From assembly GCA_010093485.1 (NCBI GenBank), contig MU001503.1, positions 703,132-767,131 of the forward strand: a stretch of DNA of 64,000 nt, written 5' to 3'. Position numbers and translations under genes: made by a program. The notes under the pieces are model-generated. The model searched no databases. It was not told the origin of the DNA and was given only the letters and a program-made list of their open reading frames with translations. Positions 1-64,000 of this stretch are shown here, piece after piece; the first letter of the stretch is position 1, and each line of letters opens with the position of its first letter. Source of the DNA: Karstenula rhodostoma CBS 690.94 (taxonomy: Eukaryota; Ascomycota; Dothideomycetes; Pleosporales; Didymosphaeriaceae).

Positions 1-2538
1 TATTTATTTAATTAGCTCTTTTCTAGCTTACTCTACTAAACTATTAGTTTTATATATATAAGATAGTAAAGGGTTAATTATAATTCCTTTTTTAATTACC
101 TATTTCTTATATCGCGATATTCCTTATTATAGAAGTATTACTATATTATTATCCTACTAGATTTATATAATTTAGAGCTAGTACTTATTCTTTATAAAGG
201 TTAATAGGTATTTTATTAATTATAGAATCTCTAAAAGCGTCTTCCCTTATAGATTAAAATTATAGAACTTCCTACTAAATTCTTCCTTTATTATAAGAAT
301 TTAGGATTTAAGTATTTACCCTTACTCTATATTAAATAGGTCCTATATAATATAGTAGAATAGACGTAGTAAATACTTATATAGTTATTATAAAATTACC
401 TTACTTATATATATAACTATATAATACTTATATTCTTATTATTATATTCCTTTAATTAATATACTATATATACTAGAAACTAGAGCTTATAAAGCCTTTT
501 TTCTAAGGTATCCTAATTACTTATACTATAGTTCTTTACTATCTAAGTAGAAGATATTCTCTCTTAATAGCCTAGATAGTTAAATTATATTTATAATAGT
601 AGAATAAGAGTATATAGGCTTATATTTAAGGAAAGTAAGGTTATATTTATACTATAGGTCTACTATTATAATACTCTATTTAATTATTCTAATTCTTAGG
701 ATATTATTTAAGCTAAGATACTAAATACTAACTTTCTTAAGTTAAGCTTTTAAAATAATATTTATATAAAAGTTCTTAACTACCTTTATATCTTTAAGTA
801 GTAGATTCTCTAATTATTTCCTATTCTTACTATAAAAAATATTCTTAATTAGGTAATTTCCTATTTCTAAGATAGGTAGAGCTTAAGTTTCTACTTTAAC
901 TTAGTCTTCTATAATTACTTTTTTAAAAGAACTAGTAACTAGAAAGTTCTAATTATTAATAAGGTAAATAGTAACTATATTATCTAGAATTATACTCTTA
1001 GAAAGTAGGTAAGAATTCTATATTATATTATAGATTCTATTCTTAGAGACTTTACTTAGAAGGTTAATTAGATTAATAAGAGTTACTATAATACTACTAG
1101 GGTAGTTAATAGTAAACTATTTCTTATTATTTATTTTCTAATTAGTACTATTAATCTTAGTCTATAGCTTTAACTATTATAGGAGTTTTAAATAGTTTAA
1201 GATCTTATTTTACTCTTTATTAGAAAGGTTAAATACTTAGGATCTATTAATTAGAGTACTAGTAATAGCTATCTATAAGTATTAGTATTTAATTAGTTAC
1301 TATTTATACTAGGTATTCTTATAGGGGTAGTTAAAATAATTATTATTCTATATATTATTAAATAATTCCCTACTAGGCTTAGTAGTCTAATTACTAAATA
1401 TTATATAGATACTAGTCCTTTTATAATTAGGGTAGAGTAATTATTTCTAGATTAGTACTAAAAATACCTTTCTAATCTTAGAAAATATTATTATAGGCCT
1501 TCTAAGTATCTTATTAAGTAGGATTTATTACTTAATTAAGTAGGACTACTTAGGGGTAATCTTCTTACCTAAAGCTTTAAGGAAATTATAGGTTATAAGT
1601 ACTTCTTTAATTTCTTTAACTAAGTATATAATTACTTTATAGTAGAAGAGCTACTATTCTTTAAACTAGGTCTCTAGGTTCTATTATCTACTCTTTACTT
1701 TATTAAAATAAGTATAATATTATACTTAAATAAGATTTTTAATTACTCCTTTAATAGGTGCTAGATTATTCTTTAGTATATAAAGTAGATATTATAAGGT
1801 AGATTTATTATCTTTAACTATATTAATTATTACTAGAGTAAGGAGATCTTAGGAGATAGTAGTATAAATCTAGTTCTAGAGATTTTATAGCTTAGAATAG
1901 TATATCTACTAGTTAGAGACTATAGCGCGATATTTTATAATTTTTAAAATATAGCTTTCCTTATCCTTCTTATATAATTTAAGCTCCTACTTATAATCTT
2001 TAAGGTTATCTAAAGTAACTAATTAGTATAGTTCCTCTAGAATAACTAGTTAAATAGGGTAATTATTTTTAATTAAGGGGACTATTAGATTATCTAGATT
2101 AATTTTAGACTAGATACCTTTAGAGTTTACTTAGAAATATAAGCTTATAAACTAATAAGGCTAGCTTATTTAATTAATAAGCTAGGTCTAAGTAACTAGA
2201 ATAGTTAAATTACTTATAGCTTTATTAAATAAAGAAGGCTTTTAGTGTAATAGGAGAACCTAAGAGGGCGTATTTAAGTAGTAAAGTATATAGGGAGAAT
2301 TATTCTATATTTTAAGTACTAGGCTTATAACTATAGTAGAGAAAAAAGAGTTTAAATATCCTTTTATTTAGGGAGTAAATTAATTAGATTACTATATAAG
2401 AAAAGATTACTAGAAAGGCTAGTTATATACTATACTTGTCCTAAATTAGTTTAGTACTTAGGTTAAGGTACCCCTTATCGCGGCTGATTGGAGCTCTATA
2501 AACCCTAATATTGCTAAGTATTATTTATATTCTTAATA
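1..2538 (-). mobile_element. Copia LTR retrotransposon copy 1, partial, RIP-degraded
   Basis: This is the 5' part of a - strand Ty1/Copia element; the rest lies left of the window. Its 5' LTR is 2,332-2,538. The interior 1-2,331 is the reverse complement of the interior of the + strand copy starting at 31,617. For example, 2,090-2,120 matches the bases just after the gap at 31,607, and position 1 corresponds to about 33,750. About 215 bp between the LTR and that shared point is leader sequence missing from the + strand copy. No reading frame survives because TpG is almost absent. A few TpG remain in the LTR (about 2,450-2,515), so this LTR is slightly less mutated than its relatives. Copia assignment rests on the RT and RNase H traces in the copy at 31,417-38,440. 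Confidence 0.85.
2332..2538 (-). repeat. Copia 5' LTR (copy 1)
   Basis: A 207-bp LTR, reverse complement of the LTRs at 31,417 and 38,236. In element orientation it runs from TATTAAG to CTACTATA, where TG...CA termini have become TA...TA by RIP. It keeps several TpG that have become TpA in the other copies. Confidence 0.85.
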
Positions 2539-2740
2539 AGCTTTATACTAAGAAATATAGTAAAGAATAGAGTAAGGAATATTTTAGTTAGCTAGAATTT
2601 AAAAAGATATATTTTTAGAAGTTAAAAATATATAGTTTATTATTAATAATTATTATAAATATAGATACTAAGTCTTATTTAAGTATAGTAAATACTATCT
2701 AAATTATATCTACTAAAAACCTTAAAACTAAAGCTTTTAT

Positions 2741-2860
2741 TATAACTAAGACCTAAAAACTATAACTAGAACTTAAAAACTAGAACTAAAATCTAGAAAC
2801 TAGAACTAAAACTTAGAAACTAGAACTAAAATTTAGAAACTAGAACTAGAACTAAAATCC
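2741..2860. repeat. 20-bp minisatellite, six units
   Basis: Six head-to-tail 20-bp units of the type TAGAACTAAAACTTAGAAAC, in exact register at 2,741, 2,761, 2,781, 2,801, 2,821 and 2,841. Most differences between units are G/A or C/T, as RIP would produce. The last unit is the most divergent. Confidence 0.85.
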
Positions 2861-3667
2861 TATCTATATACTAAAACCTATATATTAGAACTTATTATAG
2901 TACTATTATATAAATTAAAACTCCCTTATTTAAATAGTAATATACTTAGTATAGATTATATTTATATTATAATCTATTCTAATTAGTAAAAATAGATAAA
3001 AGACTAGAAATTAAATTATATACCTTCTAAATATCTAATTAGAAAGGCTTTAGTAAACTCTTATAAAGCCTTAAAAGTACTTAATTAAAATTAGAAATTT
3101 AGATAGCTAAGATTATAATAAGTAATTTTTTATATAAGTCTTAAAAATAATAGCTTTCTAGAAAGGAGCTTAGTAGAATTTTAATATTATTTAATTTAAT
3201 AAAGAGTAATAGCTATATATAATTAGCTTAAAGGTATAATAATAAACTATAATAATTTACTATCTAGCTTATAATAGTTCTTTTTTTTAGGCTTCTTAAA
3301 GGGGGGTTCTTTATAGGTAGCCTTATTTATAAGGTTTTTCTTAGGTACCTTACTACTAGTAGGAGTTTAAGTACTAGTTTACTTAATTTTTACTATAGTA
3401 GAAAGATTAGTATTAGGGTAAAAGTATATTATCCTTATATAAGTTATATCTATATAGTATTATATAATTATTAAGTTTTATATAATTACTAAGTATTATA
3501 TAATTACTAAGTATTATATAATTATTAAGTATTATATTATTAAAATATTATACTAGACCTATAAATAACCTACCTAAAATTAGCTAACTTAATACTTATA
3601 CTTATACTTAAATAATTATATACCTTTATTACTATCTTTTCCTACTCCTATATAATAGAGTATATTA

Positions 3668-3776
3668 TAGCCACTTTTTTAGTCACCCTTTATTTATATA
3701 TTAGTAAAGTATAACGCGCCTTTTTATCCCCCTTATATTATTAATTTACCCGCCCTTATAGTAATTGTATATAATA
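3668..3776 (+). mobile_element. short SINE-like retroposon, copy A (109 bp)
   Basis: A 109-bp insertion flanked by an exact 12-bp target duplication, tagagtatatta, at 3,656-3,667 and 3,777-3,788. Its core (TTAGTAAAGTATAACGCGCC, then a C-run) is shared with copies at 9,403, 21,919, 23,082 and 23,991. This is the shortest copy: it starts at TAGCCACTT and lacks the outer 5' sequence seen in longer copies, while the other end (CTTATAGTAA plus an AT tail) is retained. Confidence 0.75.
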
Positions 3777-6545
3777 TAGAGTATATTAAGTATAAATTAT
3801 CTAAAACTTTACTCTTTAATACTCTAATTTCTAATAGATTTATATATAAAGAGTTCTTTATACTAATAGAAATATTATTCTAGTTTTTTATTATAGCTAT
3901 TACTAATTTATATAGGGTTAGACCTCTAAAGCTAATAAACTTAGCTAAATCCTTATACTCTATAATTAAGTTAATTTTAAAAAAGGCTATTCTATAAATT
4001 TTAAGTTAATATATAAAAGTAAACTTAATATAAATAATTATATAATTTAGTAAAGAGATTATACTACTTTTTATTTTAAAAAAGACTAAGTTATTAAGAA
4101 AGCCTAGGCTTTAGATTATTAAGTAAGAGTCTAGTTTAAGAAGAAGCTATAGAAGAATTCTAAGTATAATACCTTATTAAAGATAGATAAAGCTATAATA
4201 TTTAAGAATAAATAAAAGAGTAAGGCTAAAAGGTATTTTAATAAATAGAAGAGTAGTTAGTATTATTATAAATTTTTATTATATCTCCTTACTTTTTAAT
4301 AGTTAAATAACTTAAGTTAAAGCTTTCCCTTATTTATAAGAAATAGGCTAATATCTAAAATAAAATTAACTAAAGGGCCTTTAATAATATAACTAAGAAA
4401 CTAGTAATTATAATTTTATTTTCTACTTTAAATAAGCTTTTAAGTTATAGTACTACTTAGGTTTAGGGCGCTAGTAGTATATTAGATAAAATTAAGTATA
4501 AAGTCTATTAAAAAGGAAAGAAAAAGTTTAATACCTACTCTTTTAAGAATACTAAAGAGAAGGCTAAATATTTATAATTTATATAACACTTTTTACCTAA
4601 AGAGATAAAAATAGTATTTAAAAATAAGTTTAAGTAAGTTATTATTAGAGTTTTATTATATATATATACTAATTATAATAGGAAACTAAAGCTTCTAGCT
4701 ATACTAGTAATAAAAGGTAAAGCTAAGAATACTAATAATATATATACTAAATTTAGGAAATATAAGTATAATAAGAAAAAGAATTAAAACTTAAAAATTA
4801 AGGTAATATATAGTAAAGGTAAAGATACCTATAATAAAAATATTCTAAGTAGTAATAATAATTAAGAGGATAATAATAAAGAGGTTAATAATAAAAAGGA
4901 GAATAGTAAAGAGTCTAGATTTAAGGGCTTTAATAATTAAAATATATTTTATATATTCTAATATATAGATAATACTTAGTATTAATTATAGCTAGTTATT
5001 ATATACTTATAGTTATATAATACCCTATTCTAAAAAATACTATAATATTCTAATTAATATTCTAATTAATATAGTAATATATATACTACTCCCTAAACCT
5101 ATTATATTCTCTAGTTATTACCTTTCCTCTTTTTTAAAGATCTTGTTACCTTCTTACTTTATTTAATATAGTAATTCTTAAGCCTAATTTAGGTAAAAGC
5201 CTATTCCTAGAACTTTATTAATTTAAACTTAATATAACCTATATTACTATAAAAAGAGAAAAATAAATTATAAACTTTCTTTAATACCTTTAATATAATA
5301 ATACTAAGATTTTTATAAGTAAAAGAATCTATAAAAGATAGGAAGCCTAGTAAAGAAATATAGCTTATACTAAAAAATTTATTAATTTTTACCCTTATTA
5401 GAATAGTAACTTATATATAGGTACTATATAGAGGTAGTTTAGTAAAGTTATAAATATTTCTAATAGTTATCTATTTATATTCTATTATAACTATAGTTTT
5501 ATACTTATATATTTAATTCTAAAAAGTATTAGTACTAAGTATATATTTAACTATTATAATATAAAGTAGTATAAAACTATTATAATAGCTATTTACTTTA
5601 AATTATATATAATAACTTCCTATTCTACTACTATTAGAAATTCTAAACCTACTAAGATACTACTATTATTAAGAAAAATATTTAGAAGTAAGTTAGTATA
5701 TATTATTATTAATAATAACTAGTCTTTTTACTTAGTTAAGTAACTATTTTTCTAGTATTTTCTTAAATTTCTTAAGCTAGATATTAAAAGAATTAGTTAA
5801 TATAAATATAAACTTATATTTAAAGAGGAGTTTATTAAAGTTAAAGTAGAGCTCCTTTATAACCTTAGTAAAGAGACTAAAATATCTTTTACTCTTAATA
5901 TATAGTCTATAAATAACTATCTTAGTTTTCTTACTATTAAAAAATTATTATATTAATAATAACTAGTAACTTTAGTATAAGTTACTTAACTTTATTCTAA
6001 TTTATAAAAGGTATACTAGTATCTCTATAGTAATAGAAGTACTTTAAGTATTATTAGCTATAAATATAAGATAGTAACTACTAGTAGTTACTTATAATAA
6101 TACTAGTAATAATACTATACTAGCTATAATACTTTAAAATAAGCTCTAAGTAGTAGGTATAAAGTAAGAGTATATAAAGAATATAATTCTATACTTTACT
6201 TATATTATTAATCTTATTATTTAGAATATTATCTAGTACTTTAAACTTTCTACTTTAAATAAAATAGAGGCTATAAAGACCCTATAAAAGTACTATATAA
6301 ATAATATTAAATTATAAATATTAGTACTAAACTCCTTCTATAAGGTAAGTAGGTATTATTATAATTATTTATTATAATTTCTTATTACTAATTAAAGTAA
6401 TATAGCTTTATACTATTTATATTATTATTAATTATTTATTATAATCTTTTAAGCGCTTTATCCTTATATAAAAGGATAAAGAGTTAAAGAAGTACCTCTT
6501 TATTATATATAATATAAAGACTTAATAGAATTTAATATATAATAT

Positions 6546-6751
6546 TATAGTAGAGAAAAGGAGCTTAAATATCCCTTTATTTAGGGAGTAAATTAATTAG
6601 ATTACTATATAAGAAAAGATTTCTAGAAAGGCTAGTTATATACTATACTTATCTTAAATTAGTTTAGTACTTAGGTTAAAGTACCCCTTATTATAGCTAA
6701 TTAAAGCTCTATAAACCCTAATATTACTAAATATTATTTATATTTTTAATA
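6546..6751 (-). repeat. Copia 3' LTR (copy 2)
   Basis: A 206-bp LTR near-identical to 15,246-15,451 and to the reverse complement of 38,236-38,440; differences are mainly RIP-type transitions. Confidence 0.85.
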
Positions 6752-9402
6752 TACCCCTTAGGTAAATAGCGCTTATTATTTATCTACTAGTAGAATTTAA
6801 TTATTTAAATTAGCTTCTTTTAGAAATATATACTTTAGACTATAATTTCTTACTTATATTATACTATTATTAATATTATAATACTAATTAGCTAAGATAA
6901 GAGGCTTTTAGTACTTAGTATAGTACTTATAAATAATAGTAGTCTTATAACTAAGTATAGTAAATAATAGAAAATAAAGTAAGTAATTATTATATAGTAT
7001 AAACTAGTAAAAGTAAATAAAATAAAAAGGTATTTTTTATACTTTTTAAACTTTTCTTTTTTATTCTTATTATTTTATTTTATAGTATATTTTTACTTTT
7101 TACTTTTTAATACTCTACTTATACCTTTTAGATAGCTAATAATACTAATAAAGCTCGCGCTACTAAAGTATATAAATAAAAAAAGAGACTTAAAGCTAAA
7201 TAAATAACTACTACTAAAAAGTTTACTATAACTCCTTAAATAACTTATTAATTTAGTTACTTTTCTATTTAATCTATTCTTTATACTTTTAGCTAAGCTT
7301 TTTTATTAGTATTATATACTCCCCTAGTTATAGAAAAAAATTATACTAAGGCTATCTAACTACTAAGCTACCTTAACTATTTAAATAATACCTTAAGTAG
7401 TAGATTAGATAGCCTCTATTATAATATTATAAACTAGTAAATAAACTACTACTTTTACTATTATATATACTTATATAAATTAATATAAGCTAGATTCTTT
7501 ATTTATCTAGTTAAGTTTTACTAATTATTATAGTCTACTATTTCTAGCTATATATATAATATACTTTATCCTATTCTATAATAATTTAAACTTTATTATA
7601 AGTTTTTTTTATTTTTTTTTATTATTTAGATTCTTACTAATTATATATAGGCTTATAAGATTAATTATTTATAATAGTATATTTAAGCTATACTAAGGGA
7701 TTAGAATAAAAGTTAAAAGACTTATTTTATATTTTTATAAAACTTTTATTTAATAACTAGCTTTTTTTCTACTTTTTTTATTTTTATCTTTACTCTATCT
7801 ACTCTTATTCTACTTTTATTTACTTCTATCTCTACTTCTACTACTCTTATCCTTACTTTACCTACCTTCTAATAGGTCTACTCTATAAATAGCTAAGAGA
7901 TAGACTTATAAGAGGCTATATATACTTTTAAATATAGTATACTTACTTCTTATAAATACTATACTTTAGAGTAAGAAGCTCTATTTCTATAGTTAAAATT
8001 ATAATTATATTTTAGTAAGCTACCTTCTATAGAATAATACTACTAAATAGTATAATAATATATCTATAAAATAATTATCTTATTAGTAAATTATTTATAA
8101 AAAATATATCTTTATAGATAAGTAGATTTAAACTATTATATTTACTAAACTAAATTACTTTTTAGTATATTTTATAGAGGTATAGAATTACTTAATTAAT
8201 TACTACTTTATACTTTATACTTAGATTAGTAAGGAAAAAGAATAGCTTTAATATAGTAAATATAATATTTAATTATAGTATAATTACTATATATAATATT
8301 AATCTAACCTTCTTTTAATAGCTTTTAATTTACTATAGTAATACTTTATCTTTACTCTTTTTAAACTTATTAATTAAGAGAGGAGTAGGTAGAAAGCTAC
8401 TAGCTTTATAAAGCTTAAATTTATTTATAATTTTATTAATATATATATTATATATAAGTATAATTATCTAATTATCTTAGTCTCTAATTACTTATATTTT
8501 AAAAAACTACTTAACTAGTCTTTTATTTTTAATTTTATATTTATTTATAACCTTATTTTATAGTATTTAAGCTTACTTTCTATAATTATTATAATATAGA
8601 AGTAGTATATTATCTATATAGAATAGTACTAGGATTTTCTAATCTTTAAAAAGAAATAAATAAGGCTCTTTTTTTAAAGCTTTAAACCCTTTAGCTCTAA
8701 GTAAGTAGGAAAACTCTTTATACTAAAGAAGTACTAAGTCTTTTAAACTATAAAAAGCTTAATTTAATTTTATATATATTTTTAGTATCTTAAACCTATT
8801 TAGAAGTTTATAGGATATAAGATTATTTACTATAATTATAGTATTTAGGAATATTCCTATAATATTATATTATTTAATCTTAAAGTTAAACTTTATAGTA
8901 ATTATTATTATTACTTAGAATTACCTTACTATAAATATAGTAGTATAGGTTAAGTATAAGATATTCTTTAGTTAAAAATCTTTTCTAATTATTATATAAG
9001 CTTTATAGTTTTTAAATTAACTATTCTAATTAAGCTTATATATAAATACCTATTTTAATAGGAGTAGGTATTTTATTATTTATAATTAGAGTAGCTTTAT
9101 CTAAGTTTCTTTCTACTATAAAGTAGTAATTTCTTTAATTATAGCCTATTTAAATAGTTTTTCTAAATAATAAGAAAATAGATATTTCTAAAGTATTAGT
9201 TTTATTAGTAACTTATCTTTATATAGATAAGTTAGTAATATTACTAGTTTTAATTTCTTAAATATAGCTATTATAACTATTATATTTAGTATTTTATAGT
9301 TTTTATACTTATTCTAGGTTTTATCTACTCCTAGTATAAATATATATATAAAGTTAATCTAGAAACTATTTTTTAAAAATAAATTTACTATTAGTATATA
9401 TA

Positions 9403-9524
9403 TTGTAGAGATTCACTATAAGGTAGGGTAACTTAATAAAGTAGGGGGGATAAAAAGGCGCGTTGTGCTTTTACTAATACACGAATAAAGGGGAACCAAA
9501 AAAGTAACTAAGACACGCCTAGCG
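9403..9524 (-). mobile_element. short SINE-like retroposon, copy B (122 bp)
   Basis: An insertion in Copia copy 2 with an exact 13-bp target duplication, attagtatatata, at 9,390-9,402 and 9,525-9,537. The empty site is visible in the + strand Copia copy, where the 13-mer occurs once at 34,873-34,885 in reverse complement. The insert retains CpA and TpG (TATTGTAGAG, GCGTTGTGC, ACACGAATAA) while its host has practically none, so it is probably younger than the main mutation of the host or too short to be recognised by RIP. Confidence 0.85.
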
Positions 9525-11749
9525 ATTAGTATATATATACTAAAATTTAATTTACCTTTTAGCTAATTATTATAATTTATATTTTATTATTTTAACCTTT
9601 AAACTAGTAAATACCTACTTATTAGTTAGTTAATTTTAGATATCTTTTCTTAAAGTTATCTACTTACCCTACTTACTATAAAGAAGATATACTATTACTT
9701 TTAATTTATTAGTAGATTTTCTATTTTATTTAGTAGTATAGTGTTAGTTCTACTAAGTTAAGAAGTAGTAGTAGGGCTTTTAAACTTTTACTTTAAAAAA
9801 GTATTATTCTAAGGCTCTAGTTTACTAGCTTTTTTAATTAAGTTTTAATTTTAGTAATTTCTAGTATTTTTATAATTATATTAATTAGTCCCTATAATAT
9901 CTAGCTATAGTATTATATCTAGAGTTATAAGTCCTATACTTAAATCTTAGCCTATATAAATTCCTAGCTACTAGCTAGCTATACTTATAACTTATATAGT
10001 AGTTAGTATTATTACTTTCTAATTCTTTAGCTAGCTATTTTTAGAATCTATCTATTTTAATTCTTTACTTTTAAGTAATTACTTAATATCCTTAATTCTT
10101 ATAGTACTTATATATTTATTTAAGCTAGAAGTAAAATTAATTATATTAAATATATCTTCTAGATTATTAACTTTATCTTTATAAATACTTTCTATAATTC
10201 TTAAAAATTTTACCTTTAGAAGCTTTACTTTATATACTCTCTAGTAGAAGGTTATCTTATTAAATATAATATTTCTAGTTATAATTACTTAATTAAGTAT
10301 AGGAACCTATATTCTATAAATATTAAAAGCTTAATAGTCTATTAAATACTTAATATAAGCTTTTAAATTTATTTTAAATCTCTTTCTATTATATCTAGCT
10401 TTATAATCCTTTATTAGAGAATATATTTAGTATCTATAGGTATAAATTCTACTCTAGTTTAGGTAGAGATCTACTATTATATATTATATAATTATAAGCT
10501 TATAGTACTAAAAGTATTATTAAAACTAGTTATCTAATATTTTATTTAGTAATTAGAAGCTATATACTATACTTAGACTTATATTATATAGCTAGACTAC
10601 TATATTTATAATTTCTAGCTATAGCTTTATTAGTAGATTTATACTAGACTTTATTTTTATTATTTATTTAATTAGCTCTTTTTTAGTTTACTCTACTAAA
10701 CTATTAGTTTTATATATATAAGGGAGTAAAAGGTTAATTATAATTCTTTTTTTAATTACCTATTTTTTATATTATAATATCCTTTACTATAGGAGTATTA
10801 CTATATTATTATTCTACTAAATTTATATAATTTAGAGCTAGTACTTATTCTTTATAAAGGTTAATATATATTTTATTAATTATAAAATCTCTAAAAGTAT
10901 TTTTCTTTATAAATTAAAATTATAGAACTTCTTACTAAATTCTTCTTTTATTATAAGAATTTAGGATTTAAGTATTTATTCTTACTCTATATTAAATAGG
11001 TCTTATATAATATAGTAGAATAGATATAGTAAGTACTTATATAGTTATTATAAAATTATCTTATTTATATATATAACTATATAGTACTTATATTCTTATT
11101 ATTATATTCTTTTAATTAATATACTATATACGCTAGAAACTAGAGCTTATAAAGCTTTCTTTCTAAAGTATTCTAATTACTTATACTATAGTTCTTTACT
11201 ATCTAAGTAGGAGATATTCTCTCTTAATAGCTTAGATAGTTAAATTATATTTATAATAGTAGAATAAGAGTATATAGACTTATATTTTAAAAAAGTAAAA
11301 TTATACTTATACTATAAATCTACTATTATAATACTTTATTTAATTATTTTAATTTTTAGAGTATTATTTAAATTAAAATACTAAATACTAACTTTTTTAA
11401 GTTAAGCTTTTAAAATAATATTTATATAAAAGTTCTTAACTATTTTAATATCTTTAAGTAGTAGATTCTCTAATTATTTTCTATTTTTATTATAAAGAAT
11501 ATTTTTAATTAAGTAATTCTTTATTCTTAAAATAAGTAGAGCTTATATTTCTATTTTAACTTAGTTTTCTATTATTACTTTCTTAAAAGAACTAGTAACT
11601 AGAAGATTCTAATTATTAATAAAATAAATAGTAACTATACTATCTAGAATTATACTTTTAGAAAGTAGATAAGAATTCTATATTATATTATAGATTCTAT
11701 TCTTAGAAACTTTACTTAAAAGGTTAATTAGATTAATAAGAGCTACTAT

Positions 11750-14700
11750 TAGCCTAGATCCTAATCTAGGCCTATAGGACTATACAGTATACTTATAATA
11801 AGAGAGAGACCTTTTTATCCTTCTTTAATACTTATTTTATATATTTTTATACTTTTTTAATTATTAGTATAATACTAACTATTATTTAAATACTAATTCT
11901 CCTACTTACTTATACTTACTAATATTTTTAACTTTTACTTATAGCTTATAGCTTATAGCTTTATATATTACCCTATTACTATTACTATTACTATTAATAC
12001 TACCTACCTATTATTAGTATTAATATTATCTATATATTATTACTATTAATATTACTTACTTATTATTACTATTAATATTACCTACTACTTCTTACTTTAC
12101 TTACTACTATAGGGTAGCTATTACCTACTCTATATTTATTAACTATATAGATTATTTTAACTTAATTATAATTATCTTTACTATAAGGTTTAGCTCTTCT
12201 TAGCCTTTAAGAACTATTATAATTATCTCTTACTACTTAGTAGTAAAGTTCCTATTCCTAGTTAACTATTATAAAAGTAATTCTAGTAAGCCCTAAGTTA
12301 GTAATACTATATATATATATATATATAAGAAACTTACTAATAGACTCTATAATTATATAGTCTATAGCTATAACTTATAATATCTATATACTAGGTTAAT
12401 TATTATACTAATAGAAGTTAACTTAATAGAGGATATATTTAACTTTATAAAAGTTTATATTATTTAGATTTATACTATATATAGAATTAGTACTACTACT
12501 AGTATATATAAGGTTATATTTATTACTAATAATTAGTTACTTATTATTAGCTATTTTAATAGAGATATAGTATAGGTCTCTTCCTATAAAAGCTAGCCTT
12601 TATATATAGTACTATAAGTTACTTACTATTAGTAGGTAACCTCTCTTTTATATTCTTTTTTAAATTGCGATATTATTAATATATAATATCCTTAATATTT
12701 TATAATATTTTTAATATTTTATAACTTCTCTATAATTATATATTAGGTATTAGTAAATAAGGAGCGTACTACCCTACTAGTATTATATAGTATTATAGTA
12801 TTATAGTGTTATAGTACAGTGTTATATATCGTAATATTATATAATACTTATATAGGTTAATACTTAGTTAATTAAGCCTAGTACTATAGGCGCCCTTTTT
12901 TCTCTTTTATTATAAATAGTACTATTCTTTAGAGCTATTTAATAGAACTATATAGTACCTCTAGATATTTCCTTATTACTAGGTAGTTATAATAGTAACT
13001 TTATATTAAAAAAAAAAAAAAAAAAAGTAAAGATTAAACTTTAACTAGTATTATATATATTTTAAAGGCTTTAATATATAGTATTTTTTAATATATTATT
13101 ATTCTTTAAGCTATTTAAAGACGCTTAAGCTTATAGTAAAAAACTTAAAAAGATTATATAAATTAAATACCCTAAATACTAACTANNNNNNNNNNNNNNN
13201 NNNNNNNNNNNNNNNNNNNNNNNNNNNNNNNNNNNNNNNNNNNNNNNNNNNNNNNNNNNNNNNNNNNNNNNNNNNNNNNNNNNNNNNNNNNNNNNNNNNN
13301 NNNNNNNNNNNNNNNNNNNNNNNNNNNNNNNNNNNNNNNNNNNNNNNNNNNNNNNNNNNNNNNNNNNNNNNNNNNNNNNNNNNNNNNNNNNNNNNNNNNN
13401 NNNNNNNNNNNNNNNNNNNNNNNNNNNNNNNNNNNNNNNNNNNNNNNNNNNNNNNNNNNNNNNNNNNNNNNNNNNNNNNNNNNNNNNNNNNNNNNNNNNN
13501 NNNNNNNNNNNNNNNNNNNNNNNNNNNNNNNNNNNNNNNNNNNNNNNNNNNNNNNNNNNNNNNNNNNNNNNNNNNNNNNNNNNNNNNNNNNNNNNNNNNN
13601 NNNNNNNNNNNNNNNNNNNNNNNNNNNNNNNNAATAGTTTCTAAATTTAGATTTATTATATATTTTAGTATAAGCCTAGCGCCTAAGCTAATTATATTTA
13701 TTTAATATTTTTAATTATATAGTAAAGATCTAAATAGATTATATCCTTTTTTTTAAAAAGAAGTTAGAAGAACTAAATAAGTTTCCTATAATATATAGAC
13801 TTTTAATATAGTATAATAGTTCTTTTTTTTTTTTTTTTTTTTTTATAAAGTTACTATTATAACTACCTAGTAATAAGGAAATATCTAGAGGTACTATATA
13901 GTTCTATTAAATAGCTCTAAAGGATAGTACTATTTATAATAAGAGAGAAAGAAGGGCGCCTATAGCGCTAGGCTTAATTAACTAAGTAGTAACCTGCCTA
14001 TATATATTATATAATATAGTAACACTACAACGCTATAATACTATATAATACTAGTAAGGCAGTATACTCCTTATTTACTAATACCTAATATATAATTATA
14101 GAAAAGTCGCGAAATATTAAGGATATTATAAAATATTAATAATATTATAATTTAAAAAAGAATATAAAAGAGAGGTTACCTATTAGTAGTAAGTAGCTTA
14201 TAGTACTATATATAAAGGCTAGCTTTTATAGGAAGAGACCTATACTATATCCTACTCTATTAAAATAGCTAATAATAATAAGTAACTAATTCTTAGTAAT
14301 AAATATAATATAGTATATACTAGTAGTAAGTCTATTAGTAACTTAGATATATCTAATTATATATATTATAAGATCTAATATATTATCTAGTAAGTTAACC
14401 TCTATTAGTATAATAATTAATTTAATATATAAATACTATAAGTTATAGCTATAGACTATATAATTATAAAGTCTATTAGTAAGTTTCTTATATATATATA
14501 TATATATAGTATTACTAACTTAAAGTAGAATTACCTCTATAGTAGTTAACTAGGAATAGGGACTTTACTAGTAAGTAGTAAAAGCTAATTATAATAGTTC
14601 TTTAGAGTTAAGAGGAACTAGACTTTATAGTAAAGGTAATTATAATTAAGTTAAAGTAACCTATATAGTTAATAAATATAGAGTAGGTAGTAGTAGTTTT

Positions 14701-15035
14701 ATAGGATATATAAGGAAGTAGTAGGTAATATTAATAGTAATAATAGGTAGGTAATATTAATAGTAATAATAGGTAGGTAGTATTAATAGTAATAGTAATA
14801 GTAATAGAGCGATATACTAAGCTATAAACTATAAACTATAAGCTATAGATAAAAGTTAAGAATATTAGTAAGTATAGGTAAGGAGAGTTAGTATTAAATA
14901 ACTATTAGTTAGTATTACACTAATAATTAAAAAAGTATAAAAATATATAAAATAAGTATTAAAAAAGGATAAAAAGCTCTCTCTTATTATAAGTATACTA
15001 TATAGTCCTATAGGCCTGGATTAGAATTTAGGCTA
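11750..15035. mobile_element. foldback element with inverted arms longer than 1 kb
   Basis: Two long inverted arms, about 11,750-13,026 and 13,823-15,035, flank a spacer that contains a 447-base assembly gap. The outer ends are TAGCCTA...TAGGCTA, followed inward by a small palindrome (GCCTAGAT-CCTA-ATCTAGGC on the left). The arms end inward in an oligo-A run on the left and an oligo-T run on the right. They carry tandem trinucleotide-like tracts (about 11,975-12,090 and 14,720-14,815) and a (TA)n run. No coding trace was found. It sits in Copia copy 2 at a point where about 1 kb of Copia is missing. Related pieces lie at 16,441-19,000, 19,086-21,257, 56,555-56,800 and 59,487-59,990. I do not recognise the family. 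Confidence 0.75.
13186..13632. other. assembly gap (447 N)
   Basis: A run of N in the spacer of the foldback element. A gap at the centre of a long palindrome is expected, since such structures are hard to sequence and assemble. The true spacer content and length are unknown. Confidence 0.99.
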
Positions 15036-15245
15036 GATAGAGTTTACTTAGAAATATAAGCTTATAAACTAATAAGACTAGCTTATTTAATTAATAAGCT
15101 AGGTCTAAGTAACTAAAATAGTTAGATTACTTATAGCTTTATTAAATAAAGGCTTTTAGTATAATAGTAGTATTTAAGAGAGTATATTTAAGTAGTAAAG
15201 TATATAGAAAGAATTATTCTATATTCTAAATACTAGACTTATAAC

Positions 15246-15451
15246 TATAGTAGAGAAAAAGAGCTTAAATATCCCTTTATTTAGGGAGTAAATTAATTAG
15301 ATTACTCTATAAGAAAAGATTACTAGAAAAACTAGTTATATACTATACTTATCTTAAATTAGTTTAGTGCTTAAGTTAAGGTACCCCTTATTATAGCTAA
15401 TTAGAGCTCTATAAACCCTAATATTACTAAGTATTATTTATATTCTTAATA
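15246..15451 (-). repeat. Copia 5' LTR (copy 2)
   Basis: A 206-bp LTR. The leader sequence on its left (15,036-15,245) matches the leader of copy 1 (about 2,116-2,331). Confidence 0.85.
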
Positions 15452-16440
15452 ATAATAAATATATATATAGATTATTAAATTTAAAGTTAATTATAAGTAA
15501 TAAAAATAAAATTTTAATTTATATCTATTTATTATATAATATCTATTAATAGAATAATTTAGTTACTATATTATATAGGTAATCTAGATAGGTATACTAC
15601 CCCTACCCATATCTATACTTTAACTATCCCTACCTAACTATAACCTATACTTTAACTATTCTTACCCTAACCCCTACCTAGGGTCTATATAATTCTAATC
15701 TAACCTATATATAAGTATAAATATACCTAACCTATTTACTAGTCTATAAAGAGTTAATAAAATATTAAAAAAAATAGTTTTTATTAGAACTAAAACTAGA
15801 AAAAGAATATATATATAGATATTACTACCTATATTATTTTTTTCTATTTTATACTCTAGTTATTAATAGTATATAAGAAAATATAATTAAAATACCTATT
15901 TCTAGTATACTATAAATTCTACTTAATAGTATAATATAATATTTATAGTTTTTAGACTTACTAATATATTATCTATACTTTAGAATTAACCTAACTAATA
16001 AATCTATATAGGTAATAATATACCCTATTATATATAGTAATAATAAATAAACTTAAACTTTAGCTAAAAAGTAGTTTTAAATTAGGGGAATAATTATATT
16101 ATTCTTAAAAAATAAAATCTATAAAGTTAAAACTTCGTTTAAATAGTAGTAGTAGTAAAAGATATATATAGATATATTTAAAGCCCTTAAATTATATAAA
16201 ATAGACTAAGTTATAATAAAATATTTAAAAGAGACTTAGGTTTATCTATAGATATAAAAGATCTAGGTGGTTAAAATATACTATAATAAAAAAATAGAGA
16301 TAGAAGAGAATAAAAAATTTATAATAAAAATAATAAATAATAAAATAAATATCTACTAGATATAAAAGATTCTATATAGTATAGTAAATATATAAATAAA
16401 GAAAAATCCTAAGTTTTATTTTAAATTTTAAGTATAGAGC
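15452..16440. other. unclassified AT-rich sequence
   Basis: About 1 kb with no recognisable element. A C-rich patch at 15,598-15,680 contains two imperfect copies of CTATACTTTAACTAT followed by C-rich runs. No coding or RNA signal was seen. Confidence 0.5.
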
Positions 16441-19000
16441 TAGTCTGGATTCTAATCTAGAGCTATAGGACTATATAGTATACTTATATAAGAAAAAAAC
16501 CTTTTTATTTTTTTTAGGTAATAACTTTTTGGTAACCTATTTTAGATATTCGGCAACCAATTTGGATTTTCGGCAACCCACGCCAAGACTAAGAAATATT
16601 AGTAATCTAAAATATTAGTGTTATAGAGCTAGATTTATAGACTATTTTATAATTTTAAACTCTATTATAATACCTTATAGTGTAGTAGTTATTAATAGTT
16701 TAAGTAGTAGTTTCTATTAATAGACCTATTTATATTTAAGTAATATAAATAGATATATAAGGATATTTCTAAACTAATAATTAGTTATTATATATCTAAA
16801 TATAATAAGTTTAGGAGTTCTATTTATAGTAGTATATATTAGTAGATATTATTATTTTTAGATAAAATCTCTATATTTAGATTATATACTATATATTAGG
16901 TATAGAATAAAACTAGAATATTAGTTCTTTTCCCCTCATTTTCTTACCTATTATAGGGTCTTAAAGTAAATAAGTATATTATATATAGGTATAGTTATAC
17001 TAAAAGTAATAATTTAGTTAAAACTTATAAACTTATTTATATACCTATAACTATACTAGCTATATAAAATATAAAAACAGTATAATATACTATACTTTAA
17101 TTACTATTACTTTAATATTTTAGATTAACTAAATTTAATACCTCCTAATCTTTACCTTCCTATTTTAGACTAGTGGGTTACCGAATATCTAAATGGGTTA
17201 CCGAGTATTAAAAATTGGTTACTAAAAAGTCGGTACCTTTTTTTAATACTTATTTACTTACTTTTAGACCTTTATTTACGCGATTTAGACCTTTCTTTTT
17301 TTATATATTTTTATACTTTTTTAATTATTAGTATAATACTAACTAATAATTATTTAATATTAATTCTCCTTATTTATATTTATTAATATTCTTAATTTTT
17401 ATCTATAGCTTATAGCTTACCCTATTACTATTACTATTATTATTAATACTACTTATCTATTATTATTATTAATATTACCTACTACTTTTTTATATATTTT
17501 ATAAAACTATTACTATCTACTTTATATTTATTAATTATATAGATTACTCTAACTTAATTATAATTATTTTTACTGTAAAGTCTAGCTTTTTTTAACTCTT
17601 AAGAATTATTATAATTAGCTTTTACTACTTATTAGTAAAGTTTCTATTTCTAGTTAACTACTATAAAGGTAATTCTATTCTAGATTAGTAATATTATATA
17701 TATATATATATAAGAAACTTACTAATAAACTCTATAATTATATAGTCTATAGCTATAACTTATAGTATTTATATACTAGGTTAATTATTATACTAATAGA
17801 GGTTAACTTACTAGATAATATATTAAATCTTATAATATATATAATTAGATATATCTAGGTTACTAATAGACTTACTACTAGTATATACTAGATTATATTT
17901 ATTATAAAAATTAGTTATATACTATTATTAGCTATTTTAATAAAGTAGGATATAGTATAGATTTTTTCCTATAAGAGCTAGCCTTTATATATAGTACTAT
18001 AAATTACTTATTACTAATAGATAACCTCTTTTTTATATTCTTTTTTAAATTATAATATTATTAATATATAATATCCTTAATATTTTATAATATTCTTAAT
18101 ATTTTATAACTTCTTTATAATTATATATTAGGTATTAGTAAATAAGGAGTATACTATTCTACTAGTATTATATAGTATTATAGTATTATATTATATATTA
18201 TACTATTATATAATACTTATATAAGTTAATATTTAATTAATTAAGTCTAGTACTATAGGTACCTTTCTTTTTTATTATAAATAGTACTATCCTTTAGAGC
18301 TATTTAATAGAACTATATAGTACCTCTAGATATTTCCTTATTACTAGGTAGTTATAATAGTAACTTTATATTAAAAGAAAAATTTTTTTTTTTAATTATT
18401 ATACTAATAAAAGTTAATTTACTAGATAATATATTAAATTTTATAATATATATAATTAGATATATCTAGATTACTAATAAACTTACTACTAGTATATATT
18501 ATATTATATTTATTACTAAAGATTAGTTATTTATTATTATTAACTATTTTAATAGAATAGAATATAGTATAGGTTTTTTTTTTATAAAAGCTAGTCTTTA
18601 TATATAATACTATAAATTACTTATTACTAGTAAGTAATCTCTTTTTTATATTCTTTTTTAAATTATAATATTATTAATATTTTATAACTTCTCTATAATT
18701 ATATATTAGATATTAGTAAATAAAGAGTATATTATCCTATTAGTATTATATAGTATTATAATATTATAGTATTATAGTATTATAGTATTATAGTATTATA
18801 GTATTACTATATTATATAATATATATAGATAGATTAATATTTAGTTAATTAAATCTAGTATTATAGGTACCCTTTTTTTTCTTTTATTATAAATAGTACT
18901 ATTCTTTAGAGCTATTTAATAGAACTATATAATACCTTTAGATATTTCTTTATTACTAGGTAGTTATAATAGTAACTTTATATTAAAAAAAAAAAAAGTA
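16441..19000. mobile_element. foldback-family arms, rearranged
   Basis: Starts with the foldback terminal sequence (TAGTCTGGATTCTAATCTAG) and runs inward like the left arm at 11,750 to an oligo-A/T stretch at about 18,375-18,395. A second, truncated piece of the same arm (18,396-19,000) follows in the same orientation instead of inverted. The first arm is split by a 721-bp element at 16,517-17,237. It looks like a recombined foldback copy that lost its right arm. Confidence 0.65.
16517..17237. mobile_element. 721-bp terminal-inverted-repeat element (MITE-like)
   Basis: An insertion into a foldback arm. Its ends are imperfect inverted repeats of about 64 bp: the left begins GGTAATAACTTTTTGGTAACC and the right ends AGTCGGTACC. 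Both contain repeated GGTAACC/CGGTAACCCA-type motifs. The flanks carry an 8-bp duplication, ttttttta, at 16,509-16,516 and 17,238-17,245, although the T-run makes this less decisive. CpA/TpG are retained at the ends (CGGCAACCAA, TTTGGATTTT, CACGCC), so it is less mutated than its surroundings. No transposase trace was seen. The 8-bp duplication would fit a hAT-related non-autonomous element, but that is only a guess. Confidence 0.75.
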
Positions 19001-19085
19001 TAGAGCCTATAGGGTAATATATAAAGAGTAAAGAATAAAAAAAAAAAAAAAAAATAAAAATAGTAGCTATATAAGGTTAGTATTT

Positions 19086-21257
19086 AATAATAGTAATAGT
19101 AATCTAGATTCTAATATAGGCCTATAGAACTATATAGTATACTTATAATAGAGAAGAGCTTTTTATCCTTTTTTAATACTTATATTATATATTTTTATAC
19201 TTTTTTAATTATTAGTATAATACTAACTAATAGTTATTTAAATACTAACTCTTTTATTTATTTATATTTACTAATATTTTTAATATTTATCTATAGTTTA
19301 TAGCTTATTACTTATCCTATTACTATTACTATTAATATTATCTACCTATTATTACTATTAATATTATCTACTACTTTTTACTTTACTTATTATAGGGTAT
19401 CTATTACTACCTCTATATTTATTAACTATATAGGCTTTTTTAACTCCTTAATTATAATTACCTTTACTATAAAGTCTAGCTTTTTCTAATTCTTAAAAAT
19501 CTCTATAATCTACTCTTACTACTTACTAGTAAAGTTTCTATTATTAGTTAACTACTATAGAGGTAATCCTACCCTAGGTAGTATTTATATACTAGATTAA
19601 TTATACTAATAGAGGTTAATTTACTAGAGGATATATTTAATCTTATAGAGATTTCTTAATAGACTTAGTTTTAAGTAGTAGATAAAATTAATAGTATATA
19701 TAAAATTATATTTATTACTAATAATTAGTTACTTATTATTAGCTATTTTAATAAAATAGAATATTCTAGTATAGATCTCTTTCTATAAAAGCTAGCCTTT
19801 ATATATAGTATTATAAGTTACTTACTACTAATAGGTAACCTCTTTTTTATATTCTTTTTTAAATTATAATATTATTAATATATAATATTTATAGTGTTAT
19901 AGTATAGTATTATATATTATAATATTATATAATACTTATATAGATTAATACTTAGTTAATTAAGTCTAGTACTATAGGTACCTTTCTTTTTTATTATAAA
20001 TAGTACTATCCTTTAGAGCTATTTAATAGAATTATATAGTACCTCTAGATATTTCCTTATTACTAGGTAGTTTTTTTTTTTTTTTTTTTTTATATAAAGT
20101 TACTATTATAACTACCTAGTAATAAGAAAATATCTAGAGGTACTATATAGTTCTATTAAATAGCTCTAAAGGATAGTATTATTTATAATAAGAAAGAAAG
20201 GTACCTATAGTACTAGGCTTAATTAATTAAATATTAACTTATATAAGTATTATATAATAGTATAATATATAATACTATAATATAATACTATAATACTATA
20301 ATACTATATAATACTAGTAGGATAGTATACTCCTTATTTACTAATACCTAATATATAATTATAGAGAAGTTATAAAATATTAAGAATATTAAAAAATATT
20401 AAGGATATTATATATTAATAATATTATAATTTAAAAAAGAATATAAAAAAGAGGGTACCTACTAGTAGTAAATAATTTATAATACTATATATAAAGACTA
20501 GCTCTTATAGGAAAAGACCTATACTATATTCTACTTTATTAAAATAGCTAATAATAGTAAGTAACTAATTTTTTATAATAAATATAATCTAGTATATACT
20601 AATAGTAAGTCTATTAGTAACTTAGATATATCTAATAATATATATTATAAAATTTAATATATTATCTAGTAAGTTAACCTCTATTAGTATAATAATTAAT
20701 CTAGTATATAAATACTATAAGTTATAGCTATAAACTATATAATTATAGAGTCTATTAGTAAGTTTCTTATATATATAGTATTACTAATCTAAGGCTTACT
20801 AGAATTATCTCTATAGTAGTTAACTAGGAATAGGGACTTTACTAATAAATAGTAAGAGCTAATTATAATAGTTTTTAAGAATTAAAAGAAGCTAGACTTT
20901 ATAGTAAAAGTAATTATAATAAAGTTAGAGTAACCTATATAATTAATAAATATAGAGTAGATAGTAGTAGCTTTATAGGATATATAAGGAAGTAATAGAT
21001 AATATTAATAATAATAATAGGTAAGTAATATTAATAGTAATAATAGATAGGTAGTATTAATAGTAATAGTAATAGTAATAGAGTAATATACTAAGCTATA
21101 AGCTATAAGCTATAGATAAAAGTTAAAAATATTAGTAAGTATAGGTAAAAAGAATTAGTATTAAATAACTATTAGTTAATATTATACTAATAATTAAAAA
21201 AGTATAAAAATATATAAAATAAGTATTAAAAAAGAATAAAAAGCTCTCTCCTATTAT
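19086..21257. mobile_element. foldback element, near-palindrome of about 2.2 kb
   Basis: The left arm 19,086-20,070 and right arm 20,091-21,257 are inverted copies meeting at a 20-bp oligo-T centre, so almost no spacer exists. Sequences at 19,092-19,200 reappear inverted at 21,130-21,250. The left arm lacks some blocks of the right arm (near 19,583 and next to the centre). The right end lacks the outermost about 45 bp and abuts element X. Confidence 0.75.
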
Positions 21258-21918
21258 TATTTATAATAAATAAAGTAAGGAAGTGAATTATTATAGTAGA
21301 GCTTTTATATAGCTAGCTAAACCTTAGGGCTATATATTACCTAATTAGAATAGAGGATTTTAGGCTTTCTATTAGCTAAAAAAAGGTTCTTTATATATTC
21401 TAATTAGTCTTTAAGATATAATATAATAATATTTCCCTAAATACTAATATAACTAATATATTATCTATAACTACTCTAGCTATAGAATATTAAATTTAGC
21501 TATATATTTTTAAATATTTATTTAGTATATAATTCTTCTTTAGGTATTAGTTTAGCCTAATACTAAATAATACTTTAAAAATTTAATTTTTTTTTTTATT
21601 TAATTTAATTTATTTTCTTATCTATCCTTTTACTATAATACTATTATAATATTTAACTTTAATTATATTTCTAGTAATTTTATACTATTTTCTTTATTTA
21701 CCTTACTTTCCTCTAAAATATTCTATACCTATAAAATACTATTTATATCCTTTATTTCTATAGTATTTCCTAATACCTTCTAATAGAGTAGAAGTCCTCC
21801 TAGTACTAAAGTGCCTATTATATATAATATAGATATACTTATCTAGAATAATATTATAGCTATAATATATAAAATAAAGTATAGATATTCCTTCTTATTA
21901 TTATTTTAACTAATATTA

Positions 21919-22071
21919 TACCCTTTTTAGTTAGCCTATATATAGACGCTAGGTAAGCCTTAGCCATTTTTTTAGTCCCCCTTTATTTATATATTAGTAA
22001 AGTATAATATACCTTTTTATCCCCCCTACTTTATTAAGTTACCCTACCTTATAGTAAATCTCTATAATATA
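21919..22071 (+). mobile_element. short SINE-like retroposon, copy C (153 bp)
   Basis: Inserted in X copy 1 with a 12-bp duplication, taactaatatta, at 21,907-21,918 and 22,072-22,083. The empty site occurs once in X copy 2 at 41,783-41,794. The 5' end is TACCCTTTTTAGTTAGCC; the 3' end has the conserved ACCTTATAGTAAATCTCTAT and a short AT tail. It is the most RIP-mutated copy. Confidence 0.85.
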
Positions 22072-23081
22072 TAACTAATATTAATAGGGATTTATAGATA
22101 CTATTACCCCCTAAATTTACCTACCCTAAAATTATAATATTATACCTTTTTATATTAAAAAGTATACTATTATCCTATATATCTTTACTAGTAAACCTAT
22201 TATATACTACTATAGATACTATAAAATACTTTTTTTATAATATTTTACTTCTTTATTAGTATATCTTTCTTAAGTACTATATAATTATTATAGAATAGTA
22301 TTAGTAGTATAAAAAGTATTTTAATAATTCTAATTAGAAATATATTTTTTTTATAAGGTTCTAGAGCTCTAAAAATAGGCTAAGTAGTACCTTTATAAAA
22401 CTAAGTAATTTAATTTTATTATAAAAGATATTATTCTCCCTTTCTTTTAAAATTATATAAATAATAGTAAATAAAAGTATTTCCTCCTATAATAGATTAT
22501 ATTTTTAAATTAGTATAAAATAAACTTTTAAAATAGATTAGTTATATCTAGCTTCTTTTTTTTTTATATATATTCTTATTTAATATATAAACTAATATCT
22601 ACTTTATAAATATATTTTTATATTATACTACTTATTCTAGCTATATACTATCTTTTTATTAATTAGTAATAATAGGCTAGGAACCTATACTACTCTACTA
22701 TAAATATAGTTATCTATTTAATCTAGTTCTTAATATCTTTATAAATAGAAAACTAAAGAAATACTATATATATTATAAATAAAAATATTCTTTATTAACT
22801 CCTATTATATTTTTTTTTAAATACTATATTATTAGTAGGGCTACTAATACTATAACTTAACTATATTTTATATTTTATATTTTATTATTTTTACTAAGTC
22901 TTTTATAGCTCTTTACCCTAATAAGACTAACTTTATAAAGTTTATTTTAGAATAACTATTATTTATTATATAAAGCTTATTAGATTCCTCTTCTAATATT
23001 CTCTTTTAGACTAAATATAATATAATTAATACTATATACTTCTTTACTATTATATATAAAGAATTTAGATATAAGATCTAT

Positions 23082-23237
23082 ATATTATATATAATTACTA
23101 TAAGGGTAGGTAAATTAATAAAGTAAGGGGGATAAAAAGACGCGTTATACTTTACTAATACACGAATAAAGGGGGACTAAAAAAGTGGCTAAAACTTACC
23201 TAGTATCTATATACAGGCTAACTAAAAAGGGCGTAGC
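23082..23237 (-). mobile_element. short SINE-like retroposon, copy D (156 bp)
   Basis: Inserted in X copy 1 with a 12-bp duplication, tataagatctat, at 23,070-23,081 and 23,238-23,249. The empty site is at 42,781-42,792 in X copy 2. In element orientation it starts GCTACGCCCTTTTTAG. CpA/TpG are partly retained (ACACGAATAA, AGTGGCT, TACAGGC). Confidence 0.85.
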
Positions 23238-23990
23238 TATAAGATCTATTTAATTTATAATAGTATAAATATTTATTTATTCTACTTCTATATTTCTAAG
23301 TTTATAAATATTAAATAAAATATTAAACTTTACCTCCTCTAATAGTCCTATATCTAATTATAGTAATAAAAATAATAAAAATAAATTTAATAATAAGAAC
23401 CTCTTTATAAAAAACTTTATAATTATTAAAAACTAAATATATTAGTAGAATTCTCTTATTTAGTAACTTTTAGATTTTATAAACTTAGACTATTTATAGA
23501 AACCTATACTTCTACCTAAAGAATTAAACTATATATTAGTATTCTATTAGAAGCTTAAAAATATTTAAATAAATACTTATTTTATTTATAATTACTAGTA
23601 ATTTAACCTCTATATTATCTAGGGAGAGTATAATAACTATTACTAGAATTAAATAAAAAATAATAAACTAGATTTTATTCTATTATATAGGAGTAGAAAT
23701 AATATAAATTTAAAATATTTATTTTTATTATTACTACCTTTTACTAATATAGAAGAATACCTACTTATTTAGATCTAAGTTATTATAGAGATATATACCT
23801 ATAAGAGGGCCTAATACTATTATTATAGCTATATTTATAATTTTATTATTAATATAGTAATATCTTTTTCTTAACTTCTATAGTTTTTTTAAGAGGTTAA
23901 GATTATTATCCTAAAGCCTATTTAAATTAAAGGGGATAACTTAGATTAAATTAATTACTAATTTAAAAAGGATAATTATATATATATTAT

Positions 23991-24209
23991 AGAGATTTAC
24001 TATAAGGTAGGGTAACTTAATAAAGTAGGGGGGATAAAAAGGCGCGTTATACTTTACTAATATATAAATAAAGGGGGACTAAAAAAGCGGCTAAGGTATA
24101 CCCAGCGTCTGTGCACAGGCTAACTAAAAAGGGCGTAGTGCTAAGCTAACTAAAATGGGATTAGCGCGTGCCCGCTAATATATAAGAAATCTAACTATAG
24201 AGAATTTTA
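23991..24209 (-). mobile_element. short SINE-like retroposon, copy E, longest (219 bp)
   Basis: Inserted in X copy 1 with a 10-bp duplication, tatatattat, at 23,981-23,990 and 24,210-24,219. The corresponding X copy 2 sequence (about 43,518-43,535) lacks it. It carries more 5' sequence than any other copy, including GCGGGCACGCGCTAATCCCA and GCCTGTGCACAGACGCTGGG in element orientation. CpA/TpG are dense here compared with the near absence in the host. No clear RNA polymerase III A and B boxes or tRNA-like fold were found. Confidence 0.85.
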
Positions 24210-25290
24210 TATATATTATTCTATTATATAGTAATAATTTTTATTCTTAGTTACCTATTATTCTAGCTACTAAAATATTATTATTAACTATAAAACTCTT
24301 ATATTTCTTTATATTAATAATTTTATTAAGTAGTAACTAAAGGTTTTTTTATTTTAGTTCTAAAGACTCTAGTTCTAGTTAAATAATTAATATTATATTT
24401 AATACCTTTTTTAGCTAGTAGTTTTATTCTTTAAATATAGGTAGTATACTACCTAGTACTACTTTTATATAAGGAGAAGGTAAGAGTATATATAATAGTA
24501 ATAAAAAGACTAGTACTAAAAATAATATATATAAAAATAAAAATAAGCTTTTAAAGATTTTAGCTATATTTAATTTAGATATAGCTATTTTTAAATTTAA
24601 ATTTTTTTAGAATTAAATTTATTTTTATACTAGTTATATTTACCTTTTTATAAAAGCTATTTACTTAATACTAATTATTAAGTTTACTAGAAGTATTTAC
24701 TACCTAAGTTTTATATTTCTTTTACTATACCCTACTAGTATAGGTAATTATAATAAGTCTTATTTATAAAAAGTTAATTTTATTATCTATATATATTACC
24801 TTTTTTATTATAAAAATAGATATTTTATTTACTATTTTTAATTTTAGTTTACTTTATTTAATATAATAATATAGAAAGTATCTATAATATAGGCTAATTT
24901 TATAGTAAAATAAAATATTAATAGTCTTTTATTATAAGCTAAAAATATTTAGACTACCTTTTTAGAGTCTAATTAAAGAGTATTACTAATTAACTCTATT
25001 ATTTATATAGGTATCTAGCTCTAAGGAATATAGTTATACTAGTAATAAAAAAATAGAAAGCTTAATACTATAATAAGTTATTATAACTTTAACTATTTAA
25101 TACCTACCTAATATTTTCTAAATTAAGTAGTTAAAAAACTCTATTTTATTTATTATTTTTTTTATTACTAATAACTTTTAGTATAATCTCCTCTAGTTTA
25201 TACTATAATTTAAGGAGTAGTAAGTAGTAACCTTAAATATATAAAGAAGACTTACTTAGGATTTTCTAAAAGAATATTTTTATATTATAG

Positions 25291-25536
25291 TATAAGGGTT
25301 AATTTAACCTAAGGTTAAATTCCCTTATAGGATATTTACTTATCTTTAAGCTTAGGCCTTATCTAGTAGCCTATATATAGATTAGTTAGTAGATCTTAAA
25401 TACCTAGTATATAGAGAGTCCCTTTCTAGAACCCTCTCTATCTTAGTATCTTAAGTTTAGTTTTAATTTATATAGTTTCTTTTATTTATCTAATTCTAAG
25501 AGTATTTACTCTATTTAGCTATATTCTAGTTTTATA
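25291..25536 (+). repeat. Gypsy 5' LTR
   Basis: A 246-bp LTR paired with 40,163-40,408. Its first 40 bp contain a near-palindrome around TTTAACCTAAGGTTAAA. Confidence 0.9.
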
Positions 25537-28500
25537 TTAAACTTAAAACCCCTTCTTTTAGCTAGAGATTAGTAATTATAATATCTACCTTTAGCTCTTT
25601 AGGTATAGAAAGGTTTATTAAAATCCTAAAAATTTTCTTTAGATTAGCTATTAAGATATTAGAATATCCTCTAAAGTTTTTATTAAAGGCTAGCTATTAA
25701 GGTACTAGAATATCCTCTAAAGTCCTTATTAAAGGCTAGCTATTAAAATACTAAAATATCCTTTTAGGTTTTTTAAACTCCCTTAAAAACCTACTAATAT
25801 TAGGTACTTTTAGTAGAATTAATTACTATAAAAGTTAAATTCCTCTTAGATAGAAAAGTATACTTACTATAGGTATATTAAAAATAATATATATATTCTT
25901 AATAAATAGACTTAAAATATAACTAACTATCTATTTATTACTTATATTTTACTTATCTAAATTTACTTTTTACCCTTATAATAAATATTAATTTATATAA
26001 TATTTTTATTTTAGATAGTCTTTTTTTTTTTATTTACTTTATTTTTAAATAGCTCTATACCTACTATACTACTACCTATAACTAAGTATATAAAAATAAA
26101 ACCTCTAGTATCTAAATAGTCTATTAATAAGAATCTAATATTTTTTCTTTAAAGCTATATTAGAACTTACTCTATAAACTATACTACTAAAGTAATAGTA
26201 GCTTTTAATTTTAGTAAAAAAAACCTTAATAATATTTTAAAAGTAAATAACCCCTATTATAGTATAACTATAGATAAAATACTATATATACTACCTTAAA
26301 ATTACTTATCTATCTTAATATAAGAATAGGTACTAGTAGCTAAAGCCTCTAGTATATAACCTCTCTATAAGCTAGAAGATTTACCCTCCTAAATTAAATT
26401 TTTTCTACTAGAACTAGATATCTAGCTATCTAAAGGTACTAAAGAATATCTAGCTAATATTAGTAAGATTAAAAAGAAATTAGGCCTCTATTAGAATTCT
26501 AAAACTAGAAATTATAAAGAGGAAAAAGATAACTTTAAGGCTAGTTTATAAGTAGCTAGACTATAAAAATTAGAGAAAGTATCTAAATTATATATAGTTT
26601 TTACTAATATTAATATAATTATCCTAGACCTAATTATTTTAAATAGAAAGGACTTAGAGATCTTAAACTATTAAGGCCTAAAGTTTACTACTACTTCTAA
26701 TATATATATAGACTATATTAAGGCTAATATAGCCCTATTTACTATAAAGCTATAACTTATAACCTTATTCTATTATATATATAAAGTATAGAACTAGTAA
26801 TAAAAGCTAGTCTAGTAAAATACTAATTTAAATAATAAAATTAATATTATAATAGACTCCTAGATATAGACTTAAAAGGAAAATAGTTATCTATAAACTA
26901 AGATTATAGAACTAAAAAAGACTACTAAAACTAAGAATTAACTAATATAAATAATAATTAATAACTTAGATAATAATAATAACTTTAAGCTATTCTATTA
27001 GTTTAGTACTTCCCTTATTAAGCTAGTATCTACTATTAAATATAATACTAAACTAGTTACTTTAAAAATAGATAATTAGTAAGGTATAAGCTATTCTACT
27101 ATAGATTAATATATCCTAAAAGTAAATATCCTTAATAAATTTTTTTATAAAGTACTAAACCTTTACTATATAAAGTACTAAACTCGCTAGAATAAATACC
27201 TATCCTTTAAGGTTCTAGACCTTAATAAATTTAATAGTAATAAAGCTTAATTTAAGCTATAATTCTATTTACTAGAGGTTAAGATTAAATCTAATATAGA
27301 CTACTTTTAGTAAAATACTCCTAAAGAATATACTATAGTTATTACTAATTATATTAATATATAGCTAAAAGGCTATACTTTTAAAATTTTTAATATTTAG
27401 AAATAGTAGTAATTAACTATATCTCTTATAGGTCTATATAACTATTTTTAAGTTATATTTATACTACTAAACTAGAATATTAATACCTATACTAACCTCT
27501 AGAAAATAATACTTCTACTTAAAGGAGATATAAACTTATTTATTATATAGTATAATATATTTATAAACTAGGTTAGGTTTTATTCTAATAATTCTAAAGA
27601 GATACTCTATAAGAAGCTTTATATAAAGCTTATTAATTAGTTTACCTAAAATACTATTAACCCTACTATAGACTATAATAAATTTTATACTATTATTTAT
27701 AAGCTATATAAAGTCTTTAAGTATAATTATTAAACTAACTATAACTAACTTACTCCCTTTACTCTATACTATTATAAGGAGTTTTTATTATAAATAGTTA
27801 CTTTAGCCCCTTATTATATTATAGGACTACCTAAAGATACTATAGTAGAATTAACTCTAAAATACTAATCTATTAATCCTAGATATAGATACTTTAGGGA
27901 GTAGTATTATAAGAATTAGATATATTATAACTACTTTTTTAAGAACTATATCTACTATAATTACCCTATTAAACCCTATAATAGATATACTATTACTACT
28001 ATTATAAAGATTTAAAAAAAGAATAAAACTTACTTTTTCTTAGAATCTAGTAATAAATATACCTCTAATAAAAACTCTAAGTTAAATTTTAAGTTAGAAA
28101 ACTAGAGGTACTAGTTAATTCTAAGCTAGTGCTCTTAATAGGAGTAGTAGATATAGAACTAATTAACCTATAAAAGCTAGTATTCTACCCTAAAAAGTAT
28201 TATACTAACCCTAAAAGTATTTAAATTCCTAACTTATTTAGAGAAATACCTTTTATACTTTTTATAATATTCTAAAATAATAGATATAAGGTTTATATAT
28301 ATAGTCTTATTAATTCTAGTATATTTATATATAATCTTATTACCTTATAGCTAGAGAAAGTACTAAGATACTAATTTAGTATTAAGTTAATATAATTTAA
28401 ATATCTAATCCCTTTTAAAAGTTTTACTAGTAAGAAGGCTATCTTAGTTAATTACTACTTTTAAGTAGTATTTAATATTAATAGATACCCTATAACTATA

Positions 28501-31500
28501 TAGTTTATCCTATATAAAATAGGAGACTATAACCTTATTATAGAATAAAAATTCTTTAAAAATATTAAAATACTAATTAATTATTATAACTAGTACTTAA
28601 TATAGTTAGATAATATATTATTATAGGTTATTACTCTACTTATAGTACTATACTACCTACTCTTACTAGTTAATAAAGAATACTAGTTTAATACTAACTA
28701 ATAGGATACTAACTTTAAAAAAAAGGATATTTAACTTTAATAAGTATAATTACTTTATAAGGAATACTCCCCTATAAAGGAATTTAAAATCCCTATAGAG
28801 CCTATAATATTATCTATCTCTCTAGTATAGGTTATCCCCTAGAACTATAGTAATTATTAACTATCTTTAATAGAGCCTATCCTAGATAAGGACTTTATTA
28901 TAGTATACTATATATTTTTAAATAAGGATAGTAATAAAGCTAAACTACTAGAGTCTAGGGATAAGAGTTAGTAATTAGTTAAGTTTAGTATTAAGGATAA
29001 TACCCTAGTATATAGATATAGTAATAAATTACTATATAATAATAAATTATTACTAGGGGAATTAATTATCTCTATTAAGTCTAATTCTACTAGAGACCCT
29101 AGTAAATAAGCTACTAAGAAACTCTTATAAAAGTTAAGAATTAAACTAAAAAACTATTTAAAAGACTAAGTTATTATTATCTTCTACCCTATAGAGTAAC
29201 TTTAATATAAGGAAAATTTATATAAGATAAATAAAATACTATCTAATCTAGAGCTACTACTTTTAAAGAAACCCCCTAAGTATTAAATACTAATAAGGGA
29301 ATAGCTTTTTAAGGCTAGTATTAATATTTTAACTATCTCTACTATAGTATTTATAATTAGTATATAAAATATAGAGATTAGCTTTATTAATTAATATAAG
29401 TTACTTAAATTTATAGAAACTAAATATTATAAGAAGGAAACTATAGCTAACTCTTTAGAAAAGTCTTAAGAATAGCTACTAGTAAAACTTAAAGCTAAGC
29501 TTCCCTACTATAGATAGGTAGGAATAGATATTTCTTACTTTAGTAAATAAAAGGTAAATACCTTACCCCTATAATAGAAAAGTATTAACTATAATATTAT
29601 TCTTATTAAAAATATTAGTACTTTAAAGACCTCCTTATTATATTCTATATCCCTTAATAAACTAGAATTACTATACTTATATATTTAGAATATAGTAAAG
29701 AAAAGGTTTATTTTCTTTAGTAATATTAGCTTTACCTCCCCTATCTTATATATAAAGAAGTTTAGAGGGGAGTAATATTTTTATATTAATTATAGAAGGC
29801 TTAATAGTATTACTAAAAAAAATATTACTTTTATACTATTATTAAAGGAAATTTTTATATATCTATCTAGAGTATATATATTTACTAAACTAGACCTATA
29901 ATAAGCCTTTTACTATATATAACTTATTAAACGCGCCTTTAACCTCTCTATATTTTAAACTTAATATAGTAACTTTAAGTATAATATTCTTCCTTTTAGT
30001 ATAAATAATAGACTAGTATTATTTTAATACTTTATTAATATAATTCTAGCTAATATAATTAATTTAATTTATATAGTTTATATTAATAATATCCTTATCT
30101 ACTCTAAAGACCCCCTAGAGTATAAGGCTTATATATCTAAAGTTATTAAATAGCTAAAAGAGTACTACCTCTATTATAATATTAAAAAAAGTAAATTTAC
30201 TATTTAAGAAGTTAAATTCCTAGGCTTTATTATTACTACTAACAGGATCTATAAGGATTCTAAGAAGGAAACTATAGTATAGAACTAGAAAGAACCTATT
30301 AGTTTCTATACCCTCTAATCCTTTTTAGAATTCTATAACTACTATTAGGCCTATTTTAAAAACTATAGATATATTATTTAACCCCTTACTAAGCTAACTA
30401 AAAAAGGTATCTAATATAAGTTTAAAAATAAGGAATATACTATTTTTTAAGTTATAAAAGACTTTTTCTACTTAGATAATTATATTATATAGTACTCCCC
30501 CTACTATAAAATATAAATAGAAACTAATACTAGTAATAATATTATTATAGAAGCTATCTTATAGATATAAGATAATAAAACTTAAAAACTTTTTAGTTTT
30601 TACTTATATAAAATAAAACTAATAGAGATAAATTATAATATTTATAATAAAAAAATACTTACTATTATAGGTAAGTTATATATATAATATACCTAGTTTA
30701 TTAGTCTATAGTTAAAAGAGCTATTTACTATTATTATAGACTATTATATATTTAAATACTTCTCTATAAAGTAAGAACTTATACCTTATTAGACTTATTA
30801 GTTAGAAGTATTATCTTAGTATAACTATATAATTATATTTTACCCTAGATCTATAAATATTATAGCTAATATACTATTATAAAAATAGGAAAAACTAGTT
30901 ATATAGAAGGTAAAAGCTAAATTAGCCTATATAATATATTTCTTCCCCTAATAATAGGATATTACTAATAATAATACTAATAATAAGGACTATAAAGTAG
31001 TAATATTAGTTACTACTACTAAACTAAACTAGTAAAGTAGAGAGACTAAATTATAAAACTCTCCTATTATACTAGTAGACTACCTACTTAAAGTAAATTA
31101 TACTAACCTAATCTTAGAACTACTTTAAAAGGCTATTTTTAAACTAAATAGTAAATATAATAGAATACCTTCTAGACTTCTTTTATACTAAAATTACCTA
31201 GTTATTTTTAAAACTAGTTAGCTTTAAATAATTCTTATTAATATAGTTTACTCCTACTAGATAACTATATATTCTAGTACTAAAAAGATTTATAAACTTA
31301 TCTAGAAATTATACTATTAGAGCTATATATATATAGATATTAAATAGTTTATATAAAATTATAAAATCTATTACTAGACTAAGCCCCCTTATAATAAGAA
31401 GCTAGGCCTACTTTAGTATTAAGAATATAAATAATACTTAGTAATATTAGGGTTTATAGAGCTCTAATTAGCTACGATAAGGGGTACCTTAACCTAAGTA

Positions 31501-31606
31501 CTAAACTAATTCAGGATAAGTATAGTATATAACTAGCCTTTCTAGTAATCTTTTCTTATATAGTAATCTAATTAATTCGCTCCCTAAATAAAGGGATATT
31601 TAAGCT

Positions 31607-31616
31607 NNNNNNNNNN
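31607..31616. other. 10-N gap replacing LTR end and leader
   Basis: The sequence jumps from within the 5' LTR to interior sequence that in copy 1 lies more than 200 bp further on. The ten N therefore stand for about 240 missing bases (last part of the LTR plus leader). Confidence 0.85.
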
Positions 31617-34600
31617 TAAGTAAACTCTAAAGGTATCTAGTCTAAAATTAATCTAAATAGTCTAATAGTCCCCTTAATTAAAGATAATTACCCTATTTAA
31701 CTAGTTATTCTAGAGGAACTATACTAACTAGTTACTTTAGATAACCTTAAAAATTATAAGCAGGAGCTTAAATTATATAAGAAAGATAAAGAAAGCTATA
31801 TTTTAAGAATTATAAAATATTATATTATAGTCTCTAACTAGTAAATATACTATTCTAAGCTATAAAATCTCTAGAACTAGATTTATACTACTATCTCCTA
31901 AGATCTCCTTACTCTAGTAATAATTAATATAGTTAAAAATAATAAATCTACCTTATAATATCTACTTTATATACTAAAGAATAATCTAGTACCTATTAAA
32001 GGAGTAACTAAAAATCTTATTTAAGTATAGTATTATACTTATCTTAATAAAGTAAAGAGTAGATAGTAGAATCTAGAGATCTAGTTTAAAGAATAGTAAC
32101 TCCTCTACTATAAAGTAATTATATACTTAGTTAAAGAAACTAAAGAAGTATTTATAACCTATAATTTCCTTAAAGCTTTAGGTAAGAAGATTACCCCTAA
32201 GTAGTCCTACTTAATTAAGTAATAAATCCTGCTTAATAAGACGCTTAAAAGGCCTATAATAATACTTTCTAAGATTAGAAAGGTATTTTTAGTACTAATC
32301 TAGGAATAATTACTCTATCCTAATTATAAAAGGACTAGTATCTATATAATATTTAGTAATTAGACTACTAAGCCTAGTAAGGAATTATCTAATAATATAT
32401 AGAATAATAATTATTTTAACTACTCCTATAAGAATACCTAATATAAATAATAACTAATTAAATACTAATACTTATAAATAGCTATCGCTAGTACTCTAAT
32501 TAATAAATTCTAAGTATTTAACCTTTCTAATAAAGAGTAAAATAAGATCTTAAGCTATCTAAAGCTCCTATAATAGTTAAAGCTATAGACTAAGATTAAT
32601 AGTACTAATTAGAAAATAAATAATAAGAAGTAGTTTATTATTAACTACTCTAGTAGTATTATAGTAGCTTTTATTAATCTAATTAACCTTCTAAGTAAAG
32701 TCTCTAAGAATAGAATCTATAATATAATATAGAATCCTTATCTACTTTCTAAGAGTATAATTCTAGATAGTATAGTTACTATTTACCTTATTAATAATTA
32801 GAACCTTTTAGTCACTAGTTCTTTTAAGAAAGTAACTATAGAAAACTAAGTTAAAGTAGAAACTTAAGCTCTACCTATTTTAGGAATAGAAAATTACCTA
32901 ATTAAGAATATTCTTTATAGTAAGAATAGGAAATAATTAGAGAATCTACTACTTAAAGATATAAAGGTAGTTAAGAATTTTTATATAAATATTATCTTAG
33001 AAGCTTAACTTAAAAAAGCTAGTATTTAGTATTTTAGCTTAGATAATACCCTAAGGATTAGAATAATTAAATAAAGTATTATAATAGTAGACCTATAGTA
33101 TAAGTATAACTTTACTTTTTTTAAATATAAGCCTATATACTCTTATCCTACTATTATAAATATAATTTAACTATCTAGGCTATTAAAAGAGAATATCTCC
33201 CGCTTAAATAGTAAAGAACTATAGTATAAATAATTAGAATACCTTAGAAAAAAGGCTTTATAAGCTCTAGTTTCTAGCGTATATAGTATATTAATTAAAG
33301 AAATATAATAATAAGAATATAAGTATTATATAGTTATATATATAAGTAAAGTAATTTTATAATAACTATATAAGTATTTACTACATCTATTCTACTATAT
33401 TATATAAGACCTATTTAATATAGAGTAAGGATAAATACTTAAATTCTAGATTCTTATAATAAAAAAAGAATTTAATAGGAAGTTCTATAATTTTAATCTA
33501 TAAGGGAAGATACTTTTAGAGATTCTATAATTAATAAAATACCTCTTAACCTTTATAAAGAATAAGTACTAGCTCTAAATTATATAAATCTAGTAAGATA
33601 ATAATATAGTAATACTTCTATAGTAAGGGATATTATAATATAAGAAATAGGTAATTAAAGAAGAAATTATAATTAACCCTTTACTACCTTATATATATAA
33701 AACTAATAGTTTAATAGAGTAAGCTAGAAAAGAGCTAATTAAATAAATAGTAAAGATAAGGTCTAACACGAATCTACTAATAAAGCTATAGCTAGAGATT
33801 ATAGATATAGTAGTCTAGCTATATAATATAAGCCTAAGTACAATATATAACTTTTAATTACTAAATAAAGTATTAGATAGCTAGTTCTAATAGTACTTTT
33901 AATACTATAAGCTAGTAATTATATAATATATAATAGTAGATCTCTATCTAAACTAGAGTAGGATTTATACCTATAGATACTAAGTATATCCTCTAATAAA
34001 GAATCGCGAAGCTAGGTATAATAGAAGGGGATTTAAAATAAATCTAAGAGCTTATATTAAGTATTTAATAGGCTATTAAGCTTCTAATATCTATAAAATA
34101 TAGATTCCTATACTTAATTAAGTAATTATAACTAGGAATATTATATTTAATAAAATAATCTTCTACTAGGGAGTATATAAAGTTAAGCTCCTAAAGATAA
34201 AAATTCTAAGAATTATAGAAAGTATTTATAAGGATAAGGTTAATAATCTAGAAAATATATTTAATATAATTAATCTTACTTCTAGCTTAAATAAGCACGC
34301 AAGTACTATAAGAATTAAGAATACTAAGTAACTACTTAGGGGTAAAGGATTAAAGTAGATAGATTTTAAAGATAGCTAGCTAAGAAATTAAAAAGTAATT
34401 ATACTAACTACTATATAAGCTATAGGTATAGCTAGCTAATAGCTAGGAATTTATATAAACTAAAATTTAAGTATAGAACTTATAACCCTAGATATAATAC
34501 TATAGCTAGATATTATAAAAACTAATTAATATAATTATAAGGATATTAGAAACTACTAGAATTAGAATTTAACTAGAAGAGCTAGTAAACTAGAGCCTTA

Positions 34601-37084
34601 GGATAATACTTCTCTAGAGTAGGAGCTTTAAAACCCTACTACTACTTCTTAACCTAGTATAACTAACTCTATACTATTAGATAAAATAGGAAATCTATTA
34701 GTAAGTTAAAAGTAATAGTATATCTTCCCTATAGTAAATAGAATAAGTAGATAACTTTAAAAAAAGGTACCTAAGATTAACTAACTAATAAGTAGGTATT
34801 TACTAGTTTAAAAATTAAGATAATAAGATATAGATTATAATAATTAACTAGGGGATAGATTAAATTTTAGTATATATATACTAATAGTAGATCTATTTTT
34901 AAAAAATAGTTTCTAGATTAACTTTATATATATATTTATACTAGGAGTAAATAAAACCTAGAATAAATATAAAAACTATAAGATACTAAATATAATAGTT
35001 ATAGTAGTTATACTTAAGAAACTAAAACTAGTAATATTACTAGTTTATCTATATAAAGATAAGTTACTACTAGAACTAATACTCTAGAAATATCTATTTT
35101 CCTATCCTTTAGAAAAGCTATTTAAGTAGGCTATAATTAAAGAGATTACTACCCTATAGTAGAAAGGAACTTAAATAAAGCTACCCTAATTATAAGTAAT
35201 AGAATATCTATTTCTATTAAAATAGATATTTATATATAAGCTTAATTAGAATAGTTAGTTTAAAAACTATAAAGCTTATATTATAGTTAGAGGGGACCTT
35301 TAATTAAAGGATACTCTATACTTAACCTATACTACCACGCTTATAATAAGATTATTCTAAGTAGTAATAGTAATTACTATAGAGTTTAACTTTAAGATTA
35401 AATAATATAATATTATAGGAGTATTTCTAAATACTATAATTATAGTAGATAATCCTATAACCTATAAACTTCTAGATAGGTTTAAGATACCAGGAATATA
35501 TATAAGATTAAATTAAGCTCTCTATAGTTTAAGAGACTTACTACTTCTCTAGTATAAAGAGTTTTCCTACTTACTTAGAGCTAAAGGGCTTAAAGTTTTA
35601 AAAGAAGAGCCTTATTTATTTCTTTCTAGAGATTAGAAAATCCTAGTACTATTCTATATAGATAATATACTACTTCTATATTATAATAACTATAAAGAGT
35701 AAGCTTAAATACTATAGAATAAGATTATAAATAAATATAAGATTAAAGATAAGGGATTAATTAAATAGTTTCTTAAAGTATAAGTAATTAGAAACTAAGA
35801 TAATTAGATAATCACGCTTATATATAATATATATATTAATAAAATTATAAAAAAATTTAAGCTTTATAAAGCTAGTAGCTTCCCGCCTACTCCTCTCTTA
35901 ATTAATAAGCTTAAAAAGAGTAAAGGTGAAGTATTACTATAGTAGATTAAGAATTATTAAGAAAAGGTTAGATTAGTATTATATATAGTAATTATACTAT
36001 AACTAAATATTATATTTACTATATTAAAGCTATCCTTCTTCCTTACTAACCTAAGTATAAAGTATAAAGTAGTAGTTAATTAAGTAATTTTATATCTCTA
36101 TAGAATACGTTAAAAAGTAATTTAGTTTAGTAGATATAATAGTCTAGACCTACTTATCTATAAAGATATATCTTTTATAAATAATCTACTAATAAAATAA
36201 TTATTTTATAGGTATATTACTCTACTATTTAGTAGCGCTATTCTATAGAAGGTAGCTTACTAAAGTATAATTATAATTTTAACTATAGAAATAGAGCTTC
36301 TCGCTCTAGAGTATATTAATAAAGAAATAATAGCTTTAAAGTACTTCTTTACTAAACTTATACTAGACTTAGGATTACTTTAGTAAATCTACTATAATAA
36401 CTAGTAAATAATTAGACTAGTAATTAAAAAAAATAAAAGGATTACTATATATCTTTACTATATTAATATCTAGAATATATAGCTATAATAAGAGTATATA
36501 AAGGGATTATTTAAGATTTTATATTTTAAAATAAGTAAAATATCTATAGATAGTTTAATAAAAGTACTATTAAAGTAGTAGTTTACTAGATTTATATAGC
36601 TATTTAATTTTTAAAATATAAGTTTTATAATTATAAATATAAAAGAAGTAAAGTAAATAGAAATTTATTAAATTTAATTATAAAAAGTACTTTTTAACTA
36701 GAGAATAAAAGAAAAATAAAGGAAAAATAAAAGAAATTTATCCTACTTAAATATATTAAGTATCTAATTAAAGAACTTATAAAGCTAAGTATACTACTAT
36801 ACTTCTAATATATTAAAGTGCCTAGTATACCTATATTTAAAACTATCCTAACTATAAATAGGAGATTTCTTAGTTTTAAAAAACCTACTATAACTATATA
36901 GATACTTCTTAAAATAATTAAAGTTAGGCTACTACTAATCTATACTATAATAACTAATACTTAGGCCTACCTTATAAAGCTACTATAAAGTATAGTATTT
37001 ATAAGGAGTAAATATACTATACTTAGAAGTATATATAACCTCCTATAAGTCTACCTCCTAACTATTTATAGGGTAGACCTACTA

Positions 37085-37235
37085 GAAGGTAGATAGAGTA
37101 GGGATAGGAGGAGTAGAAGTAGAAATAAGAATAGAAAAAGTAGGGATAAAAGTAGGAATAGAAGTAAATAAAGATAGAATAAAAGTAGGTAGAGTAGAAA
37201 TAGAAGTAAAGAAAGTAGGAAAAGAGCTAGTTATT
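37085..37235. repeat. purine-rich minisatellite in the Copia 3' region
   Basis: Degenerate tandem GTAGAAGTAGGAATA-like units, almost free of pyrimidines other than T. It is shared by Copia copy 2 in reverse complement at about 7,755-7,880, so it belongs to the element. Confidence 0.7.
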
Positions 37236-38235
37236 AAATAGAAGTTCTATAAAGGTATAAAAAAGGTCTCTTAACTCTTATTTTAATTCTTTAGTATAGC
37301 TTAAATATACTACTATAAATAATTAACCTTATAAACCTATATATAGTTAGTAAAAATCTAAATAATAAGAAAGATAAAGAAAACTTATACTAGAGTTTAA
37401 ATTATTATAGAATAGGATAAAGTATATCGCGTATATAGCTAGAAATAGTAGACTATAATAATTAGTAAAACTTAACTAGATAAGTAGAGAATCTAGCTTA
37501 TATTAATTTATATAAGTATATATAATAGTAAAAGTAGTATCTAGTCTATTAGTTTATAATATTATAGTAGAGGCTATCTAACCTATTACTTAAAATACTT
37601 ATTAAGTAGCTAAAATAGCTTATTAGCTAGATAGCTCTAATATACTTTTCCTCTATAGCTAGGGGAATATATAATACTATTAGAGGAGCTTAGCTAGAAG
37701 TATAGGAAGTAGACTAAGCAGGAGGGTAATTAGATTAATAAATTATTTAAGGAGTTATAGTAAATTTTTTAGTAGTAACTACTTATTTAGCTTTAAATCT
37801 CTTTTTTTATTTATATACTTTAGTAGCGCGAGCTTTAGCAGTATTATTAGCTATCTAAAAAGTATAAGTAGAGTATTAAAAAGTAAAAAATAAGAATATA
37901 CTATAAGATAGGATAATAGGGATAAAAAAGAGAAGTTTAAAAAGTATAAAAGATATCTTCTTATTTTACTTACCTCTACTAATTTATACTATATAATAAT
38001 TACTTACTTTATTTACTATTACTTACTATACTTAGTTATAAGGCTACTACTATTTATAAGTACTATACTAAGCGCTAAGAGACTCTTACTCTAGCTAATT
38101 AGTATTATAACGCTAATAATAGTATAATATAAGTAGGAAATTATAGTCTAAACTATATATTTCTAAGGGAAGCTAATCTAAATAATTAAATTTTATTAGT
38201 AGATAAATAATAAGCACTATTTACCTAGGGGGTAT

Positions 38236-38440
38236 ATTAAAAATATAAATAATACTTAGTAATATTAGGGTTTATAGAGCTCTAATTAGCTATAATAAGG
38301 GGTACCTTAACCTAAGTACTAAATTAATTTAGAATAAGTATAGTATATAACTAGTCTTTCTAGTAATCTTTTCTTATATAGTAATCTAATTAATTCGCTC
38401 CCTAAATAAAGGGATATTTAAGCTCCTTTTCTCTACTATA
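38236..38440 (+). repeat. Copia 3' LTR (copy 3)
   Basis: A 205-bp LTR from TATTAAAAATA to CTCTACTATA, followed directly by the tttag target duplication. Confidence 0.9.
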
Positions 38441-40162
38441 TTTAGTTACTATCTATTCTAGAGGCTATATAGTAAAATATCTCTATAAATTTTAAAAACT
38501 TTCTACTAGACTAAAAGGGCTTTAATAATATTATAGTTTATATATACTATTTAAGTAAATATATTTTTTTACTACTATACTATAAAATAATTACTATAGA
38601 ATAGACTACCTTTTTTTACTACTAGTATATCTAGAGGATTTTTAGTATTCCTAAATCTATTATATTAGATTAAGGGCTATAGTTTATTTCTAATTTTACT
38701 AATAAACTATATTATCTTATAGGTATATAGTAGAAATTTATATCTATAGGTTATACCTAAATAGATAGCTAAACTAAGATATATAATAAGTATATTAACT
38801 AGTATCTCTACCTATTTATTAATAAATTTTAAAATAATTAGTTAGATCTACTCCCTTTAATAGACTAGGTATAAGCCTTTTTATTTAATAAATCTATTAG
38901 TTTCTTTTTATATAAAATTAAGTTTAGTTATAAAGCTAAAGTCTTTTAGGACTAAAGAAATAGAGTTAGGTTACCTAAAAACTCCCCTAATAATATTAGT
39001 TCTAAGTAAGCCTATAAGTTTATTACTATTTACTTTAAAACTATTACTTAGGTCTATAACTAGGCCTATTAGAACCTTATTATAGTATAAAACTTAATAG
39101 TAAAATAAGCTAATAAATACTACTAACTATTTAACTTTATTATTAGTAACTTTATTTATATTATTCTAAAAGGCTTTTTAATATTATATCCCTTTATTAA
39201 GTTTAATAAGTAAATATATAGTCTATACTATATTATAGGGATAAAAAGGTTATTCTATAAACTTAAATTACTATTATATATAAAAGTTTATTTAGTATTT
39301 TATATAGACTATCTTTAGAAAGTACCTAATAACCTACTTTCTAGATAATACTAACTATAGGAACTACTAACTAAAATTAATAGTACCTTTAAATAGAAGG
39401 TATTACTTATTTATAATAGCTAACTAAGCTAGGGAAAACTCTAGTACTAAGTAGTATAGTAAGGCTATAACTTAAATAATATATAGTATTTAGTATCTAA
39501 CTTTAAAAATACTTTAAAGCTAATAGGTAACTTTTATAATACTAATCCTTAGGTAGTTAGGCCCCCTAAGTACCTAAATACTTAGAAGAAAGCTACCCTT
39601 AATAAAGTATTCTTAGATAGTAATTCTAAAAATAATATACCTATTAAAGTAGATAGTTAATAAAGGATTATCTAAAAATAGACTAGTTAGTATAGTAGCT
39701 TAATCTAAATAACTTACCTAGTATCTATAAGATATACTTATTTTATACTTTTTAATACTATAAAGGATTAAGCTTTATATATTAAGTATTTTAAGCCTTT
39801 AACTATAATAAGGAATTTAAAGTTTTAAACTAGATCTTAACTTCTCCTTATAGAATTAGGGAACCCTATATAATATATATATAATAGTGTATAGTTAACT
39901 ACTTAAAAAAATTCTAAATAAAGATATTTTTATATAGAAAATTATAGAGCCTTATATAATTATACTAGAATAGAATACTCTAATCTAGTCTATAACTATA
40001 TAAGTTTAATAAGAAATTTTTTAAGGATATAGAGGATATTTTTTTTATTTTTATTTTTTTCTTTTTAGATTAATTTATTCTTTTCTTTCTTTTTATAGAT
40101 ATAGGTATTTTTATAGTCCTTAGGGACTATTAAGACCCTAGATTATACTTAGAGGGGGGTAG

Positions 40163-40408
40163 TATAAGGGTTAATTTAACCTAAGGTTAAATCCCCTTAT
40201 AGGATATTTATTTACCTTTAAGCTTAGGCCTTATCTAGTAGCCTATATATAGATTAGTTAGTAGATTTTAAATATCTAGTATATAGAGAGTCCCTCCCTA
40301 GGACCCTCTCTATCTTAGTATCTTAAGTTTAGTTTTAATTTATATAGTTTCTTCTATCTATCTAATTCTAAGAGTATTTACCCTATTTAGCTATATCCTA
40401 GCCTTATA
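40163..40408 (+). repeat. Gypsy 3' LTR
   Basis: A 246-bp LTR preceded by the polypurine tract. It retains more C than the 5' LTR (for example CCCTCCCTAGGACC here against CCCTTTCTAGAACC in the 5' LTR), so it is less mutated. Confidence 0.9.
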
Positions 40409-41139
40409 TATAGTTTACTATTTCTATATTTAATTTACTATATTTAAAAAGTATATCTTTATCCCTTTTTTTAATATTTAGAATTCCTAGAATTACTATA
40501 AATAGTAGAGGTATAGAAGTATCTATAATTATAAACTCTACTATATTAGTAATACTCTAGATCTAGACCTAGAATTAGGCCTTTTAGTTATAAAAGCTAA
40601 TATTAAATATCTAGCCTAATACTAGTTTAATATTATTTTAGTAACCTATTCTAATTTAATATAATCTAATAGTATTATTATTCTAATTAATACTATAATA
40701 CTATTATTACTTTCTTTTATAAAAATAAAATTTAATAACTAGAAATTATTATAAATTTTTATTTAGTATTATATATATTAATATATTTCTAGTTACTATT
40801 TTTAGAAGAATACTACTATAAAAGAGAAAATTTATAAATTTAGAACTTTTTAGTCTATTTATTTATACCTTACTTTTATTATTCCCTTTAGAAAGTAATA
40901 TAGATACTTTAAATCTATCTATAATTATATATAACTTAACCCTTTCTATTCTATATTAGTATTAGGCTAGAGAACTAATACTAATATCTAAGTCTATACT
41001 AGTATAACTAGTATAGCTTAGTATATTAGTATATATATTTTAAAGGCTAAAAAATATACTATTTTTTATATAAACTTTATAGTATCTATTCTTTTCTATT
41101 TAAATAAAGATTATACTTTTACTTTATTTATTATTTATA

Positions 41140-44100
41140 ATAAATAAAGTAAGGAAGTAAACTATTATAGTAGAGCTTCTATATAGATAGCTAAACCTTA
41201 GGGCTATATATTACCTAATTAGAATAGAGGATTTCAGGCTTTTTATTAGCTAAAAAAAGGTATTTTATATATTCTAATTAGTCCTTAAAACGCGATATAA
41301 TAATATTTCCCTAAATACTAATATAATTAATATATTATCTATAACTACTTTAGCTATAGAATATTAAACTTAGCTATATATTTCTAAATATTTATTTAGT
41401 ATATAATCCTTTTTTAGGTATTAGTCTAGCCTAATACTAACTAATACTTTAAAAACTTAAAACTTTCTTTTTAACTTAATTTAACTTTATCCCTTATCTA
41501 TCCTTTTACTATAATACTATTATAATACTTAACTTTAATAATACTTTTAGTAGTCTTATACTATTTTCTTTATCTACCTTAATATCCTTTAAGATATTCT
41601 ATATTTATAGAATACTATCTATATCCTTTATTTCTATAATACTTCCTAATACCTTCTAATAGAGTAGAAGTCCTCCTAGTACTAAAGCGCCTATTATATA
41701 TAATATAAATATACTTATCTAAAATAATATTATAGTTATAATAGATAGAATAAAGTATAGATATTCTTTTTTATTATTATTTTAACTAATATTAATAGGG
41801 ATTTATAGGTACTATTATCCCCTAAATTTACTTACCCTAAAGTTATAATACTATATTCTTCTATATTAAAAAGTATACTATTATCCTATATATCTTTACT
41901 AGCTAACCTACTATATTCTACTATAAATACTATATAATACTCTCTTTATAATACCTTACTTCCTTATTAGTATACCTTTTTTAAATACTATATAATTATT
42001 ATAGGATAGTATTAATAGTATAAAGAGTATTCTAATAATTCTAACTAGGAGTATATTCTCTTTTATAAAGTTCTAGAGCTCTAGGAATAGGCTAAGTAGT
42101 ATCTTTATAAAACTAAGTAATTTAAGTCTATTATAGAAGATATTATTCTTCCCTTCTTCTAAAATTATATAGATAATAGTAAATAAAAGTATTTCCTCCT
42201 ATAATAGATTATATTTCTAAATTAGTATAAAATAAACTTTTAAAGTAGATTAGTTATACCCTACCTCTTTTTTTTTATATATATTCTTATCTAATACCTA
42301 GACTAATATCTATTTTATAGATATATTTTTATATTATATTACCTATTCTAGCTATATACTATCTCTTTATTAATTAGTAATAGTAGGTTAGGGACCTATA
42401 CTACTCTACTATAAATATAGTTATTTATTTAATCTAGTTTTTAATATCTTTATAAATAGAAAACTAAAGAAATACTATATATATTATAAATAAAAATATT
42501 TTCTACTAACTCCTATTATACCTCTTTCTAAATACTATATTATTAATAGGTTTACTAATACTATAACTTAACTATATTCTATACCTTATACTCTATTATC
42601 TTTACTAAATTTTTTATAATTCTTTACCCTAATAAGACTAATTCTATAAAGGTTATCTTAGGATAACTATTATTTATTATATAAGGCCTATTAGATCCCT
42701 CTTCTAATATCCTCTCTTAGGCTAAATATAATATAATTAATATTATATACTCTTTTACTATTATATATAGAGGATTTAGATATAAGATCTATTTAATTTA
42801 TAATAATATAAATACCTATCTAGCCTACTCCTATATCCCTAGGTCTATAAGTATTAAATAAGATATTAGACTTTACCTCTTCTAATAATCCTATACCTAA
42901 TTATAGTAATAAAAGTAGTAGGAATAAATTTAGTAATAGGGACCTTTTTATAAAGGATTTTATAACTATTAAAAACTAAATATATTAGTAGGATTCTCCT
43001 ATTTAGTAACCTTTAGATTCTATAAACCTAGACTATTTATAGGAACCTATACTTCTACCTAAAGAATTAAACTATATATTAGTATTCTATTAGGAGTTTA
43101 AGAATATTTAAATAAGTACTTACTCTATTTATAATTACTAGTAGTTTAACCTCTATATTATCTAGAGAGAGTATAATAACTATTATTAAAATTAGATAAA
43201 GAATAATAGACTAGATTTTATTTTATTATATAGGAGTAGGAATAATATAGACTTAAGGCCTCTACTTTTATTATTACTACCTCTTACTAATATAGAAGAA
43301 TATCTACTTACTTAGGTCTAGATTACTATAAAGATATATACCTATAGAGGGGCCTAATACTATTATTATAGCTATATCTATAACTTTACTATTAATATAG
43401 TAATATCTTTTTTTTAACTTTTATAATTTTTTTAAGAGGTTAAGATTATTATCCTAAAGCCTACCTAGACTAAAGGGGATAACCTAGATTAAATTAATTA
43501 CTAATTTAAGAAGGACTATTATATATACTATTCTATTATATAATAGTAGCTTCTATTCCTAATTATCTATTATTCTAGCTATTAAAATATTATTATTAAC
43601 TATAAAATTCTTATATCCCTTCCTATTAATAGTTTTATTAAATAGTAACTAGAGGTTTTTTATTTTAGTTCTAAAGACTTTAGTTTTAGTTAAATAACTA
43701 ATATTATATTTAATACCTCCTTTAGCTAGTAGTCTTATCCTTTAAATATAGATAGTATACTACTTAGTACTACTTCTATATAAAGAGGAGGTAAGAGTAT
43801 ATATACTAGTAATAAAGAGGCTAGTATTAAAAATAATATATATAAGAATAAAGATAAGCCTTTAGAAGTTTTAACTATACCTAATTTAGATATAACTACC
43901 CCTAAGTTTAAATCTCTTTAGAACTAAATTTATTTTTATACTAGCTATATTTATCTCTTTATAGGAGCTATTTATCTAATACTAATTACTAAGTTTATTA
44001 GAAGTATTTACTATTTAAGTCTTATATTCCCTTTACTATACCCTACTAGTATAGGTAATTATAATAAGCCTTATTTATAAGAAGTTAATCTTATTACCTA

Positions 44101-45315
44101 TATATATTACCTTTTTTATTATAAAGATAGATATTTTACTTACTATCCTTAATTTTAGTTTACTCTATTTAATATAATAATATAAAAGGTATCTATAATA
44201 TAGGCTAATTTTATAGCTAGGTAAGGTATTAATAGTTTTCTATTATAGGCTAAGGATATTTAGGCTATCTTTTTAGGGCCTAATTAAGGAGTATTACTAA
44301 TTAACTCTATTATTTATATAAGTACTTAGCTCTAGGGAATATAGCTATACTAGTAATAAGAAGGTAGGAAGCTTAATATTATAGTAAGTTATTATAACCT
44401 TAACTATCTAATACCTACCTAATACTTTCTAAATTAAGTAGTTAAAAAGCTTTACCTTATTTATTATTTTCTTTACTACTAATAACTTTTAGTATAATCT
44501 CCTCTAGTTTATACTATAATTTAAGGAGTAGTAAATAGTAACTTTAAATATATAGAGGAGACTTACTTAGAATTTTCTAAAAAAATATTCTTATATTATA
44601 GCTTACTATTTCTATATTTAATTTACTATATTTAAAAAGTATATTCTTATCCCTTTTCTTAATATCTAGGACTCCTAGGATTACTATAAATAATAGGGGT
44701 ATAGGAGTATTTATAATTATAGGCTCTACTATATTAGTAATACTCTAGATCTAGACCTAGAATTAGGCCCTTTAGCTATAAAGGCTAATATTAAATACTT
44801 AGCCTAATACTAGTCTAATACTATTTTAGTAATCTATTCTAAACTAATATAATCTAATAATACTATTATTCTAATTAATACTATAATACTATTATTACTT
44901 CTTTTTATAGAAATAAAGTTTAATAACTAGAAACTATTATTAATTCTTAGTATTATATATACTAATATATTTCTAGTTACTATTTTTAGAAGAATACTAT
45001 TATAAAAGAGGAAACTTATAAATTTAGGGCTCCTTAGCCTATTTATTTATACCCTACTTTTATTATTCCCCCTAGAAAGTAATATAGATACTTTAAACCT
45101 ATCTATAATTATATATAATTTAACCCTTTCTATCCTATATTAGTATTAGGCTAGAGGGCTAATACTAATATCTAAGTCTATACTAGTATAGCTAGTATAA
45201 CTTAGTATATTAGTATATATACCTTAAAGGCTAAAAAATATACTATTTCCTATATAAACCTTATAGTATCTATTCTTCTCTATCTAAATAAAGATTATAC
45301 TTTTACTTTATTTAT
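41140..45315. mobile_element. element X copy 2 (4.18 kb), uninterrupted
   Basis: Head-to-tail second copy of element X, separated from copy 1 by the 8-mer tatttata. It has the same 13-bp inverted ends, ATAAATAAAGTAA and TTACTTTATTTAT. It lacks the Gypsy and all three retroposons of copy 1 and so supplies their empty sites. It is generally less mutated than copy 1 (more C and G at RIP-type differences). No coding function recognised. Confidence 0.7.
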
Positions 45316-45316
45316 A

Positions 45317-48300
45317 TCTAAGCTTATAAATAAAATAATTAGGAAAAGAAATTATTTAGTCTAAGAAGTTATATATATACTATTTAGCCTTTTACTTATA
45401 TAGTCTATATAGGTTATAATAAGTATTAATTACTAGTTTAAAAAAATATAGTTTACTATATTCTTTTTTTATTAAGTTTAATAAATAAATAAGGAAGAGC
45501 TTAATTTTAATAATATTCTATTCTAGAGTAGAAAGTTAATACTCTAGAGATATAAGAAATACCTATTTATACTTAATAGCCTCTACTATATTAACTTCCT
45601 TTTATATTTTAATTATAAGAGTAAGATCCCTTTTAGGTAACCTAGAGCTAAACTATATATCTTATTCTATTATCTATAGTATTCTCCTATATTAGATCTA
45701 GTCTATTTCTATTATATTAAGTTTATACTTTATTATCTCTTCTAATATATAGATAATATTTATAACTTTTAGAGGTAGTTATTTAAGACTAATACTAAGG
45801 CCTATTACTATTATTATATATATTATACCTATAAGTATATTAATTATTATAGAGATAATTTTAATTAGGTAGAGATAAAGGACTTAGAACTTAAAAAAAT
45901 ACCTATTTAAAACTAATTTAAGTTAGATAAGTTAGTAGCTTAAGGACCTATTATTAATAGTAAACTAGTTAACTAAAATATACTAGAGTCTAGGCCTATT
46001 AACTATACTAAGGACTAGAGTACTAAGGAATATAATAACTACTAGAATTTAAGTAGTTTAATCTACTAGAAGTAGTTAATCTAGGAGTATTCTATTACTA
46101 GAGTAGAATAGCTTAATACTAACCCTAATACTCTAGTTACTTAATAAAGGATTACCTTTAATATAGTAATAAACTATTTTAAGGTAATTCTTAATAGAAG
46201 GGTACTACTATAGCTTCTTATTAATCTTAATAAGAAAGCTAGTACTAGTAAAACCTATATTATTAAAATAATTTTAACTTACCTTAATTAACTAGCTAAG
46301 AAAGTAGGTATACTATCTTCTATTATTTAATCTATACCTATTAGAGTTACTATATTCCTAATTAATAGCTAAATAATTAATAGTCTTTTCTAGATTCTAA
46401 TTATATATATAGGAGGGATTATACTACTACTATCTACTACTACTCTATAGTAGTTATAATTTACTTTCTCCTCTATATATTATTTTATTATTAATAAGAA
46501 GTCTATAGTTAGTTTTAATATATTAGCTTAGATTAGTATTTAACTTAGTAAAATCTATTCTTAATTTATATACCTCCCTTTTACTAGTCTAAATATTATT
46601 ATATCTAGAGACTTTTACTAGCTATTACCTATTACCTAGTAACCTTTATATAATCTATTACTAAGTAAAGGACCTATTAATACCTATATAAAGTAGCTCT
46701 ACTAGTAATTTTTAAAGACTATTATTCTTAATACTATTTAATACTAATAAGGAGATAGTAAGACTAACTTTTAGAATACCCTCTTATAACTTTAAGTTAA
46801 TAAAAGTACTTAGTAGGACTAGTTACTATTCTAAACTTATTATAGGGCTATTCTTTTAAATTTAGAAATAGATACTTTCTATAATTTTATATACCTCTAT
46901 ACTAAGTACTATAAAATTAATATAATTAATTATAATTATCTTTAAGACTAATACTAGCTAGTATTAGCCTATTATACTAAATATAATAACCCTATATATA
47001 TAATAATACTATTAATAGAAGCTAGTAATCTAGAGAGTAAACTTCTCCTTTCTATTAGTACTAAAATTATATTTCTAGCTAATACTTAAACTAAGTATAG
47101 TCTTATTAATAGAGTTATTAGCGAGATTAATAATATTATATAGTATCTAGCTACTATAGACTATATAAAAGAACCCCCTTTAGTTATTCTTATTATTTTT
47201 AATTAGTATATAGGGCCTAGTTTATATACTATAGAGATAGGTAAGATAGCTATACCTATTTTTTTTATATCTTATAAATTCCTTTATAACTAGATAGTTA
47301 TTATATAGGTTTAGTTTTCTTTCTACTTAATATAGGCTATTATAGTATATAAGTTCTAAAGTCTTAGTCTTACTTTAGCTAAAATACTTATATTTAGGGA
47401 GAAGGACTTTATTACTAGTTTACTATATATTACTCTATTATATATATAGAGTATTAAAGGCTTTATATTTAAAATTTCTTTTCCTTTTTAGTATCTAAGG
47501 TCTAAAGATAGGAAATATATAAAAGTAAGAAAGAAGAATAAATAATAGAGGTTAAATTAATTACTTTTATATTTAGGGACTATTTTCTAATTATTATAAG
47601 GCTTAATACCTTTTAGTATATTTAATATTATATCTTTTACTAATTTATTATCTAGTCCTTATCCTTAGTATTATAAAGTATATTTATAATCTAATCTATA
47701 TTATTAGGTAGATTCTCCTTATTACTAAATACTATATCTAGAATATAAGTAGCCTCTTTACTAGTAAATCTATTTACTCTAAATATATAGTCCCTAATTT
47801 ATTAGTAATATCTAATACTATAGCTAATACTTTATTTATAAAGTAGAGTATAGTATATATTTCTTATATAGACTAGAAAGTAATAGAGTAATATCCTTTT
47901 TATATATATTCTAGTATACTATATAGATTATAGATTAGTAGAAGAAACTAGTAAATTAGACTATATAAAATAGACTAATAAGTACCCTCTCCTACTTAAA
48001 CTATAGAATTATAAATAGTAGGTAAGTAATTCTTAAAGTCTTATATATAAAGAGATATTATATAACTAATAAGGTTATCTTATATAATATATAGTACTAT
48101 ATTAAATTAGTTAAGAATACTATAGTTTAAATAGGAATTTACTTTTATACTCTTTTAAGCTAATATTTTCTTTATTAGAATTAAATTCTAAACTTATATA
48201 TCTAATCTAGCTAGTATTTATTTAATCTATATTTAGTAAATATTAGTAAGGTATTAGTTTTAAAATACTTATATACTTATAAATAGGAGATCTTTATTTT

Positions 48301-50938
48301 ATAGATTATTAAGAAAGGTTTTAAAATCCTAGTAAAGATAGTTCTACTTCTAGTATAAAGTTTTAAAGTATTTAATAGTCTTATCCCTTATAATAATTTA
48401 GGTATTAAGTATAGCTATATTCTTAATACTAATTTTAGTATTAAGAACTTCTTATTTAAAGGCCTCTTAGTCTACTTTAACTTTTTTTTTTTTATTTCTC
48501 TTAAGAATAGTAGATAGGTTAAGTAATTACTAGTCTAAAGTCTTTAATAATAAGGCTCTAGTATTAGTTAAAATATTAGGTAGTTAGGTAGATATTAGTA
48601 TTATTAGAGTTAGAGTAAGAAAACTAGAAATATTAAAATACTAAGCTTATTTCTCTATAAATTACTTAGCCTTAATTTTACTAATATCTTAGCTAGTATA
48701 GGCTATTACCTTATAGTACTAAGTAGTTCTAATATTAAAGCTATTAAATATATTAGTACTTAATACTATTTAATATTTCTTTAACTTACTATATTATATT
48801 ATATATATTATTTAACTAGATATATAACTACTTTAGTATATTAAACTAGTCTCTTATTAGTAGCTAATTAATAATTAGCTATATAGCTAGTAGAAAGGTA
48901 TTCCTTTAAAACTTAAAGTAATATATATTATTTACTATTTTATTATACTCTATAGTAAGCTCTTTACTAGTTTTTTTTATTTAAGTAACTATATTTTTCT
49001 TTATACTCTTATTTAAAGAGTACTTTCTAGTATTTTTATACTATTTAATATTAGGTAGGTCTACTATAGTAGAGGTATTAGATAAGTATTAGGTATAAAG
49101 TAATAAATAGGTATTAGGTATAGAATAAGTAACTATATAGTCCTATAATATAGAGTATAAAAAAAAGATAGTAAAGATAAATAAAAAAAGTTATTAATAA
49201 ATATTATAAGTAGATTTTATATAATTAAACCCTACTATTATATACCTATCTATTAAGTACTTATACTATAAATACTAAAGTACCTTTATTTACTTAAGTA
49301 AAGGTAAATATACCTTATCTAAAAGTAGGAATATTCTATTACTTTTTTTACTATATAGACTAATACTATTTAATACCTTATATATACTTAAGATAGCTTA
49401 AGTATATTAAGTTTTTATAAAGTTAGAATATATTTACTTTTTATTTTTACTATAAATACTAAAGCGCCTTTATAACTTACTTACTAAAGTAAAGGTAAAT
49501 ATACTTTATTTAAAAGTAGAAATATTCTATTATTTTTTTTACTATATAGACTAATACTATCTAATACCTTATATATACTTATAATAGCTTAAATAGGTTA
49601 AGTTTTTATAAATATAGAGCTCTTTTTCTAATTTATTACCTTTTATCTTTACTTTTTTCTAGTTTACTTTTACTTATATTATATATATATACTAAGTAAG
49701 CCTATTATATAATCTATATAAGTACTATAGTTTTTACTCTTTTACCTTTTTTCTTTTTTACCTTAATACTATAAACTATTAATCCTTTTTAATTAATCTT
49801 ACTTATAAATAATTTCTATAAGTTTACTAGTATAATACTATATAGAAAGATTAAACCTTTATACCTTATTAGTAGTAAGGGTAAAGATAAGACTAAGGCT
49901 TAAAGTAAGTTAGATATTAGTTTTAAGTATTAGCCTTATACTTATATATTATAACTAGTCTATCTAGTTATCTAATAGCTACTAAGACCCCTTATAAAAC
50001 TATTACTTCTAGTTTACTTACTAAGACTTAATAATCTACTTTAATTATTAATAGTATTAAAAAGCCTTACTATTATAAACTTAGTAATAAATATAGTACT
50101 AGTATTAGGCTAGTATTAGACTAATATTCTTTAGCTATAGCTTTTTATAAAATTTACTAGTTCTAAAAGAATACTAACCTACTTATCTCTAAGCTACTAT
50201 TCTAGTACCTAGTAAAGGAGATAGCTATTAATTATAGTATCTTTTACTTTACCTACTATATTCTCCCTAAAACTATTAATAAAGACCTAGTTTATAGTCT
50301 TTACTTCTAGTCTAGTACTATTATAATTCTTTAGAAAATTTTTAAGGCCTTTTTAATTTATTTCTTTAAATATAAGTACTAGTTCTAGTATTAGGCTCTA
50401 TTATATTTATTAACTAAATTTAGATATATTACTAGCCTATATTTATACTAAGTATATTACTATTATAAAACGCGATATCTAGTATATTTACTAACTTATT
50501 AGGGTAATTAGTTCTTACTAGAATATACTATTTTAGTTTATCTAGTACTAGACTTATATATAAGTATTAGGCTAGGTATTAGAACTAATACCTCTATTTA
50601 CTAATTATACTTTAGGGTATTTATATATAAAGAATAAAGTTTATAATAGTAATAGATTTTTATTAATTAGATTTTTAAGAAAAATACTACTTTTTAGGGT
50701 TTAGTAGATAATTTAGTACTACCTTAATAGTAGTATAATACTAGATAAAATACCTCTTTAATATAGTTAGGTAGTTCTAGCCTATTTAGCCCTACTAATT
50801 ATACTTTCTTAAATTCTTTTTTTTTCTATACTATAATTCTTATATAGTTACTATATACTTCCTCTTTTATCTTTATAGATAATAAGGGTTTATTATAAAT
50901 ATACTAATTTAGTTTATATAGATTAGTAATATATTTTA
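45317..50938 (+). mobile_element. element Y copy 1, decayed PIF1-type helicase (Helitron-like)
   Basis: A 5,622-bp unit repeated head-to-tail at 50,939. It starts TCTAAG directly after an A, as a Helitron would, but the 3' end (ATATATTTTA) shows no clear CTRR or hairpin. A decayed + strand helicase is recognisable: Walker A (KASTSKT, originally GxAGTGKT-like) at 46,236-46,255, then a PIF1 motif resembling PTGVTAF...IHS near 46,330-46,385. A KSIVSFNILA box lies near 46,500-46,540 and SRDFYQLLPIT (GDFxQLPP family motif) at about 46,605-46,635. The C-terminal helicase block follows at about 47,310-47,490. No Rep (HUH) domain was recognised upstream, and about 3.4 kb after the helicase is unassigned. 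PIF1 helicase is well supported; Helitron is inference. Confidence 0.7.
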
Positions 50939-53900
50939 TTTAAGTTTATAAATAAAATAATTAGGGAAAAAGACTATTTAGCCTAAAAGGTTATATATAT
51001 ATTATTTAGCCTTCTACTTATATAGTCTATATAGATTATAATAAATATTAATTACTAGCCTAAAAAAGTATAGTTTACTATATTCTTTTTTTACTAAGTC
51101 TAATAAATAAATAAGGAAGAGCTTAATTCTAATAGTACTCTATTTTAGAGTAGAAAGTTAATACTCTAAAGATATAAAGAATACTTATTTATACTTAATA
51201 GTCTCTAATATATTAACTTTCTTTTATATTTTAATTATAAAAATAAAATTCTTTTTAAGTAATCTAAAACTAAACTATATATTCTATTTTATTATCTATA
51301 GTACTCTTTTATATTAGATTTAATCTATTTTTATTATATTAAGCTTATACTTTATTATTCCTTCTAGTATATAGATAATATTTATAACTTTTAGGAGTAG
51401 TTATTTAAAACTAATACTAAGGTATATTACTATTATTATATATATTATATCTATAAGTATATTAATTATTATAGAGATAATTTTAATTAGATAGAGATAA
51501 AGAATTTAAAACTTAAAGAAATATCTATTTAAAACTAATTTAAGTTAGATAAGCTAGTAGTTTAAAAACTTATTATTAATAGTAAACTAGTTAACTAAAA
51601 TATACTAAAATCTAAGCCTATTAATTATACTAAGGACTAGGGTACTAAGGAATATAATAACTACTAAGACCTAAGTAATTTAATTTACTAAAAGTAATTA
51701 ATCTAGAAGTATCTTATTACTAAAGTAAAATAGCCTAATACTAACTCTAATACTCTAGTTACTTAATAAATAATTACCTTTAATATAATAATAAACTATT
51801 TTAAGATAATATTTAGTAGAAAAGTACTATTATAGCTTTTTATTAATTTTAATAGAAAAGCTAGTACTAGTAAAATCTATATTATTAAAATAATTTTAAC
51901 TTATTTTAATTAACTAGTTAAGGAAGTAGGTATACTATCTCTTATTATCTAATTTATACCTACTAGAGTTACTATATTTCTAATTAATAGCTAAATAATT
52001 AATAGCCTTTTCTAAATTCTAATTATATATATAAAAGGAATTATACTACTACTATCTACTATTATTTTATAGTAGTTATAGGTTACTTTCTTCTCTATAG
52101 ACTATTTTATTATTAATAAGAAGTCTATAGTTAGTTTTAATATATTAGCTTAAATTAGTATTTAATTTAATAAAATCTATTTTTAATTTATATATCTCTT
52201 TTTTACTAGTCTAAATATTATTATATCTAGAGACTTTTACTAGCTATTACCTATTATTTAGTAACTTTTATATAATCTATTACTAAGTAAAGGACCTATT
52301 AATACCTATATAAAATAGCTCTACTAGTAATTCTTAAAAACTATTATTTTTAATACTATTTAATACTAATAAAGAGATAGTAAGACTAACTTTTAAAATA
52401 CTCTTTTATAATTTTAAATAAATAAAAGTACTTAGTAGAACTAGTTACTATTCTAAACTTATTATAGGGCTATTTTTTTAAATTTAGAAATAGATATTTT
52501 CTATAATTCTATATACCTCTATACTAAGTACTATAAAGTTAATATAATTAATTATAATTATTTTTAAAACTAATACTAGCTAGTATTAGTCTATTATACT
52601 AAATATAATAACTCTATATATATAATAATACTATTAATAGAAGCTAGTAATCTAGAAAGTAAACTTCTTCTTTTTATTAATACTAAAATTATACTTTTAA
52701 CTAATATTTAGACTAAGTATAGTCTTATTAATAGAGCTATTAGTAAGGTTAATAATATTATATAGTATCTAACTATTATATATTATATAAAAGAACTTCT
52801 TTTAGCTATTCTTACTACTTTTAATTAGTATATAGGGCCTAGTCTATATATTATAAAGGTAAGTAAAATAGCTATACCTATTTTTTTTATATTTTATAAA
52901 TTTCTTTATAACTAGATAGTTATTATATAGATCTAGTTTCCTCTCTACTTAGTATAAGCTATTATAGTATATAAGTTCTAAAATCTTAGTTTTATTTTAA
53001 CTAGAATATTTATATCTAGAAAGAAGAACTTTATTACTAATTTATTATATATTACTTTATTATATATAAAAAGTATTAAAAGTTTTATATTTAAAACTTT
53101 TTTTCCTTTCTAGTATCTAAAGTCTAAAAATAGAAAATATATAAAAATATAAAAAAAAAAAATAAAAAAAATTAAATTAATTATTTTTATATTTAGGAAC
53201 TATTTTCTTATTATTATAAAGCCTAATACTTTTTAGTATATCTAATACTATATTTTTTACTAATTTATTATCTAGTCCTTATTTTTAGTACTATAAAGTA
53301 TATTTATAATCTAATTTATATTATTAAATAGATTCTCTTTATTACTAAATACTATATCTAGAATATAAGTAGTCTCTTTATTAATAAATCTACTTACTTT
53401 AAATATATAATCCTTAACTTATTAGTAATATCTAATACTATAGCTAATATTTTATTTATAAAGTAAAGTATAGTATATACTTTTTATATAAACTAGAAAA
53501 TAGTAAAGTAATACCCTTTTTATATATATTCTAGTATACTATATAGACTATAAATTAGTAAAAGAAACTAGTAAATTAGACTATATAAAATAGACTAATA
53601 AATACCCTCTTCTACTTAAACTATAGAATTATAAATAGTAGGTAAATAATTCTTAAAGTTTTATATATAGAGAGATATTATATAGCTAATAAAATTATTT
53701 TATATAGTATATAATACTATATTAAATTAGTTAAAAATATTATAATTTAAATAGAAATTTATTTTTATACTTTTTTAAGCTAATATTTTTTTTATTAGAA
53801 TTAGATTCTAAACTTATATATTTAACCTAGTTAGTATCTACTTAATCTATACTTAGTAGATATTAGTAAAGTATTAGTTTTAAAATATTTATATACTTAT

Positions 53901-56554
53901 AAATAGAAAATCTTTATTTTATAAATTATTAAAAAGGGTTTTAAAATTCTAGTAAAAATAGTTCTACTTTTAGTATAGAATTTTAAAATATTTAATAGTC
54001 TTATTTCTTATAATAATCTAAATATTAAGTATAGCTATATTCTTAATATTAATTTTAATATTAAGAACTTTTTATTTAAAAGCTTTTTAATTTATTTTAA
54101 CTTTTTTTTTTTTTTTTCTCTTAAGAATAGTAGATAGGTTAAGTAATTACTAGTCTAAAGATTTTAATAATAAGGCTCTAGTATTAGTTAAAATATTAGA
54201 TAGTTAGATAGATATTAGTATTATTAGAGTTATAGTAAAGAAACTAGAAATATTAAAATACTAAGCTTATTTTTTTATAAACTACTTAGCCTTAATTTTA
54301 CTAATATTTTAGCTAGTATAGGCTACTACCTTATAGTGCTAAATAGTTCTAGTATTAAAACTATTAAATATATTAATACTTAATACTATTTAATATTTCT
54401 TTAACTTACTATATTATATTATATATATTATTTAACTAGATATATAACTATTTTAGTATATTAAACTAGTCTTTTATTAGTAGCTAATTAATAATTAGCT
54501 ATATAGCTAGTAGGAAGGTATTTTTCTAGAACTTAAAGTAATATATATTATCTACTATTTTATTATACTTTATAGTAAGTTTTTTACTAGTCTTTTTTAT
54601 TTAAATAGCTATATTTTTTTTTATACTTTTATTTAAAGAGTATTCTCTAGTGCCTTTATACTACTTAATATTAGGTAGGTCTACTATAGTAGAGGTATTA
54701 GGTAAATATTAAATATAAAGTAATTAGTAGGTATTAAATATAGAATAAGTAACTATATAGTTCTATAATATAAAATATAAAAGAAAGATAGTAAAAATAA
54801 ATAAAAGAAGTTATTAATAAATATTATAAATAAATTTTATATAATTAAACCCTATTATTATATACCTATTTATTAAGTACTTATATTATAAATACTAAGG
54901 TACTATTACTTACTTAAGTAAAGGTAAATATATCTTACCTAAAAGTAAGAATATTTTATTACTTTTTTTATTATATAGACTAATACTACTTAATATCTTA
55001 TATATATTTAAGATAGCTTAAATATATTAAGTTTTTATAAAATTAGAATATATTTACTTTTTATTTTTACTATAAATATTAAGGCGCCTTTATAACTTAT
55101 TTACTAAAATAAAGGTAAATATATTTTACTTAAAAGTAAAAATATTTTATTACTTTTTTTACTATATAGACTAATACTATCTAATACCTTATATATACTT
55201 AAAATAGCTTAAATAGGTTAAGTTTTTATAAATATAAAACTCTTTTTTTAATTTATTATTTTTTATTTTTACTTTTTTCTAGTTTACTTTTACTTATATT
55301 AAATATATATACTAAATAAGCCTATTATATAATTTATATAAATACTATAGTTTTTATTTTTTTATCCTCTTTCTTTTTTATTTTAATATTATAAACTATT
55401 AACCCTTTTTAATTAATCCTATCTATAAATAATCTCTATAAATTTACTAGTATAATATTATATAGAAAAATTAAGCCTTTATACCCTATTAATAGTAAAG
55501 GTAAAGGTAAAACTAAAGCTTAAAATAAATTAAATATTAGTTTTAAGTATTAGCCTTATACTTATATATTATAGCTAGTCTATTTAGTTATTTAATAGCT
55601 ATTAAAACTTTTTATAAGACTATTACTTTTAGTCTATTTATTAAGACTTAGTAATCTACTCTAACTACTAGTAATATTAAGAAGCCTTATTACTATAAAC
55701 TTAATAATAAATATAATATTAGTATTAGACTAGTATTAAACTAATATTCTTTAGCTATAGCTCTTTATAAAATTTACTAGTTCTAAAAAAATACTAATTT
55801 ATTTATTCTTAAGCTATTATTCTAGTACTTAGTAAAAAAGATAATTATTAATTATAGTATTTTTTACTTTATCTACTATATTCTTTCTAAAATTATTAAT
55901 AAAAATTTAGTCTATAGTTTTTATTTCTAGTCTAGTACTATTATAGCTCTTTAGAAAGCCTCTAAGGCCTTTCTAGTTTATTTTTTAAAGTATAAGTACT
56001 AGTTCTAGTATTAGGCTCTATTATATTTATTAATTAAATTTAAGTATATTACTAGCCTATATCTATACTAAGTATATTACTATTATAAAGTATAATATCT
56101 TATATATTTATTAACTTATTAGAGTAATTAGTTTTTACTAGAATATACTATTTTAGTTTACCTAGTACTAGGCTTATATATAAGTATTAGGCTAAGTATT
56201 AGAACTAATACCTCTATTTACTAATTATATTTTAAAATATTTATATATAAAGAATAAAGTTTATAATAGTAATAGATTTTTATTAATTAGATTTTTAAAG
56301 AAAATACTACTTTTTAAGATTTAGTAGGTAATTTAGTACTATTTTAATAGTAGTATAATACTAAGTAAAATACCTCTTTAGTATAGCTAAATAGTTCTAG
56401 TCTATTTAGCCCTACTAACTATACTTTCTTAAATTTTTTTTTTATACTATAATTTTTATATAATTACTATATACTTTCTCTTTTATCTTTATAGGTAATA
56501 AGGGTTTATTATAAATATACTAATTTAGTTTATATAGATTAGTAATATATTTTA
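50939..56554 (+). mobile_element. element Y copy 2, decayed PIF1-type helicase (Helitron-like)
   Basis: Second head-to-tail copy (5,616 bp), collinear with copy 1 throughout. Walker A trace is at about 51,855-51,878 and the GDFxQLPP trace at about 52,228-52,255. It is more heavily mutated than copy 1 over most of its length. It begins TTTAAG where copy 1 has TCTAAG, and abuts foldback terminal sequence at 56,555. Confidence 0.7.
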
Positions 56555-56800
56555 AGTATACTATATAGTTCTATAGGCCTAGATTAGAATTTAAACTATA
56601 CTAGATAGTTATAATAGTAACTTTATATTAAAAAATATATATATATATATAATATCCTTAATATTTTATAATATTCTTAATATTTTATAATATTCTTAAT
56701 ATTTTATAATATCTTTAATATTTTATAACTTCTCTATAATTATATATTAGGTATTAGTAAATAAAGAATATATTACCTTACTAGTATTATATAGTATTAT
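56555..56800. mobile_element. foldback-family fragments
   Basis: The right terminal end of a foldback element (GTATACTATATAGTTCTATAGGCCTAGATT, here 56,555-56,600) is joined to arm-proximal sequence. It includes a 19-bp tandem repeat (CTTAATATTTTATAATATT, about four units at 56,645-56,730). It continues at 59,487 after the insertion described next. Confidence 0.6.
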
Positions 56801-59486
56801 TAAATATAATACTTCGCGAGCTTAGGTAAGCTATAGTAAAACTCGATAAATAAATTTAATAGGGTACTAAAATATAAATATTTTAAATAGCTTAAAGGTT
56901 ATAAATTTTCCTCCTCTAGTAGGGTTTATTTATATAAAGGCTAGATATACGTCTCTTATAGATATAAGGCTATATAGGTACTTATAATTTAATCTAAATT
57001 AGATATATACTAAGTAGTTATAGGGTACTTATAATTTAGAGTAAATTAGTTAGTTATTAGTATTAAATTTTAGTATATACTTAGTTAGTTACTTAGTTAC
57101 CTTAATAATAGAATAATAGGTAATTAAGAAACTATATTATTCTTTATATAGTATTATATAATATAGTTATCCTTTTACCTCTATTATCTCTATACTATAT
57201 ATCTATTAAATCTTTTAATATTAGGTTTCTTACTTATTAAATACCCTTATTTTTCTTATTATACCTATTACTATAGTGTTTTTAGCCTAGTTTACTATTA
57301 ATAACTAAATATATAGCTTCTTAAATACTAAAATTATTAAATACCTATTAATAAAGAATCTAACTATTTATATATAGCTTATTAATTAGATAGACTCTAT
57401 ATTATATATATATTAACTACTAGTAAGTAATAGCTTTTTAAAGAGGATATTCTTTCTCTTCTTCTACTTCTATCTAGAGAGTATAATTAACCTAACTACC
57501 TATAAGAATAAGACTAAAAAGGCCCTTTTTATATAGAACTTTATTATTAATAGTAATCTAATTAGAGACTCTAGTAAAATATTAATTATTTAACTAGTAA
57601 TAAATAGTTATCTAATATTAAATATAATACTTCGCGAGCTTAGATAAGCTATAGTAAAACTCGATAAAGGAACTTAGTAGGGTACTAAAATATAAATATT
57701 TTAAATAGCTTAAAGGTTATAGGTTATCCTCCTTTAATAGGCTTTTACCTATATAAAGGCTAAACTAGGTATATATATCTCTTATAATTAAATCTAAATT
57801 AGATATATACTAAGTAGTTATAGGGTATTTATAATTTAAAGAAAGTTAATTAGCTATTAGTATTAAATATTAGTATTATTATTAGTTAGTTAGTTACCTT
57901 AATAGTAGGATAATAGGTAAGAAGTTATACTATCCTCTATATAATACTATATAATATAGTTATCTATTATTTACTATCTCTATTATTTCTATATTATATA
58001 TTATATTTATTAAACCTTATTAAGTATTAAATACCTTTATCTTTTCTTACTATATATATTTATTACTATAGTATCTCTAGTCTAGTTTATTATTAATAGC
58101 TAAATATATAATAACTTTATAAAAGTTAAAGTAATTAAGTACTTATTAGAAGACTATTTAGTTATCTATATCTAGATTATAAATAATTATTTTAAAGTTT
58201 TAGAATATTAGTTACTAGTAAAAGATAGCCTTTTAGAATTTTTTATATTAGTTTTCTTCTAATCCTTTCTTAAGAGTCTAGTTACCCTAGGATATAGAGC
58301 TATAACTAATAAGGCTAAAAATATATAAAACTATATTATTAAAGAGGAGAGTAACTTAGACTTAGTAGATTTTCTATTTATAAAGAGCTTTTTTTACTAT
58401 TATTAAGAGTAGACTATAGAGTTATAAAATTTATTTAAATATATATATAAAGTATAGAATAAGTAAAAGTATAAGTAAAAAAGGTAAATACTAAATAAAT
58501 TTTATATTTTATTATTATTAAGTATATTACTAACTCTAGGGATAGATATTATATTAAGGCTAATAGTATATATAGATAATAATATATAGTTCTTTTTTCT
58601 TTTATAGATAGTAGTAATATTTAATAGGGTATATAATATTTCTTTATTATAAAATATATAGGCTAGATATATATATATCTTAATATTAATAACTACTATA
58701 AGTATTATTATTATTATTATAATAGTATATTATAGCTTATAGGTATTAGTAGAATTAAATAAAAAAATATAGCTAACTAAATTTATAATCCTAATTAAGA
58801 CTAGTATTATTATTAATAATTAGAGAAAATTTAGATAAAAATATAGTATATATAGAAATAATATAAAGTAATATAAATTACTAAAAATATATAGTAGAAT
58901 AGTTTAAATAACCCCTCTTACTTAGGAGGGGTAGTTATCTAATATAGACTATAGAAATAAAATACTTATATAAATATATATATAAGCTATATAATATATT
59001 TAAATAGAAGTAATTAGAGTACTTAAGATAAATACTAATTCTATTTTTTTTTATATTAAGTATACTACTAACTTTAAGGATAGATATTATATTAGGGCTA
59101 GTATTATATATAGGTATATAGGTAATAGTATATAATTCTCTTCTTTTATAAGTAATAGTAATTTCTAATAGGGTATAAGATATTTCTTTATTATAAAATA
59201 TATAAGCTAGATATATATATATTAATATTAGTAACTATTATAAGTATTATTATTATTATTATTATTATAATAGTATATTATAACTTATAGGTATTAGTAA
59301 AATTAAATAGAAAAATATAATTAACTAAATCTATAATTCTAATTAAAACTAGTACTATTATTATTTAGTAGTTAGAGAAAGTTTAGATAAAAATATAATA
59401 TATATAGAAACTCTATAAAGTAATATAGATCGCTAAAAATATATAATAGAGTAGTTTAAATAACCCCTCTTACTTAGAAGGGGATA
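56801..59486. mobile_element. mosaic of direct repeats inserted in a foldback arm
   Basis: The foldback arm is interrupted between two tagtattat 9-mers (56,792-56,800 and 59,487-59,495), though that 9-mer is also tandemly repeated in the arm. Inside, a block of about 500 bp starting TAAATATAATACTTCGCGAG occurs at 56,801 and again at 57,617 in direct orientation. The units appear to end with TAGTTATCTAATAT (57,603-57,616 and about 58,931-58,944). A second direct repeat occupies 58,430-58,932 and 58,968-59,483 and ends in a C-rich hairpin. No coding trace found; family unknown. Confidence 0.55.
58913..58932. repeat. GC-rich hairpin at a repeat end
   Basis: CCCCTC-TTACTTA-GGAGGGG forms a strong stem-loop in an otherwise extremely AT-rich setting. 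It recurs at 59,464-59,483 with one change (GAAGGGG). Its position at the end of each direct repeat suggests an element terminus. Confidence 0.7.
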
Positions 59487-59990
59487 TAGTATTATAGTAT
59501 TATAATATTACTATATTATATAATATATATAGATAGATTAATATTTAGTTAATTAAGTCTAGTATTATAGGTACTCTTTTTTCTTTCTTTTTTATTATAA
59601 ATAGTACTATTCTTTAGAGCTATTTAATAGATCTATATAGTATCTCTAGATATTTTCTTATTACTAGATAGTTATAATAGTAGCTTTATATTAAAAAAAA
59701 AAAAAAAAAAAATAGTAATAGGAATATATAGTATTTAATTATAAAATATTAAATATAAAAGTTTAGTATTATATTAATAGTAAAATAAAATAATAAAAAT
59801 TATAATATAGTTAACTAGTATTTAGCTATAATTAGTAGTTTTTAATAGACCTTAACTAGTTCTAGGAAAAGATAGTAATTAAATAAACTTAATTTAGCTA
59901 AATAAGAATTTTAAATAAATAAATAAAAAGGTAACTAACTAATAGTAGCTATTATAGTTATATAGGCCTAGATTAGAATCTAAACTAACT
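59487..59990. mobile_element. foldback-family arm fragments
   Basis: 59,487-59,712 matches the arm-proximal part at about 18,775-18,990 and ends in an oligo-A run. A separate terminal piece (TATAGGCCTAGATTAGAATC) lies at about 59,960-59,982. The sequence between is unassigned. Confidence 0.6.
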
Positions 59991-60182
59991 ATTTCTATTA
60001 TCTATTTCTAAAATTAAAACTTAATTACTTATATTTAAAATCTAATAAAAAATATAAAAAGATTATAGAATTAAAAAAAATAAATTATATTTAAATTATA
60101 TAAGCTAGCGCTAATAAATATAGGAAACTATACTAATAAAGACTTTATACTAGACTTCTAAGCTAGGGGAGGGACTATATCT
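59991..60182. other. last AT-rich stretch before the gene compartment
   Basis: AT-rich, RIP-like sequence without recognisable elements. CpA/TpG reappear abruptly at about 60,190. Confidence 0.6.
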
Positions 60183-60307
60183 ATACGTAATAATTGCGAG
60201 TCTTGGACGCACAGACGTGGAGTTAACCACAACTATCTCCGGTCCTAGGACAACGCAATCTCATAGCGCGCCATGTGTGAACCGCGCGCTTCAATCTCGC
60301 CGCTACA
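60183..60307 (+). promoter_or_regulatory. short promoter/5' UTR region of the ARL3-type gene
   Basis: Only about 125 bp of normal-composition sequence separates the mutated block from the start codon, so the core promoter must lie here or partly in AT-rich sequence. No convincing TATA or CCAAT box is visible. Confidence 0.4.
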
Positions 60308-61023
60308 ATGTACCACCTATTTAAGTCCATCTACCTGCACGCGACCAGTAAAGAAGGTACGTCTGCGCTCGGCGCGCCGGCGCGCCTAAGCTTACCGCAA
60401 TCGTAGAGTACTCAATCCTCCTTCTCGGCCTCGACAATGCAGGAAAAACCACGCTCCTCGAACAGATCAAAGGTACCTACACGTCGCTGAATCCGAACCT
60501 TAAGACGGTGCCCACCGTGGGCCAGAACGTCGCGACCGTTTCCCTCCCGCCCCCTAGCCCTCCAATCTACCTTAAGATATGGGACGTCGGCGGGCAACAC
60601 AGTCTGCGCGGTCTCTGGCAAAGCTACTACAGCTCGTGCCATGCCATCGTTTTCGTAATCGACAGCTCTGATGTGGGCAACGCCAGCCTTGCTGAGATGG
60701 GTGGTGGTGGTATCAACGATGACCAGGGTCGCCTGGACGAATGTCGGCTAGTGCTTGAGTCGATCTTGTCCAACGATGAGACGTCCGGTGTACCGATACT
60801 GGTGCTTGCGAATAAGCAGGATAGAGAGGATTGTGTTGAAGTTGTGAGGATCAAGGAGGGGTTCGTGAGGAAGGTGTTCGAGGGGGAGAAAGGTGGGAAC
60901 GTGAGGGATAGTCGGGTTCTACCATGCAGCGCGCTGACGGGTACGGGCGTGAAAGAGGCGGTGGAGTGGTTATGTTCGAGAGTGCAGTGGAACAAGGAAG
61001 CTAGGCCGCCCGTGATGAGGTAG
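60308..61023 (+). CDS. ARL3: ARL3/ARFRP1-type ADP-ribosylation factor-like GTPase
   Basis: Predicted 221-aa small GTPase from two exons, 60,308-60,356 and 60,407-61,023, joined across a 50-bp GTACGT...TAG intron that splits a Glu codon. All ARF-family boxes are visible: P-loop GLDNAGKT (24-31), switch I PTVGQN (52-57), WDVGGQ (75-80), NKQD (152-155) and SAL (191-193). The second residue is Tyr, not Gly, so it is not N-myristoylated. Yeast Arl3 starts Met-Phe and is N-acetylated by NatC for Sys1-dependent Golgi targeting; Met-Tyr also fits NatC. The start MYHLFKSIY and the end NKEARPPVMR match this family rather than ARF1 or ARL1. In yeast it recruits Arl1 to the trans-Golgi. A Gly-rich insertion (about residues 106-123) makes it longer than the 198-aa yeast protein. 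The sequence shows no sign of RIP. Confidence 0.93.
60357..60406 (+). other. intron of the ARL3-type gene
   Basis: 50 bp, GTACGT to TCGTAG. Removing it joins the N-terminal helix to the P-loop in frame. The intron contains GGCGCGCCGGCGCGCC, unusually GC-rich. A CTTACCG near 60,391 is a weak branch-point candidate. Confidence 0.85.
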
Positions 61024-61426
61024 GGTGCACCTTTGGATGGGGAGGACGTGAGCGTGAGACTGGTAAAAATGCAAGACGGAGAGGCGATATACCCCTAGTT
61101 ACTGGAGCACTGGAAGATTTTACAGCTTGCGCAGAGGCTGTACGGCTGTTCTTTATGGACTAACGTCGAGCGATGCGCAAAGGCAGATGTTGATTCCTAC
61201 TCAAGAAAGGGTCCTCTGACAGGACAACGGATGGTACAGAGGCGGTGTTTGTGCATGTCCCTGTGCATCTGTAAGCTACTCGTCTGCTGCGTGGTAGAGC
61301 CGGGAAAGGCGTGGTATGTCGAGGCTCAGTGATGGTCCCCAGACGGTTTCAGCTTAGCTCCGCGCCCCACACTTGCCGAGGTCCAAAAAGTCAACACCCA
61401 AAAACCACGCCCAACCTGCGCGTGCC
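61024..61426. other. intergenic: ARL3 3' UTR and RCM1 promoter
   Basis: 403 bp between two + strand genes. No RNA gene or convincing extra reading frame; short frames here are out of phase with the adjacent genes and show no family similarity. No clear AATAAA signal. Confidence 0.6.
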
Positions 61427-63228
61427 ATGTCGCTCTACTACGAAGCCGCGGCTGTCCTCGCCAACTCGGAAAACGCCGGCGGTTCCCTCAAATCGCGAAT
61501 ATACAAGAACAGGGACTTGAAGGCATCGCCTGCGCAACTCTTCGCCTTGATCAGCGAAGCCTCGAAATGGTCGCTGGTGCTCAAGGATGTCGTTGAACGG
61601 TGCGGGCTGCTGGCCGAGGAGAAAAAGGTGAGCTGCGTGTATGAGCCGTCAAGAGAAAGCAAGCTGATTGCGTGTAGCTTACTCCAACCCTCGCGCTGCT
61701 CCTTACGCATGACTTACTTGTCGCCAAGAGCGGCATCGCCGCGCACGCCAACCACGTCCTCAAGTTGGCCGTCTTGAGACACAAAGCCCGGCTGAGCGCC
61801 GAATTTACGAAAGCCCGGATAGGTCGCGGCTATGCAACACTCGATGCACTGCGGGAGGCCGTTGACCAGGGAGAGCTAGAGGACAGCGACCAGCCGCCGA
61901 AGGAGCTCTACAGGCACCCGCGATGGGTGCGCGTAAACACGCTCCGGACGAGTATGGAGGAGCAAATAAACACGACCTTTGCAGGTTATGACAAGGCCAG
62001 CAACATCCGAGAGGTTCAGCGGGCACCTGCATCGGCGAAGAGGTACTTTGAAGATCCGCACATTCCCAATTTGCTCGCCCTCCCGCCAAAAGCCGATCTT
62101 ACCAAATCTGAGGCATACGCGAAAGGGGCCATCATATTCCAAGACAAGGCCTCCTGCTTTCCAGCTTATCTTCTGGATGTAGGACCGGACGATGGGGATG
62201 CTATAGATGGATGTGCTGCACCGGGGAACAAGACAACACACTTGGCCGCGATGTTAGCTCAGAGGAACATGCATGCTAAGCGACAAAAAGTGTTTGCCTA
62301 TGAGAGAGACAAGGCCAGGACTATAACGCTAGAAAAGATGGTTAAGCGCGCTTCCGCGGACTCGGTCGTTCTCATCAAGCGTAGCGCAGATTTCCTTGCA
62401 GCGGACCCAGATTCTGAAGAATTTGCGCATGTCGGTGCGATTTTGCTTGACCCAAGCTGTTCAGGGAGCGGTATAGTCGGTAGAGACGATGCAGTCAAGA
62501 TGCATCTGCCGATTCAAGTTTTTGGTGGTGCTCCTGTCGCTACAAGCCAGAAGAACAAAAAGCGGAAAAGAGATAACGACGCATCTCAAGCCAATGGCAG
62601 CACAACGTTCAGTCTTCGCCTGGACGACACAGTGCCCGAAGAAACGCCTGTTGAAGGGCAGCTTTCCGAGAGACTGACCGCTCTTTCGACTTTCCAACTT
62701 CGCATGCTCATGCATGCGATGCGTTTCCCCAAGGCAAGTAAGATGACTTACTCTACTTGCTCCATCCATTTCGAAGAAAACGAGGGCGTCGTATTCCGAG
62801 CGCTGGCATCGAAGATCGCGAGAGCGAGAGGCTGGAGGATCTTGCCTAGAGATCGCCAAGTGCAGGGCATGAAAGACTGGAATAGGAGAGGCGTCTTGGA
62901 AACCGAAAAGATGGATGTTGACATGGATTTGGACCATCTACAGAAAGAAGAGATATGCAACGCTTGCATACGCTGCGAGAAGGGCACCGACGAAGGTACA
63001 ATGGGATTCTTTGTCGCCGCGTTTGTTCGGGATGCCGAGTTTGTGTCTGAAGGTGTCCTTTCAAACGCTGGTGCCGTTGAGAACGTGGAAGAGGAAGAAG
63101 AGTGGAATGGATTCAGTGATGGTGGTGAGACGAGCGTGGCGACCCCAATGCGGCAGCAAGCGTCCACCGCCTCCAAAAGCCTAAAGAAAAAGAGGAAACA
63201 GCGACGCACGATGATAGAAAATGAGTGA
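61427..63228 (+). CDS. RCM1: 25S rRNA (cytosine-5) methyltransferase, Rcm1/NSUN5 type
   Basis: Predicted 583-aa protein from exons 61,427-61,627 and 61,678-63,228, joined across a 50-bp intron in phase 0. The NOL1/NOP2/Sun methyltransferase fold is shown by the S-adenosylmethionine motif CAAPGNKTTH (246-255). It is also shown by DPSCSGSG (325-332), whose Cys328 aids product release, and by TYSTCS, with the nucleophile Cys428. An N-terminal region MSLYYEAAAVL...SRIYKNRDLKASPAQLFAL and the RASCFPA-like KASCFPA box (residues about 224-230) match yeast Rcm1, which methylates C2278 of 25S rRNA in the nucleolus. A non-conserved linker with KNKKRKR (about 360-366) and an Arg/Lys-rich C-terminus (SLKKKRKQRR) are likely nucleolar signals. 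The ATG was chosen because the family N-terminus begins at this point. Confidence 0.94.
61628..61677 (+). other. intron of the RCM1-type gene
   Basis: 50 bp, GTGAGC to GTGTAG, with a GCTGAT branch-point-like motif near 61,663. Reading through it shifts into a frame ending at 61,777; removing it gives the continuous family sequence EEKK-LTPTLALLLTHDLL. Confidence 0.9.
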
Positions 63229-63641
63229 GAGTGCGGAGGTTGGATGTTCAGGCGATATAGACGGTTGAGGATAGATTTATCACCATGGAGAGAGCCAACA
63301 CAAGTAAGCTCTGTAGCCTCTAATTTCTCCAAGCATCAAGTGAAGTGAAAGACAACAAGGAGTACATCATCAAGAGTACAAAATCGCTGATTGGCTGTGC
63401 CGCGCGGAAGGAACATTGAATGCCAACCTTCACACGCTAGTCCCTTCCCTTCTGATCGCTGTTTCCCATCGCAGCAATTTAGGGGAGCCACAACTGCAAC
63501 AGGGACCACCAAGGGGCTTGCCCTTGTCTGTTTTCATTCGAGTGGGACATTGTTCAACAACCACAACATCATCACTTAGGTTTCCTGAAACACCTGATGG
63601 TGCGACGCTTCTAGTTAGCACACAGATCCTACTTCGATTCG
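63229..63641. other. intergenic between RCM1 and the downstream gene
   Basis: 413 bp with 3' UTR and promoter sequence. No tRNA, small RNA or supported reading frame seen. Confidence 0.6.
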
Positions 63642-64000
63642 ATGGCGACCGCCACCATTTCGACACTCGACCTCTCTCGTCCAAGATTGCGCCAGGTCTC
63701 GCACTGGATCCGTGATGAGCTTGATCCGCTCGTTGCTCGGGAGGGCCCTGAGTTGCTTCGAGCTGATGACGTATTGACTTTACACGACATCTTCCAGGCC
63801 CTGGAGACATCTCCCAGTGTAACCGCTCTCGATTTGCGCGCTACCGGAATTCATAGAGCTGTCATGGAAATTTCGGGTATAGCCACCAGGTGGCCGGGCC
63901 GGTTAGCAGACGACTGCGACAAACTCATCGACCTGTGGACAACTAAATTCGGGCGTCTCGAGGATCTGCATCCTTTTCTTTACGGTAGAGGTGGGCGTCT
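63642..64000 (+). CDS. hypothetical protein, 5' part, continues beyond window
   Basis: An open frame of 119 codons from the first ATG after an in-frame TAG at 63,612, still open at the right edge and with no intron in the visible part. The N-terminus reads MATATISTLDLSRPRLRQVS, followed by WIRDELDPLVAREGPELLR and later FGRLEDLHPFLYGRGGR. It looks soluble and mostly helical, with no signal peptide or membrane segment. The regular codon use and the absence of stops support a real gene. It has the feel of a conserved fungal protein of unknown function, but I cannot name a domain. Confidence 0.75.
   Translation, partial: MATATISTLDLSRPRLRQVSHWIRDELDPLVAREGPELLRADDVLTLHDIFQALETSPSVTALDLRATGIHRAVMEISGIATRWPGRLADDCDKLIDLWTTKFGRLEDLHPFLYGRGGR

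What the first reader, a model, noticed from the sequence alone, without database searches (positions are those of the whole stretch)
3656..24219. A short SINE-like retroposon family with five insertions, one conserved end and variable truncation
Copies at 3,668-3,776, 9,403-9,524, 21,919-22,071, 23,082-23,237 and 23,991-24,209 share one end (CTTATAGTRAAT plus an AT tail) but stop at different points on the other: 109, 122, 153, 156 and 219 bp. Each has its own target duplication of 10-13 bp, and four of the five have an empty site in a paralogous transposon copy here (34,873; 41,783; 42,781; about 43,520). Variable 5' truncation with duplications of unequal length points to target-primed reverse transcription, as for SINEs and LINEs, rather than a cut-and-paste element. 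I recognise no described family.
Basis: partly seen in the sequence, partly recalled or inferred. Interest (0 to 1): 0.78.

Follow-up and report, generated by a model that had tools for sequence, protein, structure and literature searches.

The report
Truncated fungal retroposon copies

Summary
All five copies are real and share one end. Each lies between direct repeats of about 12-17 bp, and four (B-E) have an uninterrupted paralogous site in the window. The genome matches Karstenula rhodostoma CBS 690.94 (Pleosporales); its AT-rich DNA carries RIP-type mutations.

The "short SINE of 109-219 bp" reading is incomplete. The copies are 5'-truncated pieces of an unnamed element of about 1.29 kb without a reading frame. 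It has a fixed 5' end, (GG)CCGGCGTTAGTCAGTCACC in the least mutated copy, and a fixed 3' end, CCTTATAGTGAATCTCTACAATATA. Pattern counts: 479 main 3' ends, 131 variant 3' ends (the type of A and D), 376 places reaching about 155 bp, 143 reaching about 260 bp, 114 5' ends; reversed-pattern controls 0.

A fixed 3' end, scattered 5' ends, variable duplications and no inverted ends point to target-primed reverse transcription. No RNA polymerase III head was found, though RIP limits that test. One LINE protein query matched five places, and no LINE 3' sequence in hand shares the tail. So this looks like a non-autonomous retroposon whose LINE partner is unidentified. The few short copies fetched from GC-richer DNA are nearly free of RIP. 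It is a new family of a known kind.

The parts
3668..3776 (+). Copy A, 5'-truncated (starts near model position 1177), variant 3' end; duplication ATAGAGTATATTA at about 3655-3667 and 3776-3788
9403..9524 (-). Copy B, 5'-truncated (starts near 1171), main 3' end, fewest C>T/G>A changes of the five; 14-bp duplication at about 9390-9403 and 9525-9538; empty site 34872-34885
21919..22071 (+). Copy C, 5'-truncated (starts near 1140), main 3' end; 12-bp duplication TAACTAATATTA at 21907-21918 and 22072-22083; empty site 41783-41794
23082..23237 (-). Copy D, 5'-truncated (starts near 1140), variant 3' end; duplication TATAAGATCTAT at 23070-23081 and 23238-23249; empty site near 42777-42811
23991..24209 (-). 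Copy E, longest of the five (starts near 1064-1073), main 3' end; about 17-bp duplication at about 23975-23991 and 24207-24223; empty site 43519-43535
59710..59948 (-). 5' end piece of a long copy (model 1-244), ending at an oligo-T run that belongs to a second repeat family
15667..16441 (-). Diverged long relative (model 320-1184, poorly aligned after about 1080); its last ~200 bp do not show the family 3' end
18997..19106 (-). Internal piece (model 226-330) next to the second repeat family; may belong to the same old copy as 15667-16441 (inference)

Best explanation
The repeats are 5'-truncated copies of one non-LTR retroposon of about 1.29 kb with no visible reading frame. Its RNA is reverse-transcribed starting from its fixed 3' end at a nicked AT-rich target (target-primed reverse transcription). 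Most reverse transcripts stop within about 260 bases; some run to the 5' end. Repair leaves a duplication of about 11-18 bp. Shown: fixed 3' end, fixed full-length 5' end, scattered truncation, duplications, four empty sites, copy numbers. Inferred: the RNA intermediate, and that the enzyme is supplied in trans by a LINE not yet identified. Afterwards long copies are mutated by RIP; the short copies fetched from GC-richer DNA are not.
For: In 328,047 bp (fetched loci plus window) the profile gave 96 hits; 80 reach the 3' end, of which 26 start at model 1-2 and 54 at points from 514 to 1209 (a few of the 54 are cut by a segment edge or an insertion). Genome-wide: 479 main and 131 variant 3' ends, 376 reaching about 155 bp, 143 reaching about 260 bp, 114 5' ends; reversed controls all 0. 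Of 58 pairs of 5' and middle patterns 55 lie 920-1080 bp apart, so full length is constant (100 of 114 and 100 of 143 places were listed and used). Duplication scores: median 12.6 against 7.6 for flanks taken from other copies; 47 of 78 copies exceed the null's 95th percentile, 19 of them full-length, with lengths of 11-18 bp. Four empty sites. Little-mutated copies have the same anatomy. 11 of 26 full-length copies have GG just before the first conserved base, and 9 more AG or GA, which would fit cap-templated bases partly changed by RIP (inference).
Against: No LINE with the same 3' end was found: one LINE protein query matched five places, and the LINE sequence in hand does not match the element; 3' ends of three of the five were not reached. 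The LINE that does have several truncated copies here ends in oligo-A, not AATATA. Truncation is not even: few copies end between about 260 bp and full length, which could mean separate short transcripts. 31 of 78 copies did not exceed the duplication null, and in AT-rich DNA some listed repeats will be lengthened by chance.
Confidence: 0.82

Rival explanations
1. A true short SINE of about 150-230 bp lies at the 3' end of the long element and is transcribed on its own; the long element is a chimera that acquired this tail.
For: Counts fall from 376 to 143 between about 155 and 260 bp, then only to 114 over the next kilobase (the patterns allow different mismatch numbers, so ratios are rough). 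5' ends gather near model 1063-1075 (6 copies) and 1131-1140 (8 copies). The diverged relative at 15667-16441 keeps the body but not the last ~200 bp.
Against: Truncation points between and beyond these clusters also occur; no tRNA or Rfam-recognised head was found in the sources scanned; short-biased truncation is usual for LINEs (recalled).
Confidence: 0.25
2. The 1.29 kb unit is the 3' untranslated part of an autonomous LINE whose coding copies are lost or not reached, not a separate non-autonomous element.
For: In this same genome the 3' region of the LINE at C20 exists as several separate RIP-mutated copies of about 1.2 kb, a parallel case.
Against: The 26 full-length copies in hand start within a few bases of one point, with unlike flanks upstream, 19 of them with a duplication above the null threshold. 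LINE sequence fetched at C20 and C4, and the parts of C26 and C17 in hand, do not match.
Confidence: 0.25
3. Solo LTRs or LTR fragments of the LTR elements that fill the region.
For: Reverse transcriptases of LTR type lie close by: L076 has a Gypsy-type RNase H beside its reverse transcriptase over the curated cut-off; in the window and L079 that match is weak.
Against: A constant 3' end with many 5' truncations and duplications of 11-18 bp is not LTR integration (4-6 bp, recalled); the five loci that hold both show no consistent order or strand.
Confidence: 0.04
4. Cut-and-paste MITE or other DNA transposon with internal deletions.
For: Small, non-coding, AT-rich, high copy.
Against: No inverted repeat is seen between the 5' end (GGCCGGCGTTAG...) and the 3' end (...CTACAATATA); only one end is conserved; duplications vary from 11 to 18 bp.
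Confidence: 0.02

Closest known systems
Fungal SINEs (MgSINE, mgsr1, Foxy, Egr1, egh1/EGH24, nrs1, AfuSINE2 and AfuSINE3)
   Same: Dispersed short elements; AfuSINE2 has duplications of 4-14 bp; several are long (mgsr1 800 bp, Egr1 700 bp, EGH24 900 bp) (passages of PMC5063351)
   Different: The passages give MgSINE and AfuSINE2 as tRNA-derived and AfuSINE3 as 5S-derived; no such head was found here. The full-length unit here is about 1.29 kb and mostly 5'-truncated. No sequence comparison with any of them was possible.
Non-autonomous LINE derivatives (RIME/SIDER of trypanosomatids, HAL1 of mammals; recalled)
   Same: Little or no coding, LINE-type insertion, 5' truncation
   Different: Those are tied to a known LINE; no partner was found here.
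LINEs of filamentous ascomycetes (Tad1 type, recalled) and the LINE-like loci at C4, C20, C26, C17, C9 here
   Same: Candidates for the trans-acting enzyme; target-primed insertion
   Different: They encode reverse transcriptase (endonuclease too at C4, C20, C26); the element does not, and no shared sequence was found with the parts in hand.

Membership tests
SINE | RNA polymerase III promoter from tRNA, 5S or 7SL RNA | tested here: inconclusive
   None found: no tRNA in the window or 8 loci; no Rfam match at gathering score in L015, L018, L008, L026 and window; no box B in one 530-bp little-mutated stretch of L031, which covers only the 3' part of the element. RIP could have erased a box near the 5' end, and no unmutated full-length copy was seen.
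SINE | Short full length (usually under about 700-900 bp; recalled) | tested here: not met
   Model of 1292 positions; 21 aligned copies run 1188-1335 bp; constant spacing of 5' and middle patterns
SINE | 3' end shared with a partner LINE | tested here: inconclusive
Target-primed retroposon in general | Fixed 3' end with variable 5' truncation | tested here: met
Target-primed retroposon in general | Duplications of variable length | tested here: met
   11-18 bp in the 47 of 78 copies above the null threshold; four empty sites
LINE | Encodes reverse transcriptase | tested here: not met
   The majority sequence has 31-77 stops per frame and no open stretch over 54 aa. RIP adds stops, so an old frame cannot be wholly excluded.
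MITE | Terminal inverted repeats and constant duplication | tested here: not met
Described fungal repeat family | Sequence match to a library entry | not testable with these tools
   No Repbase or Dfam and no collection of fungal genomes was available

The most novel reading that the evidence does not exclude
An orphan retroposon that outruns genome defence: the long form is mutated by RIP, but most of its insertions are cut to under about 260 bp, below the size that RIP is known to detect in Neurospora (recalled). So intact short copies keep accumulating in gene-rich DNA, possibly made from their own short transcripts, without any remaining LINE that shares their tail.
Probability: 0.3. Interest if true: 0.58.

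Novelty: new member of a known kind. Interest (0 to 1): 0.42.

Why it matters
It adds a large, unnamed retroposon family (about 610 places by two 3'-end patterns) to a fungal genome, and gives a natural length series for asking how short a repeat must be to escape RIP. It also poses a checkable question: which enzyme copied several hundred elements in a genome where one LINE query matched five places and none is yet seen to share the tail?

Tried and rejected
Rejected: MITE (no inverted ends, variable duplications) and solo LTR (no link to LTR-type reverse transcriptases). Not found: a tRNA or Rfam-recognised head. Tried without result: an ordered link between the element and nearby reverse transcriptases (five loci hold both, without consistent order or strand); the LINE-like loci in hand as partner; a stable hairpin at the 3' end (the two little-mutated 3' ends fold no better than shuffles, z +1.9 and +1.1, the weak side); a coding frame; the second repeat family as a relative of the element (alignment score 59 against nulls of 33-45, in AT-rich sequence, not taken as homology). 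Literature: (species name; 10 of 16 papers listed) gave taxonomy and one manganese paper; some searches gave mostly general fungal or other transposon papers; some searches were mostly unrelated; one search found none. No paper on this element was seen in these listings. Only passages of PMC5063351 were read; all other papers were seen as search listings with the start of the abstract. A search of phage records with the NSUN5-like protein was uninformative.
Full report
Where it is. The window is C12:703132-767131 of a 44.3 Mb genome in 29 contigs. The NSUN5-like protein at 61765-63228 is identical to one of Karstenula rhodostoma CBS 690.94 on a contig of the same length, 1,867,176 bp. G+C is 16-22% up to about 60 kb and 52-53% beyond it. 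Against a little-mutated reference (L092) the five window copies show 13-26 C>T/G>A changes and 0-1 reverse transitions; transversions are 0-1 in B, C and E, but 7 and 11 in D and A, whose 3' end is a variant. This pattern is the mark of RIP (from knowledge).

The observation. The five copies exist as described. Both flanks of B, C, D and E align to one uninterrupted paralogous site, with overlaps of 14, 12, about 12 and 17 bp. For A no paralogue of the flanks was found in the window.

The element is longer than the window shows. A genome search with copy E gave 679 first-look candidates; the 40 that were scored gave 44 matches. Many continued upstream of E's end. Stepwise extension ended at a sharp 5' border shared by most of the long copies, (GG)CTAGTATTAGTTAGTTACC after RIP and GGCCGGCGTTAGTCAGTCACC in the least mutated one, L049. 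A model from 21 long copies has 1292 positions. In 80 merged segments (328,047 bp) it gave 96 hits. Of the 80 that reach the 3' end, 26 begin at position 1 or 2 and 54 begin at points from 514 to 1209; a few of the latter are cut by a segment edge or an insertion. Most loci were fetched by similarity to the element, so the share of long copies among them is not representative.

Genome-wide counts. RIP-tolerant patterns gave 479 places for the main 3' end, 131 for the variant 3' end of copies A and D, 376 for model about 1136 (two mismatches allowed, one elsewhere), 143 for model about 1032 and 114 for the 5' end. The reversed-pattern control gave 0 in each. The patterns differ in length and tolerance, so ratios are rough. 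Among the listed places (100 of 114 5' ends, 100 of 143 middles) 58 pairs could be formed, and 55 are 920-1080 bp apart; 42 listed 5' ends had no listed middle, and 42 middles no 5' end within 2.5 kb. So full length is constant, while most copies are cut to under about 260 bp.

Duplications. Of 81 hits reaching model 1285, three lacked flank and were left out. For the other 78 the best direct repeat scored a median of 12.6, against 7.6 when the upstream flank came from another copy; 47 of 78 exceeded the null's 95th percentile. In those 47 the length is 11-18 bp, and 19 of them are full-length copies. The 31 that did not exceed it include copies with interrupted or AT-only surroundings. Examples in GC-richer DNA: L015/L031, about 507 bp long, has TATCTAACAA on both sides, found by eye and by string search; the automatic search missed it because its 5' end lies upstream of the model alignment. 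L094 has TATAAATGC on both sides.

How it works. One constant 3' end, scattered 5' ends, duplications of unequal length, no inverted ends and no coding frame are what target-primed reverse transcription of a passive RNA leaves. Of 26 full-length copies 11 have GG before the first conserved base, and 9 more AG or GA, which would fit copying of the RNA cap (inference). The enzyme is the open point. RVT_1 matched 105 times, and 30 were fetched as loci. Of three RIP-mutated ones scanned, L076 has a Gypsy-type RNase H over the curated cut-off (25.1 against 24.8 bits) and the window copy and L079 only weak matches (E 0.02 and 0.0027); the rest were not classified. A LINE protein query matched five places, on C4, C20, C26, C17 and C9. 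The element does not match the C4 or C20 LINE, including about 0.9 kb of 3' sequence beyond each first locus, nor the parts of C26 and C17 in hand. The C20 LINE does have several truncated RIP-mutated copies here, but four of the five 3' ends looked at carry a long run of A.

RIP and length. The 40 best of 510 candidates match the little-mutated copy L092 at 93-100% over about 130 bp (the first row is L092 itself). Three of them were fetched (L093-L095): all are short, with 1 C>T/G>A change at 61 C/G sites in L093 and L094 and none in L095, which lies in AT-rich flank. The 507-bp copy in GC-rich DNA has 8 of 61. Median shares are 0.43 for 26 full-length, 0.40 for 16 intermediate and 0.34 for 37 short copies (copies starting after model 1165 were left out). 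This fits escape of short copies from RIP, whose detection needs roughly 400 bp or more in Neurospora (recalled). But most short copies in hand lie in AT-rich DNA and are mutated too, so region matters and the test is not clean.

What it is. It works like a non-autonomous LINE derivative or long SINE. As tested it fails one defining feature of a SINE (short full length); the polymerase III head was not found, but that test is weak; and it lacks the coding capacity of a LINE. I therefore file it as a new family of non-autonomous non-LTR retroposon, not as a SINE. Whether it matches a named fungal repeat could not be tested.

Noticed in passing
window 11751-13026 (+), 13823-14956 (-), 17295-18382 (+), 18392-18997 (+), 20071-21223 (-), 59485-59712 (+): A second repeat family, most 3' ends with a run of A. 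One copy (11751-13030) aligns to the end and 3' region of the LINE at C20 (RIP-tolerant scores 93.5 and 163.5 against nulls up to 41). Two of three 5' flanks looked at begin at a palindrome at the end of that LINE's reading frame.
   Followed up: partly
G000:C4:2654286-2657702 (L062): A LINE-like endonuclease and reverse transcriptase in an open frame of 1279 aa in DNA of normal GC: possibly intact or kept by the host. A little-mutated short copy of the present element lies about 1 kb away.
   Followed up: partly
C8:1009991 segment, positions 1175-1924: Nested insertions: the second family sits inside a long copy of the present element, and a short copy of the present element sits inside that insert, giving a relative order of events.
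   Followed up: partly
window 21.6-24.5 kb and 41.5-43.8 kb; 9.1-9.8 kb and 34.6-35.2 kb: Paralogous repeat copies, 87-92% alike over the 300-bp flanks compared, which provide the empty sites; what repeat they are was not worked out.
   Followed up: partly
G000:C15:526405-526728 (L078) and C19:444628-445041: Two further reverse-transcriptase matches in open frames; the first looks like telomerase and the second (991 aa) may be a cellular rvt-type gene (both recalled, not tested).
   Followed up: no
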